This document shows positions 1 to 50,820 of a stretch of 50,820 nt of DNA, piece by piece (position 1 is the first letter of the stretch; each line of letters opens with the position of its first letter). Source of the DNA: an uncultured Barnesiella sp. (GTDB lineage: Bacteria > Bacteroidota > Bacteroidia > Bacteroidales > Barnesiellaceae); assembly GCA_944320015.1 (NCBI GenBank), contig CALUFO010000018.1:1-50820 (forward strand), read 5' to 3'. Below the pieces are notes generated by a model. That model was not told the origin of the DNA, searched no databases, and worked only from the letters and a program-made list of their open reading frames with translations. The translations under genes and the position numbers were made by a program.

Positions 1-1044
1 CCCTATCGGTTGAACGACACCCTACACTGGGCTTCTCAGGTCGATATACTCCCCCGTGAATTGCCTTACGAGCAAGGCGTATTTATCAGACAATCGATGA
101 ACTATGTAAACGAACTGGTCGCCAAACGCGACTACACCGCACTATCGCAGGTCTTCACCAAAATAAGCCGGTACCAGCAAAAGTGCTGTGGCGAAGATTT
201 CCCTTCGGCGACCCGGCTGCAAGCCGAGCGACTCTATAACCGCATGAACTATTCGCTGGCTCTGGCCATACTCCTCATCATCACCGGGACGGCAGCCTTT
301 GTCTACATATGCCGTCGTATCACCCGGGGAACCCCGGGCTCGACTCTTGTGCGACGGCTATTGCCGGCAGGGGTTGCTCTCGGTTTTATCTACCTCACAA
401 TCATACTGCTCCTGCGAGGCTACATCGCTGGGCACTGGCCTCTCTCCAACGGATTCGAAACCATGCAGTTCATGGCATGGTGCGCCTTGGGTATCACGAT
501 GCTGTGTTACCGTCGGTTCATACTGATCCTACCAGCCGGCTACCTCGTCGGCGGGCTGGCCATGATGGTCTCGATGATGGGCGAATCCAATCCCCAGATT
601 ACTCCGCTCATGCCGGTACTCACCTCGCCGTTGCTCTCAATACATGTTGTCCTCGTCATGGCCGCCTACACCCTGTTGGCCTTCGTCATGTTCAATGGCA
701 TAGCCGGCCTCCTGCTATACCGGCGACACCCCCGGCAGTCCGAGCAATTGCAAGTCGTGGGGCGCATACTGCTCTATCCCGCTATATTCGCTCTGGCCGC
801 CGGAATCTTTGTAGGTGCCATTTGGGCCAATATCTCGTGGGGGCGATATTGGGGGTGGGATCCCAAAGAGGTATGGGCGCTTATCACATGGCTCGTCTAC
901 GCTTTGGCTCTACACACCGAGTCACTGCCCCTGTTTAGAAAGCCTCTCTTTTTCCACGGCTTTTGTGTGGCAGCCTTCTGCTGCGTACTCATCACTTATT
1001 TCGGAGTTAATTTCCTACTGGGAGGCATGCACAGCTACGCCTGA
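1..1044 (+). CDS. ccsA: Cytochrome c biogenesis protein CcsA, 3' part
   Basis: Haem-handling membrane protein of the System II cytochrome c maturation pathway, which presents haem for attachment to periplasmic c-type cytochromes. The reading frame is open to the left edge (P-Y-R before the first possible TTG at 10), so the N-terminus lies outside the window. The visible part begins with about 80 soluble residues and then has roughly eight membrane segments. The tryptophan-rich WWD haem-binding signature is present (WGRYWGWDPKEVWALITW). A CcsA domain preceded by an extra N-terminal region is common in Bacteroidales, where the gene often follows nrfHA and a ResB-like gene; that context cannot be seen here. 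It ends 24 bp before a strong hairpin and converges on nuoN. Confidence 0.88.
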   Translation, partial: PYRLNDTLHWASQVDILPRELPYEQGVFIRQSMNYVNELVAKRDYTALSQVFTKISRYQQKCCGEDFPSATRLQAERLYNRMNYSLALAILLIITGTAAFVYICRRITRGTPGSTLVRRLLPAGVALGFIYLTIILLLRGYIAGHWPLSNGFETMQFMAWCALGITMLCYRRFILILPAGYLVGGLAMMVSMMGESNPQITPLMPVLTSPLLSIHVVLVMAAYTLLAFVMFNGIAGLLLYRRHPRQSEQLQVVGRILLYPAIFALAAGIFVGAIWANISWGRYWGWDPKEVWALITWLVYALALHTESLPLFRKPLFFHGFCVAAFCCVLITYFGVNFLLGGMHSYA

Positions 1045-1064
1045 CTTTTCTATTCCTCCTGCAT

Positions 1065-1108
1065 AAAAAGCCCGACGGCCGAAGAGCGAATGCTCTCCGG
1101 CCGTCGGC
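1065..1108 (-). terminator. Rho-independent terminator after nuoN
   Basis: Inverted repeat with arms about 1071-1087 and 1092-1108 (core CGACGGCCG / CGGCCGTCG, loop GAAT). On the minus strand it is followed by a T-run (complement of AAAAA at 1065-1069). It lies just after the nuoN stop codon and probably also limits read-through from ccsA on the plus strand. Confidence 0.8.
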
Positions 1109-1128
1109 ATTATACTGAATTGCGATTT

Positions 1129-2562
1129 TCAGATACCCAGCATACTCAAGTCGGTAAAGTAACCATACACACAGCTGGCGATACCCAGCAACAAGATACC
1201 GGCCACACACACCACGAGGCTCACGCGCGAACCGTTGTCACTGCGGAAAGGAGTGATGGCACATTCGTTCTCATTGTTAATGAACATAGCCTTTACAACC
1301 AACAGATAGTAGTAAAGCGAGATAATCGTGTTCAACAATGCGATAAGTACCAGAATGTAGAATCCCGAATGAATGGCCGAAGCAAAGATAAAGAACTTGC
1401 TGAAAAATCCGGCAAACGGCGGGATACCGGCCAAAGAGAACATGGCCAACATCATTACCACACTCAGCTTGGGATTGGTCTTGTACAACCCGTTATAGTC
1501 GTCCATACCTACCTTGCCGCTGTGATGCTCCACAGCCGAGATAACCCCGAAGGCTGCCAAGTTGGAGAAGATATATACCAGCACATAATAAACCAATGCT
1601 GTCATACCTTGTGCCGACCCTGAGATAATTCCCAACATGATATATCCGGCCTGCGAAATCGAGGAGAATGCCAGGAATCGTTTCAGGTTTTTCTGGCGAA
1701 TGGCAAACAAGTTACCCACCGTAATCGTCAAGACAATCAACGCCCACAGGATTCCTTGCCAGATAACCGGGTCGAGGAAAAAGACTTTGTAAAGAATCAA
1801 CAGCAAGGCAAACGCCGCAGACCCTTTCGAAATAACCGACAAATAAGAGGTCACTTGCGTGGGTGCTCCTTGATACACATCGGCAGTCCACAAGTGGAAC
1901 GGAACCAACGACAATTTGAATCCCATACCGGCCAGCACAAAGACCAGCGTCGCAATCAATAACGGAGTGCGGTTGGCTGCGATAGCTACCGCTATATCGC
2001 CGAAGTAAAGCGACCCAGCAACGCCATACAGGAACGAAAGACCCAGCAGGAATACCGCCGACGAGAATACCGCCGTGAAGAGGTATTTGGCTCCGGCCTC
2101 ATACGACTCACTGTCTTTTTTGGTAATGGCTATCAATGCGGCCATAGGCAACGATGCGGTTTCGAGACCGATGAAGAAAAGCAGGAAGTGCCCCGACGAA
2201 ACCATCAGGTACATACCGAAGAGTGTCACCAACAACAATTCGTAAAACTCCCCACGACGCAATTTTACATCGGCCGTATCGACCCACGAAATCGACTGCA
2301 ACAACACAATCAAGGTTCCTATATTGAGAACGGTCTTAACCACCGATGCGATCGGCGAAATCTGATACATGCCGCCGAATGCCGAGGCCGAGTCGACCGG
2401 TATGATATTCCAGATTGTATGCAGTCCGAACAAGACACATGCCGCAATCGATAATCCTTTGAGGCTCTTTTGACCGCCAAAGGTGTCAATAAGAAATATC
2501 AGCAAGAACACAACCAGCAGCGATATTTCTCCGCGCATAACTAAAAACTGTGAATAATCCAT
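1129..2562 (-). CDS. nuoN: NADH-quinone oxidoreductase subunit N
   Basis: One of three antiporter-like proton-translocating subunits of the complex I membrane arm. The 477-residue product is almost wholly hydrophobic, with about 13-14 helices. It has the proton-antiporter family pattern, including a conserved region around [19 protein letters not shown] and the later [14 protein letters not shown] stretch. Length matches NuoN (about 480). It is the last gene of the nuo-atp block, 11 bp after nuoM, and is followed by a strong terminator. NuoN differs from NuoM and NuoL by length and by lacking the long C-terminal lateral helix of NuoL. Confidence 0.93.
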
Positions 2563-2573
2563 ATACTGTATGA

Positions 2574-4064
2574 TTAAAGAGCTTGAGACAACAAATTAGT
2601 AATAGGTTCTACTCCCTCGCGAATCAAATCGGAAATCCAATTGGGGAAGCAACCGATGGCAGCCACACACACGATGAGCGTGATCGCCGAAAGACGTTCC
2701 CACCACTCGGCGTCGGTCAACTCACGGTGATGCTCGTTCTGTACGGCGCCAAACAGCAACTTGCCGACAACCCGCAAAATATAAACCGCGGTGATCACTA
2801 TCGAGGTACAAGCCACTATCGTGAGTACCCGGCGGAAAATATCGGCATGCTCAAAGGAGCCGACAAAAATCGTCATCTCGGCTACGAAGCCGCTCAATCC
2901 CGGCAATCCCAACGAGGCCAAACCGGCGACCACATAACAAACCGACAAGAATGGCATGATTTGCATCAAGCCTCCCATCTCACGAATATCACGAGTGTGC
3001 GTACGCCCGTAAATCATACCGATGAGGGCAAAGAAGAGAGCTGTCATCAATCCGTGCGAAAGCATCTGCATCACAGCTCCGGTCATGGCTGTCGTGTTCA
3101 ACATGAGGATAGCAAACAATACCAATCCACAGTGACTTACCGACGAGTAGGCATTGATGTATTTCAAGTCGGTTTGCACACATGCGCTGAACGCTCCGTA
3201 CACCACACTGATTCCCGTAAGTATCAAGAATATCCAAGCCAGCTCGGTAGCCGCCTGAGGCATCAAATAGATAGCCACCCTGAAACAGCCATATCCTCCC
3301 AACTTCATCAGCACGCCGGCGTGCAACATCGACACGGCCGTAGGAGCCGAAGCGTGACCATCGGGAGACCATGTATGGAACGGGAACATTGCTCCCAACA
3401 CACCAAACCCGACAAACGTCATCGGGAACAGGAAGTACTGCCAGTTCATGGGAATATTGCCGTGCTCGGCAATCTCGACGACATTCATCGAGTGCAACCC
3501 CGACTGGTAGTAGATGCCCAAGATACCTATCATCAACAAGGCCGAGCCACCCATAAGCATGAGCGTAAGTTTCATGGCCGAGTAGGTCTTCCGTCCGCTA
3601 CCCCAAACACCTATCAACAAATACATAGGAATGAGGGCGACCTCGTAAAACATAAACATCGTGAAGAGGTCTACCGAAATAAAGAATCCGAATACCCCCG
3701 TAGAGAGCAACATGAACCACAAGAAGAACTCTTTGGGGAGCGGATCGATCTTCCACGATGCGAAAACTCCGGCAAACACAATAATCGACGAAAGCAGCAA
3801 CATCGCTACCGAGACTCCGTCCACACCCACCGCATAGTGAATATTCAGCGGGGCATACCACATGCGGCTATCGGTAAACAGCATGGTCGCTGTATTGCCG
3901 GCAGCACGTTCGGCCAAAAATTCAACGAGTGTATATATGGACAACGCCAACAACAAGGTTGAACCGATAACCGCTACCGTTCGTATCTGTTTCATATCTC
4001 TTGATATCCAGAGTCCCAGCATCATCAAGAGAGGGATAAGCACAAATAATGATAGAAAATTCAT
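2574..4064 (-). CDS. nuoM: NADH-quinone oxidoreductase subunit M
   Basis: Antiporter-like proton-pumping subunit of the complex I membrane domain, 496 residues with about 14 helices. Diagnostic stretches include [19 protein letters not shown] and the [12 protein letters not shown] region following a DLK motif, together with the acidic and lysine residues typical of the half-channels. Length and order (L-M-N) are canonical. It lies 35 bp after nuoL and 11 bp before nuoN, so all are very probably on one transcript. Confidence 0.94.
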
Positions 4065-4099
4065 AATGTTTCTTTAATATTTTATCGTTCAACCATCAG

Positions 4100-6016
4100 T
4101 TAAAAGCACATTGCCAATACGGCGATCAACAAAGCGCCCATAATGAATACCCACACATACCATTGGATATATCCCGACTGCAACTTGCGTATGCTGTAAG
4201 AAACTCCGTTGGTAACTGTCGCCAGCATATTCATCGTTCCGTCGACAATATGGCGGTCGAACCACGCAATGGGGCGGCAAATACGCTGGAATATGATTTT
4301 ATGGGTTACCCACATATAAAGCTCGTCCATATAGAAGCGGTGATATGCCGCCGTGTGCAAAGCGCGGAACTTGTCGGCCAACGCTTTGGGTTTCGAGTTC
4401 TCCGAACGGTACATCCAAGTGGCCAACACGATAGCGGCTACGGCCACGATAATACTCGTCGTGGCTACCGACCAGTCGAGATGTATATGATAGGCTTCGC
4501 CGTTTACCGACACAAACTCGCCGAAGGGTATGAACCCGGCCACACAAGTAACCAAAGCGAGGAATATCAACGGCAAATACATGGTCTTGGGTGCCTCGTG
4601 CGGAGTGTGATGCCCATAATCGGGTTTGTTCCACCAGAAAATACGATAGTACAACCGGAACATATAGAAAGCCGTGAGACCGGCGACAGCCGTCATCCAA
4701 ACTCCCCAGAACGCACTTTTCTCGAAAGCGGCGGTAAGAATCTCGTCCTTACTGAAAAATCCCGAGAAAGGAGGTATTCCGGCTATGGCCAAGCAAGCTA
4801 TCAAGAACGTAATGTGAGTCACCGGCATATACTTGCGCAAGTTGCCCATCGCCGACATCTCGTTGGAGTGAACAGCATGGATAATGCACCCGGCGCCCAA
4901 GAACAAGAGAGCCTTGAACATAGCGTGAGTGAAGAGGTGGAACATAGAGGCCATGTAGCCGAGACCCGCATGCAGGTCGGTATCGAACGCCACGCCCAAA
5001 GCCACCATCATGAAGGCAATCTGCGAAATGGTCGAGAATGCGAGTACACGTTTTATATCGGTCTGCACACACGCCACTACCGCGGCATAGAGCGCCGTAA
5101 TGGCACCCACCCATGTAATCAGATCCAGCACCTCGGGAACAGCGCAGTACATGGGGAACAATCGAGCCACCAAATAAACACCGGCGACAACCATCGTGGC
5201 CGCGTGGATAAGTGCCGACACCGGCGTGGGGCCTTCCATGGCGTCGGGCAGCCAAATGTGCAACGGGAACATGGCCGATTTACCGGCACCACCCATAAAA
5301 ATGAGCGCCATCGCCCATGCGGCTACCGAGCAGCCCATGAATGTCATACCAGCCGTCTCGGTCACCAGCGACGTGGGATTGGACATCAAGGTCTGAAAAT
5401 CAAACGTCTCGGTAAAGAACGACAGGATAAGGATACCTATCAAGAAACCTAAGTCGGCGAAACGCGTAACGATAAAGGCCTTCTTCGAAGCCGATACCGC
5501 CGCAGGTTTGGTATAGTAAAAGCCGATAAGCAAGTACGACGATACACCCACCAACTCCCAGAAAATATACATCTGGAAAATATTCGTGGCCACAACCAGT
5601 CCCAGCATGGAGAAACTGAACAACGACAGGAAAGCATAATAGCGTTGGAAACCTTTCTCGCCGTGCATATAGCCCAAGCTATATATATGCACCATCAACG
5701 AGACTGTCGTGATAACAACCAGCATCATCACCGATATAGGATCCAACAAAATCCCCAAATCGATGTGCAAATGCTCGGTAAAGCGCAACCACTCGAAATT
5801 GATCGGTTGCAAGGTGTCGAATACGCCCTCGGCATTGCGCGGCATGGTGAAGTAGTTGAACGCTACCATATAGGCTACCACGGCGGTTACCGTCAACCCC
5901 ACAGTTCCCAATATACCGGCTACACGCTCGCTCAACTTATGCCCCGCAAGTCCCAAAAAGAGGAACATGCAAAGCGGAAGTAAAAGTATTATAACTGAAT
6001 ATTCCATATCGATCAA
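4100..6016 (-). CDS. nuoL: NADH-quinone oxidoreductase subunit L
   Basis: Largest antiporter-like subunit of complex I, at the distal end of the membrane arm. The product has 638 residues. Family signatures seen are FPLHIWLPDAMEGPTPVSALIHAATMVVAGV and DIKRVLAFSTISQ (split by spacer residues). A long C-terminal extension from about residue 500 fits the lateral helix that runs along the membrane arm. The gene overlaps nuoK by 4 bp, suggesting translational coupling. All recognised catalytic stretches are intact. Confidence 0.95.
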   Translation of the reverse strand: MIDMEYSVIILLLPLCMFLFLGLAGHKLSERVAGILGTVGLTVTAVVAYMVAFNYFTMPRNAEGVFDTLQPINFEWLRFTEHLHIDLGILLDPISVMMLVVITTVSLMVHIYSLGYMHGEKGFQRYYAFLSLFSFSMLGLVVATNIFQMYIFWELVGVSSYLLIGFYYTKPAAVSASKKAFIVTRFADLGFLIGILILSFFTETFDFQTLMSNPTSLVTETAGMTFMGCSVAAWAMALIFMGGAGKSAMFPLHIWLPDAMEGPTPVSALIHAATMVVAGVYLVARLFPMYCAVPEVLDLITWVGAITALYAAVVACVQTDIKRVLAFSTISQIAFMMVALGVAFDTDLHAGLGYMASMFHLFTHAMFKALLFLGAGCIIHAVHSNEMSAMGNLRKYMPVTHITFLIACLAIAGIPPFSGFFSKDEILTAAFEKSAFWGVWMTAVAGLTAFYMFRLYYRIFWWNKPDYGHHTPHEAPKTMYLPLIFLALVTCVAGFIPFGEFVSVNGEAYHIHLDWSVATTSIIVAVAAIVLATWMYRSENSKPKALADKFRALHTAAYHRFYMDELYMWVTHKIIFQRICRPIAWFDRHIVDGTMNMLATVTNGVSYSIRKLQSGYIQWYVWVFIMGALLIAVLAMCF

Positions 6017-6324
6017 TATTTCATTTTATCAAGGTTACGCACTTCAACATTCCGTATATGACGGAAGATATTGATAATGATCGCAATAGCGAGTGCCGTC
6101 TCGGCCGCGGCGATACCTATCGCAAAGAGAGTGAAAAAGAATCCCTCAAACGCCTCGGGATAAAGGTATCGGTTGAACACCACAAAATTGATGTCGGCCG
6201 CATTAAGCATCAGCTCAAGAGAGATGAGCATCGCCAGCATATTCTTACGCGTGATAAACCCGTAAACTCCGGCAAAAAACATGATGGTACTTACCACCAA
6301 ATAGGCAATCATTGGTATTTCCAT
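6013..6324 (-). CDS. nuoK: NADH-quinone oxidoreductase subunit K
   Basis: Small three-helix subunit of the complex I membrane arm (103 residues, usual length about 100). It carries the conserved glutamates in membrane helices, in the stretches LISLELMLNAADINFV and AAAETALAIAIIINIFR, which lie on the proton path between NuoH and NuoN. It starts 5 bp after the nuoJ stop and overlaps nuoL by 4 bp. The ATG (MEIPMIAYL) gives the normal family N-terminus. Confidence 0.94.
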   Translation of the reverse strand: MEIPMIAYLVVSTIMFFAGVYGFITRKNMLAMLISLELMLNAADINFVVFNRYLYPEAFEGFFFTLFAIGIAAAETALAIAIIINIFRHIRNVEVRNLDKMKY

Positions 6325-6329
6325 ATTTC

Positions 6330-6848
6330 TTATCTTTTACGGGCAATCATAATGCCTCCGATGATACATGCCAATAACAACACACTCACTGCTTCGAATG
6401 GTAACAGATACTGATACTTCTCCATGCCCATGAGCGCATGGCCTATCTCTTTCATATCAACCTCGCCTGTAATCACGCTGGTGAGCGGTTTGGTAAAGAA
6501 CGGATAGGTGAGCAACGTATATCCGCATACGATTGCTCCGAAGATCGAAGCGACAAGCCCCACTATACGTTTCTTGGCCGTCAGCAACTCCGACTTGTCG
6601 CCGGGTCGACTCGTCAACAAGATAGAGAAGACAAACAACACCACGATACCACCGGCATATACCGCCAATTGTACCGCGCCTAAGAATGTATAGTCAAGCT
6701 GAAAATAAATACCGGCTGTCGCAAAAAGCACGAACAGAAGGTAAGTGGCCGCCCGCAAAATGCGCCGCGTGGTTACCGTAAGAATCGAACAAACCACGAT
6801 GACTACCGCCAGCAAGCCGAAGATTACTTGATTTGCTATTTGTTCCAT
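6330..6848 (-). CDS. nuoJ: NADH-quinone oxidoreductase subunit J
   Basis: Membrane subunit J of complex I, with five helices in about 172 residues and a DUF/Oxidored_q3-type sequence. The conserved helix LGAVQLAVYAGGIVVLFVFSI, which forms the pi-bulge region near the quinone site, is visible. The chosen start is the ATG at 6848 (MEQIANQVIFG). An in-frame TTG at 6860 would overlap the nuoI stop and add four residues but matches the family less well. It lies between nuoI and nuoK in canonical order. Confidence 0.92.
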   Translation of the reverse strand: MEQIANQVIFGLLAVVIVVCSILTVTTRRILRAATYLLFVLFATAGIYFQLDYTFLGAVQLAVYAGGIVVLFVFSILLTSRPGDKSELLTAKKRIVGLVASIFGAIVCGYTLLTYPFFTKPLTSVITGEVDMKEIGHALMGMEKYQYLLPFEAVSVLLLACIIGGIMIARKR

Positions 6849-6856
6849 AATGTTAA

Positions 6857-7324
6857 TCAATTATTTTCCGTTGGGGTTTCGGCACGATTGAGCTGTTTCA
6901 CCAGTTTCGACCGCGTGTACACGGCGTGCTCAAATTCATTGGTGAATTTGATAGCATGGTGAGGACATGTGGTCACACACAATTGGCAAAAGGTGCAACT
7001 GCCCAAATCATACAAATATTTATCTAACACTCTCTTAGTCTTACCATCTTCGGTGGTAATCTTCGACGCCTCGATTTTGATGGTCCCGTTGGGACAATTC
7101 ATTTGACAAATACCACACGCCACACATTTGTGCTGCCCGTTCTCGTCATAAATCAAGGTCAATGTACCTCTGAATCGTTCGGGGATTTTCAGTGTCGCCC
7201 TGTTCTCGGGGTACTGTTCGGTAACTTTCCGGCTAAAAAAGTATTTACCGGTAACCCCCATTCCTTGAAGAAGGCTCAGTAATCCTTTCCAGAAAGACGT
7301 AATGTAATTTTTCAAACTTCCCAT
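6857..7324 (-). CDS. nuoI: NADH-quinone oxidoreductase subunit I, 2[4Fe-4S] ferredoxin subunit
   Basis: Peripheral-arm subunit carrying two tetranuclear Fe-S clusters (N6a and N6b) that pass electrons to NuoB. All eight ligands are present: Cys67, 70, 73, 77 and Cys110, 113, 116, 120, in two CxxCxxCxxxCP motifs. The length is 155 residues with a short amphipathic N-terminus that may anchor it to the membrane. No NuoE, F or G is found in the window, so NuoI may be the entry point from a soluble donor such as ferredoxin (inference). It is the first nuo gene after the ATP synthase genes, 100 bp downstream of atpG. Confidence 0.95.
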   Translation of the reverse strand: MGSLKNYITSFWKGLLSLLQGMGVTGKYFFSRKVTEQYPENRATLKIPERFRGTLTLIYDENGQHKCVACGICQMNCPNGTIKIEASKITTEDGKTKRVLDKYLYDLGSCTFCQLCVTTCPHHAIKFTNEFEHAVYTRSKLVKQLNRAETPTENN

Positions 7325-7398
7325 AAATTTCTTTATAGAACTTATCTATTTTTATTAGTTAACACTATGGTTTATTTCATTTTATTATATAGCGAAGC

Positions 7399-7414
7399 CG
7401 GGGGAAAGCCCCCG
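7399..7414 (-). other. GC-rich hairpin between atpG and nuoI
   Basis: A perfect 6-bp stem (CGGGGG/CCCCCG, loop AAAG on the plus strand), with weaker pairing continuing outside it, starts 11 nt after the atpG stop. On the minus strand it is followed by GCTTCGCTATATAATAAAA rather than a clear T-run. It is therefore at best a weak terminator, or an RNA-stabilising or processing hairpin that separates atp from nuoI expression. Confidence 0.5.
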
Positions 7415-7424
7415 AGCCTCATCG

Positions 7425-8303
7425 TCAATCCACTTTTCCTCCTATAATATCCAACAACTCCGAAGTGATGCTTTGCTGGCGCAGTTTGTTATATTCCAGC
7501 TGCAACTCTTCCAGCAACTCCTTAGCATTATCGTTGGCCGACTGCATGGCCATTACCCGCGCGGCCTGTTCCGAGACCCGGTTGGAACTAATGGCTTCCT
7601 GCATGCTCGACAAGACATAAAGCGGCAAGATCTCGTTATAGATCGTGTTCACATCGGGCTCAAACAAATAGGGCTTGTTGCGAACCACTTTCCCGCCCGT
7701 TGCCAACGAATCGGCCTCGATAGGCAACAACCGACGGGTGGTCACCGTCTGTTTACTGACACTCTTGTAGTGGGTGTAAACAACCTCCACCTCATCGATT
7801 TCCCCGGCGACAAACGCACGAGTCAATTCGTTTGTAAAACGAGCTATATCTTCGCCGGGACTTTTGGCCGTCATATAATCGGTAACGGCGATCTCGACTC
7901 CATCTCCCGCCAATTTCTGTGCGAAATTAGAGGCTTTCTTTCCTATCGGATAAACAACAAACATATAGTTCAGAGCCTCGTCCTTGGCTTGGTTGATAAG
8001 TTCGAGTGTACGTTTGAATAGATTCATGTTGAATGCGCCACACAACCCCTCGTCCGAACTGAGAACTACAATCGCCTTCCGTTTCACCGGACGCACCGCC
8101 GTGAGCGGCGACGAAAACTCCGCATCGGCCGAAATAAGGTGGTTGATGGTACTCTGAATCTGGTCTCTGAACGGCCTGATGCGGCGCAAAGCCAACTCGG
8201 CCTTGTGCATCTTGGCCGATGAAATCATCTTCATCGCACCGGTTATTTTCTCGGAAGAAGCGACAGAGCCGATTCGTCCTTTCAAGTCGCGCATTGATGC
8301 CAT
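7425..8303 (-). CDS. atpG: ATP synthase F1 gamma subunit
   Basis: Central rotor stalk of F1, coupling c-ring rotation to catalysis. The 292-residue protein begins MASMRDLKGRIGSV, the family N-terminus. It ends with the helical segment containing MAMQSANDNAKELLEELQLEYNKLRQQSITSELLDI (quoted in overlapping parts), the most conserved part of gamma. It follows atpA by 3 bp. It is the last gene of the ATP synthase set, then a hairpin, then nuoI. Confidence 0.96.
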   Translation of the reverse strand: MASMRDLKGRIGSVASSEKITGAMKMISSAKMHKAELALRRIRPFRDQIQSTINHLISADAEFSSPLTAVRPVKRKAIVVLSSDEGLCGAFNMNLFKRTLELINQAKDEALNYMFVVYPIGKKASNFAQKLAGDGVEIAVTDYMTAKSPGEDIARFTNELTRAFVAGEIDEVEVVYTHYKSVSKQTVTTRRLLPIEADSLATGGKVVRNKPYLFEPDVNTIYNEILPLYVLSSMQEAISSNRVSEQAARVMAMQSANDNAKELLEELQLEYNKLRQQSITSELLDIIGGKVD

Positions 8304-8306
8304 AGT

Positions 8307-9884
8307 CTATGCCTTAAATCGATTAGCTACCTCCTCGGCAACTTCGGTCATGAGAGCAGAAATCTTGTCGTCGAGATTTCCTTTCCGCAATTCGTCCATC
8401 ACCTCGTGGCTGTATTTTGACTTCAATATTTGCAAATAGAGTTTCTCAAACTCGGCGACCTTGTCGAGAGGCACATTGCGCAGCAATCCCTGCGTGCCGC
8501 AGAATATAATGGCAATCTCCTCCTCTACGGGTACAGGCGAGTATTGAGGCTGAATGAGAATACGCTCGTTCTTGCGGCCCTTGTCGATCGTCATCGCGGT
8601 CACAGGGTCGACATCGCCGCCAAACTTGGTGAACGACTCGAGCTCCCGGAACTGTGCCTGATCGATCTTGAGCGTTCCGGCAATCTTCTTCATCGCCTTC
8701 ACTTGGGCCTTACCACCCACACGAGATACCGAGATACCTACGTTAATCGCCGGACGCACACCTTGGTTGAACAAGGCGGTCTCCAAGAATATCTGCCCGT
8801 CGGTAATCGAAATCACATTCGTGGGAATATAGGCCGACACGTCGCCCGCTTGGGTCTCGATAACAGGCAAGGCCGTCAACGAGCCGCCGCCTTTCACCAT
8901 AGGTTTCATCACCTCGGGCAAGTCGTTCATCGAAGCGGCCACCTCGTCGTTGTCGATAATCTTGGCGGCACGCTCGAGCAAACGGGAGTGCAGGTAGAAT
9001 ATATCGCCCGGATAGGCCTCACGTCCCGAGGGACGGCGCAAAATCAACGAAATCTCACGGTAAGACACGGCCTGCTTCGACAAGTCGTCATAGATAACCA
9101 GCGCATGGCGGCCACTATCCCTGAAATACTCGCCGATGGCGGCACCAGCAAACGGTGCGTAATAGCGCATGGCTGCCGAGTCAGAAGCGTTGGCCGCCAA
9201 CACTACGGTATAATCGAGAGCCCCATGCGATTTCAACGTATTGACCAATGCGGCCACCGACGAGGCTTTCTGCCCGATAGCCACATAAATGCAATACAAG
9301 GGAGTCCCATTCTTGTAGTTGTCCCGTTGATTGATAATCGTATCGATAGCGATAGCCGTCTTACCGATCTGGCGGTCGCCGATAATCAACTCACGTTGCC
9401 CGCGGCCAATAGGAACCATCGAGTCGATAGCCTTAATACCGGTCTGCAAAGGCTCGTCGACAGGCTGACGGAAAATCACACCCGGAGCCTTGCGCTCGAG
9501 AGGCAACCGTATCAACTCGCCTTGAATAGGTCCGGCGCCATCGATAGGCTCGCCCAATGTATTGATAACCCGGCCGAGCAAGCCTTCACCCACAGGAAGA
9601 GAGGCGATCTCGCCCGTGCGGCGGGCTGTCATATTCTCGGTTACCTTATCGACATTATCAAACAAGATGACACCCACATTGCTCTCTTCGAGGTTCATGG
9701 CCACGCCGTGCACACCGTTTTCAAACTCGATCAATTCGCTTGATTGCACATTCTCGAGCCCGTAAACGTGAGCCACGCCATCGCCCACTTCGAGTACGGT
9801 TCCCACTTCTTCAAAGTTTATCTTCGAATCGACCTCGTCGAGCTGCTGCTTCAAAATATCCGATATTTCACTGGGTTTAATCAT
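8307..9884 (-). CDS. atpA: ATP synthase F1 alpha subunit
   Basis: Non-catalytic nucleotide-binding subunit of the alpha3beta3 F1 head, 525 residues. The P-loop GDRQIGKT lies at residues 169-176; most alpha subunits have T where I173 stands, though GxxxxGKT is intact. The signature [14 protein letters not shown] is present. The N-terminal beta-barrel, central nucleotide-binding domain and C-terminal helical domain are all full length. It is 4 bp from atpH and 3 bp from atpG, an operon core. Confidence 0.97.
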
Positions 9885-9888
9885 AATA

Positions 9889-10431
9889 TCATTTGCTGTT
9901 TAGCAATTTCAAACGCAATTTCTTTAATTCATTATTGATCGACGCATCTAATTGCATCGAATCTACTTGAAGGACGAATCCCCCGATAATGGCAGGATCT
10001 ACCCGATAGATAAATTCCAGCTTCTTATCCGTTTGCTTCTTCATGATCCCCCCTATGCGGTCGAGGACTTTCTGGTCCAGTACGGTGGCCGTGGTTATCG
10101 TCACACGGGCAATATCGTTTGCCCGGCGATAAATATCCTGATAGGCCAGCGCGATGGCTCTCGCAAACGTTTCGCGACGATTCTTAATCACCAACCGAAC
10201 AAAACGCAGAAGATAATCGTTGGGCTTCTCACCGAAAGCCGATGACAACACCCGAACCTTATCGGCCTGTGAAAGGGCCGGGTTACCCAATGCCTTCGCC
10301 AGCGCGGGGTGAGCCGCAAAGGAGCCATCAAGCCGTTTCATCTCCTCATAAATAGGAGTAGCGACACCATGTTCCTGCGCATATTTATATAGCGCTTTCG
10401 CATATCGGCTCGGTATTAACCCTTCGTTCAT
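9889..10431 (-). CDS. atpH: ATP synthase delta subunit (OSCP)
   Basis: Peripheral-stalk cap that joins b subunits to the F1 head. The product has 180 residues, with the family N-terminus [14 protein letters not shown] and the C-terminal signature region [24 protein letters not shown]. It sits between atpF (6 bp) and atpA (4 bp), the order usual in Bacteroidota. Confidence 0.94.
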
Positions 10432-10437
10432 GTTCTA

Positions 10438-10935
10438 TTAGTTTTTATTCTCAATTTCATTCAACAGCTTGTCAATCATTTCGACCTGCGTCTTATCATC
10501 AGAAAGTTGCTTACGCATCATTTTCTCGGCTATTTGCAGGGCAAATTCGCTCACCTCCCGGCGGAATTGCAATTCCGACTCCTTGCGGGCTTGCTCGATC
10601 GACACGGCCGCAGCGTCCATCACTTTCTTCGCCTCTACCGATGCTGCTTGACGAGCCTCCTCGATAATATGGTTCTTCATCTGAGCAGCCTCGTGTAGAA
10701 TCTCCATTTGTTGTTTCTGCGCTTCGACCAAAAGAGCTTTGGCATCGGCTTGCGCGTTGTCCAACTGAGCTTTTGCCTCTTGCGCATACTCGACCCCCTT
10801 ATCGATCAGCTCGGCGCGCTCGTCGAGACTGCGTATGATATAGGGCCACGCATACTTGGCAAGAATGGCAAAAAGGATGATAAAGACAACGAACATCCAA
10901 AATACCAAGCCAAATTCGGGCGTGAACAGTTCCAT
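10438..10935 (-). CDS. atpF: ATP synthase Fo b subunit
   Basis: Peripheral-stalk subunit with one N-terminal membrane helix (about residues 8-28, FGLVFWMFVVFIILFAILAKYAW) and a long charged, alanine-rich coiled coil after it. The length of 165 residues is typical. It lies 9 bp after atpE and 6 bp before atpH. Only one b gene is present in the cluster, so the stalk is probably a homodimer. Confidence 0.94.
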   Translation of the reverse strand: MELFTPEFGLVFWMFVVFIILFAILAKYAWPYIIRSLDERAELIDKGVEYAQEAKAQLDNAQADAKALLVEAQKQQMEILHEAAQMKNHIIEEARQAASVEAKKVMDAAAVSIEQARKESELQFRREVSEFALQIAEKMMRKQLSDDKTQVEMIDKLLNEIENKN

Positions 10936-10944
10936 ATCTTATGA

Positions 10945-11211
<267 letters not shown>

Positions 11212-11229
11212 TTAGAGATTATACATTTT

Positions 11230-12309
11230 TTATTTTTCTACTTTTTCAACTTTCCCTTCATGATGACCCTCGACCTGTGCCAATGCGATGAACAGGGTCG
11301 AAAGCATGGTGAACACATAGGCTTGGATAAACGACACCAACGTGTCGATCATCAGCATGAAGAGCGAGAACAGCACCGATATCACGGTGGTAAATCCCAC
11401 TACGACTGCTCCTAAGGCGCTAAATATGAATATGAGCGAGATGAGCGACAAGATAATCATGTGCCCTCCCATCATGTTGGCAAACAAACGGACCATCAGC
11501 GCCGCCGGTTTCGTAAAGATGCCAAACACCTCGATCAACGGCATGATGGGCAACGGGAATTTCAGCCACAACGGTACATCGGGCCAAAATATCTCCTTCC
11601 AATACTCTTTGGTTCCACGCACATTGACTATGATAAAGGTACACAACGCCAATACCATCGTCACCGCAATGTTACCCGTCAGGTTGGCGCCTCCGGGGAA
11701 AATCACGATCAATCCCAACAGGTTCATCAACAGAATAAAGAAGAATATCGTGAGCAGATAAGGTGCAAAACGTGGCGCCTTGTCGCCCAGTGTACTCTTT
11801 ATCACTCCCGTATAGACAAACTCGATGAGAAACTCGATAGCGCCCACTCCCTTCTTGGGGGCTTTGAACCGGCGCTTTTTATACCAATGAGCGACCGAGA
11901 ATACACACCATGCGCACACCAATGCGGCAATAATCAACGCCAGCACATTTTTCGTAATCGACAGGTCGAGCGGCCGATAACGGTTGCCCGCATCGTCAAC
12001 CCCCTCGACTTTCCCTTTATTGGGGCCTTCCTGCGCGATATAGAAACCATTGTACGCCTGCCCGTGGTCGAGCCGATGCGACATGAACACATTCCAGTCG
12101 CCCTTGTAGTCTCTGACAATCACCGGCAGCGGTATCCTATGCTCGTGCGAGAAAGGAAGTTCCCAGCCATAACCGTCGAGCAAATGCTCAAAAATTGTCT
12201 CCTTCGGGTTAAAGGTGTTCTCCTCCCCTCCGGCCTTTTCGGCGGCCGACAACGGGAAGGCAAACGCCATGAACAAAACGGTTACTATGTATGCGATTTG
12301 TTTTCTCAT
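11230..12309 (-). CDS. atpB: ATP synthase Fo a subunit with long exported N-terminus
   Basis: Stator subunit that forms the two ion half-channels against the c ring. The essential arginine is Arg274 in the stretch MVRLFANMMGGHM. The product has 359 residues, about 90 more than E. coli subunit a. The extra length is N-terminal: a signal-peptide-like segment (residues 1-22, ending SAA) and about 95 hydrophilic residues before the first clear membrane helix near 119-140. The C-terminus is charged (HHEGKVEKVEK). Located 13 bp after atpC and 30 bp before atpE. Confidence 0.95.
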   Translation of the reverse strand: MRKQIAYIVTVLFMAFAFPLSAAEKAGGEENTFNPKETIFEHLLDGYGWELPFSHEHRIPLPVIVRDYKGDWNVFMSHRLDHGQAYNGFYIAQEGPNKGKVEGVDDAGNRYRPLDLSITKNVLALIIAALVCAWCVFSVAHWYKKRRFKAPKKGVGAIEFLIEFVYTGVIKSTLGDKAPRFAPYLLTIFFFILLMNLLGLIVIFPGGANLTGNIAVTMVLALCTFIIVNVRGTKEYWKEIFWPDVPLWLKFPLPIMPLIEVFGIFTKPAALMVRLFANMMGGHMIILSLISLIFIFSALGAVVVGFTTVISVLFSLFMLMIDTLVSFIQAYVFTMLSTLFIALAQVEGHHEGKVEKVEK

Positions 12310-12322
12310 TTCTTCTCCTCAG

Positions 12323-12556
12323 TTACCGTATGCACACTGCCACACGGTTGTTATCCACATCGACAAATCCTCCTCCCACCGGTACCGAATGGCGCTGACC
12401 AGCGGTTACATACTCAATGGTACCGGCATCGAGGGTCGAAACCAACGACGCATGATTTTCAAGAACCGTAAACGAGCCTTGCGCTCCCGGCAAAGTCACC
12501 GACTCCACCTCTCCTGTAAACAGGATTTGTTCCGAAGATATAATTTCGAGTACCAT
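12323..12556 (-). CDS. atpC: ATP synthase F1 epsilon subunit, short form
   Basis: Rotor subunit at the foot of gamma. The product has only 77 residues and covers the N-terminal beta-sandwich domain (LEIISSEQILFTGEVESV, then PGAQGSFTVLENHASLV). The C-terminal two-helix domain of the 130-140-residue E. coli type, which can inhibit ATP hydrolysis, is missing. Short epsilons are known in Bacteroidota and Chlorobi, so this is probably the native form and not a truncation. It lies 18 bp after atpD. Confidence 0.93.
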   Translation of the reverse strand: MVLEIISSEQILFTGEVESVTLPGAQGSFTVLENHASLVSTLDAGTIEYVTAGQRHSVPVGGGFVDVDNNRVAVCIR

Positions 12557-12574
12557 AATTCCCAGTTTATATAA

Positions 12575-14101
<1,527 letters not shown>

Positions 14102-14122
14102 TCAAGTATTATACTTTATTCC

Positions 14123-15199
14123 TTAAAAGTGCAAACCGAAAATGACGATAAGCACCATAATGAAAAGATTCACCAAGTTCAAAGGCAACAAATACTTCCA
14201 TTCAAGCTTCAACAACTGGTCGATTCTCAAACGAGGGAAGGTCCATTTGAACCAAATGATGACGAACGAGATCAAAACTGCTTTCCCGAAGAACCAAATT
14301 ACCGAAGGAATATAATCCATAATGGCGTTGAAACTTTCCCAGCCGGGTATATGGAGAGGCATCCAGCCGCCCAAGAACAGCAGCGAAGCAACTCCCGCAA
14401 CGATAAACAAGTTCAAATACTCGGCCAAATAGAAGAATCCGAAGTGAATACCCGAATATTCGGTGTGATACCCGGCGGTCAACTCACTCTCGGCTTCGGG
14501 AAGGTCAAACGGGCCACGGTTGGTCTCGGCGGTTCCCGCAACCAAATAAATCAAGAATGCAACGATAGCGGGGATATGACCCGTAAAGATGAACCACCCG
14601 TTGGCCTGAGCCTCCACGATACCGGTAATCGACATAGTACCGGCAAAAACCACCATCGTGAGAACCGAAAATCCTATGGACAACTCGTAACTTACCATTT
14701 GAGCACCGCTTCGTAAAGCGCCGATCAGCGTGAACTTATTGTGACTCGACCATCCGGCCAGCAAAATACCCAGCACGCCTATCGACGAAACGGCAATCAA
14801 GAAGAACACGCCAATATTGAAATCGATTACCTGCAACCCTCTACCGAAAGGCAAGCAGCCAAACGCAAGCATAGAGGCCACTATCACCAAATAGGGCGCT
14901 AAGTTGAACAGGAATTTATCGATATGATTCAACGAAATCAACTCCTTGATCAATATCTTGAACATATCGGCCACACTCTGAATAATTCCATAAGGGCCTA
15001 CACGGTTCGGGCCTAAACGGCATTGAAAGAAGGCGCAGACCTTACGTTCAAAATAAATGTAGAACAAGGCCAACACGGCATATAACAGCAGCAATACCAC
15101 GCCTATCAATACAAATTCAACAAGTAAAGCTCCCCAACCGGGCATTACGCTCCGCAACAAATTGTCAATCCAGTGGGTCACTATCGAAAAGTCGAACAT
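14123..15199 (-). CDS. nuoH: NADH-quinone oxidoreductase subunit H
   Basis: Membrane subunit that forms the quinone chamber with NuoB and NuoD and links it to the membrane arm. The product has 358 residues with about eight helices. Signatures are [20 protein letters not shown] and [20 protein letters not shown] (parts), with the glutamate-rich loop at the quinone site, and a [19 protein letters not shown]-terminal stretch. It is the last nuo gene before the ATP synthase genes, 33 bp after nuoCD. Confidence 0.95.
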
Positions 15200-15232
15200 A
15201 ACTTATTCTTTAATTGATTACTAATTAGTTTC

Positions 15233-16855
15233 TTATCTGTCCATATCGGGGATTACATAGTCGAGCGAACCGCCTATGGCTATCAAGTCGGCAATCTTCC
15301 CGCCTCGACACATCGGGTCGAGACCGGCAACCAACGGCAAGCATGCCGAATTGATTTTCAACCGGTAGGGATTCTTGTCGCCATGACTCTCGATGAATAT
15401 TCCCAACGGGCCGCGGCTGGCTTCGACCTGACGGAAGTAGCGCCCCTCGGGCAGCTTGATGATAGGCTTCATCTTCACGGCATAATCGCCCTCGGGGATA
15501 TTGTCGATGAGTTGCTCTATGATATGTATCGATTCCAATATCTCGTCCAAACGCACCATATAGCGGGCAAAAACATCGCCCTCGGTGCGAACCACCTCGT
15601 TGAACTCCACTTTGTCATACAAAGCATACGGGTGATTCTTACGCACATCGCAAGCCCAGCCCGAAGCCCGACCCGAAGGCCCGGCGATACCATACGAAAT
15701 AGCGTCCTCGCGCGAGAGAAGTCCCACCCCCTTCATACGTTGCTGGGCAATCACATTGCCCGTAAAGAGAGTGTGATATTCCTTCAACTTGGCCGGCAGA
15801 TATGCGCAGAACTCTTTCACTTTACGTTGGAAATCGGGGTGCAAATCGGCCATAAGGCCTCCGATAGTATAATAGTTGAAAGTCATGCGGGCGCCGCAAG
15901 TCTCTTCAAAAATATCGAGAATTTTCTCCCTGTCGCGGAATCCATAGAAAAACGCAGTCGTTCCGCCCAAGTCCATACAGAAAGTAGACCAGAAAAGCAA
16001 GTGCGACGAGATACGCATCAACTCGTCCATGATAGTGCGTATATATTGCGCTCTCATGGGCACCTCTATCTGCAAGGCATCCTCGATACAGAGGCATACC
16101 GCATGGCGGTTTTGTTGAGCCGACATATAATCGAGACGGTCGGCGAAGTGCAGGGTTTGGGGATAGGTGAGCGATTCGCACAACTTTTCTATACCCCGGT
16201 GTATATATCCGCAATAAACATCGACTTTCTTCACGATCTCACCGTCGAGCGAGGTGCGCAAGCGCAATACACCGTGAGTGGCGGGGTGTTGAGGACCTAT
16301 ATTCACCACAAATTCCTCGGGAGAGAAAATCGTATTGGTACGCTCTTCGAGCTTCCCGTCCTCGGTCTCGACGATGGCGTGCGTCACATCGTCGACAGCC
16401 TCGTGCTCCAAGCGAATGGGGTTCAACGCCGGGTCGGCGTTATAATCTTTTCTGAGCGGATAACCCACCCAATCGTTGCGCAGGAACAAACGCCGCATGT
16501 CGGGGTGGTTGATAAAACGTATCCCATAGAAGTCATACACTTCTCGCTCATATAAATAGGCCGATTTCCATAAATCCGAGACCGTGTGCAACAACGGATT
16601 CTCCCGGTCGGAAGTTTCGACTTTGACCGAAACCTGCGAATTATCGGCGGTGGAGGTCAAATAATAGATACACCCCATGGTCTCGCCCCAGTCCATGCCC
16701 ACGATAGAGACCAGATAATCGAAGTGCAGTTTGTCGCGCAGATAGAGCGCCAACTCATGCCACTTGGCATCGGGAACGGCAACTTCCAGAATCGCCCCTT
16801 CCACAAAGGTCGCTTCCGGCAGAAAACCGCTTATTTCTTGCTGTATGTTTGCCAT
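15233..16855 (-). CDS. nuoCD: Fused NADH-quinone oxidoreductase subunits C and D
   Basis: One 540-residue protein joining NuoC (about 1-150, with YEREVYDFYGIRFINHPDMRR parts) to NuoD (from about 183, VVNIGPQHPATHGVLRL). The D part lines the quinone pocket next to NuoB. It retains the conserved His-Tyr region (DRLDYMSAQ) and the RGPLGIFIESHGDKNPYR segment. The C-D fusion occurs in several phyla including Bacteroidota and gammaproteobacteria. It lies 14 bp after nuoB. Confidence 0.95.
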   Translation of the reverse strand: MANIQQEISGFLPEATFVEGAILEVAVPDAKWHELALYLRDKLHFDYLVSIVGMDWGETMGCIYYLTSTADNSQVSVKVETSDRENPLLHTVSDLWKSAYLYEREVYDFYGIRFINHPDMRRLFLRNDWVGYPLRKDYNADPALNPIRLEHEAVDDVTHAIVETEDGKLEERTNTIFSPEEFVVNIGPQHPATHGVLRLRTSLDGEIVKKVDVYCGYIHRGIEKLCESLTYPQTLHFADRLDYMSAQQNRHAVCLCIEDALQIEVPMRAQYIRTIMDELMRISSHLLFWSTFCMDLGGTTAFFYGFRDREKILDIFEETCGARMTFNYYTIGGLMADLHPDFQRKVKEFCAYLPAKLKEYHTLFTGNVIAQQRMKGVGLLSREDAISYGIAGPSGRASGWACDVRKNHPYALYDKVEFNEVVRTEGDVFARYMVRLDEILESIHIIEQLIDNIPEGDYAVKMKPIIKLPEGRYFRQVEASRGPLGIFIESHGDKNPYRLKINSACLPLVAGLDPMCRGGKIADLIAIGGSLDYVIPDMDR

Positions 16856-16869
16856 ATAGGTAACTTATA

Positions 16870-17454
16870 TTATTTTCCGAATACTTTCTCTCGTTTCTCT
16901 TGACGATTGACACCACCAAAGAATTTTTCCACTTTCACTTTACGTTGCAATTGCATCAAACCGTAGAACATCGCCTCGGGACGCGGTGGACAGCCCGGGA
17001 TATACACATCGACAGGGAGAATCTCCTCTACCCCTTTCAAAACATGATACGAGTTTCTGAACGGCCCGCCCGAAACGGCGCACCCTCCGGCGGCCACCAC
17101 ATACTTGGGCTCGGCCAACTGGTCGTACAAACGCTTGAGCACAGGTGCCATGCGATGAACTATCGTACCGGCGACCATCACAAAGTCGGCCTGACGCGGA
17201 CTGGCACGAGCTACTTCAAACCCAAAACGGGCCATATCGTACCGCGCTGCGCCGAGCGACATAAACTCGATACCGCAGCAACTTGTCGCAAAGGTAAGCG
17301 GCCACAAAGAGTTGGACCGTCCCCAGTTGATGAGCTCATCGAGACAGCCCACCACCACATTGGTGTGCGCCGCTTTAAGCTCGGCAATAAGATGCTCAAT
17401 ATATTCATTGTCTTTGAAGTCTTCATACTTCATCGATTTGATTTTCACTTCCAT
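16870..17454 (-). CDS. nuoB: NADH-quinone oxidoreductase subunit B
   Basis: Carries cluster N2, the terminal [4Fe-4S] centre that reduces quinone. The four ligands are Cys59-Cys60 (tandem pair in FATSCCGIEFM), Cys125 (AAGGCAVSGGPF) and Cys155 (VYIPGCPPRPE). The start used (17454) overlaps the end of nuoA by 10 bp. An internal ATG at 17433 (MKYEDFKD) is an alternative. The length of 194 residues is normal. Confidence 0.94.
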   Translation of the reverse strand: MEVKIKSMKYEDFKDNEYIEHLIAELKAAHTNVVVGCLDELINWGRSNSLWPLTFATSCCGIEFMSLGAARYDMARFGFEVARASPRQADFVMVAGTIVHRMAPVLKRLYDQLAEPKYVVAAGGCAVSGGPFRNSYHVLKGVEEILPVDVYIPGCPPRPEAMFYGLMQLQRKVKVEKFFGGVNRQEKREKVFGK

Positions 17455-17795
17455 TCAAGCGCTCCTTTCTTCCATGCGTACACCAATCCGAGGATAAGTA
17501 TCACCATGAAAAATAAAATATTAATTAATCCGGCTACACCTAAATCTTTCAATATAACCGCCCACGGGAACAAGAATACCGTTTCTACGTCGAACATCAG
17601 ATACAGTATAGCAAACAAATAATAGCCCACCTTGAACTGCATCCACGACTCGCCTCGCGAAGGGATACCGCATTCATACGCCTCGCCTTTTTGAGGGTTG
17701 AACGAGCGGGGCGAGATGAGCCCGGCTATCAACAGGGCCGCTCCTACCAACGCCAATCCGGTAATCAATACAACTACAAATAGTGCAGAATTCAT
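17445..17795 (-). CDS. nuoA: NADH-quinone oxidoreductase subunit A
   Basis: Small three-helix membrane subunit of complex I (116 residues). Signatures are NPQKGEAYECGIPSRGE, whose Cys lies in the flexible loop that senses active/deactive states in homologues, and FDVETVFLFPWA with its conserved acidic residues. It is the first gene of the nuo-atp block and is preceded by a 480-bp non-coding region with a candidate promoter. Confidence 0.94.
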   Translation of the reverse strand: MNSALFVVVLITGLALVGAALLIAGLISPRSFNPQKGEAYECGIPSRGESWMQFKVGYYLFAILYLMFDVETVFLFPWAVILKDLGVAGLINILFFMVILILGLVYAWKKGALEWK

Positions 17796-17844
17796 ACGTT
17801 AATTTAGTTTGTATTTATTTTTTACTCTCTTTCCAAAACGACAA

Positions 17845-17877
17845 AGCCCCATATTGCCGCAAACGCAATATAAGGCT
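17845..17877 (-). promoter_or_regulatory. Hairpin in the nuoA leader, attenuator-like
   Basis: Inverted repeat ATATTGC (17851-17857) / GCAATAT (17865-17871), extended by AGCC (17845-17848) / GGCT (17874-17877). Read on the minus strand it is followed by TTGTCGTTTT, a mediocre T-rich tail, 50 nt before the nuoA start. It could be a leaky terminator or a leader hairpin of the operon. Confidence 0.4.
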
Positions 17878-18110
17878 ATCCTTGTGTCTCATATATACAG
17901 AATGTCCCCTCTTCTGTGTAAAAAGAGATACGGCATCGTTGCACTTCTGCCGCGCCGGTCGCTATTGCTTCATTCCGTATAACGATAAACATATATTTCC
18001 TCGTTTTCTTTCAAGGAGTTCGGCTTATAACCTGCTTGCATTCAGCAATTAAAGACGATTCACAAACGAGCCGTTTCACGTCGAGACTACTCCTTGGAAA
18101 TTTTGTCGCA

Positions 18111-18118
18111 CAAATATA
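18111..18118 (-). promoter_or_regulatory. Candidate promoter -7 box for nuoA
   Basis: Minus-strand TATATTTG matches the Bacteroidetes -7 consensus TAnnTTTG. A TTTG (18135-18138) lies upstream, but with a 16-nt spacer, shorter than the usual 19-21. It would give a leader of about 310 nt. Confidence 0.4.
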
Positions 18119-18203
18119 CAAATTTTATTCCCAACAAAGACTCTCCCGATATGCTTTTTTATTTTTTTATCGGCAATATAGGATAATTACCCAAACAAAA
18201 AGA

Positions 18204-18245
18204 CAAAAAAATTGCGCGACAGCGGTAGTGTGGCCGTCGCGCAAT
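18204..18245 (-). terminator. Rho-independent terminator after the TPR gene
   Basis: Perfect 10-bp arms ATTGCGCGAC (18211-18220) and GTCGCGCAAT (18236-18245). On the minus strand they are followed by a seven-T run (complement of the A-run at 18204-18210). It lies 30 bp after the stop of the TPR gene and ends the ton operon before the nuo block. Confidence 0.85.
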
Positions 18246-18275
18246 CGACAATATCATTTGCTCTTATCCTAATCC

Positions 18276-19949
18276 TTAGAATGTATCGAGGGTCTTCAAA
18301 GCCTCCATAATGTCGGTATCGTTAGGATTCAATTCGAGCATCTTGTTCCAATAATCTTTTGTGGCGGCTATCGCCTCGTTTTTCTTCACGGGGTCGGTAG
18401 TCTGCAAATAGTTGTAATAGCCCAAATATTTGTATGCCTCGATATAAGCTCGTTTCGTAGCGGCTTTCTCTTTATTGGCAGGATCTTGGTCGAGAACCGT
18501 CAACGTCTCCTCATACAACGGTTTGGCCAATCCTTCTTTCGTCTCGGGATCACGAACGGCAGCGGCGCGAGCGCACCACAAATAGCCACGATAGTCTGTC
18601 GGCGAGCGTTTTACAACCACTTGGAACATCGAGTCGGCTTTCAGCGAATAAGCGTCTCTCAGCTCAATGCTGTCTTGAGCCGCCAACCCGGCTCTATAAC
18701 AAGTTTGTCCCAACAGATAATAGTCCATAACATCTTGGTTGTTCACGGTATCGGCAGCCATATATTTCTCATAAGTGACAATGGCTTTTCCATAATCTTT
18801 GGCGCGGTCGTAGGTGTCGCTCAACACTTTAAGGATTTCGATGCGGGTATTGTCCAGCTCATAAGCCTTTTCATATTGAACCACAGCTTCGGTGTACCGT
18901 TTCATTTTGGCCAATATATCGCCATAGGTTATATAGTCACGGGCGGTAAACACGTTGTTGCCCGGGTCCATACCCAAAAATTCGATAGCGGCTTGCTCGG
19001 CGGCCTCCATGTTGCCCAACTCATAGTTGTCATACATCACGATACGACGGATAACGAAGTTTTGGGGATCGTGCGACAAAATATCTTGGGCCAACGCCAA
19101 AGACTCATCATAACGTTTGCCATAGAACAAGAGGGCGGCAAATCGGGGACGGTCGGTTTGGAAGTGGTTGGGATTCTGGATATACGTTTCATAAGCCTCG
19201 GCAGCTTTGGTATATTGCGAGTTCTTATAGTAAGCCTCGGCCAACTCACGTTGGGCGATCGCCGAGTTGGGAGCGATTTGCAGCAACTCTTCCAACTTTT
19301 GAATAGCCAATGTGGGGTTTATATCGAAATAGATATGCGAGTATTTCACATACGCTTCGATACAATTGGGGTCGAAGTAAATAGCATTCTCGTAGCGGCC
19401 GCAAGCGTCGCCATATTGTTGCTTGCTCACCAGCACATCGCCTTCGAAAATAAAGTAATCGGGATATTTCTTGTTTGCCTTGTAAGCCTTTTTCATATAA
19501 TCCTCATACCCGGGAGTCCCCGTTTCATAGTATGCTTTGGCAATAGCCAGATTCAAGCCGGCGTCTTTTTTATTCTTACCTTTCAAGGCCTCTTTGAAAT
19601 AATCTTTGGCGTCTTTTTCGGCCTGCTCTTTATCGGGATTGGCATTCAAGGCAAGTTTACCTTTACCTACAAGGTTATAGGCATACAGCGGATCGGCGTC
19701 GAGACCTTTCTGATAATACTCTGCGGCCAAGGCATAATCCTTGTTGCCAAATGCGATTTCACCCAAATAATAATACGACTCGGCCTTTTTCGTCTCGGCG
19801 TCATCGAGTGTACGCTCGAGCAAAATTCTTGCCCGTTCGGGCTGGCCGGCTTTGAAATACTCTATTCCATCGACATAGCTGTCGGCAAACGCTGTCAGGC
19901 TGCCGGCAGCGAGAAACAGTGAGAAAACTAATTTAAGACTTGATTTCAT
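18276..19949 (-). CDS. Exported tetratricopeptide-repeat protein of the ton operon
   Basis: 557-residue protein with a signal peptide (1-22, ending TAFA) followed almost entirely by TPR-type helical repeats, such as AESYYYLGEIAFGNKDYALAA and the later DYITYGDILAKMKRYTEAV. TPR arrays are protein-binding scaffolds, so a periplasmic partner is likely. The specific role is unknown. It is the last gene of exbB-exbD-exbD-tonB-small membrane protein-PstS-like-TPR, 31 bp after the PstS-like gene. That context suggests it serves the cell-envelope energy-transduction machine. Confidence 0.85.
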   Translation of the reverse strand: MKSSLKLVFSLFLAAGSLTAFADSYVDGIEYFKAGQPERARILLERTLDDAETKKAESYYYLGEIAFGNKDYALAAEYYQKGLDADPLYAYNLVGKGKLALNANPDKEQAEKDAKDYFKEALKGKNKKDAGLNLAIAKAYYETGTPGYEDYMKKAYKANKKYPDYFIFEGDVLVSKQQYGDACGRYENAIYFDPNCIEAYVKYSHIYFDINPTLAIQKLEELLQIAPNSAIAQRELAEAYYKNSQYTKAAEAYETYIQNPNHFQTDRPRFAALLFYGKRYDESLALAQDILSHDPQNFVIRRIVMYDNYELGNMEAAEQAAIEFLGMDPGNNVFTARDYITYGDILAKMKRYTEAVVQYEKAYELDNTRIEILKVLSDTYDRAKDYGKAIVTYEKYMAADTVNNQDVMDYYLLGQTCYRAGLAAQDSIELRDAYSLKADSMFQVVVKRSPTDYRGYLWCARAAAVRDPETKEGLAKPLYEETLTVLDQDPANKEKAATKRAYIEAYKYLGYYNYLQTTDPVKKNEAIAATKDYWNKMLELNPNDTDIMEALKTLDTF

Positions 19950-19980
19950 TGATATATTTTTAAGTTGATAATTTCTTCAT

Positions 19981-20952
19981 TTAAAAAGCGTCGGTCACGC
20001 TCACATCTCTTTTCAACGCAATATTGGTCTGCCACGGCACAATAGCCGTCTTAAAAATAATTAACTGCCCCTTCTGCGAAGAGACAAATTTGATAAACCC
20101 GGTGGGCAGCCCGTTACGGGGATCGGTCGTAATCATATAGATAGGCCGAGTAAGAGGATAGTCGCCCGTTGCGATATAATATTGGTAGGGTTTATACGCC
20201 GCGAAGCCCTCGGCTTTGCGCACGGCCATAACCTTCACCACATCGGTAAACGAAGTGTTGGTCGAATCGGCCTTGTTGCCGATCCAACTGGCTCCTATCA
20301 CGCCAATGGAATTAGGCGTTTGAGCCACATAATCGATTACAGCCTGATTGGATTTGCGGGCATACAGCCCGGTATAAAGGGGCTTGCCATGACAAAGGGA
20401 GTCTATGGCGTAACGCATAGAACTGGAACCCTGCTTGTCAAAGACAAACTTAATCTCGCCCAACGACGAGCCCGGATAGAGTTGATTCCACCGGGTAACC
20501 TCTCCCGTCACGATTTTGCTCAAATCGTCGACCGAGATCTCATCATGTTTATTGTTTTTATTCACGATGAAGGCGATAGCGTCCAATGCGATTTGCACGG
20601 TTCTCACCCTCAACTGGCGAGACTTGAAGGAGGCCTCTTCCTGGGGAGTCAACGGCCGGGTGGCTATGGCCAAACGCACACTGTCTTTCAACAACATGTT
20701 CAACGCGTCGACCTCGCTTACATAATAGGGGATAATCGAGGCTTTGGGATAAAGAGCTTCAAACACCATTATCTCTTGTTCCATAATCGGCTCAAAGCTC
20801 TCGTCACAACTGATGTTTATCACCCCCGATGTGATTGTCTCCTTCACCTTTCTCTCGCCGGTTTCTTTCTCTCCTTGGCACGAAGAGCACGACGCGAAAG
20901 TCAGCGAAGCCGCGAGAACCGTAATCGAAAACAATATCCACTTATTATTCAT
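19981..20952 (-). CDS. PstS-like periplasmic binding lipoprotein
   Basis: 323-residue protein with an N-terminal signal and probable lipobox (FASC, Cys22), so likely tethered to a membrane. The rest resembles the PstS/PBP-like family: N-terminal lobe (VINISCDESFEPIMEQEI), an INKxN-type stretch (FIVNKNNKHDEIS), an ITGE-like motif VTGEVTRW, and the hinge region SIGVIGASWIG. No pstCAB or phoU is present. Its place in a ton operon, 8 bp after a small membrane protein gene, argues against a simple phosphate-uptake role. The ligand is unknown. Confidence 0.8.
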   Translation of the reverse strand: MNNKWILFSITVLAASLTFASCSSCQGEKETGERKVKETITSGVINISCDESFEPIMEQEIMVFEALYPKASIIPYYVSEVDALNMLLKDSVRLAIATRPLTPQEEASFKSRQLRVRTVQIALDAIAFIVNKNNKHDEISVDDLSKIVTGEVTRWNQLYPGSSLGEIKFVFDKQGSSSMRYAIDSLCHGKPLYTGLYARKSNQAVIDYVAQTPNSIGVIGASWIGNKADSTNTSFTDVVKVMAVRKAEGFAAYKPYQYYIATGDYPLTRPIYMITTDPRNGLPTGFIKFVSSQKGQLIIFKTAIVPWQTNIALKRDVSVTDAF

Positions 20953-20960
20953 AATCCCGA

Positions 20961-21200
20961 CTATTTCATTCCGACAAACAATCTATACCCTCTGAAAAGA
21001 CCATATACGGCAAACACTCCTCCCATGATATAACGCACAATGTCATACAAATTGGAGAACAACGACGTGAACAACAGCAAATAGGCCATGCCCAGATAGA
21101 TTGCTATCATGATCATGCCGAAAACTATATTCATGCTCAGCGGCTGTTTCTTCTCTTTCCCGGCATTCTCCTCGTCGTAACGGCCGTATTTCTCTTCCAT
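20961..21200 (-). CDS. Small two-helix membrane protein of the ton operon
   Basis: 79-residue product starting MEEKYGRYDEEN, with a charged N-terminus and two hydrophobic helices (about 23-46 and 52-70). The upstream in-frame start at 21239 would add 13 poorly convincing residues, so the ATG at 21200 is preferred. No family is recognised. It lies 97 bp after tonB and 8 bp before the PstS-like gene, so it is probably co-translated with the latter. Confidence 0.7.
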   Translation of the reverse strand: MEEKYGRYDEENAGKEKKQPLSMNIVFGMIMIAIYLGMAYLLLFTSLFSNLYDIVRYIMGGVFAVYGLFRGYRLFVGMK

Positions 21201-21297
21201 AATCCTACTTTTTTGAAAATACCCGCCACCTAAAATCACACGATAATAGGCAGCGAGTATTTATATCCATGAATCTCTTTCTTAAACAAGCGAGAGA

Positions 21298-22119
21298 TTA
21301 CAAAAGTTTAAACACGACAGGCAAGGTAAAATATACCGGCACATTATTACCGTTTTGTTTACCCGGAATCCACTTAGGCATGCTCTTCACAACTCGAATA
21401 GCCTCCTTGTCGCAAGTGGGGTCCAAGCTACGCAAAACCGTAACCTGATCGATTGTTCCGGTCTTCGAAACCACGAACCGCAAGATCACACGACCTTGAA
21501 TACCGTTTTCCTGAGCGATAACCGGGTATTTGAGGTTGTCGCGGATAAACTTCATCAACTCGGCTTCGCCACCCGGGAAGGTAGGCATCTGCTCTACGGC
21601 ATCGTAGGGTTTCTCTTCTTCTACTACTTCCGACTCGGCGATAACCTCGCGGAAGTCGGCGATATCCTGACCATGTTCTTCGTCAGTTCCTGTTACGTCG
21701 GCGATAGAGATGTTTACTTTCGATTGAGTCAACTCATCTTGCGATTTCAACTCATCTTCATCCGACACTTTATCATCTTCGGTAATCACAGGAGCGGTAA
21801 ATTTGATAGAACTCTTCAAGGGAGGAGGAGGAGGGGTCTCAACCAAAGGCTGAACTTCCTGTTGCTCAATCTCCGCATCGGGGAGTTGCGTCATCTCTAC
21901 GACTTCTGTAATTTCTTCTTCTACTTCTCCGAACTTAAACGACTCGACAATATAGGGAAGGACAAAAGCGAACGCTACCACACAGATTACTCCGATCGTA
22001 GACCAAGTGTACCGTTTGGGCGAATTTACCCGCAACAAGTACCCTCCAAAGGCTTTGTTCTTGCCCACAAAAACTAAATCGCACCATTCCCTCGAAGTTA
22101 AATCAACATCTTTTGACAT
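21298..22119 (-). CDS. tonB: Energy transducer TonB
   Basis: 273-residue inner-membrane protein that carries energy from ExbBD to outer-membrane TonB-dependent transporters. It has a cytoplasmic N-terminus of about 38 residues with a WCDLVFVGKNKAFGGYLLR stretch typical of Bacteroidetes TonB, and one membrane helix (about 39-60). A proline-rich periplasmic spacer follows (LVETPPPPPLK), then a C-terminal TonB domain (from about 185, PTFPGGEAELMKFIRDNLKYP in parts, then GRVILRFVVSKTG). It lies 26 bp after exbD. Confidence 0.93.
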   Translation of the reverse strand: MSKDVDLTSREWCDLVFVGKNKAFGGYLLRVNSPKRYTWSTIGVICVVAFAFVLPYIVESFKFGEVEEEITEVVEMTQLPDAEIEQQEVQPLVETPPPPPLKSSIKFTAPVITEDDKVSDEDELKSQDELTQSKVNISIADVTGTDEEHGQDIADFREVIAESEVVEEEKPYDAVEQMPTFPGGEAELMKFIRDNLKYPVIAQENGIQGRVILRFVVSKTGTIDQVTVLRSLDPTCDKEAIRVVKSMPKWIPGKQNGNNVPVYFTLPVVFKLL

Positions 22120-22145
22120 TTTTCTTCTCTTTTAAATGTGTACTA

Positions 22146-22832
22146 TTAGTTTAGTTTACTGGTGTCAATCTGGTCGGAAAGAGCACCCTTCTTCTCATAA
22201 TTCTCCATCAGGAACAAATCGCCCTCGGTAATGTCGACGATGGCATAGCGGCCTATACTGCAAATGATCATCTCGTCGAGAGCGTCGACCAAGTTGCGAT
22301 AAGTTGCGCCTTTGCTACCGGTTTCCTCATCGGGCAATTTGGCTTTGATCATCACCACGGGAGAGCCTTTGGTCTTCTTGGCCTCGGTCATCAACGAGTC
22401 GTATGTCACCTCGTCGATTTCTTCCCGTTTCTTACGTTCCTTCAAAGTTTTCACCTTGTCCACAACAGTTTTGTTGCGGTCGAGGAGGAGAGCCCTGATA
22501 CCGTCTGCGCCATAAGACGATTCAACCAACGAGGTATAATCTTCGTATTTGGGCTGACCCAAGTAATAAAATACTCTGTCATTATCGCCCAACAGAATGG
22601 TTATTGCCTCCGATTCTTTCACCTTATTTTGCTCTTCTTCCGTCACTTTATCGTTGGTAGGCATACTGATTTCCATCGTTTGAGGCTTACTCAACGTCGT
22701 ACAGAACATAAAGAAGGTTATCAAAAGCATGTTCATATCAACCATGGGAGTAAAGTCCACATGGATTTTCATCTTCTTCTGTTTTCCTTTCTTACCGTCT
22801 TTACCCGAGTCTTTTACTTCTACTTCTGCCAT
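22146..22832 (-). CDS. exbD: ExbD-type biopolymer transport protein (second copy)
   Basis: 228-residue single-pass membrane protein. The proton-carrying aspartate is Asp32 in FTPMVDMNMLLITFFM, the hallmark of ExbD/TolR. The N-terminal tail is highly charged (KDGKKGKQKKMK) and the periplasmic domain is longer than in E. coli ExbD (141 residues). It lies 26 bp after the other exbD and 26 bp before tonB. Confidence 0.9.
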   Translation of the reverse strand: MAEVEVKDSGKDGKKGKQKKMKIHVDFTPMVDMNMLLITFFMFCTTLSKPQTMEISMPTNDKVTEEEQNKVKESEAITILLGDNDRVFYYLGQPKYEDYTSLVESSYGADGIRALLLDRNKTVVDKVKTLKERKKREEIDEVTYDSLMTEAKKTKGSPVVMIKAKLPDEETGSKGATYRNLVDALDEMIICSIGRYAIVDITEGDLFLMENYEKKGALSDQIDTSKLN

Positions 22833-22858
22833 AATTCTTTCCTTTCATGACTTTGTTA

Positions 22859-23470
22859 TTATTCTTCTTCTGCGGGTAAAGTCTTCAGCGACGTAAGCAG
22901 ATTGTAACGGTTCTCTTTAATATCCTGCAACGAAGACATCACGTTTTTGATTTTGTCATACGGTGTAGCCTGGTCGGCTTTGATGGCTATTTTCAAATCG
23001 CGATTTGCTTTTCGTGCGGCGCGCACCCATTCCTTGAACTCATTGTTTGTGCTATCGCACGGGATACCATAGTTTTTCAACGTTTGGTCTTGAACCTCGC
23101 TTTTCAAGTCCAAGAAACTCGGCATCTGTTTAATGGGAACGCCAAAAGAGTTTGCCAATCTAAACTTATTTATTTGCTCAGGAGTAAACGGTACTCCGTA
23201 CATACTACTCATTGCGTTCAACACATTCACCCTATCCTCTTGTTTGTCGAGGCTGATAAAGATTTTCCCGGACGGTTCTACCAAAACTTGCAGAACATTG
23301 ATTTCTGGAATTTTGATTTCTGATACCGAAGATGGGGTACTCACTTGTACAGGCTCTTTCTGAACGAAGGTCGATGTCAGCATGAAGAAAGTAAGCAGAA
23401 GCACGGTCACGTCACTCATCGCCGTCATGTCGATGAGTGTACTCTTCCTTTTTACTTTTACTTTAGCCAT
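22859..23470 (-). CDS. exbD: ExbD-type biopolymer transport protein (first copy)
   Basis: 203-residue ExbD/TolR family protein with the key aspartate at Asp20 in MSDVTVLLLTFFML. The periplasmic part differs from the neighbouring ExbD, so the two copies are probably non-redundant and may form a heterodimer inside the ExbB pentamer (inference). It lies 29 bp after exbB. Confidence 0.9.
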   Translation of the reverse strand: MAKVKVKRKSTLIDMTAMSDVTVLLLTFFMLTSTFVQKEPVQVSTPSSVSEIKIPEINVLQVLVEPSGKIFISLDKQEDRVNVLNAMSSMYGVPFTPEQINKFRLANSFGVPIKQMPSFLDLKSEVQDQTLKNYGIPCDSTNNEFKEWVRAARKANRDLKIAIKADQATPYDKIKNVMSSLQDIKENRYNLLTSLKTLPAEEE

Positions 23471-23499
23471 ATAATGGTCCTTTCGATTTTATGCCCGAT

Positions 23500-24309
23500 T
23501 TACTTGTGAGTAGCAGCGAACGTGTTAACAATACAGAAACCTACTTCGTCGATAGCGTAGGTTACATTATCGATTTTGTTTGAGAAATAGTTATACGAAA
23601 TAACGGCAAGAGCACCGGTTGCGATACCGAAAGCCGTGTTCACAAGTGCCTCAGAAATACCGGTCGACAGAGCTACCGAGTCAGGAGCACCAGCCGTTGC
23701 CAAGGCTTGGAACGATTTGATCATACCCAACACCGTACCGAGAAGTCCGACCAACGTACCCAGCGTAGTCATCGTTGCCACGATAGGCAAGTTTTGTTGC
23801 ATGGCAGGCATTTCAAGAGCGGCAGCCTCTTCCAATTGTTTTTTGATGGCGTCGATTTTTTGGTCTTTCGTCATCGTGTCGTCTTTCTCAACTTCGCCAT
23901 AGCGAATCAAAGCCGAAGAGATTACGCTGGCTACGGTTCCGCGTTGTTTTTCGCAAAGAGCTTGTGCGCCGGCGATATCGCCTTTTTCCAAAGCTGCTTT
24001 TACAGCGGTCACAAATTTATCAACACTGCCTTTTCCTTTCACACTAAGCATAGCGATGAAACGCTCTACCGAAAGAACGATTACCGTCAACAGCAAAGTT
24101 TGAAGAATAGGTACGATAAATCCTCCTTTATAGATTGTACCCAGCAAGTTCAGGGGGTGTCCACCTGCAGGATCTCCACCCTCAAAGTTATCAGGGCTAC
24201 CAAGTACTTGGGTGAATACTACCAAAGCAACGATAAAACAGATAATAATTACAATAAACGCGTTTTTAATACCGCGTACTTTGTGTTTTTTAGCTTTTTT
24301 AGCTTCCAT
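23500..24309 (-). CDS. exbB: MotA/TolQ/ExbB proton channel protein
   Basis: 269-residue proton-channel component that powers TonB with the ExbD proteins. It has three membrane helices: one near the N-terminus (about 17-36), one near 65-88, and a pair region including TLGTLVGLLGTVLGMIKSF and TAFGIATGALAVISYNYF, the conserved channel-forming stretch. The N-terminus is very basic (KKAKKHKVRG). It is the first gene of a seven-gene operon and is divergent from nqrA. Confidence 0.93.
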   Translation of the reverse strand: MEAKKAKKHKVRGIKNAFIVIIICFIVALVVFTQVLGSPDNFEGGDPAGGHPLNLLGTIYKGGFIVPILQTLLLTVIVLSVERFIAMLSVKGKGSVDKFVTAVKAALEKGDIAGAQALCEKQRGTVASVISSALIRYGEVEKDDTMTKDQKIDAIKKQLEEAAALEMPAMQQNLPIVATMTTLGTLVGLLGTVLGMIKSFQALATAGAPDSVALSTGISEALVNTAFGIATGALAVISYNYFSNKIDNVTYAIDEVGFCIVNTFAATHK

Positions 24310-24517
24310 AATTAAATAAAATCTAAGTGTTTGTATTAGTTATTTTAATTCAGTTTTCAATGTTTTTTATAATGTTTCATCGGGCGCCCCGACATTCTCA
24401 TGGTTTCCTTCTCTCAAAAAACGAGCAAGTCTTTCAATTATTATATGCCGAGAAATTCCCATGAAAAATTAGCACTTTACAAGCGCTTTTCCTTTCTCTT
24501 TCTCCGCATTCGTGCGT

Positions 24518-24525
24518 CAAATGTA
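24518..24525 (-). promoter_or_regulatory. Candidate promoter -7 box for exbB
   Basis: Minus-strand TACATTTG matches TAnnTTTG exactly. A TTTG-containing T-run lies about 16 nt further upstream. This predicts an exbB leader of about 200 nt. Confidence 0.45.
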
Positions 24526-24826
24526 GCACATTATTTTCAGACAAAAAAAATAATTCACTTTTTTTTTCTCACAGATTTCCCCGTTGCGACAGGGCGCGAA
24601 ACCTATTTTACCCGCACAGAAAAATCTCTTTCTTCCCCACAACCATTCACAATATATATAAACATATGAATGACAATAAAATAGCGACACCTCCTCACAA
24701 ACCCAGACACTTAATATTCATTTCACTTAGTAAACATGATTTAACTCACAAAAGGACAACCGGCGACATCGCACACATATTTAAAAAAATGGGGCAGATA
24801 ATCTATCGGCAAATCGAAAAGAATTG

Positions 24827-24834
24827 TAATTTTG
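24827..24834 (+). promoter_or_regulatory. Candidate promoter -7 box for nqrA
   Basis: TAATTTTG matches TAnnTTTG and lies 30 nt before the nqrA ATG. No clear TTTG was found at -33. Confidence 0.45.
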
Positions 24835-24864
24835 TGCCAAAATTCATTTTCTACAAATACCAAT

Positions 24865-26214
24865 ATGGATCATATAGTCAAAATCAAAAAAGGACTTGAT
24901 ATTCAATTGCAAGGAGCACCAGCTCCCCGAATATCCGAAGCCCCGAGCAGCTCACTATATGCTATTATCCCCGACAATTTCATGGGGTTGACCCCAAAAA
25001 TCATTGTCAAGCCAGGCGACAAAGTTTTGGCCGGAACCCCTATCCTGCACGACAAATCGCACATCGACATGACGGTCGTATCGCCGGTAAGCGGCGAAAT
25101 CGTAGCCATCGAACGCGGCGAAAGGCGCAAGGTCATGAGAATAATTATCAAGCCCGACGTCAACCAAGATGCGCTCTCTTTCGGCCAGCCCAGCCTCGAC
25201 AGCATGTCCGGCGACGAGGTAAAAGCCCTATTGCTCAAATCGGGCACATTCGCCTTCATCACACAACGCCCCTACGACATCGTAGCCAACCCCGACACCA
25301 CGCCGCGCGACATATTCGTCACAGCGTTCGATTCGGCGCCGCTGGCTCCCGACTATACATTCATCTTGAAAGATGAGATGCAGCACTTCGAGACCGGTTT
25401 GAAAGCGCTATCCAAGCTCACGACCGGGAAAGTCTATGTGGGAGTGTCCTCGAAACAACCCGTCGAAGTGAAAAACGGGACTGCCGTAATATTCGACGGC
25501 CCCCACCCGGCCGGCAACGTCGGCGTGCAAATCAACCACATCGCCCCTGTCAACAAAGGCGAGACCGTGTGGACAATGAACGCGCTCGATCTCCTCTTCA
25601 TCGGACGCCTGTTTGACAAAGGGTGTGTCGACTTTTCACGCACCGTCGCCGTCACCGGCTCAGAGATAAACCAGCCCCATTATATACGTTCGCGCGTGGG
25701 AGCCTCGATCGACTCGATCACCCACGGCTTGGTGAAACCCGCCGAATATGAACGACGCTACATCAGCGGCAATGTGTTGACCGGCGTCAAAACCGACACC
25801 GACGGCTATTTAGGCGCTATCCACTCACAGATAACCGTTATCCCCGAGGGGAACGAATGCAACGAGTTTTTGGGCTGGGCGTCGCTCAATCCCCGCAAAT
25901 ACAGCACGAGCCACTCCTATTTCTCATGGCTGATGGGCAAAAAAAAGCAATACGCCATCGACGCCCGCATAAGAGGCGGCGAGCGTGCCATCATCATGTC
26001 CGACGAGTATGACCGGGTATTCCCCATGGACATCTACCCCGAATACCTCATCAAAGCGATTATTGCTTTCGACATCGACAAAATGGAAAGTCTGGGCATC
26101 TACGAGATCGCTCCCGAAGACTTCGCACTGTGCGAATTTGTCGACACCTCGAAACTCGAATTGCAGAAAATCGTTCGCAACGGGCTCGACCGGTTGATGA
26201 AAGAGATGAACTAA
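24865..26214 (+). CDS. nqrA: Na+-translocating NADH:quinone reductase subunit A
   Basis: Soluble cytoplasmic subunit of Na+-NQR, 449 residues. The start is the ATG at 24865 (MDHIVKIKKGLDIQLQG), which gives the family N-terminus. An upstream GTG at 24832 adds 11 unlikely residues. Recognisable parts are KPGDKVLAGTPILHDK, then VSPVSGEIVAIERGERRKV, and the central GPHPAGNVGVQINHIAPV. It is the first of six genes in canonical order A-F. Confidence 0.95.
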   Translation: MDHIVKIKKGLDIQLQGAPAPRISEAPSSSLYAIIPDNFMGLTPKIIVKPGDKVLAGTPILHDKSHIDMTVVSPVSGEIVAIERGERRKVMRIIIKPDVNQDALSFGQPSLDSMSGDEVKALLLKSGTFAFITQRPYDIVANPDTTPRDIFVTAFDSAPLAPDYTFILKDEMQHFETGLKALSKLTTGKVYVGVSSKQPVEVKNGTAVIFDGPHPAGNVGVQINHIAPVNKGETVWTMNALDLLFIGRLFDKGCVDFSRTVAVTGSEINQPHYIRSRVGASIDSITHGLVKPAEYERRYISGNVLTGVKTDTDGYLGAIHSQITVIPEGNECNEFLGWASLNPRKYSTSHSYFSWLMGKKKQYAIDARIRGGERAIIMSDEYDRVFPMDIYPEYLIKAIIAFDIDKMESLGIYEIAPEDFALCEFVDTSKLELQKIVRNGLDRLMKEMN

Positions 26215-26244
26215 TCGAATTATAATCTTAAACATAACACGACC

Positions 26245-27462
26245 TTGAAAGCTTTAAAGAATTATATAGACAAGATTAAGCCCCACTTCGAGCCGGGCGG
26301 GAAATTGTCTATGTTCCAATCGGTATTCGAAGGGTTTGAATCGTTCCTTTTCGTACCCAACACCACCTCTCACTCGGGCGTACATATCCACGACAGCATC
26401 GACTCGAAACGCACCATGACGGTCGTCATCGTCGCCCTGTTGCCGGCGCTGCTGTTCGGCATGTACAACGTAGGGTATCAACACTACCTGTCGATAGGCC
26501 AATTGGCTCAAACTTCGTTTTGGAGCATCTTCCTCTTCGGATTTTTGGCAGTCCTGCCCAAAATCGTAGTGTCTTATGTCGTAGGGCTGGGCATCGAGTT
26601 TACCGCCGCCCAAATACGGCATCACGAAATACAAGAGGGATTCCTCGTATCGGGATTGCTCATTCCCATGATTGTGCCGGTAGACACGCCTCTATGGATG
26701 ATCGCCGTAGCCACGGCATTTGCCGTCATCTTCGCCAAAGAGGTTTTCGGCGGGACGGGAATGAACATTTTCAATGTCGCTCTGGTCACCCGGGCGTTTC
26801 TATTCTTCGCCTATCCCTCGAAAATGTCGGGCGACGAAGTCTTTATCCGCACAAGCGACACATTCAGCTTAGGCGCCGGAAACGTCGTAGAGGGATTCTC
26901 GGGAGCGACTCCTCTGGGACAGGCCGCCACTCACTCGGGCGGACTGCTACAACTCACCGACACGCTGGGCAGCCCGCTTTCGCTCAGTGACATGTTCTTC
27001 GGGCTTATCCCTGGTTCTATCGGCGAAACCTCCACGCTGGCTATCCTCATCGGAGCCGCCATACTGCTCTTCACCGGCATCGCCAGCTGGAGAGTCATGC
27101 TCTCGGTATTTGCCGGAGGCATTGTCATGAGCCTCATCTGCAACTGGTTTGCCAACCCCGCCATCTACCCCGCCGCGCAGTTGTCGCCCCTCACCCACAT
27201 CTGCTTGGGAGGTTTTGCCTTCGCCGCCGTGTTCATGGCCACCGACCCGGTGACCGGCGCACGCACCAATACGGGTAAATATATCTTCGGATTTCTGGTG
27301 GGCGTGCTGGCCATTCTTATCAGGGTATTCAACAGCGGATACCCCGAAGGTGCCATGCTGGCCGTGCTGCTCATGAACGCCTTTGCTCCCCTCATCGACT
27401 ATTTCGTAGTCGAGGCCAATATCCGCCGCCGGCTCAAACGCGCAAAAAATTTGACAAAATAG
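26245..27462 (+). CDS. nqrB: Na+-translocating NADH:quinone reductase subunit B
   Basis: Membrane subunit carrying covalent FMN and the Na+ path, 405 residues with about ten helices. The flavinylation motif SGAT is at 219-222, so Thr222 should bind FMN through a phosphoester added by ApbE (not in this window). The start is a TTG at 26245 (KALKNYIDKIKPHFEPGGK), supported by the family N-terminus. GGTGMNIFNVALVTRAFLFF is highly conserved. Confidence 0.95.
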   Translation: MKALKNYIDKIKPHFEPGGKLSMFQSVFEGFESFLFVPNTTSHSGVHIHDSIDSKRTMTVVIVALLPALLFGMYNVGYQHYLSIGQLAQTSFWSIFLFGFLAVLPKIVVSYVVGLGIEFTAAQIRHHEIQEGFLVSGLLIPMIVPVDTPLWMIAVATAFAVIFAKEVFGGTGMNIFNVALVTRAFLFFAYPSKMSGDEVFIRTSDTFSLGAGNVVEGFSGATPLGQAATHSGGLLQLTDTLGSPLSLSDMFFGLIPGSIGETSTLAILIGAAILLFTGIASWRVMLSVFAGGIVMSLICNWFANPAIYPAAQLSPLTHICLGGFAFAAVFMATDPVTGARTNTGKYIFGFLVGVLAILIRVFNSGYPEGAMLAVLLMNAFAPLIDYFVVEANIRRRLKRAKNLTK

Positions 27463-27471
27463 AAAACGGTT

Positions 27472-28182
27472 ATGAACAAACAAGGTAACACATATACGCT
27501 CATCTATACCTCGGTCATGGTCATTGTCGTCGCTTTCATACTGGCGTTCGCGGCAATCGGGCTGAAACCGGCACAAGAAAAAAACATCGCAATCGACAAG
27601 ATGAGCCAGATTCTCAGTTCGGTAAATATCGTGTCCACCCCCGAGAACGCACAAGAACTATACGGGAAATACATCGACGACTCGTATGTCATCGCTCCCA
27701 ACGGGCAACTCACCCAAGGCGAATCGTTCCACCTCGACCTCGCCGCCCAGTTGAAACAACCCGAGGCGCAACGCTCTCTGCCCATTTTTATCTATACCGA
27801 CGAAAAAGAGTCCCACAAATACATCATTCCCCTATCGGGCAGCGGCTTGTGGGGTCCCATTTGGGGATATATCTCGGTCGACGACGACGGCAACACGGTC
27901 TACGGGGCCTACTTTGCCCACCAAGGCGAAACCCCGGGGCTGGGAGCCGAGATAGATAAACCGCCGTTCCAAAAACAATTCCAAGGCAAACACTTCTTTA
28001 TCAATGGCAAATTCACGCCGATTACCGTAGAAAAAGCCGGACAGAAACCTCAAAACGGAGCCGACTATGTCGACGCCGTCTCGGGCGGAACCATCACCAG
28101 TAAAGGCGTGCAGACCATGCTGCAAACCTGTGTGAAACCTTATGCCAAATTCTTAGAATCGCTTAATTCAAACCAGATATAA
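27472..28182 (+). CDS. nqrC: Na+-translocating NADH:quinone reductase subunit C
   Basis: Single-helix subunit (helix about 10-32) with a periplasmic FMN-binding domain, 236 residues. The flavinylation site reads DAVSGGT (201-207) where the common form is SGAT; Thr207 is the predicted FMN-bearing residue. ETPGLGAEI, conserved in the family, is present. It lies 9 bp after nqrB and 2 bp before nqrD. Confidence 0.94.
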
Positions 28183-28184
28183 CC

Positions 28185-28805
28185 ATGTTGTCAAAAAAGA
28201 ACAAAGAGATACTTTTAGGCCCGCTATCCAAAAACAATCCGGTTATCGTACAGATATTGGGCATTTGCTCGGCGCTCGCTGTCACGGCCAAGCTCGAGCC
28301 GGCGCTCGTCATGGCGGTGTCGGTAACCGCCGTCGTCGCTTTTGCCAACGTCATTATCTCGCTGCTGCGCAACACAATACCCAACAGCATCCGCATTATC
28401 GTCCAACTGGTCGTAGTTGCCGCTTTGGTCATCATCGTAGACCAAATCCTCAAAGCCTATATGTACCAAGTGAGCAAGCAACTATCGGTATTTGTGGGAC
28501 TAATCATCACCAACTGTATCCTCATGGGACGGCTCGAAGCCTTTGCGCTGAGCCACAAGCCTTGGGAATCGTTTCTCGACGGTATAGGCAACGGCGTGGG
28601 ATACGGCATCATACTGGTCATCGTCGCATTTTTCAGGGAACTGCTGGGCTCGGGAACCCTCTTCGGCTACCAAGTCATTCCTCAACAAATGTACGACTGG
28701 GGCTACCAAAACAACGGTCTGATGATACTCCCCCCCATGGCGCTCATCACCGTGGCCTGCATCATTTGGGTACACCGCTCCCGTAACAAAGATTTGCAAC
28801 AATAA
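28185..28805 (+). CDS. nqrD: Na+-translocating NADH:quinone reductase subunit D
   Basis: Six-helix membrane subunit, 206 residues. NqrD and NqrE together hold an intramembrane Fe-S centre. Family stretches are [17 protein letters not shown] and [14 protein letters not shown], the latter containing the cysteine expected to bind iron. It lies 2 bp after nqrC, so translational coupling is likely. Confidence 0.94.
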
Positions 28806-28830
28806 GAAACAGAGATAAAATACAGGATAT

Positions 28831-29445
28831 ATGGAAAATTTAAATCTGTTTGTCAAGTCTATTTTCATAGACAATATGATATTTGCCTACTTCCTCGGTA
28901 TGTGTTCCTACTTGGCCGTATCGAAGAACGTAAAAACCGCCTTCGGGCTGGGCATAGCCGTCACCTTTGTTTTGGCGATTACCCTGCCAGTCAACTATCT
29001 GCTGGAAACCTATGTGTTGAAAGCCGGCGCGTTGAAATGGTTAGGACCCGAATATGCGCAACTCGACCTGAGCTTTTTGAGTTTGATTATGTTTATCGCC
29101 ATCATCGCCTCTATGGTGCAATTGGTCGAAATGTTCGTCGAGAAATACTCCCCCTCGCTCTATGCTTCGCTGGGTATCTTCCTGCCGCTCATCGCTGTGA
29201 ACTGCGCCATTCTGGGAGGCTCGCTGTTCATGCAGCAACGCAATTTCGAGTCGGTCACCAGCGCCACGGTCTACGGGATTGGCTCCGGGATTGGCTGGTT
29301 GCTGGCAATTGTATGCTTAGCGGCCATCCGCGAGAAACTGAGCTACTCCAACATACCGGCGCCTCTGCGGGGAATAGGTATCACATTTATCATCACCGGG
29401 CTGATGGGCATCGCCTTCATGAGCTTTTTAGGAATCAAACTTTGA
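28831..29445 (+). CDS. nqrE: Na+-translocating NADH:quinone reductase subunit E
   Basis: Six-helix membrane subunit homologous to NqrD in inverted topology, 204 residues. Conserved segments are [18 protein letters not shown] (with the iron-ligating Cys) and [16 protein letters not shown] (second Cys). It precedes nqrF by 13 bp. Confidence 0.94.
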
Positions 29446-29458
29446 AAGGGAACTTACG

Positions 29459-30748
29459 ATGTTATTAGAAATCAATTCCATGACAACGACCATTATATCG
29501 AGTATCGTTCTATTCTTGGGCATATCGCTCCTCTTGGTGGTGATCCTGCTCATCGCCAAAAAATACTTGGTCCCCTCGGGGAAAGCGGTCATTACGATCA
29601 ACGACGACAAGAAAATCGAGGTTGAGACCGGAGGAAGCCTGTTAAGCACGCTGTCCAACGAGAAAATATTCCTCCCCTCGGCCTGTGGCGGAGGCGGATC
29701 CTGTGCGCAATGCCGCTGTCAGGTACTGGAAGGCGGCGGTGAGATATTGCCCACCGAGCAAGTGCATTTCTCCCGCAAACAACAAATGAACCATTGGAGA
29801 CTGGGCTGCCAAGTCAAAGTGAAAAACGACATGAAAATCGTCGTTCCCGAGTCGGTGCTGGGCGTAAAAGAATGGGAGTGCGAAGTCATATCGAACAGAA
29901 ACGTGGCTACGTTTATCAAAGAGTTTATCGTGGCTCTGCCTCCCGGCGAGCACATGAACTTCGTCCCCGGGTCTTATGCGCAAATCAAAATCCCCACCTA
30001 CGAGATGGACTACGACAAAGATATCGACAAGAGCCTCATCGGCGAGGAGTACCTCCCGGCGTGGGAAAAGTTCGGGCTATTCGGCCTCAAATGCAAAAAT
30101 ACCGAGCCCACCATTCGAGCCTACTCTATGGCCAACTACCCGGCCGAAGGCGACCGAATCATGCTCACCGTACGCATTGCCACCCCGCCCTTCAAACCGA
30201 AACCGCAAGTGGGATTCCAAGATGTCATGCCCGGTATCGCCTCCTCCTATATCTTTACCTTGAAACCGGGCGACAAGGTCATTATGAGCGGCCCTTACGG
30301 CGACTTCCACCCCATCTTCGACTCCAAGCAAGAAATGATGTGGATCGGTGGTGGAGCCGGTATGGCTCCCCTGCGCTCGCAAATCATGCACATGACCAAG
30401 ACGCTCCACACGACCGACCGCAAGATGTCTTACTTCTACGGCGCCCGTGCCTTGAACGAAGTATTCTACTTGCAAGATTTCTTGGATTTGGAAAAAGAGT
30501 TTCCAAACTTCTCATTCCACCTCGCACTTGACCGTCCCGATCCTGCCGCCGACGCCGCAGGCGTAAAATACACTCCCGGATTCGTTCATCAAGTCATATA
30601 CGACACCTACTTGAAAGACCACGAAGCCCCCGAGGACATCGAGTACTACATGTGCGGCCCCGGCCCCATGTCGAAAGCGGTAGAAAAAATGCTGTGGGAT
30701 TTGGGTGTGCCCGAAGAGAATCTCATGTACGACAACTTCGGAGGATAA
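29459..30748 (+). CDS. nqrF: Na+-translocating NADH:quinone reductase subunit F
   Basis: NADH-oxidising entry subunit, 429 residues. It has an N-terminal membrane helix (about 11-33), then a [2Fe-2S] domain with ligands Cys76, Cys82, Cys85 and Cys117. An FAD domain follows (RAYSMANYP) and an NADH-binding domain (GGGAGMAPLRSQI, then YMCGPGPM). The start at 29459 is used; an ATG at 29480 (MTTTIISS) is an alternative. It is the last gene of the operon, with a terminator 27 bp after it. Confidence 0.95.
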   Translation: MLLEINSMTTTIISSIVLFLGISLLLVVILLIAKKYLVPSGKAVITINDDKKIEVETGGSLLSTLSNEKIFLPSACGGGGSCAQCRCQVLEGGGEILPTEQVHFSRKQQMNHWRLGCQVKVKNDMKIVVPESVLGVKEWECEVISNRNVATFIKEFIVALPPGEHMNFVPGSYAQIKIPTYEMDYDKDIDKSLIGEEYLPAWEKFGLFGLKCKNTEPTIRAYSMANYPAEGDRIMLTVRIATPPFKPKPQVGFQDVMPGIASSYIFTLKPGDKVIMSGPYGDFHPIFDSKQEMMWIGGGAGMAPLRSQIMHMTKTLHTTDRKMSYFYGARALNEVFYLQDFLDLEKEFPNFSFHLALDRPDPAADAAGVKYTPGFVHQVIYDTYLKDHEAPEDIEYYMCGPGPMSKAVEKMLWDLGVPEENLMYDNFGG

Positions 30749-30774
30749 AAAACATTCCATTTTCAATGATACTC

Positions 30775-30820
30775 GACCCGTAGAGCCTACGAAACAAAGG
30801 CTCTGCGGGTCTATCTTTTA
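30775..30820 (+). terminator. Rho-independent terminator after nqrF
   Basis: 13-bp stem with one mismatch (arms 30775-30787 and 30799-30811, 11-nt loop), followed by TATCTTTTA on the plus strand. It ends the nqr operon, which converges on the PAP2 gene. Confidence 0.8.
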
Positions 30821-30888
30821 TTGCTCGGCCAAGAATCCGCATCGATTTCCCGCCCGACCGCTTTTATCCTTATCGCAAATGCGAATCC

Positions 30889-31449
30889 TCAAAAAGTCAT
30901 CGAAGCATATACCCCCAAAGAAGTGCCGTCGGTCAAAGGCGAAATCACCAACTGATGCTTCCGGGCAAAAGGCCGGGTATAAATATAGGCACTTCCCGCG
31001 CCTATGATTGCGCCGGCGGCGACATCCCACCAGTCATGCCGGCGGGCATAAGTACGGCTCCAGCCCACATAAGCCGCGATGGCATAAGCCGGAGCTCCCC
31101 ATTTCCAACCATACCGCCGCTGGATAAACGCCGCATTGGCAAAAGAAATAGAGGTATGCGCCGAAGGGAACGACAACCGGTCGCTACGATCGGGGCGCTC
31201 TTTGCAAACCGTATATTTCAGCAGATAAGTAACCCCCAACGTTGTCGCTCCCGTAAAAAGAGCCTCTTTCACCCCCGTCCAATCCTTTATGGCCAATACC
31301 GTAGCGGCCGTGGCCACAGGCATCGCCACCATGAGCACATCGCCCGACGTCTTGACCGCACGGCGTCCCTTGCTCAATCCTTCGGCTCGAAGAGGCGATA
31401 AAACGACACTCAACAGACAAACAAGGAGTATGACTTTACGATTCATCAT
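30889..31449 (-). CDS. PAP2-family membrane lipid phosphatase
   Basis: 186-residue membrane protein of the PAP2/acid phosphatase superfamily. All three catalytic motifs are present: KxxxxxxRP (Lys78-Pro86), PSAH (95-98), and SRxxxxxHxxxD (Ser131, His138, Asp142). A signal-like N-terminus (1-22) precedes four to five helices. The substrate could be undecaprenyl pyrophosphate, phosphatidylglycerol phosphate or lipid A. It overlaps dgkA by 4 bp (ATGA), and the pairing with a lipid kinase favours polyprenyl or diacylglycerol phosphate recycling (inference). Confidence 0.85.
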   Translation of the reverse strand: MMNRKVILLVCLLSVVLSPLRAEGLSKGRRAVKTSGDVLMVAMPVATAATVLAIKDWTGVKEALFTGATTLGVTYLLKYTVCKERPDRSDRLSFPSAHTSISFANAAFIQRRYGWKWGAPAYAIAAYVGWSRTYARRHDWWDVAAGAIIGAGSAYIYTRPFARKHQLVISPLTDGTSLGVYASMTF

Positions 31450-31829
31450 CGGGCAAAAAACAAGATTACTTTGGGAATAAAAATCAACAGACCCACCACG
31501 ACCGACATAACGGCCAGTATCAATACGGCGCCGGCCGCCAAATCTTTGGCATGCCCTATCGACTCGTCATATTCGGGAGAGACCTTGTCGCACAACGCCT
31601 CTATGGCCGAGTTGATGCCCTCGGCGGCCAACACCGCCCCTATGCACAAAACGACAGCGACCCACTCCAACCCCGACAAGCCGAAAAGAAACCCCGCGGC
31701 AACCACACACACGGCCGCCGCACAATGAATCCATGCGTTATGCTCCCGGCCTATCAAGCGGGCAATTCCCCGCCCCGCATATTTAAAACTGCGCAGGCGG
31801 TCAGCGATACTGAATCTCTTCTTTTCCAT
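31446..31829 (-). CDS. dgkA: Diacylglycerol kinase / undecaprenol kinase family protein
   Basis: 127-residue DgkA-family kinase with three membrane helices. The catalytic region reads EGINSAIEALCDKVSPEYD, with the essential glutamate at Glu70, then HAKDLAAGAVLI. The start is the ATG at 31829 (MEKKRFSIADRLRSF); upstream in-frame codons give no family match. The substrate may be diacylglycerol (E. coli type) or undecaprenol (Gram-positive type); the sequence alone does not decide. It is the first gene of a two-gene unit with the PAP2 phosphatase. Confidence 0.88.
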   Translation of the reverse strand: MEKKRFSIADRLRSFKYAGRGIARLIGREHNAWIHCAAAVCVVAAGFLFGLSGLEWVAVVLCIGAVLAAEGINSAIEALCDKVSPEYDESIGHAKDLAAGAVLILAVMSVVVGLLIFIPKVILFFAR

Positions 31830-31848
31830 CGACTTGCTGTTTTGGTTG

Positions 31849-31856
31849 CAAAGATA
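31849..31856 (-). promoter_or_regulatory. Candidate promoter -7 box for dgkA
   Basis: Minus-strand TATCTTTG matches TAnnTTTG, 20 nt before the dgkA start. No good -33 TTTG at the right distance was seen. Confidence 0.45.
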
Positions 31857-31912
31857 AACATTTTTCCATACCCCGGAGGGCTGCCGCATCAAAACATAAA
31901 CACCCGGGGAAA

Positions 31913-31943
31913 TTTGCAAATTGGTAAAATATAACTAAATTTG
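31913..31943 (+). promoter_or_regulatory. Promoter for the structured RNA / secreted-protein unit
   Basis: TTTG (31913-31916), 19-nt spacer, then TAAATTTG (31936-31943), a full match to the Bacteroidetes primary-sigma promoter. Transcription should start near 31949, ahead of the structured element and the gene at 32211. Confidence 0.65.
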
Positions 31944-31948
31944 CAATG

Positions 31949-32136
31949 CGTATCTTAAAAGGATACTGCGCTTACATATTTAAGCTCAATCGCTATCTGA
32001 ATCACCACCTCGGAAATGTAACGAGCTATAAATAATCAAATTGAGAATCGTGCCATATGGCGCAGACTTCTTCATATTTGATTATGGCTTGTGGTGAGCC
32101 AAGATAGCGTATGACGAAAGTCTGCGCTTTTGTTTT
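31949..32136 (+). ncRNA. Candidate structured RNA: leader or small RNA
   Basis: Downstream of a full promoter, several complementary segments are nested. CGCTATCT (31991-31998) pairs with AGATAGCG (32102-32109). TCACCAC (32002-32008) pairs with GTGGTGA (32091-32097). ATAATCAAAT (32032-32041) pairs with ATTTGATTAT (32076-32085). In the loop of that long hairpin lies GCGCAGACTT (32060-32069), complementary to AAGTCTGCGC (32118-32127) just outside, which is followed by TTTTGTTTT. The last pair would be a terminator stem or, with the hairpin formed, a pseudoknot. This could be a small RNA of about 190 nt, an attenuating leader of the downstream gene, or a palindromic mobile remnant. Confidence 0.45.
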
Positions 32137-32210
32137 ATATGCGAGTGTGCAGACCAAGTCAAAACGACATACGGCAATATTGCACAACAACCCATAAAAA
32201 CCACAAGCAC

Positions 32211-32750
32211 ATGAAAAAAAACAAATGGTGGGAAAGCACAATATCAAGTGTTCTGATAGCAGCACTGATGTTATGTCTCCCGTTAGAATCGGTGGCACAA
32301 TCGACAGTCAACCGAAGTAAATTATTAGAAAATGGTTCACAGTTAGTGCTCCGCACAAATGAAGCATTTAAGGCCGATAACAAAGCTGATACTGGAACCA
32401 TATCTTCAATCGTAGAAACAGATGTTTACTCGGCCGATGGATCACAAGTGCTAATAAAGGCCGGGACCCCTGCTTTTATAGAATTTACAGCAGAGCCCAA
32501 TGGGGTATGGGGTAAGGCAGGAAAGATCTGCTTAACCCATGCGACGACTAAAACTATTGACAACAAGAGAGTTTCTCTTCGTCTCAGCAGTTGCAAAAGC
32601 GGAAGCAGTAAACTTGGAGGCGTAATTATTCTGTCGGTTTTATTCTTTCCTCTCGGTCTTATCAGCGGATGCATGAAAGGCAGTATGCCCAAAATCCAAC
32701 AAGGAACAACATTTAATGCATCTACTATGCAAGACATAATAGTAGAATAA
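32211..32750 (+). CDS. Secreted protein of unknown function
   Basis: 179-residue product beginning MKKNKWWES with a signal peptide to about residue 30. A mature domain contains DVYSADGSQVLIKAGTPAF and, near the end, a hydrophobic segment (about 136-153) followed by IQQGTTFNAST. The pattern of two short stretches of the type (I/V)xxGTxF hints at a small beta-rich periplasmic domain. I do not recognise a family. The start at 32211 is preferred to the upstream frame from 32130, which would lie inside the structured element. GC content and codon use look lower in GC than the neighbours, suggesting separate acquisition. Flanked by the RNA-like element and a terminator. Confidence 0.65.
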   Translation: MKKNKWWESTISSVLIAALMLCLPLESVAQSTVNRSKLLENGSQLVLRTNEAFKADNKADTGTISSIVETDVYSADGSQVLIKAGTPAFIEFTAEPNGVWGKAGKICLTHATTKTIDNKRVSLRLSSCKSGSSKLGGVIILSVLFFPLGLISGCMKGSMPKIQQGTTFNASTMQDIIVE

Positions 32751-32784
32751 TTATGTCCACTAAGATATAAATTTAATGATACAG

Positions 32785-32821
32785 GCAAGTCTTAGCCGAG
32801 AAAAGTTAGGACTTGCTTTTT
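32785..32821 (+). terminator. Rho-independent terminator after the secreted-protein gene
   Basis: Stem GCAAGTCTTA (32785-32794) with TTAGGACTTGC (32806-32816), one G-U pair, then TTTTT. It lies 34 nt after the stop codon. Confidence 0.75.
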
Positions 32822-32824
32822 AAT

Positions 32825-32874
32825 AAAACGAAAGAGGCTGTCCCAATTCTATTTGAGACAGCCTCTCTCGTTTT
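32825..32874. terminator. Bidirectional terminator, rpmE2 and the secreted-protein gene
   Basis: Arms AGAGGCTGTC (32833-32842) and GACAGCCTCT (32857-32866), perfect 10 bp, flanked by AAAACG on the left and CGTTTT on the right, so it works on both strands. It lies 14 bp after the rpmE2 stop on the minus strand. Confidence 0.82.
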
Positions 32875-32887
32875 AATATAATCCGAC

Positions 32888-33139
32888 TTATTTCTTGCGG
32901 TTTCCGTAGCGGCTCATGAACTTATCCACACGACCTGCGGTATCCACCAATTTTTGTTTACCGGTGAAGAAAGGGTGTGATGAACTGGTGATTTCCAGTT
33001 TTACCAAAGGATAAGTAACGCCATCTATTTCGATAGTCTCTTTGGCTGCTACTGTTGAACGAGTGATAAAGATTTCTTCGTTCGACATGTCTTTGAAAAC
33101 TACGGGACGGTAGTTATCAGGATGGATTCCTTTTTTCAT
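32888..33139 (-). CDS. rpmE2: Ribosomal protein bL31, type B (zinc-free)
   Basis: 83-residue large-subunit ribosomal protein starting [17 protein letters not shown]. It lacks the CxxC zinc-ribbon cysteines of type A L31 and has the type B insertion ([21 protein letters not shown]). Monocistronic: its own promoter is at 33206-33235 and a strong terminator follows. Confidence 0.95.
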
Positions 33140-33205
33140 TGCTATATCGTCTTTTAATTATTTCAATAGGTTCACGTTGGTAGCGTGATTTTTCGTAATG
33201 GCTTG

Positions 33206-33235
33206 CAAATGTAGGAATAAGTTTCCATTCACAAA
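33206..33235 (-). promoter_or_regulatory. Promoter for rpmE2
   Basis: Minus-strand TTTG (33232-33235), 18-nt spacer, TACATTTG (33206-33213). Predicted leader about 60 nt. Confidence 0.55.
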
Positions 33236-33255
33236 AATATTTGGCCTACTTTTTC

Positions 33256-33296
33256 AAAAAAAATCCGGTCGGTGCGAAGAAAGGCATCGACCGGAT
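33256..33296 (-). terminator. Rho-independent terminator after the biotin carboxyltransferase gene
   Basis: 13-bp arms 33263-33275 and 33284-33296 (core ATCCGGTCG / CGACCGGAT, one G-U pair). On the minus strand they are followed by a T-run (complement of the A-run at 33256-33262). Confidence 0.82.
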
Positions 33297-33316
33297 AAAG
33301 GGTTTATACACTTGAA

Positions 33317-35173
33317 TTATTCAAATTCGATCAGCGGGTCATTCGTTCCTACGACGTCATTCTCTTTGACAAGGACACGCTTCACGGTACCATTCATGGT
33401 CGAGAGAATATCGTTCTCCATCTTCATGGCCTCATAGACCAATATCACATCGTCTTTCTTCACAGTATCGCCCGGCTTCACTTTTATTTCGACAACTTTT
33501 CCACCCATAGGCGCATCGATTGTCGGCCCCGTGATAGGTTCTACGGCTTTGGCCTCTTTCACCTCTTCTTTGGCCTCTTCCACTGCGGGTTTCTTCGCTT
33601 CGTATTCTGCCGCACGCACGCTTTTCAGATAAACCGAAGCCACATTGGGGAAGAGCTCGAGCAACAGGTATTCCTGCTCGTTTTCGGCCAATTTCACTCC
33701 GCCATACTCGGGCAACACCGGATTTTCGGGAGCCTTGTAAGAGTTGGTATCGTAGGGCGTCTCAATGGGACTGCCGGTAATTTTCTCCCGGAATTTCGGG
33801 TCGATAGCAACCGGAGTCTTACCATACTCGCCTTTTACCAACGCTTTGAATTGATTGGATACCGTCGTATATTCGGGGTTTCCTTTCAACTTATCCAACG
33901 CGCAAGTTACCGCTTGGCTTCCCACGATTTGGCTGGTAGGAGTAACCAAAGGCACCAATCCGGCGTCGGAACGCACTTTCGGGATCAGGTGCATCGCGTC
34001 ATCGAGCACATGCTCGGCTTTGAGTTGCTTCAATTGGGCAACCATATTGGAGTACATTCCGCCGGGGACTTCGGCCTCTTTCACCAACTCGTTGGGCTTG
34101 GGGAATCCGAAATAATCCTCGATAGCATGGCAAGCATCCAGCAACTCGGCCTCGTTATTATTCTTGGCCGCCTCGATAGCCTTGTCAAACAATTTATCCA
34201 CATGCTCGGGCAACTGGTCGATAAGGGGGTCGAAAGCGATGGGGAACGAGTCTTTCTTCAAGTCGTATGCGGCTAACTCCCGACGGATACCGAGCAATTC
34301 GGCTCGAATCTTGCTCACAGCGCTCATGTTCACCTCTATCTCCACGCCCATTTTTTTACAGAAGATATAAATCAACTCTATGGCCGGAGCAGCCGAACCG
34401 CCACCGAAATACCATATATTCGTATCCAAAATATCCACACCATGAATCACAGCCATAAGCGATGATGCAAGACCATATCCCGGGGTACAATGGGTGTGGA
34501 AGTCGACGGGGACTTTCAAGGCTTGTTTCAATTTAGGCATCAAAGAAGCGACACGAGCGGGATTGACAAGCCCGGCCATATCTTTCAAGGTGACCATTTG
34601 GGCGCCCAGCTTCTCAAACCCGAGAGCTTTCTCCACAAAATACTCATCGGTAAAGATAGGCTTCGGCAACTTCTTCCCAAACAAGGCTTTCACCCGGTCC
34701 ATAAACGTAATGGTATAATGCGGGTCGACCGTATAACATACGGCGCCATCGGATATTGCCCCCACAGCGTTTATCTTTTCGACCGACGATTTCACATTGT
34801 TCAAGTCGTTCAACGCATCGAAGATACGCATAATGCCCAAGCCATTGGCCACCGCCTCACGGTAGAATCCGTCGAGAACCGAATCGGGATAAGGAGCATA
34901 GCCAAACAAATTGCGACCCCTCGACAGCGCTGTCAAGTGAGATACTCCGCCTATGGCATCGCTGATCGTTTTAAGACGGGTCCACGGGCTCTCGTTCAAA
35001 TAACGCATGACCGAATCGGGAACGGCTCCTCCCCAAACTTCCATCGCAAAGAAACCGGCATCCTTGTAATAAGGCAAAACACGATTTATCTGCTCTTGGG
35101 TGAGTCGAGTTGCAAACAAGGATTGTTGTCCATCACGAAGAGTAAGGTCTCGAATTTTCAATTTTTTAGACAT
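33317..35173 (-). CDS. Biotin-dependent carboxyltransferase, OadA / pyruvate carboxylase subunit B type
   Basis: 618-residue protein. The N-terminal HMGL-like TIM barrel has TLRDGQQS (11-18) and the VTLKDMAGLVNP metal/Lys region. A conserved carboxylase middle domain spans about 295-500. A charged Glu/Lys/Ala linker (about 525-545) leads to a biotinyl domain with EAMKMEN, biotin on Lys584. It moves a carboxyl group between carboxybiotin and pyruvate/oxaloacetate. No biotin carboxylase (accC/pycA) or Na+-pump subunit (oadB/oadG) lies nearby, so OadA and PycB cannot be told apart here. Single-gene unit with its own promoter and terminator. Confidence 0.88.
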   Translation of the reverse strand: MSKKLKIRDLTLRDGQQSLFATRLTQEQINRVLPYYKDAGFFAMEVWGGAVPDSVMRYLNESPWTRLKTISDAIGGVSHLTALSRGRNLFGYAPYPDSVLDGFYREAVANGLGIMRIFDALNDLNNVKSSVEKINAVGAISDGAVCYTVDPHYTITFMDRVKALFGKKLPKPIFTDEYFVEKALGFEKLGAQMVTLKDMAGLVNPARVASLMPKLKQALKVPVDFHTHCTPGYGLASSLMAVIHGVDILDTNIWYFGGGSAAPAIELIYIFCKKMGVEIEVNMSAVSKIRAELLGIRRELAAYDLKKDSFPIAFDPLIDQLPEHVDKLFDKAIEAAKNNNEAELLDACHAIEDYFGFPKPNELVKEAEVPGGMYSNMVAQLKQLKAEHVLDDAMHLIPKVRSDAGLVPLVTPTSQIVGSQAVTCALDKLKGNPEYTTVSNQFKALVKGEYGKTPVAIDPKFREKITGSPIETPYDTNSYKAPENPVLPEYGGVKLAENEQEYLLLELFPNVASVYLKSVRAAEYEAKKPAVEEAKEEVKEAKAVEPITGPTIDAPMGGKVVEIKVKPGDTVKKDDVILVYEAMKMENDILSTMNGTVKRVLVKENDVVGTNDPLIEFE

Positions 35174-35226
35174 AGCAATTTGATTTAATAGGTGTTACTT
35201 CTTTTCACATTACAGATTTAGGAATA

Positions 35227-35257
35227 CAAATATAATATTATTTAACTTATTATCAAA
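35227..35257 (-). promoter_or_regulatory. Promoter for the biotin carboxyltransferase gene
   Basis: Minus-strand TTTG (35254-35257), exactly 19 nt, TATATTTG (35227-35234). The leader would be about 50 nt. Confidence 0.65.
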
Positions 35258-35267
35258 AGAAAAAGAC

Positions 35268-35275
35268 TACTTTTG
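35268..35275 (+). promoter_or_regulatory. Candidate promoter -7 box for the CpsB-type gene
   Basis: TACTTTTG matches TAnnTTTG, 33 nt before the start codon. It is divergent from, and only about 10 bp away from, the carboxyltransferase promoter. Confidence 0.5.
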
Positions 35276-35308
35276 TGCACCGAGTAAAAATCTTTATTTT
35301 TCTTTGGT

Positions 35309-36037
35309 ATGTTTGATTTTTTTAAACGGAGGAGGCGCATTCCTCAACTGCCTTATACAACAGAAGTTCACTGTCACATATTGCCGGGTATCGACGACGG
35401 CGCGCGCGATGTCGCCCACGCTATACAGCTCGTCTACCAAATGAAAGAGTGGGGTGTCGAAAAAATCGTGGCGACCCCCCATGTGACCGAGGCTTCTTTC
35501 GAAAACACTCCCCAAACCATCGAAGCCGCGCAAGCCCAATTGCGGCAGGAAATCGACCTCGGCAAGCTGGGCATCGAGCTGTGCCACTCGGCCGAATATC
35601 GCATGGACGACAATTTTCTGGGCATTCTGGAAAGAAACGAGATAATCCCCATGCCGGGCAACCATATACTCATCGAGAACTCCTTCCTGCAACCGTTTTG
35701 GAATATCAAGGGACTCGTCTTCGACCTACAAATGAGGGGGCTCTCCCCGATTTTGGCTCACCCCGAGCGATATGCCTATTACTACGAGGAGAAAAACATC
35801 TACACCGAACTGCACGAACAAGGATGTGAATTTCAAGTCAATATACTATCGCTCGCCGGATATTACAACAAGCGAGCCAAAGAAATAGCCGAGTGGCTCA
35901 TATCCAAGCATATGGTCGATTATTTGGGGAGCGACCTGCACAACAACCATCACGCCCAAAGCATCAGCAAGTACTTATCGGGAAAAGAGTTTATCCGCCA
36001 CATGAGAAATATTCATCTCAAAAACAACGCTTTGTAA
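35309..36037 (+). CDS. CpsB/YwqE-type Mn-dependent tyrosine phosphatase (PHP domain)
   Basis: 242-residue PHP-superfamily protein of the CpsB/CapC class, which dephosphorylates tyrosine kinases that control polysaccharide export. Metal-binding motifs are HCHILPGIDDGA (from His21), ATPH (55-58), SAEYRMD, LAHPERY and GSDLHN. A basic N-terminus (KRRRR) precedes the domain. No BY-kinase or polysaccharide-export gene is adjacent, so its partner lies elsewhere. It is followed 27 bp later by the lysO-type pair. Confidence 0.9.
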   Translation: MFDFFKRRRRIPQLPYTTEVHCHILPGIDDGARDVAHAIQLVYQMKEWGVEKIVATPHVTEASFENTPQTIEAAQAQLRQEIDLGKLGIELCHSAEYRMDDNFLGILERNEIIPMPGNHILIENSFLQPFWNIKGLVFDLQMRGLSPILAHPERYAYYYEEKNIYTELHEQGCEFQVNILSLAGYYNKRAKEIAEWLISKHMVDYLGSDLHNNHHAQSISKYLSGKEFIRHMRNIHLKNNAL

Positions 36038-36064
36038 AACCTAAACTTAAAACGTATCGGCCTC

Positions 36065-36340
36065 ATGTTCGGTGTCATGTTAATCATGCTATGCGGTATT
36101 CTCGTCGGGTACCTGCTGCGCAACTTCAAGGCAATCCCCGCCTTCGTCTCGAAGGCGAGCATATACATTATTTTCCTATTGCTCTTCGTCATGGGGCTTT
36201 CGGTGGGAAGCAACCCGCAAGTCATTCACAACTTCGGGAAACTCGGATTTATGGGAATCGCCATCGCCCTCATATCGGTAGCCGGGAGCGTAGCCCTCTC
36301 GTGGGTGGTTTACCGCTATCTGTTCAAGCCTCATAAATAG
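36065..36340 (+). CDS. LysO-type lysine exporter, N-terminal half as a separate gene
   Basis: 91-residue three-helix membrane protein (MFGVMLIMLCGILVGYLLRN) matching the N-terminal part of LysO/YbjE (DUF340 family). In E. coli LysO is one protein of about 300 residues; here the family is split, with the second half starting 4 bp after this stop. The two should assemble into one transporter (inference). Confidence 0.82.
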   Translation: MFGVMLIMLCGILVGYLLRNFKAIPAFVSKASIYIIFLLLFVMGLSVGSNPQVIHNFGKLGFMGIAIALISVAGSVALSWVVYRYLFKPHK

Positions 36341-36344
36341 CCAC

Positions 36345-36938
36345 ATGAAAAACAGCCTCGTCATACTGCTTTGTTTCATCACGGGAGTCATTCTCGCCTA
36401 CCAAGGGATTATCCCCACATACGACAGTTCATTGGAACTTTATATCCTGTATGCGCTCATGTTTCTGGTGGGAATAGGAATAGGTAGCGACCTGTCGTCG
36501 CTCTCCTCTCCCATAAAAAAATATCGTTTCAAGATTATACTCGTACCGCTCGCCACGATCGTGGGAACCATTGCGGCCTGTGCGCTGTTTGCGATTTTCT
36601 GCCCTCTCGGGCTGCGCGAGACGATAGCTGTCGGGTGCGGGTTCGGGTATTACAGCCTGTCGGCCATTCTGCTCAACGAACTTGCCGGAGCCGATATCGG
36701 CACCATCGCACTCATTTGCAACCTCTGCCGCGAGCTGTTCACCCTCCTCACCATACCGCTGTTGGCGCGCTACTGCGGCAAACTGGCTCCCATAGCGGCC
36801 GCCGGAGCCACTTCGATCGACACCACTCTGCCGCTCATCAGCCACACGCTGGGCGAGAAATATGTGGTCATCGCCATTTTCCACGGCGTCGTCGTAGACA
36901 TGTCGGTACCCCTGCTTATCGCCCTGCTGTATTTATAA
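36345..36938 (+). CDS. lysO: LysO-type lysine exporter, C-terminal half
   Basis: 197-residue membrane protein matching the rest of LysO: VGIGIGSDLS, GFGYYSLSAILLNE and GATSIDTTLPLI are the family landmarks, with about six helices. It begins with its own ATG 4 bp after the N-half gene, so the pair is translationally linked and not a recent frameshift. It converges on the PBP1A gene with only 13 bp between stop codons and no visible terminator. Confidence 0.88.
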   Translation: MKNSLVILLCFITGVILAYQGIIPTYDSSLELYILYALMFLVGIGIGSDLSSLSSPIKKYRFKIILVPLATIVGTIAACALFAIFCPLGLRETIAVGCGFGYYSLSAILLNELAGADIGTIALICNLCRELFTLLTIPLLARYCGKLAPIAAAGATSIDTTLPLISHTLGEKYVVIAIFHGVVVDMSVPLLIALLYL

Positions 36939-36951
36939 AGGCTACCTATCG

Positions 36952-39318
36952 TCAATCGAATATTCCCTCTATGCTCTCCACCGGGACGGTAATGGGTTCC
37001 TCTTCATAAGAGCCGCCGCTGCAAGGGTCGGCATACTCCTCGGGAATCTCAAAATCGCTCTCTTGTGAATACCCGAGGCGGGCATCGCCATAAACTTTCT
37101 GCATATAAAGCCCATAAATGGGCAACGCCATGCTGGCGCCCTGCCCGTCGGCCATCCCGTCGAAATGGATAGAACGATCCTCTCCACCGACCCACACCCC
37201 CGAAACCAAATCGGGGGTAAAGCCCATAAACCAGCCGTCGGAGTTGTTGTTGGTCGTTCCCGTCTTGCCGCCCATCGGGGCTGTAATTCCATACCGGAAG
37301 CGGATACGCCCACCCGTTCCGTGATCGATCACATCGCGCAACATCGGCAATATGCGGTAATAGGCCTGCTCACTGAATACTTCGGTCATGGTCGGGGTAA
37401 ACTCGGCCACCACATTGCCCAAATTATCTTCAATCCGGGTCACATAAAGCGGGTCTACCCGAACTCCTTTATTGGAGAACGCCGAATAGGCGGTAACCAT
37501 CTCCTCGACCGAAACCTCGACCGGGCCCAAACACAGCGAAAGCACCTCGTCTATCTTGTTCTTTATCCCAAACGAGTGCATCAACCGAGCCAGCGACGAC
37601 GGCGACAACTTATCCATCAACCGAGCCGAAATCCAGTTATTCGAATTGGCCAACCCCCAGCGCAACGTCACCATCTCGCCCACTCTCGCTTTCGAGGAGT
37701 TTCGGGGAGACCACGGTTTCCCGTCTTCGGTAATCAGCGTAGGTTGCTCGTTCAAAAACATGTCGCACGGAGTGAATCCCTCTTCCATAGCCAGCGTGTA
37801 CAGGAACGGTTTCACCGTAGACCCTACTTGTCTGCGGCCTACCGACGCCATATTATACTGGAAGTGTGTGAAATCGGGGCCGCCCACATAGGCTTTCACA
37901 TGTCCCGTGTGCGGGTCCATCGACATGAATCCCGTGCGCAAAAACATTTTCTGATACCGTATAGAGTCCATCGGGGTCATTATCGTATCGACCATACCCG
38001 CATAGGTAAAGACCTGCATCTCGACCGGCGTCGCAAACGCTTTCTTGATTTGCTCTTCGCTGGCTCCCGACCGCTTCATCGAGCGATAACGGTCGGACTG
38101 CTTCATGGCTCTGTCCAAAATCGATTCCCGCTCGGCCTTGGTGATACTCCGCGAGAACGGGGCATAACTACGGCCTTTCTTCTCGGCGAAAAAGCGAGGT
38201 TGCAAGTAACCGCCCAAATGCTCCGCGACAGCTTCCTCGGCGTACCGCTGCATGCGCGAGTCGAGCGTTGTATAGATTTTCAACCCGTCGGTATAGATAT
38301 TGTACTTGCTCCCGTCGGCCTTCACGTTTTTCTCGCACCAGCCATACAACGGATTGGTAGCCCAAGCTATGGAGTCGTCGACAAACTGCTGGGTCTCCCA
38401 CCCTCGATAGTCCGATCGCACCGGCTTCTTCGCCGTCATCATCAGCCTCAACTGTTCTCTGAAATAAGGCGCCAACCCCTCCTTATGATCTACCTTTGTA
38501 TATTTCAATTTCAACGGAAGCGCCTGCAACGAGTCGAGCTCGGCTTGGGTTATGTATCCGGCCTTATGCATCTGGCTCAACACCGTGTTGCGCCGCCCGC
38601 GAGTCCGCTCGTTGAATCTGCGCGGATTATAATACGACGGGTTTTTGCACATTCCCACCAACGTGGCGGCTTCTTCTATCTTCAAATTATCGGGTGTCGT
38701 ATGGAAATAGATATAGGCCGCCGACTGGATTCCCACGGCATTGTTCAGGAAATCGAAATGGTTCAGATACATATTCACAATCTCCTCTTTGGTATAAAAC
38801 CGCTCGAGCTGCACAGCGATAACCCACTCTTGCGGCTTTTGGAACAAGCGCTCCACGACATTGTCGGCATTGGGCGAATAGAGCAGCTTGGCCAGCTGCT
38901 GCGTGATCGTACTACCCCCGCCGGCGCTCTTCTGGAACAAAAGCCCCCGCTTGATAAAAGCCCTGAACAACGCCTTCACATCGATGCCCGAGTGGTCTTT
39001 GAAGCGAATATCCTCTGTGGCGATGAGGGCATTGACCAAATAGGGCGATATATCGTCGTAGTGCACATACACCCGGTTGCTCTTGCTCTGGTAGAACCTG
39101 CCTATCACCTCCATATCCGAAGAATATATCTCGGAGGCAAATTTGTCTTTCGGGTTCTCCAAATCCTCTACCGGAGGCATATAACCTATCCACCCCCATG
39201 CGATCATGGCGAACGCCGCCACGGCAAGGAGCACGATCCCGCCGAAGACACACCACATGCAACGTACAATACGAGAGGTATTCCAAAAAGATTTTTTCTG
39301 TTTATTATCCGCTTTCAT
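36952..39318 (-). CDS. mrcA: Penicillin-binding protein 1A, bifunctional glycosyltransferase/transpeptidase
   Basis: 788-residue class A PBP that polymerises and cross-links peptidoglycan. A cytoplasmic tail and membrane helix (about 22-45) come first. The GT51 domain has catalytic Glu102 in TEDIRFKDHSG and the GGSTITQQLAK motif (134-144). The transpeptidase domain has SxxK at Ser500-Lys503 (GSTVKPF), SNN at 559-561, and KTGT in GGKTGTTNNNSDGWF. The C-terminus is acidic. Single gene with its own promoter. Confidence 0.95.
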   Translation of the reverse strand: MKADNKQKKSFWNTSRIVRCMWCVFGGIVLLAVAAFAMIAWGWIGYMPPVEDLENPKDKFASEIYSSDMEVIGRFYQSKSNRVYVHYDDISPYLVNALIATEDIRFKDHSGIDVKALFRAFIKRGLLFQKSAGGGSTITQQLAKLLYSPNADNVVERLFQKPQEWVIAVQLERFYTKEEIVNMYLNHFDFLNNAVGIQSAAYIYFHTTPDNLKIEEAATLVGMCKNPSYYNPRRFNERTRGRRNTVLSQMHKAGYITQAELDSLQALPLKLKYTKVDHKEGLAPYFREQLRLMMTAKKPVRSDYRGWETQQFVDDSIAWATNPLYGWCEKNVKADGSKYNIYTDGLKIYTTLDSRMQRYAEEAVAEHLGGYLQPRFFAEKKGRSYAPFSRSITKAERESILDRAMKQSDRYRSMKRSGASEEQIKKAFATPVEMQVFTYAGMVDTIMTPMDSIRYQKMFLRTGFMSMDPHTGHVKAYVGGPDFTHFQYNMASVGRRQVGSTVKPFLYTLAMEEGFTPCDMFLNEQPTLITEDGKPWSPRNSSKARVGEMVTLRWGLANSNNWISARLMDKLSPSSLARLMHSFGIKNKIDEVLSLCLGPVEVSVEEMVTAYSAFSNKGVRVDPLYVTRIEDNLGNVVAEFTPTMTEVFSEQAYYRILPMLRDVIDHGTGGRIRFRYGITAPMGGKTGTTNNNSDGWFMGFTPDLVSGVWVGGEDRSIHFDGMADGQGASMALPIYGLYMQKVYGDARLGYSQESDFEIPEEYADPCSGGSYEEEPITVPVESIEGIFD

Positions 39319-39388
39319 TCCAATCTATCTATGCGTTTATACGACACAACGAGAAACCCTCAGCTTCATCAAAGCCCATTTCTCAAAG

Positions 39389-39396
39389 CAAAGGTA
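39389..39396 (-). promoter_or_regulatory. Candidate promoter -7 box for PBP1A gene
   Basis: Minus-strand TACCTTTG matches TAnnTTTG. A weak -33 (GTTG, from CAAC at 39413) lies 16 nt further upstream. Leader about 65 nt. Confidence 0.5.
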
Positions 39397-39459
39397 ACAA
39401 TTATATTTCATTCAACGATATATTGCAGATTTATAAAGAATATTTTTTACGTCTAAACA

Positions 39460-39490
39460 TTTGACTTTCGGCCTTTTTTTACTACCTTTG
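39460..39490 (+). promoter_or_regulatory. Promoter for the pyrB operon
   Basis: TTTG (39460-39463), exactly 19 nt, TACCTTTG (39483-39490). Transcription should begin near 39495, about 175 nt before pyrB. Confidence 0.7.
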
Positions 39491-39499
39491 CTTACTGAA

Positions 39500-39652
39500 A
39501 TGAATTGGCGGGAACAGACATATAATCCATTACAGCAAAGGCGTTTTTACAAAAGCCAAAGGATTATATTCTCTCCAAAAAACAGCATGGCGAGCCAACG
39601 TGACATTCATTGTCGTGTTGGCTTTTTCGTTGGCGACCTATTTGTAACCTAA
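39500..39652 (+). CDS. Possible pyrB leader peptide
   Basis: A 50-codon frame starts at ATG 39500, a few bases after the predicted transcription start. It reads straight through the terminator hairpin and stops 16 bp before pyrB. This is the geometry of the E. coli pyrBI leader peptide, where coupled translation relieves attenuation when UTP is low. The sequence ([20 protein letters not shown]...) matches nothing I know, and an ATG so close to the 5' end would need leaderless initiation. Speculative. Confidence 0.3.
39520..39627 (+). promoter_or_regulatory. pyrB leader with upstream hairpin and attenuator-like terminator
   Basis: Upstream hairpin: ATATAATCC (39520-39528) with GGATTATAT (39561-39569), enclosing a second stem (GGC 39540-39542 / GCC 39555-39557 and TTTT / AAAA). 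Downstream terminator: AGCCAAC...GAC (39593-39604) with GTC...GTTGGCT (39612-39623), then TTTTT. A second GTTGGC at 39629-39634 can compete for the same left arm. A terminator between promoter and pyrB implies regulated read-through. Confidence 0.55.
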
Positions 39653-39668
39653 AAAACAAATCATACCG

Positions 39669-40586
39669 ATGATGAAACGAGAGAGTTTAGTATCCATTAC
39701 CGACTTTTCGAAAGAAGAAATTTTGGACCTTCTCGAGAAAGCGAGTCGATTTGAGAAAAATCCTAACCGGAAAATATTGGAAGGAAAAGTGGTGGCAACC
39801 CTGTTTTTCGAGCCTTCTACCCGCACCCGGCTCAGTTTCGAGACTGCGGTCAACCGGTTGGGGGGGAGAATCATCGGGTTCTCCGACGCCAGCACCACCA
39901 GCTCCTCCAAAGGAGAAACCTTGAAAGACACCATCATGATGGTGAGCAACTACGTCGACCTTATCATCATGCGGCATCACCTCGAAGGAGCGGCTCGATA
40001 TGCCTCCGAGATTTCCTCGGTTCCCGTCATCAACGCCGGCGACGGAGCCAACCAACACCCCTCGCAAACCATGCTCGACCTCTACTCGATCTACAAGACT
40101 CAGGGTACTCTCTCCAACTTGAACATCACCATGGTGGGCGACTTGAAGTATGGCCGCACGGTACATTCCCTGCTCATGGCCATGTCGCATTTCAATCCCA
40201 CTTTCCATTTCGTCGCTCCCGACGAATTGAAAATGCCCATCGAATACAAAATATTCTGTGAGCAAAACCATATCCCCTACTTCGAGCACTCCGAATTTTC
40301 CGAAGAAGTAATCAACCAAGCCGACATACTTTATATGACACGGGTTCAACGAGAACGATTCACCGACCTCATGGAATACGAGAAAGTGAAAAACGTATAT
40401 ACACTGCACAACAGCATGCTCGAGAACAGCAAAGACAACCTGAGAATACTACACCCCCTCCCCCGGGTCAACGAAATCTCTTACGATGTCGACAGCAACC
40501 CGAAAGCCTACTATTTTCAACAAGCCAAAAACGGGCTATTCGCTCGGCAGGCCATTATCTGTAAAGTTTTAGGTATTGAAGTTTAA
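39669..40586 (+). CDS. pyrB: Aspartate carbamoyltransferase catalytic subunit
   Basis: Condenses carbamoyl phosphate with aspartate, the committed step of pyrimidine synthesis. 305 residues. The carbamoyl-phosphate loop [13 protein letters not shown] is at 46-58 (Ser50-Thr51-Arg52-Thr53-Arg54), the mobile loop SSSKGET follows, and HPLPR is near the C-terminus. The start is ATG 39669 or 39672 (two consecutive Met). Followed 19 bp later by pyrI, as in the enteric dodecamer type. Confidence 0.96.
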
Positions 40587-40605
40587 CCCCTTATCCCCGG
40601 CAATT

Positions 40606-41067
40606 ATGAACGAAGAGAAAAAAGAACTGAAAGTGGCAGCCCTCGAAAACGGGACAGTAATCGACCATATTCCCTCGAACCAATTATTCAAGGTAGTCGC
40701 TATCTTGGAACTCGAAAATTGCATCAACAGCATCACCATCGGGAACAATCTGGCCAGTAAAAAAATTGGCAAAAAAGGAATTATCAAAGTCGCCGACCGC
40801 TTTTTCAAAGAAGAGGACTTAAATAAAATCGCGCTGGTCGCCCCGGAAGCCCAAATCAATATTATCCGAGACTACCAAGTGACCGAGAAACGCAAGGTAT
40901 CGCTGCCCGGCACCGTACACGGAATCATTCGCTGCGGAAACCCCAAGTGCATCACCAACAACGAACCGATGGAGACCGTATTCCATGTAATCGACAAAAC
41001 CAATATTCAAGTGAAATGTCATTACTGCGAACGCACCATAGCCAAGGACGAAATAGAAATCTGTTAA
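40606..41067 (+). CDS. pyrI: Aspartate carbamoyltransferase regulatory subunit
   Basis: 153-residue allosteric subunit that binds ATP, CTP and UTP at its N-terminal domain (VAALENGTVIDHIPSN). It contacts PyrB through a zinc domain whose four cysteines are visible (CGNPKC and CHYC). The ATG at 40606 is chosen; an in-frame TTG at 40576 overlaps the pyrB end. It shows that the enzyme is allosterically controlled at protein level as well as by the leader. Confidence 0.95.
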   Translation: MNEEKKELKVAALENGTVIDHIPSNQLFKVVAILELENCINSITIGNNLASKKIGKKGIIKVADRFFKEEDLNKIALVAPEAQINIIRDYQVTEKRKVSLPGTVHGIIRCGNPKCITNNEPMETVFHVIDKTNIQVKCHYCERTIAKDEIEIC

Positions 41068-41079
41068 TCGACATTCGAT

Positions 41080-41649
41080 ATGAAGCAAAGTTGGAAACCC
41101 GGGACCATGATCTACCCCTTGCCCGCCGTACTAATCAGTTGCGGGAGCTCCCCCGAAGAGTATAACATGCTCACCGTGAGCTGGGTGGGAACGATTTGCA
41201 GCAATCCCCCCATGTGCTCCATTTCGATTCGCCCCGAAAGACACTCCTACGAAATCCTGCGCAAGAACATGGAATTTGTCATCAACCTCACGACTGTCGA
41301 AATGGCTCGGGAAACCGACTGGTGCGGAGTTGCCTCGGGACGGAACTACAACAAATTCGAGAAAACAGGACTGACTCCCCGCAAAGCCCAAATCGTACAA
41401 GCCCCATACATCGAGGAATCGCCCCTCTGCATCGAGTGCAAAGCGCGCGAAATCATCAGTCTGGGCTCCCACGACATGTTCATCGCCGACGTCGTGAACG
41501 TATTGGCCGACGACAAATATATCGACCCCGAAACCGGTGCTTTCGACATGCCGGGAGCCAACCTGCTGGTCTACTCCCACGGCCATTATTACGAAATGGG
41601 AAAAGAAATCGGGAAATTCGGCTGGTCGGTTCAAAAGAAAAACAAATAA
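41080..41649 (+). CDS. Flavin reductase-like FMN-binding protein
   Basis: 189-residue protein of the flavin reductase split-barrel family (MIYPLPAVLISCGS, then NMLTVSWVGTICSNPPMCSISIRPERHSY in parts, and FVINLTT). These proteins bind FMN and often reduce it with NAD(P)H. The natural partner is unknown. It lies 12 bp after pyrI and 5 bp before the next gene, inside the pyr operon. No direct link to pyrimidine synthesis is evident. Confidence 0.85.
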   Translation: MKQSWKPGTMIYPLPAVLISCGSSPEEYNMLTVSWVGTICSNPPMCSISIRPERHSYEILRKNMEFVINLTTVEMARETDWCGVASGRNYNKFEKTGLTPRKAQIVQAPYIEESPLCIECKAREIISLGSHDMFIADVVNVLADDKYIDPETGAFDMPGANLLVYSHGHYYEMGKEIGKFGWSVQKKNK

Positions 41650-41654
41650 CCCCC

Positions 41655-42347
41655 ATGAAGAGATTGGCCACAGTTATCTGCGTTGTTCTCACGCTCACCC
41701 TCACGGCTCAGGCTCAACTGAAAGAGTTGAACGTGAGCAAACGGTTCAACTGGGGCATTCGAATCGGTGCGAACGCTCCGCTGGTCAGTATCCGCCACAT
41801 GTCTCTCAACGAGAATAAAATCGACGAGTCAGACTCCGAGTCGAGCTTGGGGCTGACCGGCTCCTTCATAAGCCGTTACAATTTCAAGCGCAACTACATA
41901 CAGTTGGAAGTGGGCATGCACCAGTCGCACACCCGGCTATACAACCCCGATTACGGGCTGAACAAAATCAGCACTTCGTCCTATGCCATAGACGTGCCCA
42001 TACTATACGGATACAATATCACCAAGCACGGCCCATACTTGATGAACCTCTTCGCCGGGCCTCGCGTCTCCTACATCTGCAACGAGACCAGCAGCATAAC
42101 CAACCACACAAACACCTCGTCGCGCAACTTGCTCTACGACGAGAGGCCCAACAGCTTCTCGCTCTATGCCGTCGGAGGGCTCAGCACCACCATCGGCCAC
42201 CTGTACATCGATTTCCGATACGCCTACTGTATAAAAAACTTCAAGGACCAATCGTTCAAAATCGACCTCGACAACGCTCAAACCGGGCAGGTAAAACTCT
42301 CCCGAACCATCAACGAGTTGAGTATTTCAATAGGATATTTATGGTAA
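41655..42347 (+). CDS. Outer membrane beta-barrel protein (PorT-like)
   Basis: 230-residue product with a signal peptide (1-20, ending AQA). Alternating hydrophobic strands such as [24 protein letters not shown] and [10 protein letters not shown] follow, with a C-terminal aromatic residue (SISIGYLW), typical of small outer-membrane barrels of Bacteroidota. The start is ATG 41655; a longer frame from 41196 overlaps the flavin reductase in another frame and is a shadow. It lies between the flavin reductase and glyA genes. Function unknown. Confidence 0.8.
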
Positions 42348-42369
42348 AATCTTTAATATACATCACCAA

Positions 42370-43650
42370 ATGAAAAGAGACGACATCATCTTCGACATCA
42401 TCGAAAAAGAAAATCAACGGCAACGCAAAGGCATTGAACTGATTGCCTCTGAAAACTTCGTCAGCGAACAGGTCATGCAGGCCATGGGCTCGTGTCTCAC
42501 CAACAAATACGCCGAAGGGTACCCCGGGAAACGCTACTACGGAGGGTGCGAAGTAGTCGACCAAAGCGAACAAGTCGCTATCGACCGCATCAAAAAACTG
42601 TTCAACGCCGAATGGGCCAACGTGCAACCCCACTCGGGCGCACAAGCCAACATGGCCGTATTCATGGCCGTGCTGAAACCCGGCGACAAATTCCTCGGGC
42701 TGAATCTTTCGCATGGCGGACACCTCTCGCACGGAAGCCCCGTCAACTTCTCGGGTCTGATGTTCCAGCCTCTCGAGTATAGTGTGAAAGAAGACACCGG
42801 ATACGTCGATTACGACATGATGGAAGAAGTCGCCTTGCGCGAACGCCCCAAACTGATTATCGGCGGCGCCTCGGCATACTCCCGCGAATGGGACTACGCC
42901 CGCATGCGTAAAATCGCCGACGAAATAGGGGCCATCTTCATGGTCGACATGGCTCACCCCGCCGGGCTCATCGCCGCCGGCCTGCTCGAAAATCCCTTGA
43001 AATATGCCCACATCGTCACCTCCACCACTCACAAGACCTTGCGCGGGCCTCGTGGCGGTATCATTCTCATGGGAAAAGACTTCGATAATCCGTGGGGAAA
43101 AACAACTCCCAAGGGCGAAATCAAAAAAATGTCGGCGCTCCTCGATTCTGCTGTATTCCCCGGCGTGCAAGGCGGCCCCCTCGAACATGTAATCGCCGCC
43201 AAAGCCGTATCGTTTGGCGAAGCGCTGCAACCCGAATATGTGGAATACCAAACCCAAGTCAAGAAAAACGCCGCCGTCATGGCAAAAGCCTTCATGGACA
43301 AAGGTTATAAAATCATATCCAACGGTACCGACAACCATTGCATGCTCATCGACCTCCGCACCAAATTCCCCGAATTGACCGGGAAAGTGGCCGAGAAGGC
43401 ATTGGTACAGGCCGATATAACCGTCAATAAAAACATGGTCCCGTTCGACAGCCGCTCGCCCTTCCAAACCTCGGGAATACGGGTGGGAACTCCGGCCATC
43501 ACCACACGCGGAGCCAAAGAGGATATGATGCTCGAAATCGTCGAACTGATAGACACCGTTCTCTCCAACCCCGAGAGCGAAACGGTCATCAAAGCCGTGC
43601 GCGAAAAAGTCAACGGCATGATGAAAGACTATCCTATCTTCGCTTATTAA
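42370..43650 (+). CDS. glyA: Serine hydroxymethyltransferase
   Basis: PLP enzyme that converts serine and tetrahydrofolate to glycine and methylene-THF, feeding purine and thymidylate synthesis. 426 residues. PLP-binding Lys222 in [15 protein letters not shown], the [15 protein letters not shown] region, and [12 protein letters not shown] are all intact. It follows the barrel gene by 22 bp and is the last gene before a strong terminator. Confidence 0.97.
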
Positions 43651-43670
43651 GCCGCCTCTATACTCAACCG

Positions 43671-43703
43671 GTACACTCCCCTCGCATGGGGAGTGTACTT
43701 TTT
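43671..43703 (+). terminator. Rho-independent terminator after glyA
   Basis: Perfect 11-bp stem GTACACTCCCC (43671-43681) / GGGGAGTGTAC (43688-43698), loop TCGCAT, then TTTTT. Only 15 nt separate it from the next start codon, so it may act as a leader attenuator for the SGNH gene as well. Confidence 0.85.
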
Positions 43704-43718
43704 CTTTTCACAACTATC

Positions 43719-44432
43719 ATGAAAACAATCGTCAAACTCCTCCTGCCGGTTCTGATGACAACCGGGCTACCCTCTTTCCACTGCGCCGCCCAAGACTGGC
43801 CCAACCTGAATTGCTATCGCAACGACAACCAGTCGCTGTGGGAAGCGCGCCACAACGACCCCGACGACGCCAGCAAAAACTGGGTCGTATTCATGGGCAA
43901 CTCAATCACCCAAAACTGGGCTTCTATGGATCCGGAATTTTTCGCCCGAAACAACTACATCGGACGGGGTATCAGCGGACAGACCTCCCCGCAAATGCTG
44001 TTGCGTTTCCGGCAAGATGTCATCGAACTGGCTCCCAAAGCCGTGGTCATACTGGCCGGCACAAACGACATCGCCGGCAACACCGGGCCGTCGAGCATCG
44101 ACATGATTATGGACAACATCATATCGATGGCACAACTGGCTCGGGCTAACGGCATACGAGTCGTTCTCTGCTCGGTTCTTCCTGCCAACCGATACAAATG
44201 GGCTCCCGATGTGAAACCGGCCGACACGATTATCGAGCTGAACCGGCAAATCAAAGCCTATGCCGAAGCGAACCAAATGGTTTACGTCGACTTTCACACC
44301 GCACTCGTCGACAAGGAAAAAGGGCTGAGCGCAGCCTATGGCGCAGATGGCGTTCACCCCACCATCGACGGTTACAAAATCATGGAGTCTTTGGTCGTCA
44401 AAGGCATCGAACAAGCCTTGTCTATCCAATAA
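43719..44432 (+). CDS. Secreted SGNH/GDSL-family hydrolase
   Basis: 237-residue esterase-type protein with a signal peptide (about 1-24). Catalytic blocks: GNS (60-62, nucleophile Ser62 in VFMGNSIT), the Gly block GRGISGQTS, GTND, and the Asp-His pair in DGVHPT. It resembles secreted Bacteroidota acylhydrolases that act on acetylated or acylated sugars; the substrate is not known. The start is ATG 43719 (MKTIVKLLLPV); the longer frame from 43686 begins inside the terminator. Confidence 0.87.
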   Translation: MKTIVKLLLPVLMTTGLPSFHCAAQDWPNLNCYRNDNQSLWEARHNDPDDASKNWVVFMGNSITQNWASMDPEFFARNNYIGRGISGQTSPQMLLRFRQDVIELAPKAVVILAGTNDIAGNTGPSSIDMIMDNIISMAQLARANGIRVVLCSVLPANRYKWAPDVKPADTIIELNRQIKAYAEANQMVYVDFHTALVDKEKGLSAAYGADGVHPTIDGYKIMESLVVKGIEQALSIQ

Positions 44433-44540
44433 AAATCGGTGATTCTCTTCCCTGAGGAGAGCCCAAATCGCCAGTTCCCATTCCCTTTTCCGCCCCTCCG
44501 TGCGCCTATAAAAAATTGGGGAACAAACTGTTTATGCCGG

Positions 44541-45629
44541 TCATTCTATCCCATATTTTTTTAATATATCCAAAATCTGGGGCTGGTATTGCTGCACCAT
44601 GCGGTCGAAGCCCAAATCATTGGGGTGTGTACCGTCGGACGACCCTTCATGGTCGGTTCCGATAGCATGGTGGTCTCGAATGAGGTATAAGTCTTCTACA
44701 CCCTGTTCTTTCAACAGTTCATATTGAGTTATGAATGCTTTACTCTGATCGAGGCAACGCTCTCGTACCTGCCGGTTACTGTAACCGTTTTCCCGCATAT
44801 AGGTCTCTATCATGATAATGGGCACTCCCGGGTGATGCTCCCGTATGGTCTTGACCAAATATTGGGTGCGTGCGACAATCTCCTCGGGCGAAGGATTTGG
44901 CATACAATCCAAGATAAATGCGTCGGCGTCGACATCTTTCAGCATATCGGCCACGGCTGCTTCCATTTTGCCGCGCCCGCTTAACCCAAAGTTAACGAAA
45001 TTGATACCTGTGCTTCTCGACATTCTCGCCGGATATGCCAATCCCGCTCGACTGGCGCAAGCCCCGTGCAAGATGCTCGACCCATATATCAATACCTTGT
45101 GGCGGAACGGCGACGGCTCGGCCTCGATCATGGCTGCCGAATCCACCCCTATCTCCAATGATAAAATCTCCTCGAACAACGGGAGGTACAACAGGAACTT
45201 GTGTTCTCCCGATTCCAAATACTGTGCGATCTTGCACTCATGCTCGGTTTTCCCCGCCAACGGTGTGCCCACTCCCGCCGGGATCCAACCACCGCCAGCA
45301 TACATATACAAGTCGAGCCCCCTATGCGCTATCGGTGTCATATTTCCCATTACCCCTCGGCCTTTGGTCGTCCACCGAACGGCTACCGTAGAGCTGTTAG
45401 TCTTAAAACTGACGGCCAATCCAGCCGAATAGGTAAACAGATGTTTGACGGAGGCAGGCATATCGCCATACTTGGCCGTATCGACCCGGTGATACTCATT
45501 CCCGGGCGTGGACATACCCTTCCCCACAAGGGTCAAACAAGAGGCATCGACATACTTTATCCCGGCATGAACCGGCAACAGAAATACCGAAATGGCGAGA
45601 ATCACTACTGTGAAAATACTGTGTTTCAT
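44541..45629 (-). CDS. Two-domain secreted SGNH hydrolase with GxDLY-type N-domain
   Basis: 362 residues. Signal peptide 1-22, then a beta-sandwich domain with the GLDLY motif (in RGLDLYMYAGGGW). A C-terminal SGNH hydrolase follows with YGSSILHG (nucleophile), GLSGRGKME, CMPNPSPEE in place of a canonical GxND block, and SDGTHPNDLGF (Asp/His). This matches, from memory, the GxDLY plus Lipase_GDSL_3 arrangement common in gut Bacteroidota. It converges on the other SGNH gene and lies 30 bp downstream of priA, so may be co-transcribed with it. Confidence 0.85.
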   Translation of the reverse strand: MKHSIFTVVILAISVFLLPVHAGIKYVDASCLTLVGKGMSTPGNEYHRVDTAKYGDMPASVKHLFTYSAGLAVSFKTNSSTVAVRWTTKGRGVMGNMTPIAHRGLDLYMYAGGGWIPAGVGTPLAGKTEHECKIAQYLESGEHKFLLYLPLFEEILSLEIGVDSAAMIEAEPSPFRHKVLIYGSSILHGACASRAGLAYPARMSRSTGINFVNFGLSGRGKMEAAVADMLKDVDADAFILDCMPNPSPEEIVARTQYLVKTIREHHPGVPIIMIETYMRENGYSNRQVRERCLDQSKAFITQYELLKEQGVEDLYLIRDHHAIGTDHEGSSDGTHPNDLGFDRMVQQYQPQILDILKKYGIE

Positions 45630-45659
45630 GGAATTTATAATTTTATAATAAAGATTGGA

Positions 45660-48125
45660 TTACAACGGATCGACATCGTAATAGAGTTGCAGGGTTTTGA
45701 ACCGGTCGTCGGCCAACATCGACTCATAGATTTGCCGCAAAATCGACTTTACCTTCGACATCGAGGCCGAGAGTTCGATTTTCAACATCACTCTCCGTAT
45801 ATACAGCGATTGTATGCGAGCCACCGGAGGGTTGTCGGGTCCCAACACACGGGCTCCAAACACCTCCCTCAGCTTTGAGGTGTAGCGCACGGCCAACTCT
45901 TGCAACAAGGTTTCGTCGCGATGTTTCAAATAGATATATATCAATCGGGAATAGGGTGGATAGGAAAAGGACTTGCGCTCGGCCAACTGGGTGAGATACA
46001 TGCCTTCGTAATCGTGGGTAATCACTTGGCGAATGAGCAACGCCTCGGGGTGCGAGGTCTGCAACACGACAACTCCTTTTTTATCTTTTCTTCCCGCCCG
46101 TCCCGATACTTGTTCCATCATTTGGAAAGCCCGTTCGTGCGACCGGAAGTCGGGATAGTTCATCATCTGGTCGGCACTCAGTATCCCCACCACACTTACC
46201 CGGTCGAAATCGAGCCCTTTGGTAATCATTTGTGTGCCAATGAGTATCTTGTTCTTTCCTTGTGAGAACTCCTCGATAATCTGTTCATAAGAGCTGCGGG
46301 AGCGGGTTGTGTCCAAATCCATGCGCGACACCGGGATGTCGGGGAAATGCCGGGCAATATCCTCCTCGATGCGTTCCGTCCCGAATCCCATCATGCCGAT
46401 GGTGGGTTGCCCGCAGGCCGGGCACACCTTGGGAATTTCATAGGTGAAACCGCAATAGTGGCACGTCAGCTGGTTGTATCGTTTGTGGTAGGTGAGGCTC
46501 ACATCGCAATGGTCGCATTTGGGAACCCACGCACATTGTTTGCACTCGACCATAGGGGCAAACCCCCGGCGGTTTTGAAATAGAATCACTTGCTCGCCTT
46601 TTTCCAAAGCGGCTTTCATACGGTCGAGCAGCTCGGGGGAGAAATTTCCCCGCATGCGGTTTTTCTTGCGCATCTCCCGCACATCGACGGGGAGAATCTC
46701 GGGCAGCTCCACATCGTTGAACCGGTTTTTCAACTCTACCAGCCCGTATTTCCCGCTCTTGGCGTTGAAATAGGTTTCGATAGCCGGAGTGGCTGTTCCC
46801 AACAGTGTTTTCGCCCCGTGCATCGAAGCCAGCACAATGGCCGCGTTGCGGGCGTGGTAACGCGGTGCCGGGTCGTATTGCTTATAAGAAGTCTCGTGTT
46901 CCTCGTCGACAATCACCAGCCCCAAGTCGCTAAACGGCAAGAATATCGATGAACGCACTCCCAAGACCAGCCGGGGTGAGCGATCGTCGAGCAGCGTGTT
47001 CCAAATCTCCACTCGCTCGTTGTCGGAGAATTTCGAGTGATAAATCATGAGTTTCTCGCCAAAGACTTTACGCAGGCGATCGGTTAGTTGTGTGGTCAAG
47101 GCTATCTCGGGTACCAAATAGAGCACTTGCCGGCCTTCGTCCAATACCCGTTGTATCAGGTGGGTATAAATCTCGGTTTTCCCGCTTGAAGTCACTCCGT
47201 GGAGCAGCGTTACCGCATGGTCTTTGAACGATTCCAAGATTTGCCGGTAGGCCGTTTGCTGCCGCTCGCTCAACGGAGCGATTTCCCGAACCGAATATGC
47301 CGTCGAGTCGAACCGGCTAATCTCTTTCTTATATGGCTCGAACAGGCCTTTCTCGACCATCGCCCCCAGAACGGCCGACGATACTCCCGAGCGGTCGAGC
47401 AAACTTTTGCGGGAGACCTCCTGCAACTTGCCCCGCTGCATAAACCGGGATAAATCGAGGAAAGCGAGGAGCATCGTTTCTTGCTTTTTGGCCTGCTTCA
47501 CCCGTTCGAACGCCCGATGCAAGGCTGCCTCGTCGCCTTGGTCGAAGGTGAGTTTGATGTAAGTCTCGGTTTTCGGCCGATAGTGCGGCTTGATTTGTTC
47601 CGACACGAATACCGCCTCCCGTTCCAGCAAGAGGCGCAGGGTGGGCAACACATCGCGCATGCCGCTTTCCTTTTCAAGCTCGTGCACCGTCATGCGCGAT
47701 TTTTTGCTCAACGCCGCCAGTAGCATCCACTCCCGCTCTTTCAGCCGGTCGTCGTCGGCCTCCTCGAAGTCGGGATTCAACGCTACCGTCGTTTCGCTCT
47801 CGAGCTTCAACCCCGATGGCAGAGCGGCCTTGTACACATCGCCTACCGAGCAAAGGTAATAGTCGGCAATCCACTCCCAGAACTGCAATTGCGGACGGCG
47901 CAATACCGGACGGCTGTCGAGCAGCGAGAGTATTTCTTTCACCTCATAGCCTTGCGGCTCCACATCGTGCAACCGCACCACAATGGCCGTATAGTATTTT
48001 TTGCGGCCGAAAGGCACCACCACCCGGCTCCCCACCGGGAGCGAGTCGACCCAATCGGACGGTATCCGATAGGTGAAATACTTATGCAAGGGCAACGGTA
48101 ATACGACGTCGGCAAATGTGCTCAT
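45660..48125 (-). CDS. priA: Primosomal replication protein N' (PriA helicase)
   Basis: 821-residue superfamily 2 helicase that reloads the replisome at stalled forks. The DNA-binding N-terminal domain begins FADVVLPLPLHKYFTYRIP. Walker A is GVTSSGKT (310-317), Walker B contains DEEH, and eight zinc-binding cysteines occur (CKQCAWVPKCDHC, then CHYC and CPAC). The start is ATG 48125 (MSTFADVV); an upstream frame extends to 48302 through the intergenic repeat and is not real. Preceded by a candidate promoter at 48152. Confidence 0.95.
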   Translation of the reverse strand: MSTFADVVLPLPLHKYFTYRIPSDWVDSLPVGSRVVVPFGRKKYYTAIVVRLHDVEPQGYEVKEILSLLDSRPVLRRPQLQFWEWIADYYLCSVGDVYKAALPSGLKLESETTVALNPDFEEADDDRLKEREWMLLAALSKKSRMTVHELEKESGMRDVLPTLRLLLEREAVFVSEQIKPHYRPKTETYIKLTFDQGDEAALHRAFERVKQAKKQETMLLAFLDLSRFMQRGKLQEVSRKSLLDRSGVSSAVLGAMVEKGLFEPYKKEISRFDSTAYSVREIAPLSERQQTAYRQILESFKDHAVTLLHGVTSSGKTEIYTHLIQRVLDEGRQVLYLVPEIALTTQLTDRLRKVFGEKLMIYHSKFSDNERVEIWNTLLDDRSPRLVLGVRSSIFLPFSDLGLVIVDEEHETSYKQYDPAPRYHARNAAIVLASMHGAKTLLGTATPAIETYFNAKSGKYGLVELKNRFNDVELPEILPVDVREMRKKNRMRGNFSPELLDRMKAALEKGEQVILFQNRRGFAPMVECKQCAWVPKCDHCDVSLTYHKRYNQLTCHYCGFTYEIPKVCPACGQPTIGMMGFGTERIEEDIARHFPDIPVSRMDLDTTRSRSSYEQIIEEFSQGKNKILIGTQMITKGLDFDRVSVVGILSADQMMNYPDFRSHERAFQMMEQVSGRAGRKDKKGVVVLQTSHPEALLIRQVITHDYEGMYLTQLAERKSFSYPPYSRLIYIYLKHRDETLLQELAVRYTSKLREVFGARVLGPDNPPVARIQSLYIRRVMLKIELSASMSKVKSILRQIYESMLADDRFKTLQLYYDVDPL

Positions 48126-48151
48126 ATCAAAATTTGGTTCAAGAGGTAATG

Positions 48152-48159
48152 CAAAGTTA
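48152..48159 (-). promoter_or_regulatory. Candidate promoter -7 box for priA
   Basis: Minus-strand TAACTTTG matches TAnnTTTG, 27 nt before the priA ATG. A weak TTTA sits near -33. Confidence 0.5.
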
Positions 48160-48277
48160 ATGAAAAAAGGGAGCAGTAAAAAATTAATGCCGATTTTACC
48201 GACAGTGCAGTTTTTTCCCTTGCCGGACACGCTTGCCTCCATATCCCCTTCAACCCCTCCGCCCGGGTCTGAATGTC

Positions 48278-48347
48278 TAAACCCCTCCGCCCTAACGGGC
48301 ACCTCCCCTATATTCCCCTTGCGGGGAACACAGAGGAGGAGTTTAAA
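48278..48347. repeat. 70-bp palindromic interspersed repeat, copy 1
   Basis: Near-identical (one mismatch) to 50539-50608. The ends are imperfect inverted repeats (TAAACCCCTCC / GGAGGAGTTTAAA). Two internal hairpins are present: GCCC-TAAC-GGGC and CCCC-TTGC-GGGG. It has no coding potential; size and structure are like a REP or MITE element. Confidence 0.85.
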
Positions 48348-48353
48348 ACTACT

Positions 48354-48392
48354 AAAAAACGACGAGGCAGGCTCTTATTCCCACCCCGTCGC
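48354..48392 (-). terminator. Rho-independent terminator after the outer membrane protein gene
   Basis: Arms 48360-48371 (CGACGAGGCAGG) and 48381-48391 (CCACCCCGTCG), paired with some G-U pairs. On the minus strand they are followed by a six-T run (complement of 48354-48359). Confidence 0.7.
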
Positions 48393-48420
48393 ATCATATC
48401 ATATAAGTCACTTATTGTTA

Positions 48421-49032
48421 TCAGAATAGATAGGCGGCGGTAAATGTCCACGCGCGGCTCTTGCCGTTCAAGACCGAATTTAGCATGTCGTTTTCAAACT
48501 CAAACGCTTTTCCCAATCCCCAGCCATATTGACCGGAAATTTGCAAGTGGTTGAAAAACTCGACTCCGATACCTACATTGATAGCTGTCTCGAACGATTT
48601 TTCCTCAAACTGATCCTCGAAGTTGTCGTCTACCCGGAATGCGAAACTCGGGCCCGCATAGATATAGGGAGCGAGTATCGAGCCTACCACCGGCAAGGAG
48701 AATTTATACTTCAAGTTGATAGGTATTTCCACATAGTCGGTGTGCTGGTCTTTCGAGACTCCGGTAGTCACCTCTTTCAGGGTCGAGCCCTTGCGGGTGT
48801 ACATTACGCTGGCATCGACTCCTATCCCGATAACCGGAACCATAAACTCGGCCATCAAACCGCCTGTAAAGTTCGTGATATTATTTGCTTTGAACGTTTC
48901 CGCCATTTCTCCCTTCAAGGAGAGGGTCGACACATTCACACCCACCTTAGGGCCAAACTTAAATTGCGCATTGGCCGGAATAGCCAAAAACATAGCAGCT
49001 ACGAGAGCCACACAAAAAATCGACTTTTTCAT
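48421..49032 (-). CDS. Outer membrane beta-barrel protein (PorT-like)
   Basis: 203 residues with a signal peptide (1-22, ending ANA). An eight-strand-type small barrel follows: KFGPKVGVNVSTL, GGLMAEFMVPVIGIGVDASVMYTRKGS (parts), VEIPINLKYKF, APYIYAGPSFAF and a C-terminal AWTFTAAYLF with terminal Phe, the outer-membrane insertion signal. Function unknown. It stands alone with its own promoter and terminator and is divergent from the Fe-S assembly gene. Confidence 0.85.
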   Translation of the reverse strand: MKKSIFCVALVAAMFLAIPANAQFKFGPKVGVNVSTLSLKGEMAETFKANNITNFTGGLMAEFMVPVIGIGVDASVMYTRKGSTLKEVTTGVSKDQHTDYVEIPINLKYKFSLPVVGSILAPYIYAGPSFAFRVDDNFEDQFEEKSFETAINVGIGVEFFNHLQISGQYGWGLGKAFEFENDMLNSVLNGKSRAWTFTAAYLF

Positions 49033-49109
49033 AATCTTTCTATTTTTTCTGTAATCGAGTCACGGAGTTTCTCACTGCTTATAACCCCGTTTCGCAACCA
49101 CGGTTTGCA

Positions 49110-49142
49110 CAAAGATATAATAAAAAAGATTAAAATCGCAAA
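49110..49142 (-). promoter_or_regulatory. Promoter for the outer membrane protein gene
   Basis: Minus-strand TTTG (49139-49142), 21 nt, TATCTTTG (49110-49117). Leader about 75 nt. Confidence 0.6.
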
Positions 49143-49210
49143 AATACCCGAGAATTTGATTCGAAACATAAAAAATCATGGTCTCTTGCCGAGGTTCGAA
49201 AAAAATAACG

Positions 49211-49218
49211 TATCTTCG
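49211..49218 (+). promoter_or_regulatory. Possible promoter -7 box for the MIP18-family gene
   Basis: TATCTTCG differs from TAnnTTTG at one base and lies 27 nt before the start codon. Confidence 0.3.
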
Positions 49219-49244
49219 ACAATCGAAATACAAAACGCCTTCTT

Positions 49245-49556
49245 ATGGACAACAAACCCACCATCGAAGAGGAAATCGTGCGAATGCTGCGAACTGTTTA
49301 CGACCCCGAGATTCCGGTCAACATTTATGACCTTGGCCTCGTCTATAATATAGAGGTGAACGAAGGTGCCGTGAAAATAGATATGACGCTTACCGCACCC
49401 AACTGCCCCGCCGCCGACTTTATCATCGAGGATGTGCGCATGAAAATCGAGAGTATCGACAACGTGAATAGCGTAGACATTCAACTGGTTTTCGAGCCCG
49501 AGTGGGACAAAGACATGATGAGCGAAGAGGCCAAACTCGAACTCGGTTTCCTATAA
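49245..49556 (+). CDS. MIP18/DUF59-family Fe-S cluster assembly protein (SufT/PaaD-like)
   Basis: 103-residue cytoplasmic protein with the family signature DPEIPVNIYDLGLVYNIEV and the Cys-containing MTLTAPNCPAADF, where the cysteine is the conserved reactive residue. Members help insert or mature Fe-S clusters (SufT) or phenylacetate oxygenase (PaaD). The general Fe-S role is more likely here. It is followed 14 bp later by lpxH. Confidence 0.9.
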   Translation: MDNKPTIEEEIVRMLRTVYDPEIPVNIYDLGLVYNIEVNEGAVKIDMTLTAPNCPAADFIIEDVRMKIESIDNVNSVDIQLVFEPEWDKDMMSEEAKLELGFL

Positions 49557-49570
49557 AAAACAGTTCAGCT

Positions 49571-50323
49571 ATGCCCGGGAAGAAAATCTATTTCGCAGCC
49601 GACTTCCACTTGGGAGCGAAGTATATCGAGAACCCTCTCGAATACGAACGCCGCATCGTGCGATGGCTCGACCGTGTCGGGCCCGATGCCAGGGCGATTT
49701 ACTTGTTGGGCGATATTCTCGACTACTGGTATGAATACCGCTATGTAGTCCCCCGGGGATTCACCCGGTTTTTCGGCAAGCTGGCCGAGCTGAGTGACCG
49801 GGGTGTCGACATACATTGGTTCATCGGCAACCACGACATTTGGATTTTTGATTACCTGCCGCATGAGCTGGGCATCATCCTCCACGACGGCACCCTCATC
49901 ACCGAGATCGGGGGAAAACGTTTCTTTCTCTCCCATGGCGACAATGTGGGGAAGCGTGACTTCTCCTTCCGCCTGCTACGAAAGATTTTCCGCAACCGGT
50001 TCTGCCAGCGACTCTACGCCGCCATACACCCGCGGTGGTCGGTCGCTTTCGCCCTGCGGTGGTCGGCGCATAGCCGCAAAGCCGGCAACGATTATGCCGA
50101 GTATCGAGGCGAGAAAAACGAGCATCTGGTATGTTTCGCCAAAGAATACACCCGCACCAACGAGCCAATCGATTTCTTCATCTTCGGTCATCGCCATATC
50201 CTGCTCGACCTCGCGCTACCCCGGCAAAGCCGCATCGTCATTCTGGGCGATTGGATCAAGCATCCGTCCTATGCCGTTTTCGACGAAACCGGGCTGAATC
50301 TTTTTGATTATATAGAGGACTAA
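49571..50323 (+). CDS. lpxH: UDP-2,3-diacylglucosamine diphosphatase LpxH
   Basis: Calcineurin-like metallophosphoesterase that makes lipid X in lipid A synthesis at the inner membrane face. 250 residues (E. coli 240). Metal-site blocks: DFHLG (11-15), GDILDYW (47-53), GNHD (86-89), SHGD (121-124) and GHRH near 216. The insertion between blocks, with hydrophobic and basic residues, fits LpxH. The start is ATG 49571 (MPGKKIYFAAD); a longer frame from 49502 overlaps the previous gene and is a shadow. Confidence 0.88.
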   Translation: MPGKKIYFAADFHLGAKYIENPLEYERRIVRWLDRVGPDARAIYLLGDILDYWYEYRYVVPRGFTRFFGKLAELSDRGVDIHWFIGNHDIWIFDYLPHELGIILHDGTLITEIGGKRFFLSHGDNVGKRDFSFRLLRKIFRNRFCQRLYAAIHPRWSVAFALRWSAHSRKAGNDYAEYRGEKNEHLVCFAKEYTRTNEPIDFFIFGHRHILLDLALPRQSRIVILGDWIKHPSYAVFDETGLNLFDYIED

Positions 50324-50349
50324 CGTCTGTCGTAGGAGATTACCGGTAT

Positions 50350-50432
50350 GGGGAAGACACCAAGGCTCGGCAGCCCCGAAGAGAGAAGTTGAAAAAAATA
50401 AATTAAAATACTGTGTATGAGAGTATTTTAAA
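50350..50432 (+). repeat. Degenerate copy of the repeat unit
   Basis: Runs parallel to 50462-50541 (GGGGA, a CGG/CCG hairpin, GAGAG-GTTGAAAAA, AATAAATTAAAA, CTGTGTAT, GTATTTTAAAC) with many substitutions. It is the oldest-looking copy of the 115-bp unit and begins just after lpxH. Confidence 0.6.
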
Positions 50433-50546
50433 CTTCTCCTCTGTGTTGCGCCAGCAATATAGGGGAGAAACCGAGGGACGATAGTCCCGAGGAGAGGGGT
50501 TGAAAAAATAAATTAAAAGCGCTGTGTATAAAGGTATTTAAACCCC
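50432..50546 (+). repeat. 115-bp direct repeat, copy 1
   Basis: Identical to 50706-50820 except for one base near 50469 (A here, C in copy 2). It contains the stem GGGAC-GATA-GTCCC and the AT-rich tail AATAAATTAAAAGCGCTG. Confidence 0.9.
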
Positions 50547-50608
50547 TCCGCCCTAACGGGCACCTCCCCTATATTCCCCTTACGGGGAACACAGAGGAGG
50601 AGTTTAAA
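50539..50608. repeat. 70-bp palindromic interspersed repeat, copy 2
   Basis: Matches 48278-48347 with one substitution (CCCCTTACGGGG here, CCCCTTGCGGGG there). Its reverse complement also resembles the first half of the 115-bp repeat (CTCTGTGTT...AATATAGGGGAG), so both belong to one family. Confidence 0.88.
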
Positions 50609-50705
50609 TGTAACCCCTTGCCGGTTACAAAGGACAGAAGGAGGAGTCTAAAACTATCCTCTGTTACTTGAAAACCAAAGAGAAGGAGGAGTTTGAACTA
50701 TCTAC

Positions 50706-50820
50706 ACTTCTCCTCTGTGTTGCGCCAGCAATATAGGGGAGACACCGAGGGACGATAGTCCCGAGGAGAGGGGTTGAAAAAATAAATTAAAAGCGCTGTG
50801 TATAAAGGTATTTAAACCCC
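50706..50820 (+). repeat. 115-bp direct repeat, copy 2 (runs to window edge)
   Basis: Second copy with an offset of 274 bp from copy 1. It ends at the last base of the window, so the array may continue. Confidence 0.9.

Follow-up and report, generated by a model that had tools for sequence, protein, structure and literature searches.

An eight-gene ATP synthase cluster lies within the complex I gene cluster in seven family-level lineages of Bacteroidales

The window analysed here is a stretch of 50,820 nucleotides from an uncultured Barnesiella sp. On its minus strand, open reading frames together with Pfam and NCBIfam profiles give, over about 17 kb (17795-1129), the order nuoA-B-CD-H, atpD-C-B-E-F-H-A-G, nuoI-J-K-L-M-N (Table 1). 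As a rule, complex I and ATP synthase are encoded in separate operons. A first-pass annotation of this DNA had proposed this gene order and these identities, and the profile searches bore them out for all 18 open reading frames (18/18 at the positions given). When the run was considered as an operon, all 18 genes proved to be co-directional and the gaps between them short. The annotation had also described 36 bp without a terminator between nuoH and atpD and 100 bp with one hairpin between atpG and nuoI, and both descriptions held.

Its statement that the two enzyme sets are complete as usual in Bacteroidota needs one qualification. All eight subunits of an F-type ATP synthase are present (Pfam, NCBIfam), as are nuoA, B, CD, H, I, J, K, L, M and N, which make up the 11-subunit form of complex I, but NuoE, NuoF and NuoG are missing: in this genome, which is 95.3% complete, the sole match to PF01512 (51-kDa/RnfC-type) is RnfC, a search which bears on NuoF, the one of the three that was sought separately. 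Lacking NuoEFG, the enzyme is not an NADH-oxidising complex I, and hence a simple circuit from NADH to ATP is not encoded. When atpE is aligned to 1yce, Q is replaced by I and E-S-T by E-G-V, so that the Na+ ligand set of the Ilyobacter tartaricus c subunit is missing. The ATP synthase is probably an ordinary F-type enzyme coupled to H+.

Table 1. Genes and predicted signals of the nuo-atp locus (positions in the window)
Feature	Position	Strand	Basis or remark
Predicted promoter of the whole unit	18111..18138	-	TTG, 16 nt, TATATTTG; 323 nt 5' of nuoA
Leader hairpin with T-rich stretch 3' of it	17845..17877	-	terminator-like; z -4.47; possible attenuator
nuoA	17445..17795	-	PF00507; NCBIfam
nuoB	16870..17454	-	PF01058; NF011391
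nuoCD fusion	15233..16855	-	PF00329 + PF00346; NCBIfam
nuoH	14123..15199	-	PF00146; NCBIfam
nuoH-atpD junction, 36 bp	14087-14122	-	no terminator-like site; no TAnnTTTG in the window's species
atpD (beta)	12575..14086	-	TIGR01039, 769 bits; PF00006
atpC (epsilon)	12323..12556	-	77 aa, beta-sandwich domain only; PF02823; TIGR01216 positions 4-76 of 130
atpB (a subunit)	11230..12309	-	PF00119; TIGR01131
atpE (c subunit)	10945..11199	-	PF00137; TIGR01260
atpF (b subunit)	10438..10935	-	PF00430; NCBIfam
atpH (delta)	9889..10431	-	PF00213; NCBIfam
atpA (alpha)	8307..9884	-	TIGR00962, 740 bits
atpG (gamma)	7425..8303	-	TIGR01146, 258.7 bits
atpG-nuoI gap, 100 bp	7325-7424	-	contains one strong hairpin
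atpG-nuoI hairpin	7394..7420	-	-24.8 kcal/mol; z -3.60; no T-run in the window's species
nuoI	6857..7324	-	TIGR01971, 112 bits, narrowly below cut-off (113.05)
nuoJ	6330..6860	-	NuoJ models below cut-off; position in cluster
nuoK	6013..6324	-	NF004320 above cut-off
nuoL	4100..6016	-	TIGR01974
nuoM	2574..4064	-	TIGR01972
nuoN	1129..2562	-	TIGR01770
Terminator-like hairpin closing the whole unit	1072..1107	-	after nuoN; 16-bp stem, T-run; z -6.48

We compared this gene order with that of other genomes. Among 80 named relatives, chosen from 361 for the highest NuoH similarity and therefore not a random sample, atpD lies directly 3' of nuoH in 76, nuoI takes this place in 3, and a contig edge follows in 1. 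The adjacency is present in all nine genomes found of the window's own family (L002-L010). It is also present in at least 18 of 247 genomes sampled from the order, and these are all of the 18 sampled members of seven family-level lineages of Bacteroidales (Barnesiella, Muribaculaceae and others). From the seven lineages we read 26 loci (L121-L146), some belonging to the same genomes as the named loci. In every one atpD directly follows nuoH; 23 have all 18 genes in order, two (L142, L143) are cut by contig ends, and in L126 nuoJ-N lie elsewhere. The unit can be broken, as one can notice in G241, where nuoJ-N are found about 1 Mb from the rest of the locus. In L090, nuoI is present without nuoJ directly after it; this locus is labelled Alistipes timonensis yet resembles f26, a lineage which DNA similarity to named loci identifies as Muribaculaceae (f107 is identified as Odoribacter in the same way). 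The full 18-gene order is found in two single-contig genomes, G008 (L144) and G253 (L136), which excludes an assembly join. A recent insertion local to the window's species is ruled out by the occurrence in seven lineages. The arrangement, which had been presented as new and local, is clade-wide, and its Muribaculaceae case was reported in 2016 (PMC4936053).

Interleaving was absent from the nuo loci read in thirteen other families of Bacteroidales (f107, f24, f60, f31, f9, f92, f109, f42, f113, f76, f20, f101, f108); there nuo is contiguous, with nuoH and nuoI 2-79 bp apart (32 junction rows, some loci appearing twice). The comparison across Bacteroidales which the first-pass annotation had proposed has in this way given nuoH-atpD adjacency in seven lineages and contiguous nuo in thirteen families. 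Of the 11 separate atp loci read, 6 have the full set of eight with unchanged order. Across the phylum we compared by eye 198 genomes (NuoH match in 174, AtpD match in 198), and among the matches listed only the window's own genome has nuo and atp adjacent.

On the interleaved side, the trees of the Nuo and Atp proteins comprised the window, L121-L146 and 14 of the named loci with interleaving (76 in all), some of these identical to a locus of L121-L146; L142 left both trees, and L095 and L126 the Nuo tree, for want of sufficient sequence. In each tree a single branch separates all interleaved tips from the rest: for Nuo they number 38 of 56 (support 1.0), for Atp 40 of 48 (support 0.999 in one run and 1.0 in another). 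The two trees have 31 of 35 internal splits in common; when labels were shuffled, the mean was 0.2. The Muribaculaceae locus, recognised via the named loci, belongs to this one clade in both trees and hence shares its origin. A discordance is seen in Odoribacter (f107), which adjoins the interleaved clade in the Atp tree but has other families as its neighbours in the Nuo tree. With the root that we chose, the Nuo tree suggests that the interleaved families are nested inside the contiguous ones. Since Nuo and Atp each give one clade and branch almost alike, a single ancestral insertion followed by vertical inheritance is the best reading. The earlier idea of a whole, pre-assembled atp operon entering between nuoH and nuoI is supported by this clade, by contiguous nuo in the thirteen families and by stand-alone atp of the same order.

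We then scanned for TAnnTTTG, the consensus promoter motif of Bacteroidetes, after removing loci with identical NuoH (89 kept in one scan, 90 in the other; the Fisher test used 10/89). Within 300 nt before interleaved nuoA it occurs in 63 of 80 loci (16.2 expected), and this is the only strong enrichment inside the interleaved unit. Before embedded atpD it is at chance level (10/90, 10.9 expected) and before interleaved nuoI near chance (8/75, 4.9 expected), whereas stand-alone atpD has it in 10 of 11 loci (2.6 expected). The promoter predicted upstream of nuoA in the window recurs at -315 to -328 in 8 other loci of f1; 6 of 7 loci from f61 and f69 showed no nuoA motif within 450 nt, and upstream of the Odoribacter (f107) atpD it was not found. 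Since only 8 of 19 stand-alone nuoA genes carry the motif (3.6 expected), the scan overlooks promoters. A modest excess before atpE (15/77, 7.8 expected) and nuoL (14/65, 8.7 expected) means that minor internal promoters are possible. In f89, the deepest branch, TAnnTTTG stands 51 nt before atpD, so that atp may have kept a promoter of its own in that lineage; in several loci of f1, the window excepted, the motif stands at -101 to -103 of atpD. An E. coli-type match, TTTGCA-16-TATAAT (10/12), spans the nuoH-atpD gap of the window (14135-14108), and of 8 gaps compared in the Barnesiella group, 6 retain its TATAAT/CATAAT core; E. coli-type matches overall are not in excess (28 against 25.4 expected from shuffles). 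The promoter pattern agrees with a single long transcription unit whose atp genes would have lost their promoter.

Past the stop codon, folding is strongest for nuoN (mean z -4.56, n=19) and near zero for nuoH (-0.02, n=90), where terminator-like sites occur in 2 of 90 loci. After atpG, a hairpin with z below -2 is found in 22 of 75 loci and is terminator-like in 12 of 75; sister species of the window also have hairpins at this junction, some with a T-run. The terminator scan has misses too (11/19 after interleaved nuoN, 6/16 after stand-alone nuoN). The leader hairpin, followed across 8 leaders, has 14 pairs, of which 3 are changed on both sides and 2 are broken in one or two sequences. No known RNA family reached the gathering threshold in the leader or the gaps (window positions 1-20000). 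Interleaved nuoH-atpD gaps measure 6-161 bp (124 rows) and atpG-nuoI gaps 6-201 bp (82 rows), some loci being counted twice; this tally drops protein matches covering less than half of the query, by which the named loci with nuoH and atpD go from 76 to 70 of 80. The annotation's single superoperon is favoured by the short gaps, by the loss of the motif before atpD and by a strong terminator signal after nuoN only, all of which bear on it indirectly.

It is probable that the adjacency goes back to one insertion, inherited vertically, with the atp promoter mostly lost and expression running from the nuoA promoter to the terminator after nuoN. An intact eight-gene atp operon of the Bacteroidales type (beta-epsilon-a-c-b-delta-alpha-gamma) would have entered between nuoH and nuoI once, in an ancestor shared by at least seven family-level lineages living today, and would then have been passed on together with nuo. 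In most lineages atp would have lost its own promoter and would be expressed from the one 5' of nuoA; the amounts may be adjusted by the post-atpG hairpin and, in Barnesiella, by the hairpin in the nuoA leader. The locus would yield a complex I of 11 subunits, lacking the NADH module, and an ATP synthase probably coupled to H+. The arrangement may bring some benefit and, as the annotation suggested, might link the dosage of the proton pump to that of the proton consumer. Considerably less likely is that two or three transcription units with their own starts (nuoA-H, atpD-G, nuoI-N) lie end to end, their adjacency being a neutral hitch-hiking that was never broken. The TATAAT-like core kept in most Barnesiella-group gaps, the recurrent hairpin after atpG, the motif before atpD in f89 and the split in G241, which means that nuoJ-N can live apart, all speak for separate units; they must be set against the contrast between embedded and stand-alone atpD, the near-chance motif before nuoI, the rarity of terminator-like sites after nuoH and an order preserved across seven lineages.

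The two other histories that we considered appear very improbable. Were interleaving ancestral in Bacteroidales, contiguous nuo would have arisen elsewhere by later excision of atp, many times and each time exactly. The position of the Odoribacter atp, which branches beside the interleaved clade and lies about 23 kb from contiguous nuo on the same contig and the other strand, would agree with this, but the nuo loci read from the thirteen families without interleaving, Odoribacter's among them, are contiguous and, among the matches listed across the phylum, no genome except the window's own has the adjacent pair. Equally improbable are repeated independent insertions, or the horizontal spread of a ready-made 18-gene block among gut Bacteroidales. 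A single stretch of about 17 kb could be transferred whole; against both stand an insertion point identical each time, a single clade in both trees and the nearly identical branching of Nuo and Atp within it, though such congruence would by itself also be compatible with transfer of the entire block.

If the single ancestral insertion is accepted, the interleaving is a shared derived character grouping these families, whose members are common in mammalian and bird guts. The clade with embedded atp offers a natural test of whether co-expression of a pump with ATP synthase matters, and nuo mutants made there should be read with caution, as a polar insertion in nuo could also abolish ATP synthase. 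A bolder proposal, which we put forward only tentatively and think rather doubtful, is that the insertion rewired the control of ATP synthase throughout the clade, with the atp promoter lost and obligate co-expression with a complex I whose electrons come from a source other than NADH. Production of the H+-driven enzyme would in that case track the Nuo pump and not Nqr or Rnf, the leader hairpin would be a common switch in Barnesiella, the post-atpG hairpin would set the ratio of atp to distal nuo, and the joint absence of the two complexes from a published Muribaculaceae genome would follow from this.

The closest known system is the Muribaculaceae locus. In the part available to us, Ormerod et al. 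2016 (PMC4936053) describe, for S24-7/Muribaculaceae ('Ca. Homeothermaceae'), a complex I locus into which an F-type ATP synthase is integrated, with both enzymes at one locus and 11 of 14 Nuo subunits, NuoEFG being absent, as well as a genome, H5, without either complex; Barnesiella and Coprobacter are given as the closest characterised relatives of the Muribaculaceae studied. Beyond what that part reports, the present analysis supplies the order of the genes, the point of insertion, the extent of the arrangement and its origin, and adds Barnesiella and five further lineages; what is new is that the Nuo and Atp trees each unite the seven lineages in a single clade and branch almost alike. Full-text literature searches, judged from titles and the openings of abstracts, gave no further earlier report. 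The Bacteroides fragilis nuo operon BF638R_0850-0841 (PMC7002350) has, like the window, a complex I gene set without NuoEFG but, being given there as ten consecutive locus tags, has no atp inside as given; the same excerpt states that deletion of nuo left NADH oxidation and mouse colonisation unchanged. No sampled lineage was recognised as Bacteroidaceae, and for the state of Bacteroides this excerpt is therefore our one source. The ATP synthase unit of Bacteroides and Prevotella (beta-epsilon-a-c-b-delta-alpha-gamma; PMC5709465) has the internal order of the window's atp genes, and is treated, in the part of the paper seen, as an atp transcription unit with nuo unmentioned there. Finally, in the Odoribacter genome G114 (L147, L161) the gene order of each half is that of the window and AtpD is 81% identical but, unlike in the window, nuo and atp form two operons on opposite strands, with about 23 kb between them.

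The 18 open reading frames of the nuo-atp unit all lie on the minus strand, and Pfam and NCBIfam models identify them as nuoA, B, CD and H, then atpD (beta), C (epsilon), B (a), E (c), F (b), H (delta), A (alpha) and G (gamma), and finally nuoI, J, K, L, M and N. Coordinates, gene order and both gap lengths (36 bp between nuoH and atpD, 100 bp between atpG and nuoI) agree exactly with those of the first-pass annotation. The window is contig 18 of a 2.62 Mb genome whose nearest named relatives, by NuoH similarity among the best 80 of 361 confirmed relatives, are Barnesiella (98% NuoH identity to Candidatus Barnesiella excrementigallinarum, 94% to Barnesiella sp. An22 and An55). The 77-aa epsilon subunit aligns with its family models over the N-terminal beta-sandwich alone, hence its C-terminal helical (inhibitory) domain seems to be absent.

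Features of the window and their coordinates
Feature	Position	Strand	Remark
nuo-atp unit	17795-1129	-
Terminator-like hairpin, 16 pairs	3' of nuoN		terminator scan; folding z -6.48
Epsilon subunit	12323-12556	-
Leader hairpin, then T-rich stretch	17877-17845	-	folding z -4.47
PBP-like binding protein, TonB, two ExbD and ExbB/MotA genes, consecutive	19981-24309	-
nqrABCDEF, complete (Na+-pumping NADH:quinone reductase)	24832-30748	+

In the best 80 of the 361 confirmed relatives, fetched by NuoH similarity, atpD lies immediately 3' of nuoH in 76 loci and nuoI does so in three (L058 of Sanguibacteroides, L072 of Odoribacter, and L079), while one locus ends at a contig edge; nuoH, atpD, atpG and nuoI all fall within the locus in 56/80. 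The first-pass annotation had called for a comparison of nuoH-atpD order across Bacteroidales, which we made on 247 genomes drawn evenly from about 120 families. NuoH-family matches occur in 135 of them and AtpD matches in 244, and, when positions are compared among the matches listed, the two genes are adjacent in at least 18; these comprise every one of the 18 genomes sampled from seven family-level lineages: the window's own (f1), f22, f26 (Muribaculaceae by DNA similarity), f29, f61, f69 and f89. Further genomes within families have the adjacency in 9/9 cases for f1 and 5/5 for f61. For the seven families we read 26 loci, each 6-20 kb long: atpD follows nuoH in every one, and the full 18-gene order is present in 23, two others (L142, L143) being cut by contig ends and the third (L126) having nuoJ-N elsewhere. 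In thirteen other families, the nuo loci that we read have nuoH and nuoI contiguous, and phylum-wide, among the matches listed for 198 genomes, no adjacent nuoH and atpD were found besides those of the window's own genome. The nuo-atp arrangement is thus real and well conserved. In f135, a lineage outside the class (G520, G470, G431, G584), the contig with nuoH also has a partial AtpD match, at a distance of 10-13 kb and on the opposite strand; among the matches listed, nuo and atp are there near each other without forming one operon.

The linkage can be broken. In genome G241, nuoJ-N are about 1 Mb away from the rest of the unit, and locus L090 has no nuoJ directly 3' of nuoI; neither break lies within the nuoH-atp-nuoI core. 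Loci L188 (6524-12503, contig 11 of G241) and L126 show the superoperon of a Muribaculaceae-like genome naturally divided between nuoI and nuoJ, with nuoJ-K-L-M-N as a cluster of its own. In L090, a converging ORF of 501 aa comes after nuoI.

Across loci, the nuoH-atpD gap measures 6-161 bp (median 44, 124 rows) and the atpG-nuoI gap 6-201 bp (median 68, 82 rows), some loci being counted twice, in short and long versions. TAnnTTTG is the Bacteroidetes -7 promoter motif. We scanned for it within 300 nt upstream of genes, with expected counts obtained by Markov resampling. In interleaved loci it precedes nuoA in 63/80 (16.2 expected), embedded atpD in 10/90 (10.9 expected) and nuoI in 8/75 (4.9 expected), whereas it precedes stand-alone atpD, in ten families, in 10 of 11 loci (2.6 expected). 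The Fisher test of embedded against stand-alone atpD gives p ~1e-7 (with 10/89), a value which overstates independence because the loci are related. With a TTG at -33 in addition, the counts become 29 for nuoA (3.1 expected), 5 for embedded atpD (2.3), 1 for nuoI (0.5) and 5 for stand-alone atpD (0.5). This pattern suggests that a promoter was likely lost before embedded atpD. Folding after the stop codon is strong for nuoN (mean z -4.56, 19 loci), moderate for atpG (-1.15, 75 loci, 22 of them below -2) and absent for nuoH (-0.02, 90 loci); the 70 nt 3' of the nuoA stop, inside nuoB, give -1.66. Terminator-like sites follow nuoN in 11/19, atpG in 12/75 and nuoH in 2/90 interleaved loci; the scan overlooks many ends, since in stand-alone loci it detects only 6/16, 1/6 and 0/20, respectively.

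Internal promoter signals would speak against one transcription unit, and some candidates were found. A match to the E. coli-type promoter extends across the nuoH-atpD gap of the window, and 6 of 8 such gaps of the Barnesiella group preserve its core; TAnnTTTG is mildly over-represented before atpE (15/77, 7.8 expected) and nuoL (14/65, 8.7 expected), and f89 has it 51 nt upstream of atpD. Moreover, the motif was not found within 450 nt of nuoA in 6/7 loci of f61 and f69, and stand-alone nuoA has it in just 8/19 (3.6 expected). Against these signals stand the short gaps, the motif pattern and the folding after stops, three indirect lines which point to one transcription unit.

In Barnesiella, a promoter predicted at -315 to -328 before nuoA would give a leader of about 300 nt. 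The leader hairpin with its T-rich stretch is kept in the 8 aligned Barnesiella leaders; three of its 14 pairs are changed on both sides and two are disrupted in one or two of the leaders. It has no Rfam match. We suggest that this hairpin may act as an attenuator for all 18 genes.

Two FastTree trees were built from concatenated protein alignments, one of nine nuo genes and one of six atp genes. In both, a single branch separates the interleaved tips from all others, with 38/56 tips in the Nuo tree (support 1.0) and 40/48 in the Atp tree (support 0.999-1.0). Over the 38 shared interleaved tips, 31/35 splits agree (shuffled labels: mean 0.2, maximum 2), and in both trees f89 branches first, then (f29, f61, f69) versus (f22, f1, f26). 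One insertion with vertical inheritance is the simplest reading. The eight atp genes occur in the same order in separate loci of f107 (Odoribacter by DNA similarity), f60, f9, f92, f42 and f20; seven of the eight are visible in two separate loci of f24, and atpD and atpC only in three others (f76, f101, f108). The present atp order thus predates the insertion. The insertion of a whole eight-gene atp operon, proposed by the first-pass annotation, is supported both by the trees and by this pre-existing order. Odoribacter adjoins the interleaved clade in the Atp tree, but in the Nuo tree it clusters with Sanguibacteroides, f24, f60 and f9; its atp operon L161 (G114, contig 8) may have been transferred or may be a remnant of the donor state. 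The atpD of L161 has no TAnnTTTG within 400 nt.

As a kind, the arrangement is already in print, having been reported for Muribaculaceae (S24-7) by Ormerod et al. 2016 (PMC4936053), in whose work genome H5 lacks both complexes (complex I and ATP synthase) and the closest characterised relatives named are Barnesiella and Coprobacter. No other report was found among the matches listed in a full-text literature search. What is new here is the extent of the arrangement, its likely single origin and the likely promoter loss.

The complex I of the window lacks the NADH module, the sole PF01512 protein found in the genome being RnfC; the Rnf genes are on another contig (L187). The nqr operon and nuoA are divergent, with nqr upstream at a distance of about 7 kb; in G008, a single-contig relative, some 14 kb likewise separate nqrF and nuoH. 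Two genomes of the genus thus have their Na+ and H+ pump operons as neighbours. The row from the PBP-like to the ExbB/MotA gene shares the strand of the nuo-atp unit and lies upstream of it. In alignment, the c subunit does not have the set of Na+-ligand residues known from Ilyobacter, hence the ATP synthase is likely H+-coupled. As the complex has no NADH module, a shared operon would tie one non-NADH H+ pump to an H+-driven ATP synthase. The complex I of B. fragilis is of the same NuoEFG-less form as that of the window; it showed no NADH:quinone activity, and its deletion left colonisation unaffected (PMC7002350).
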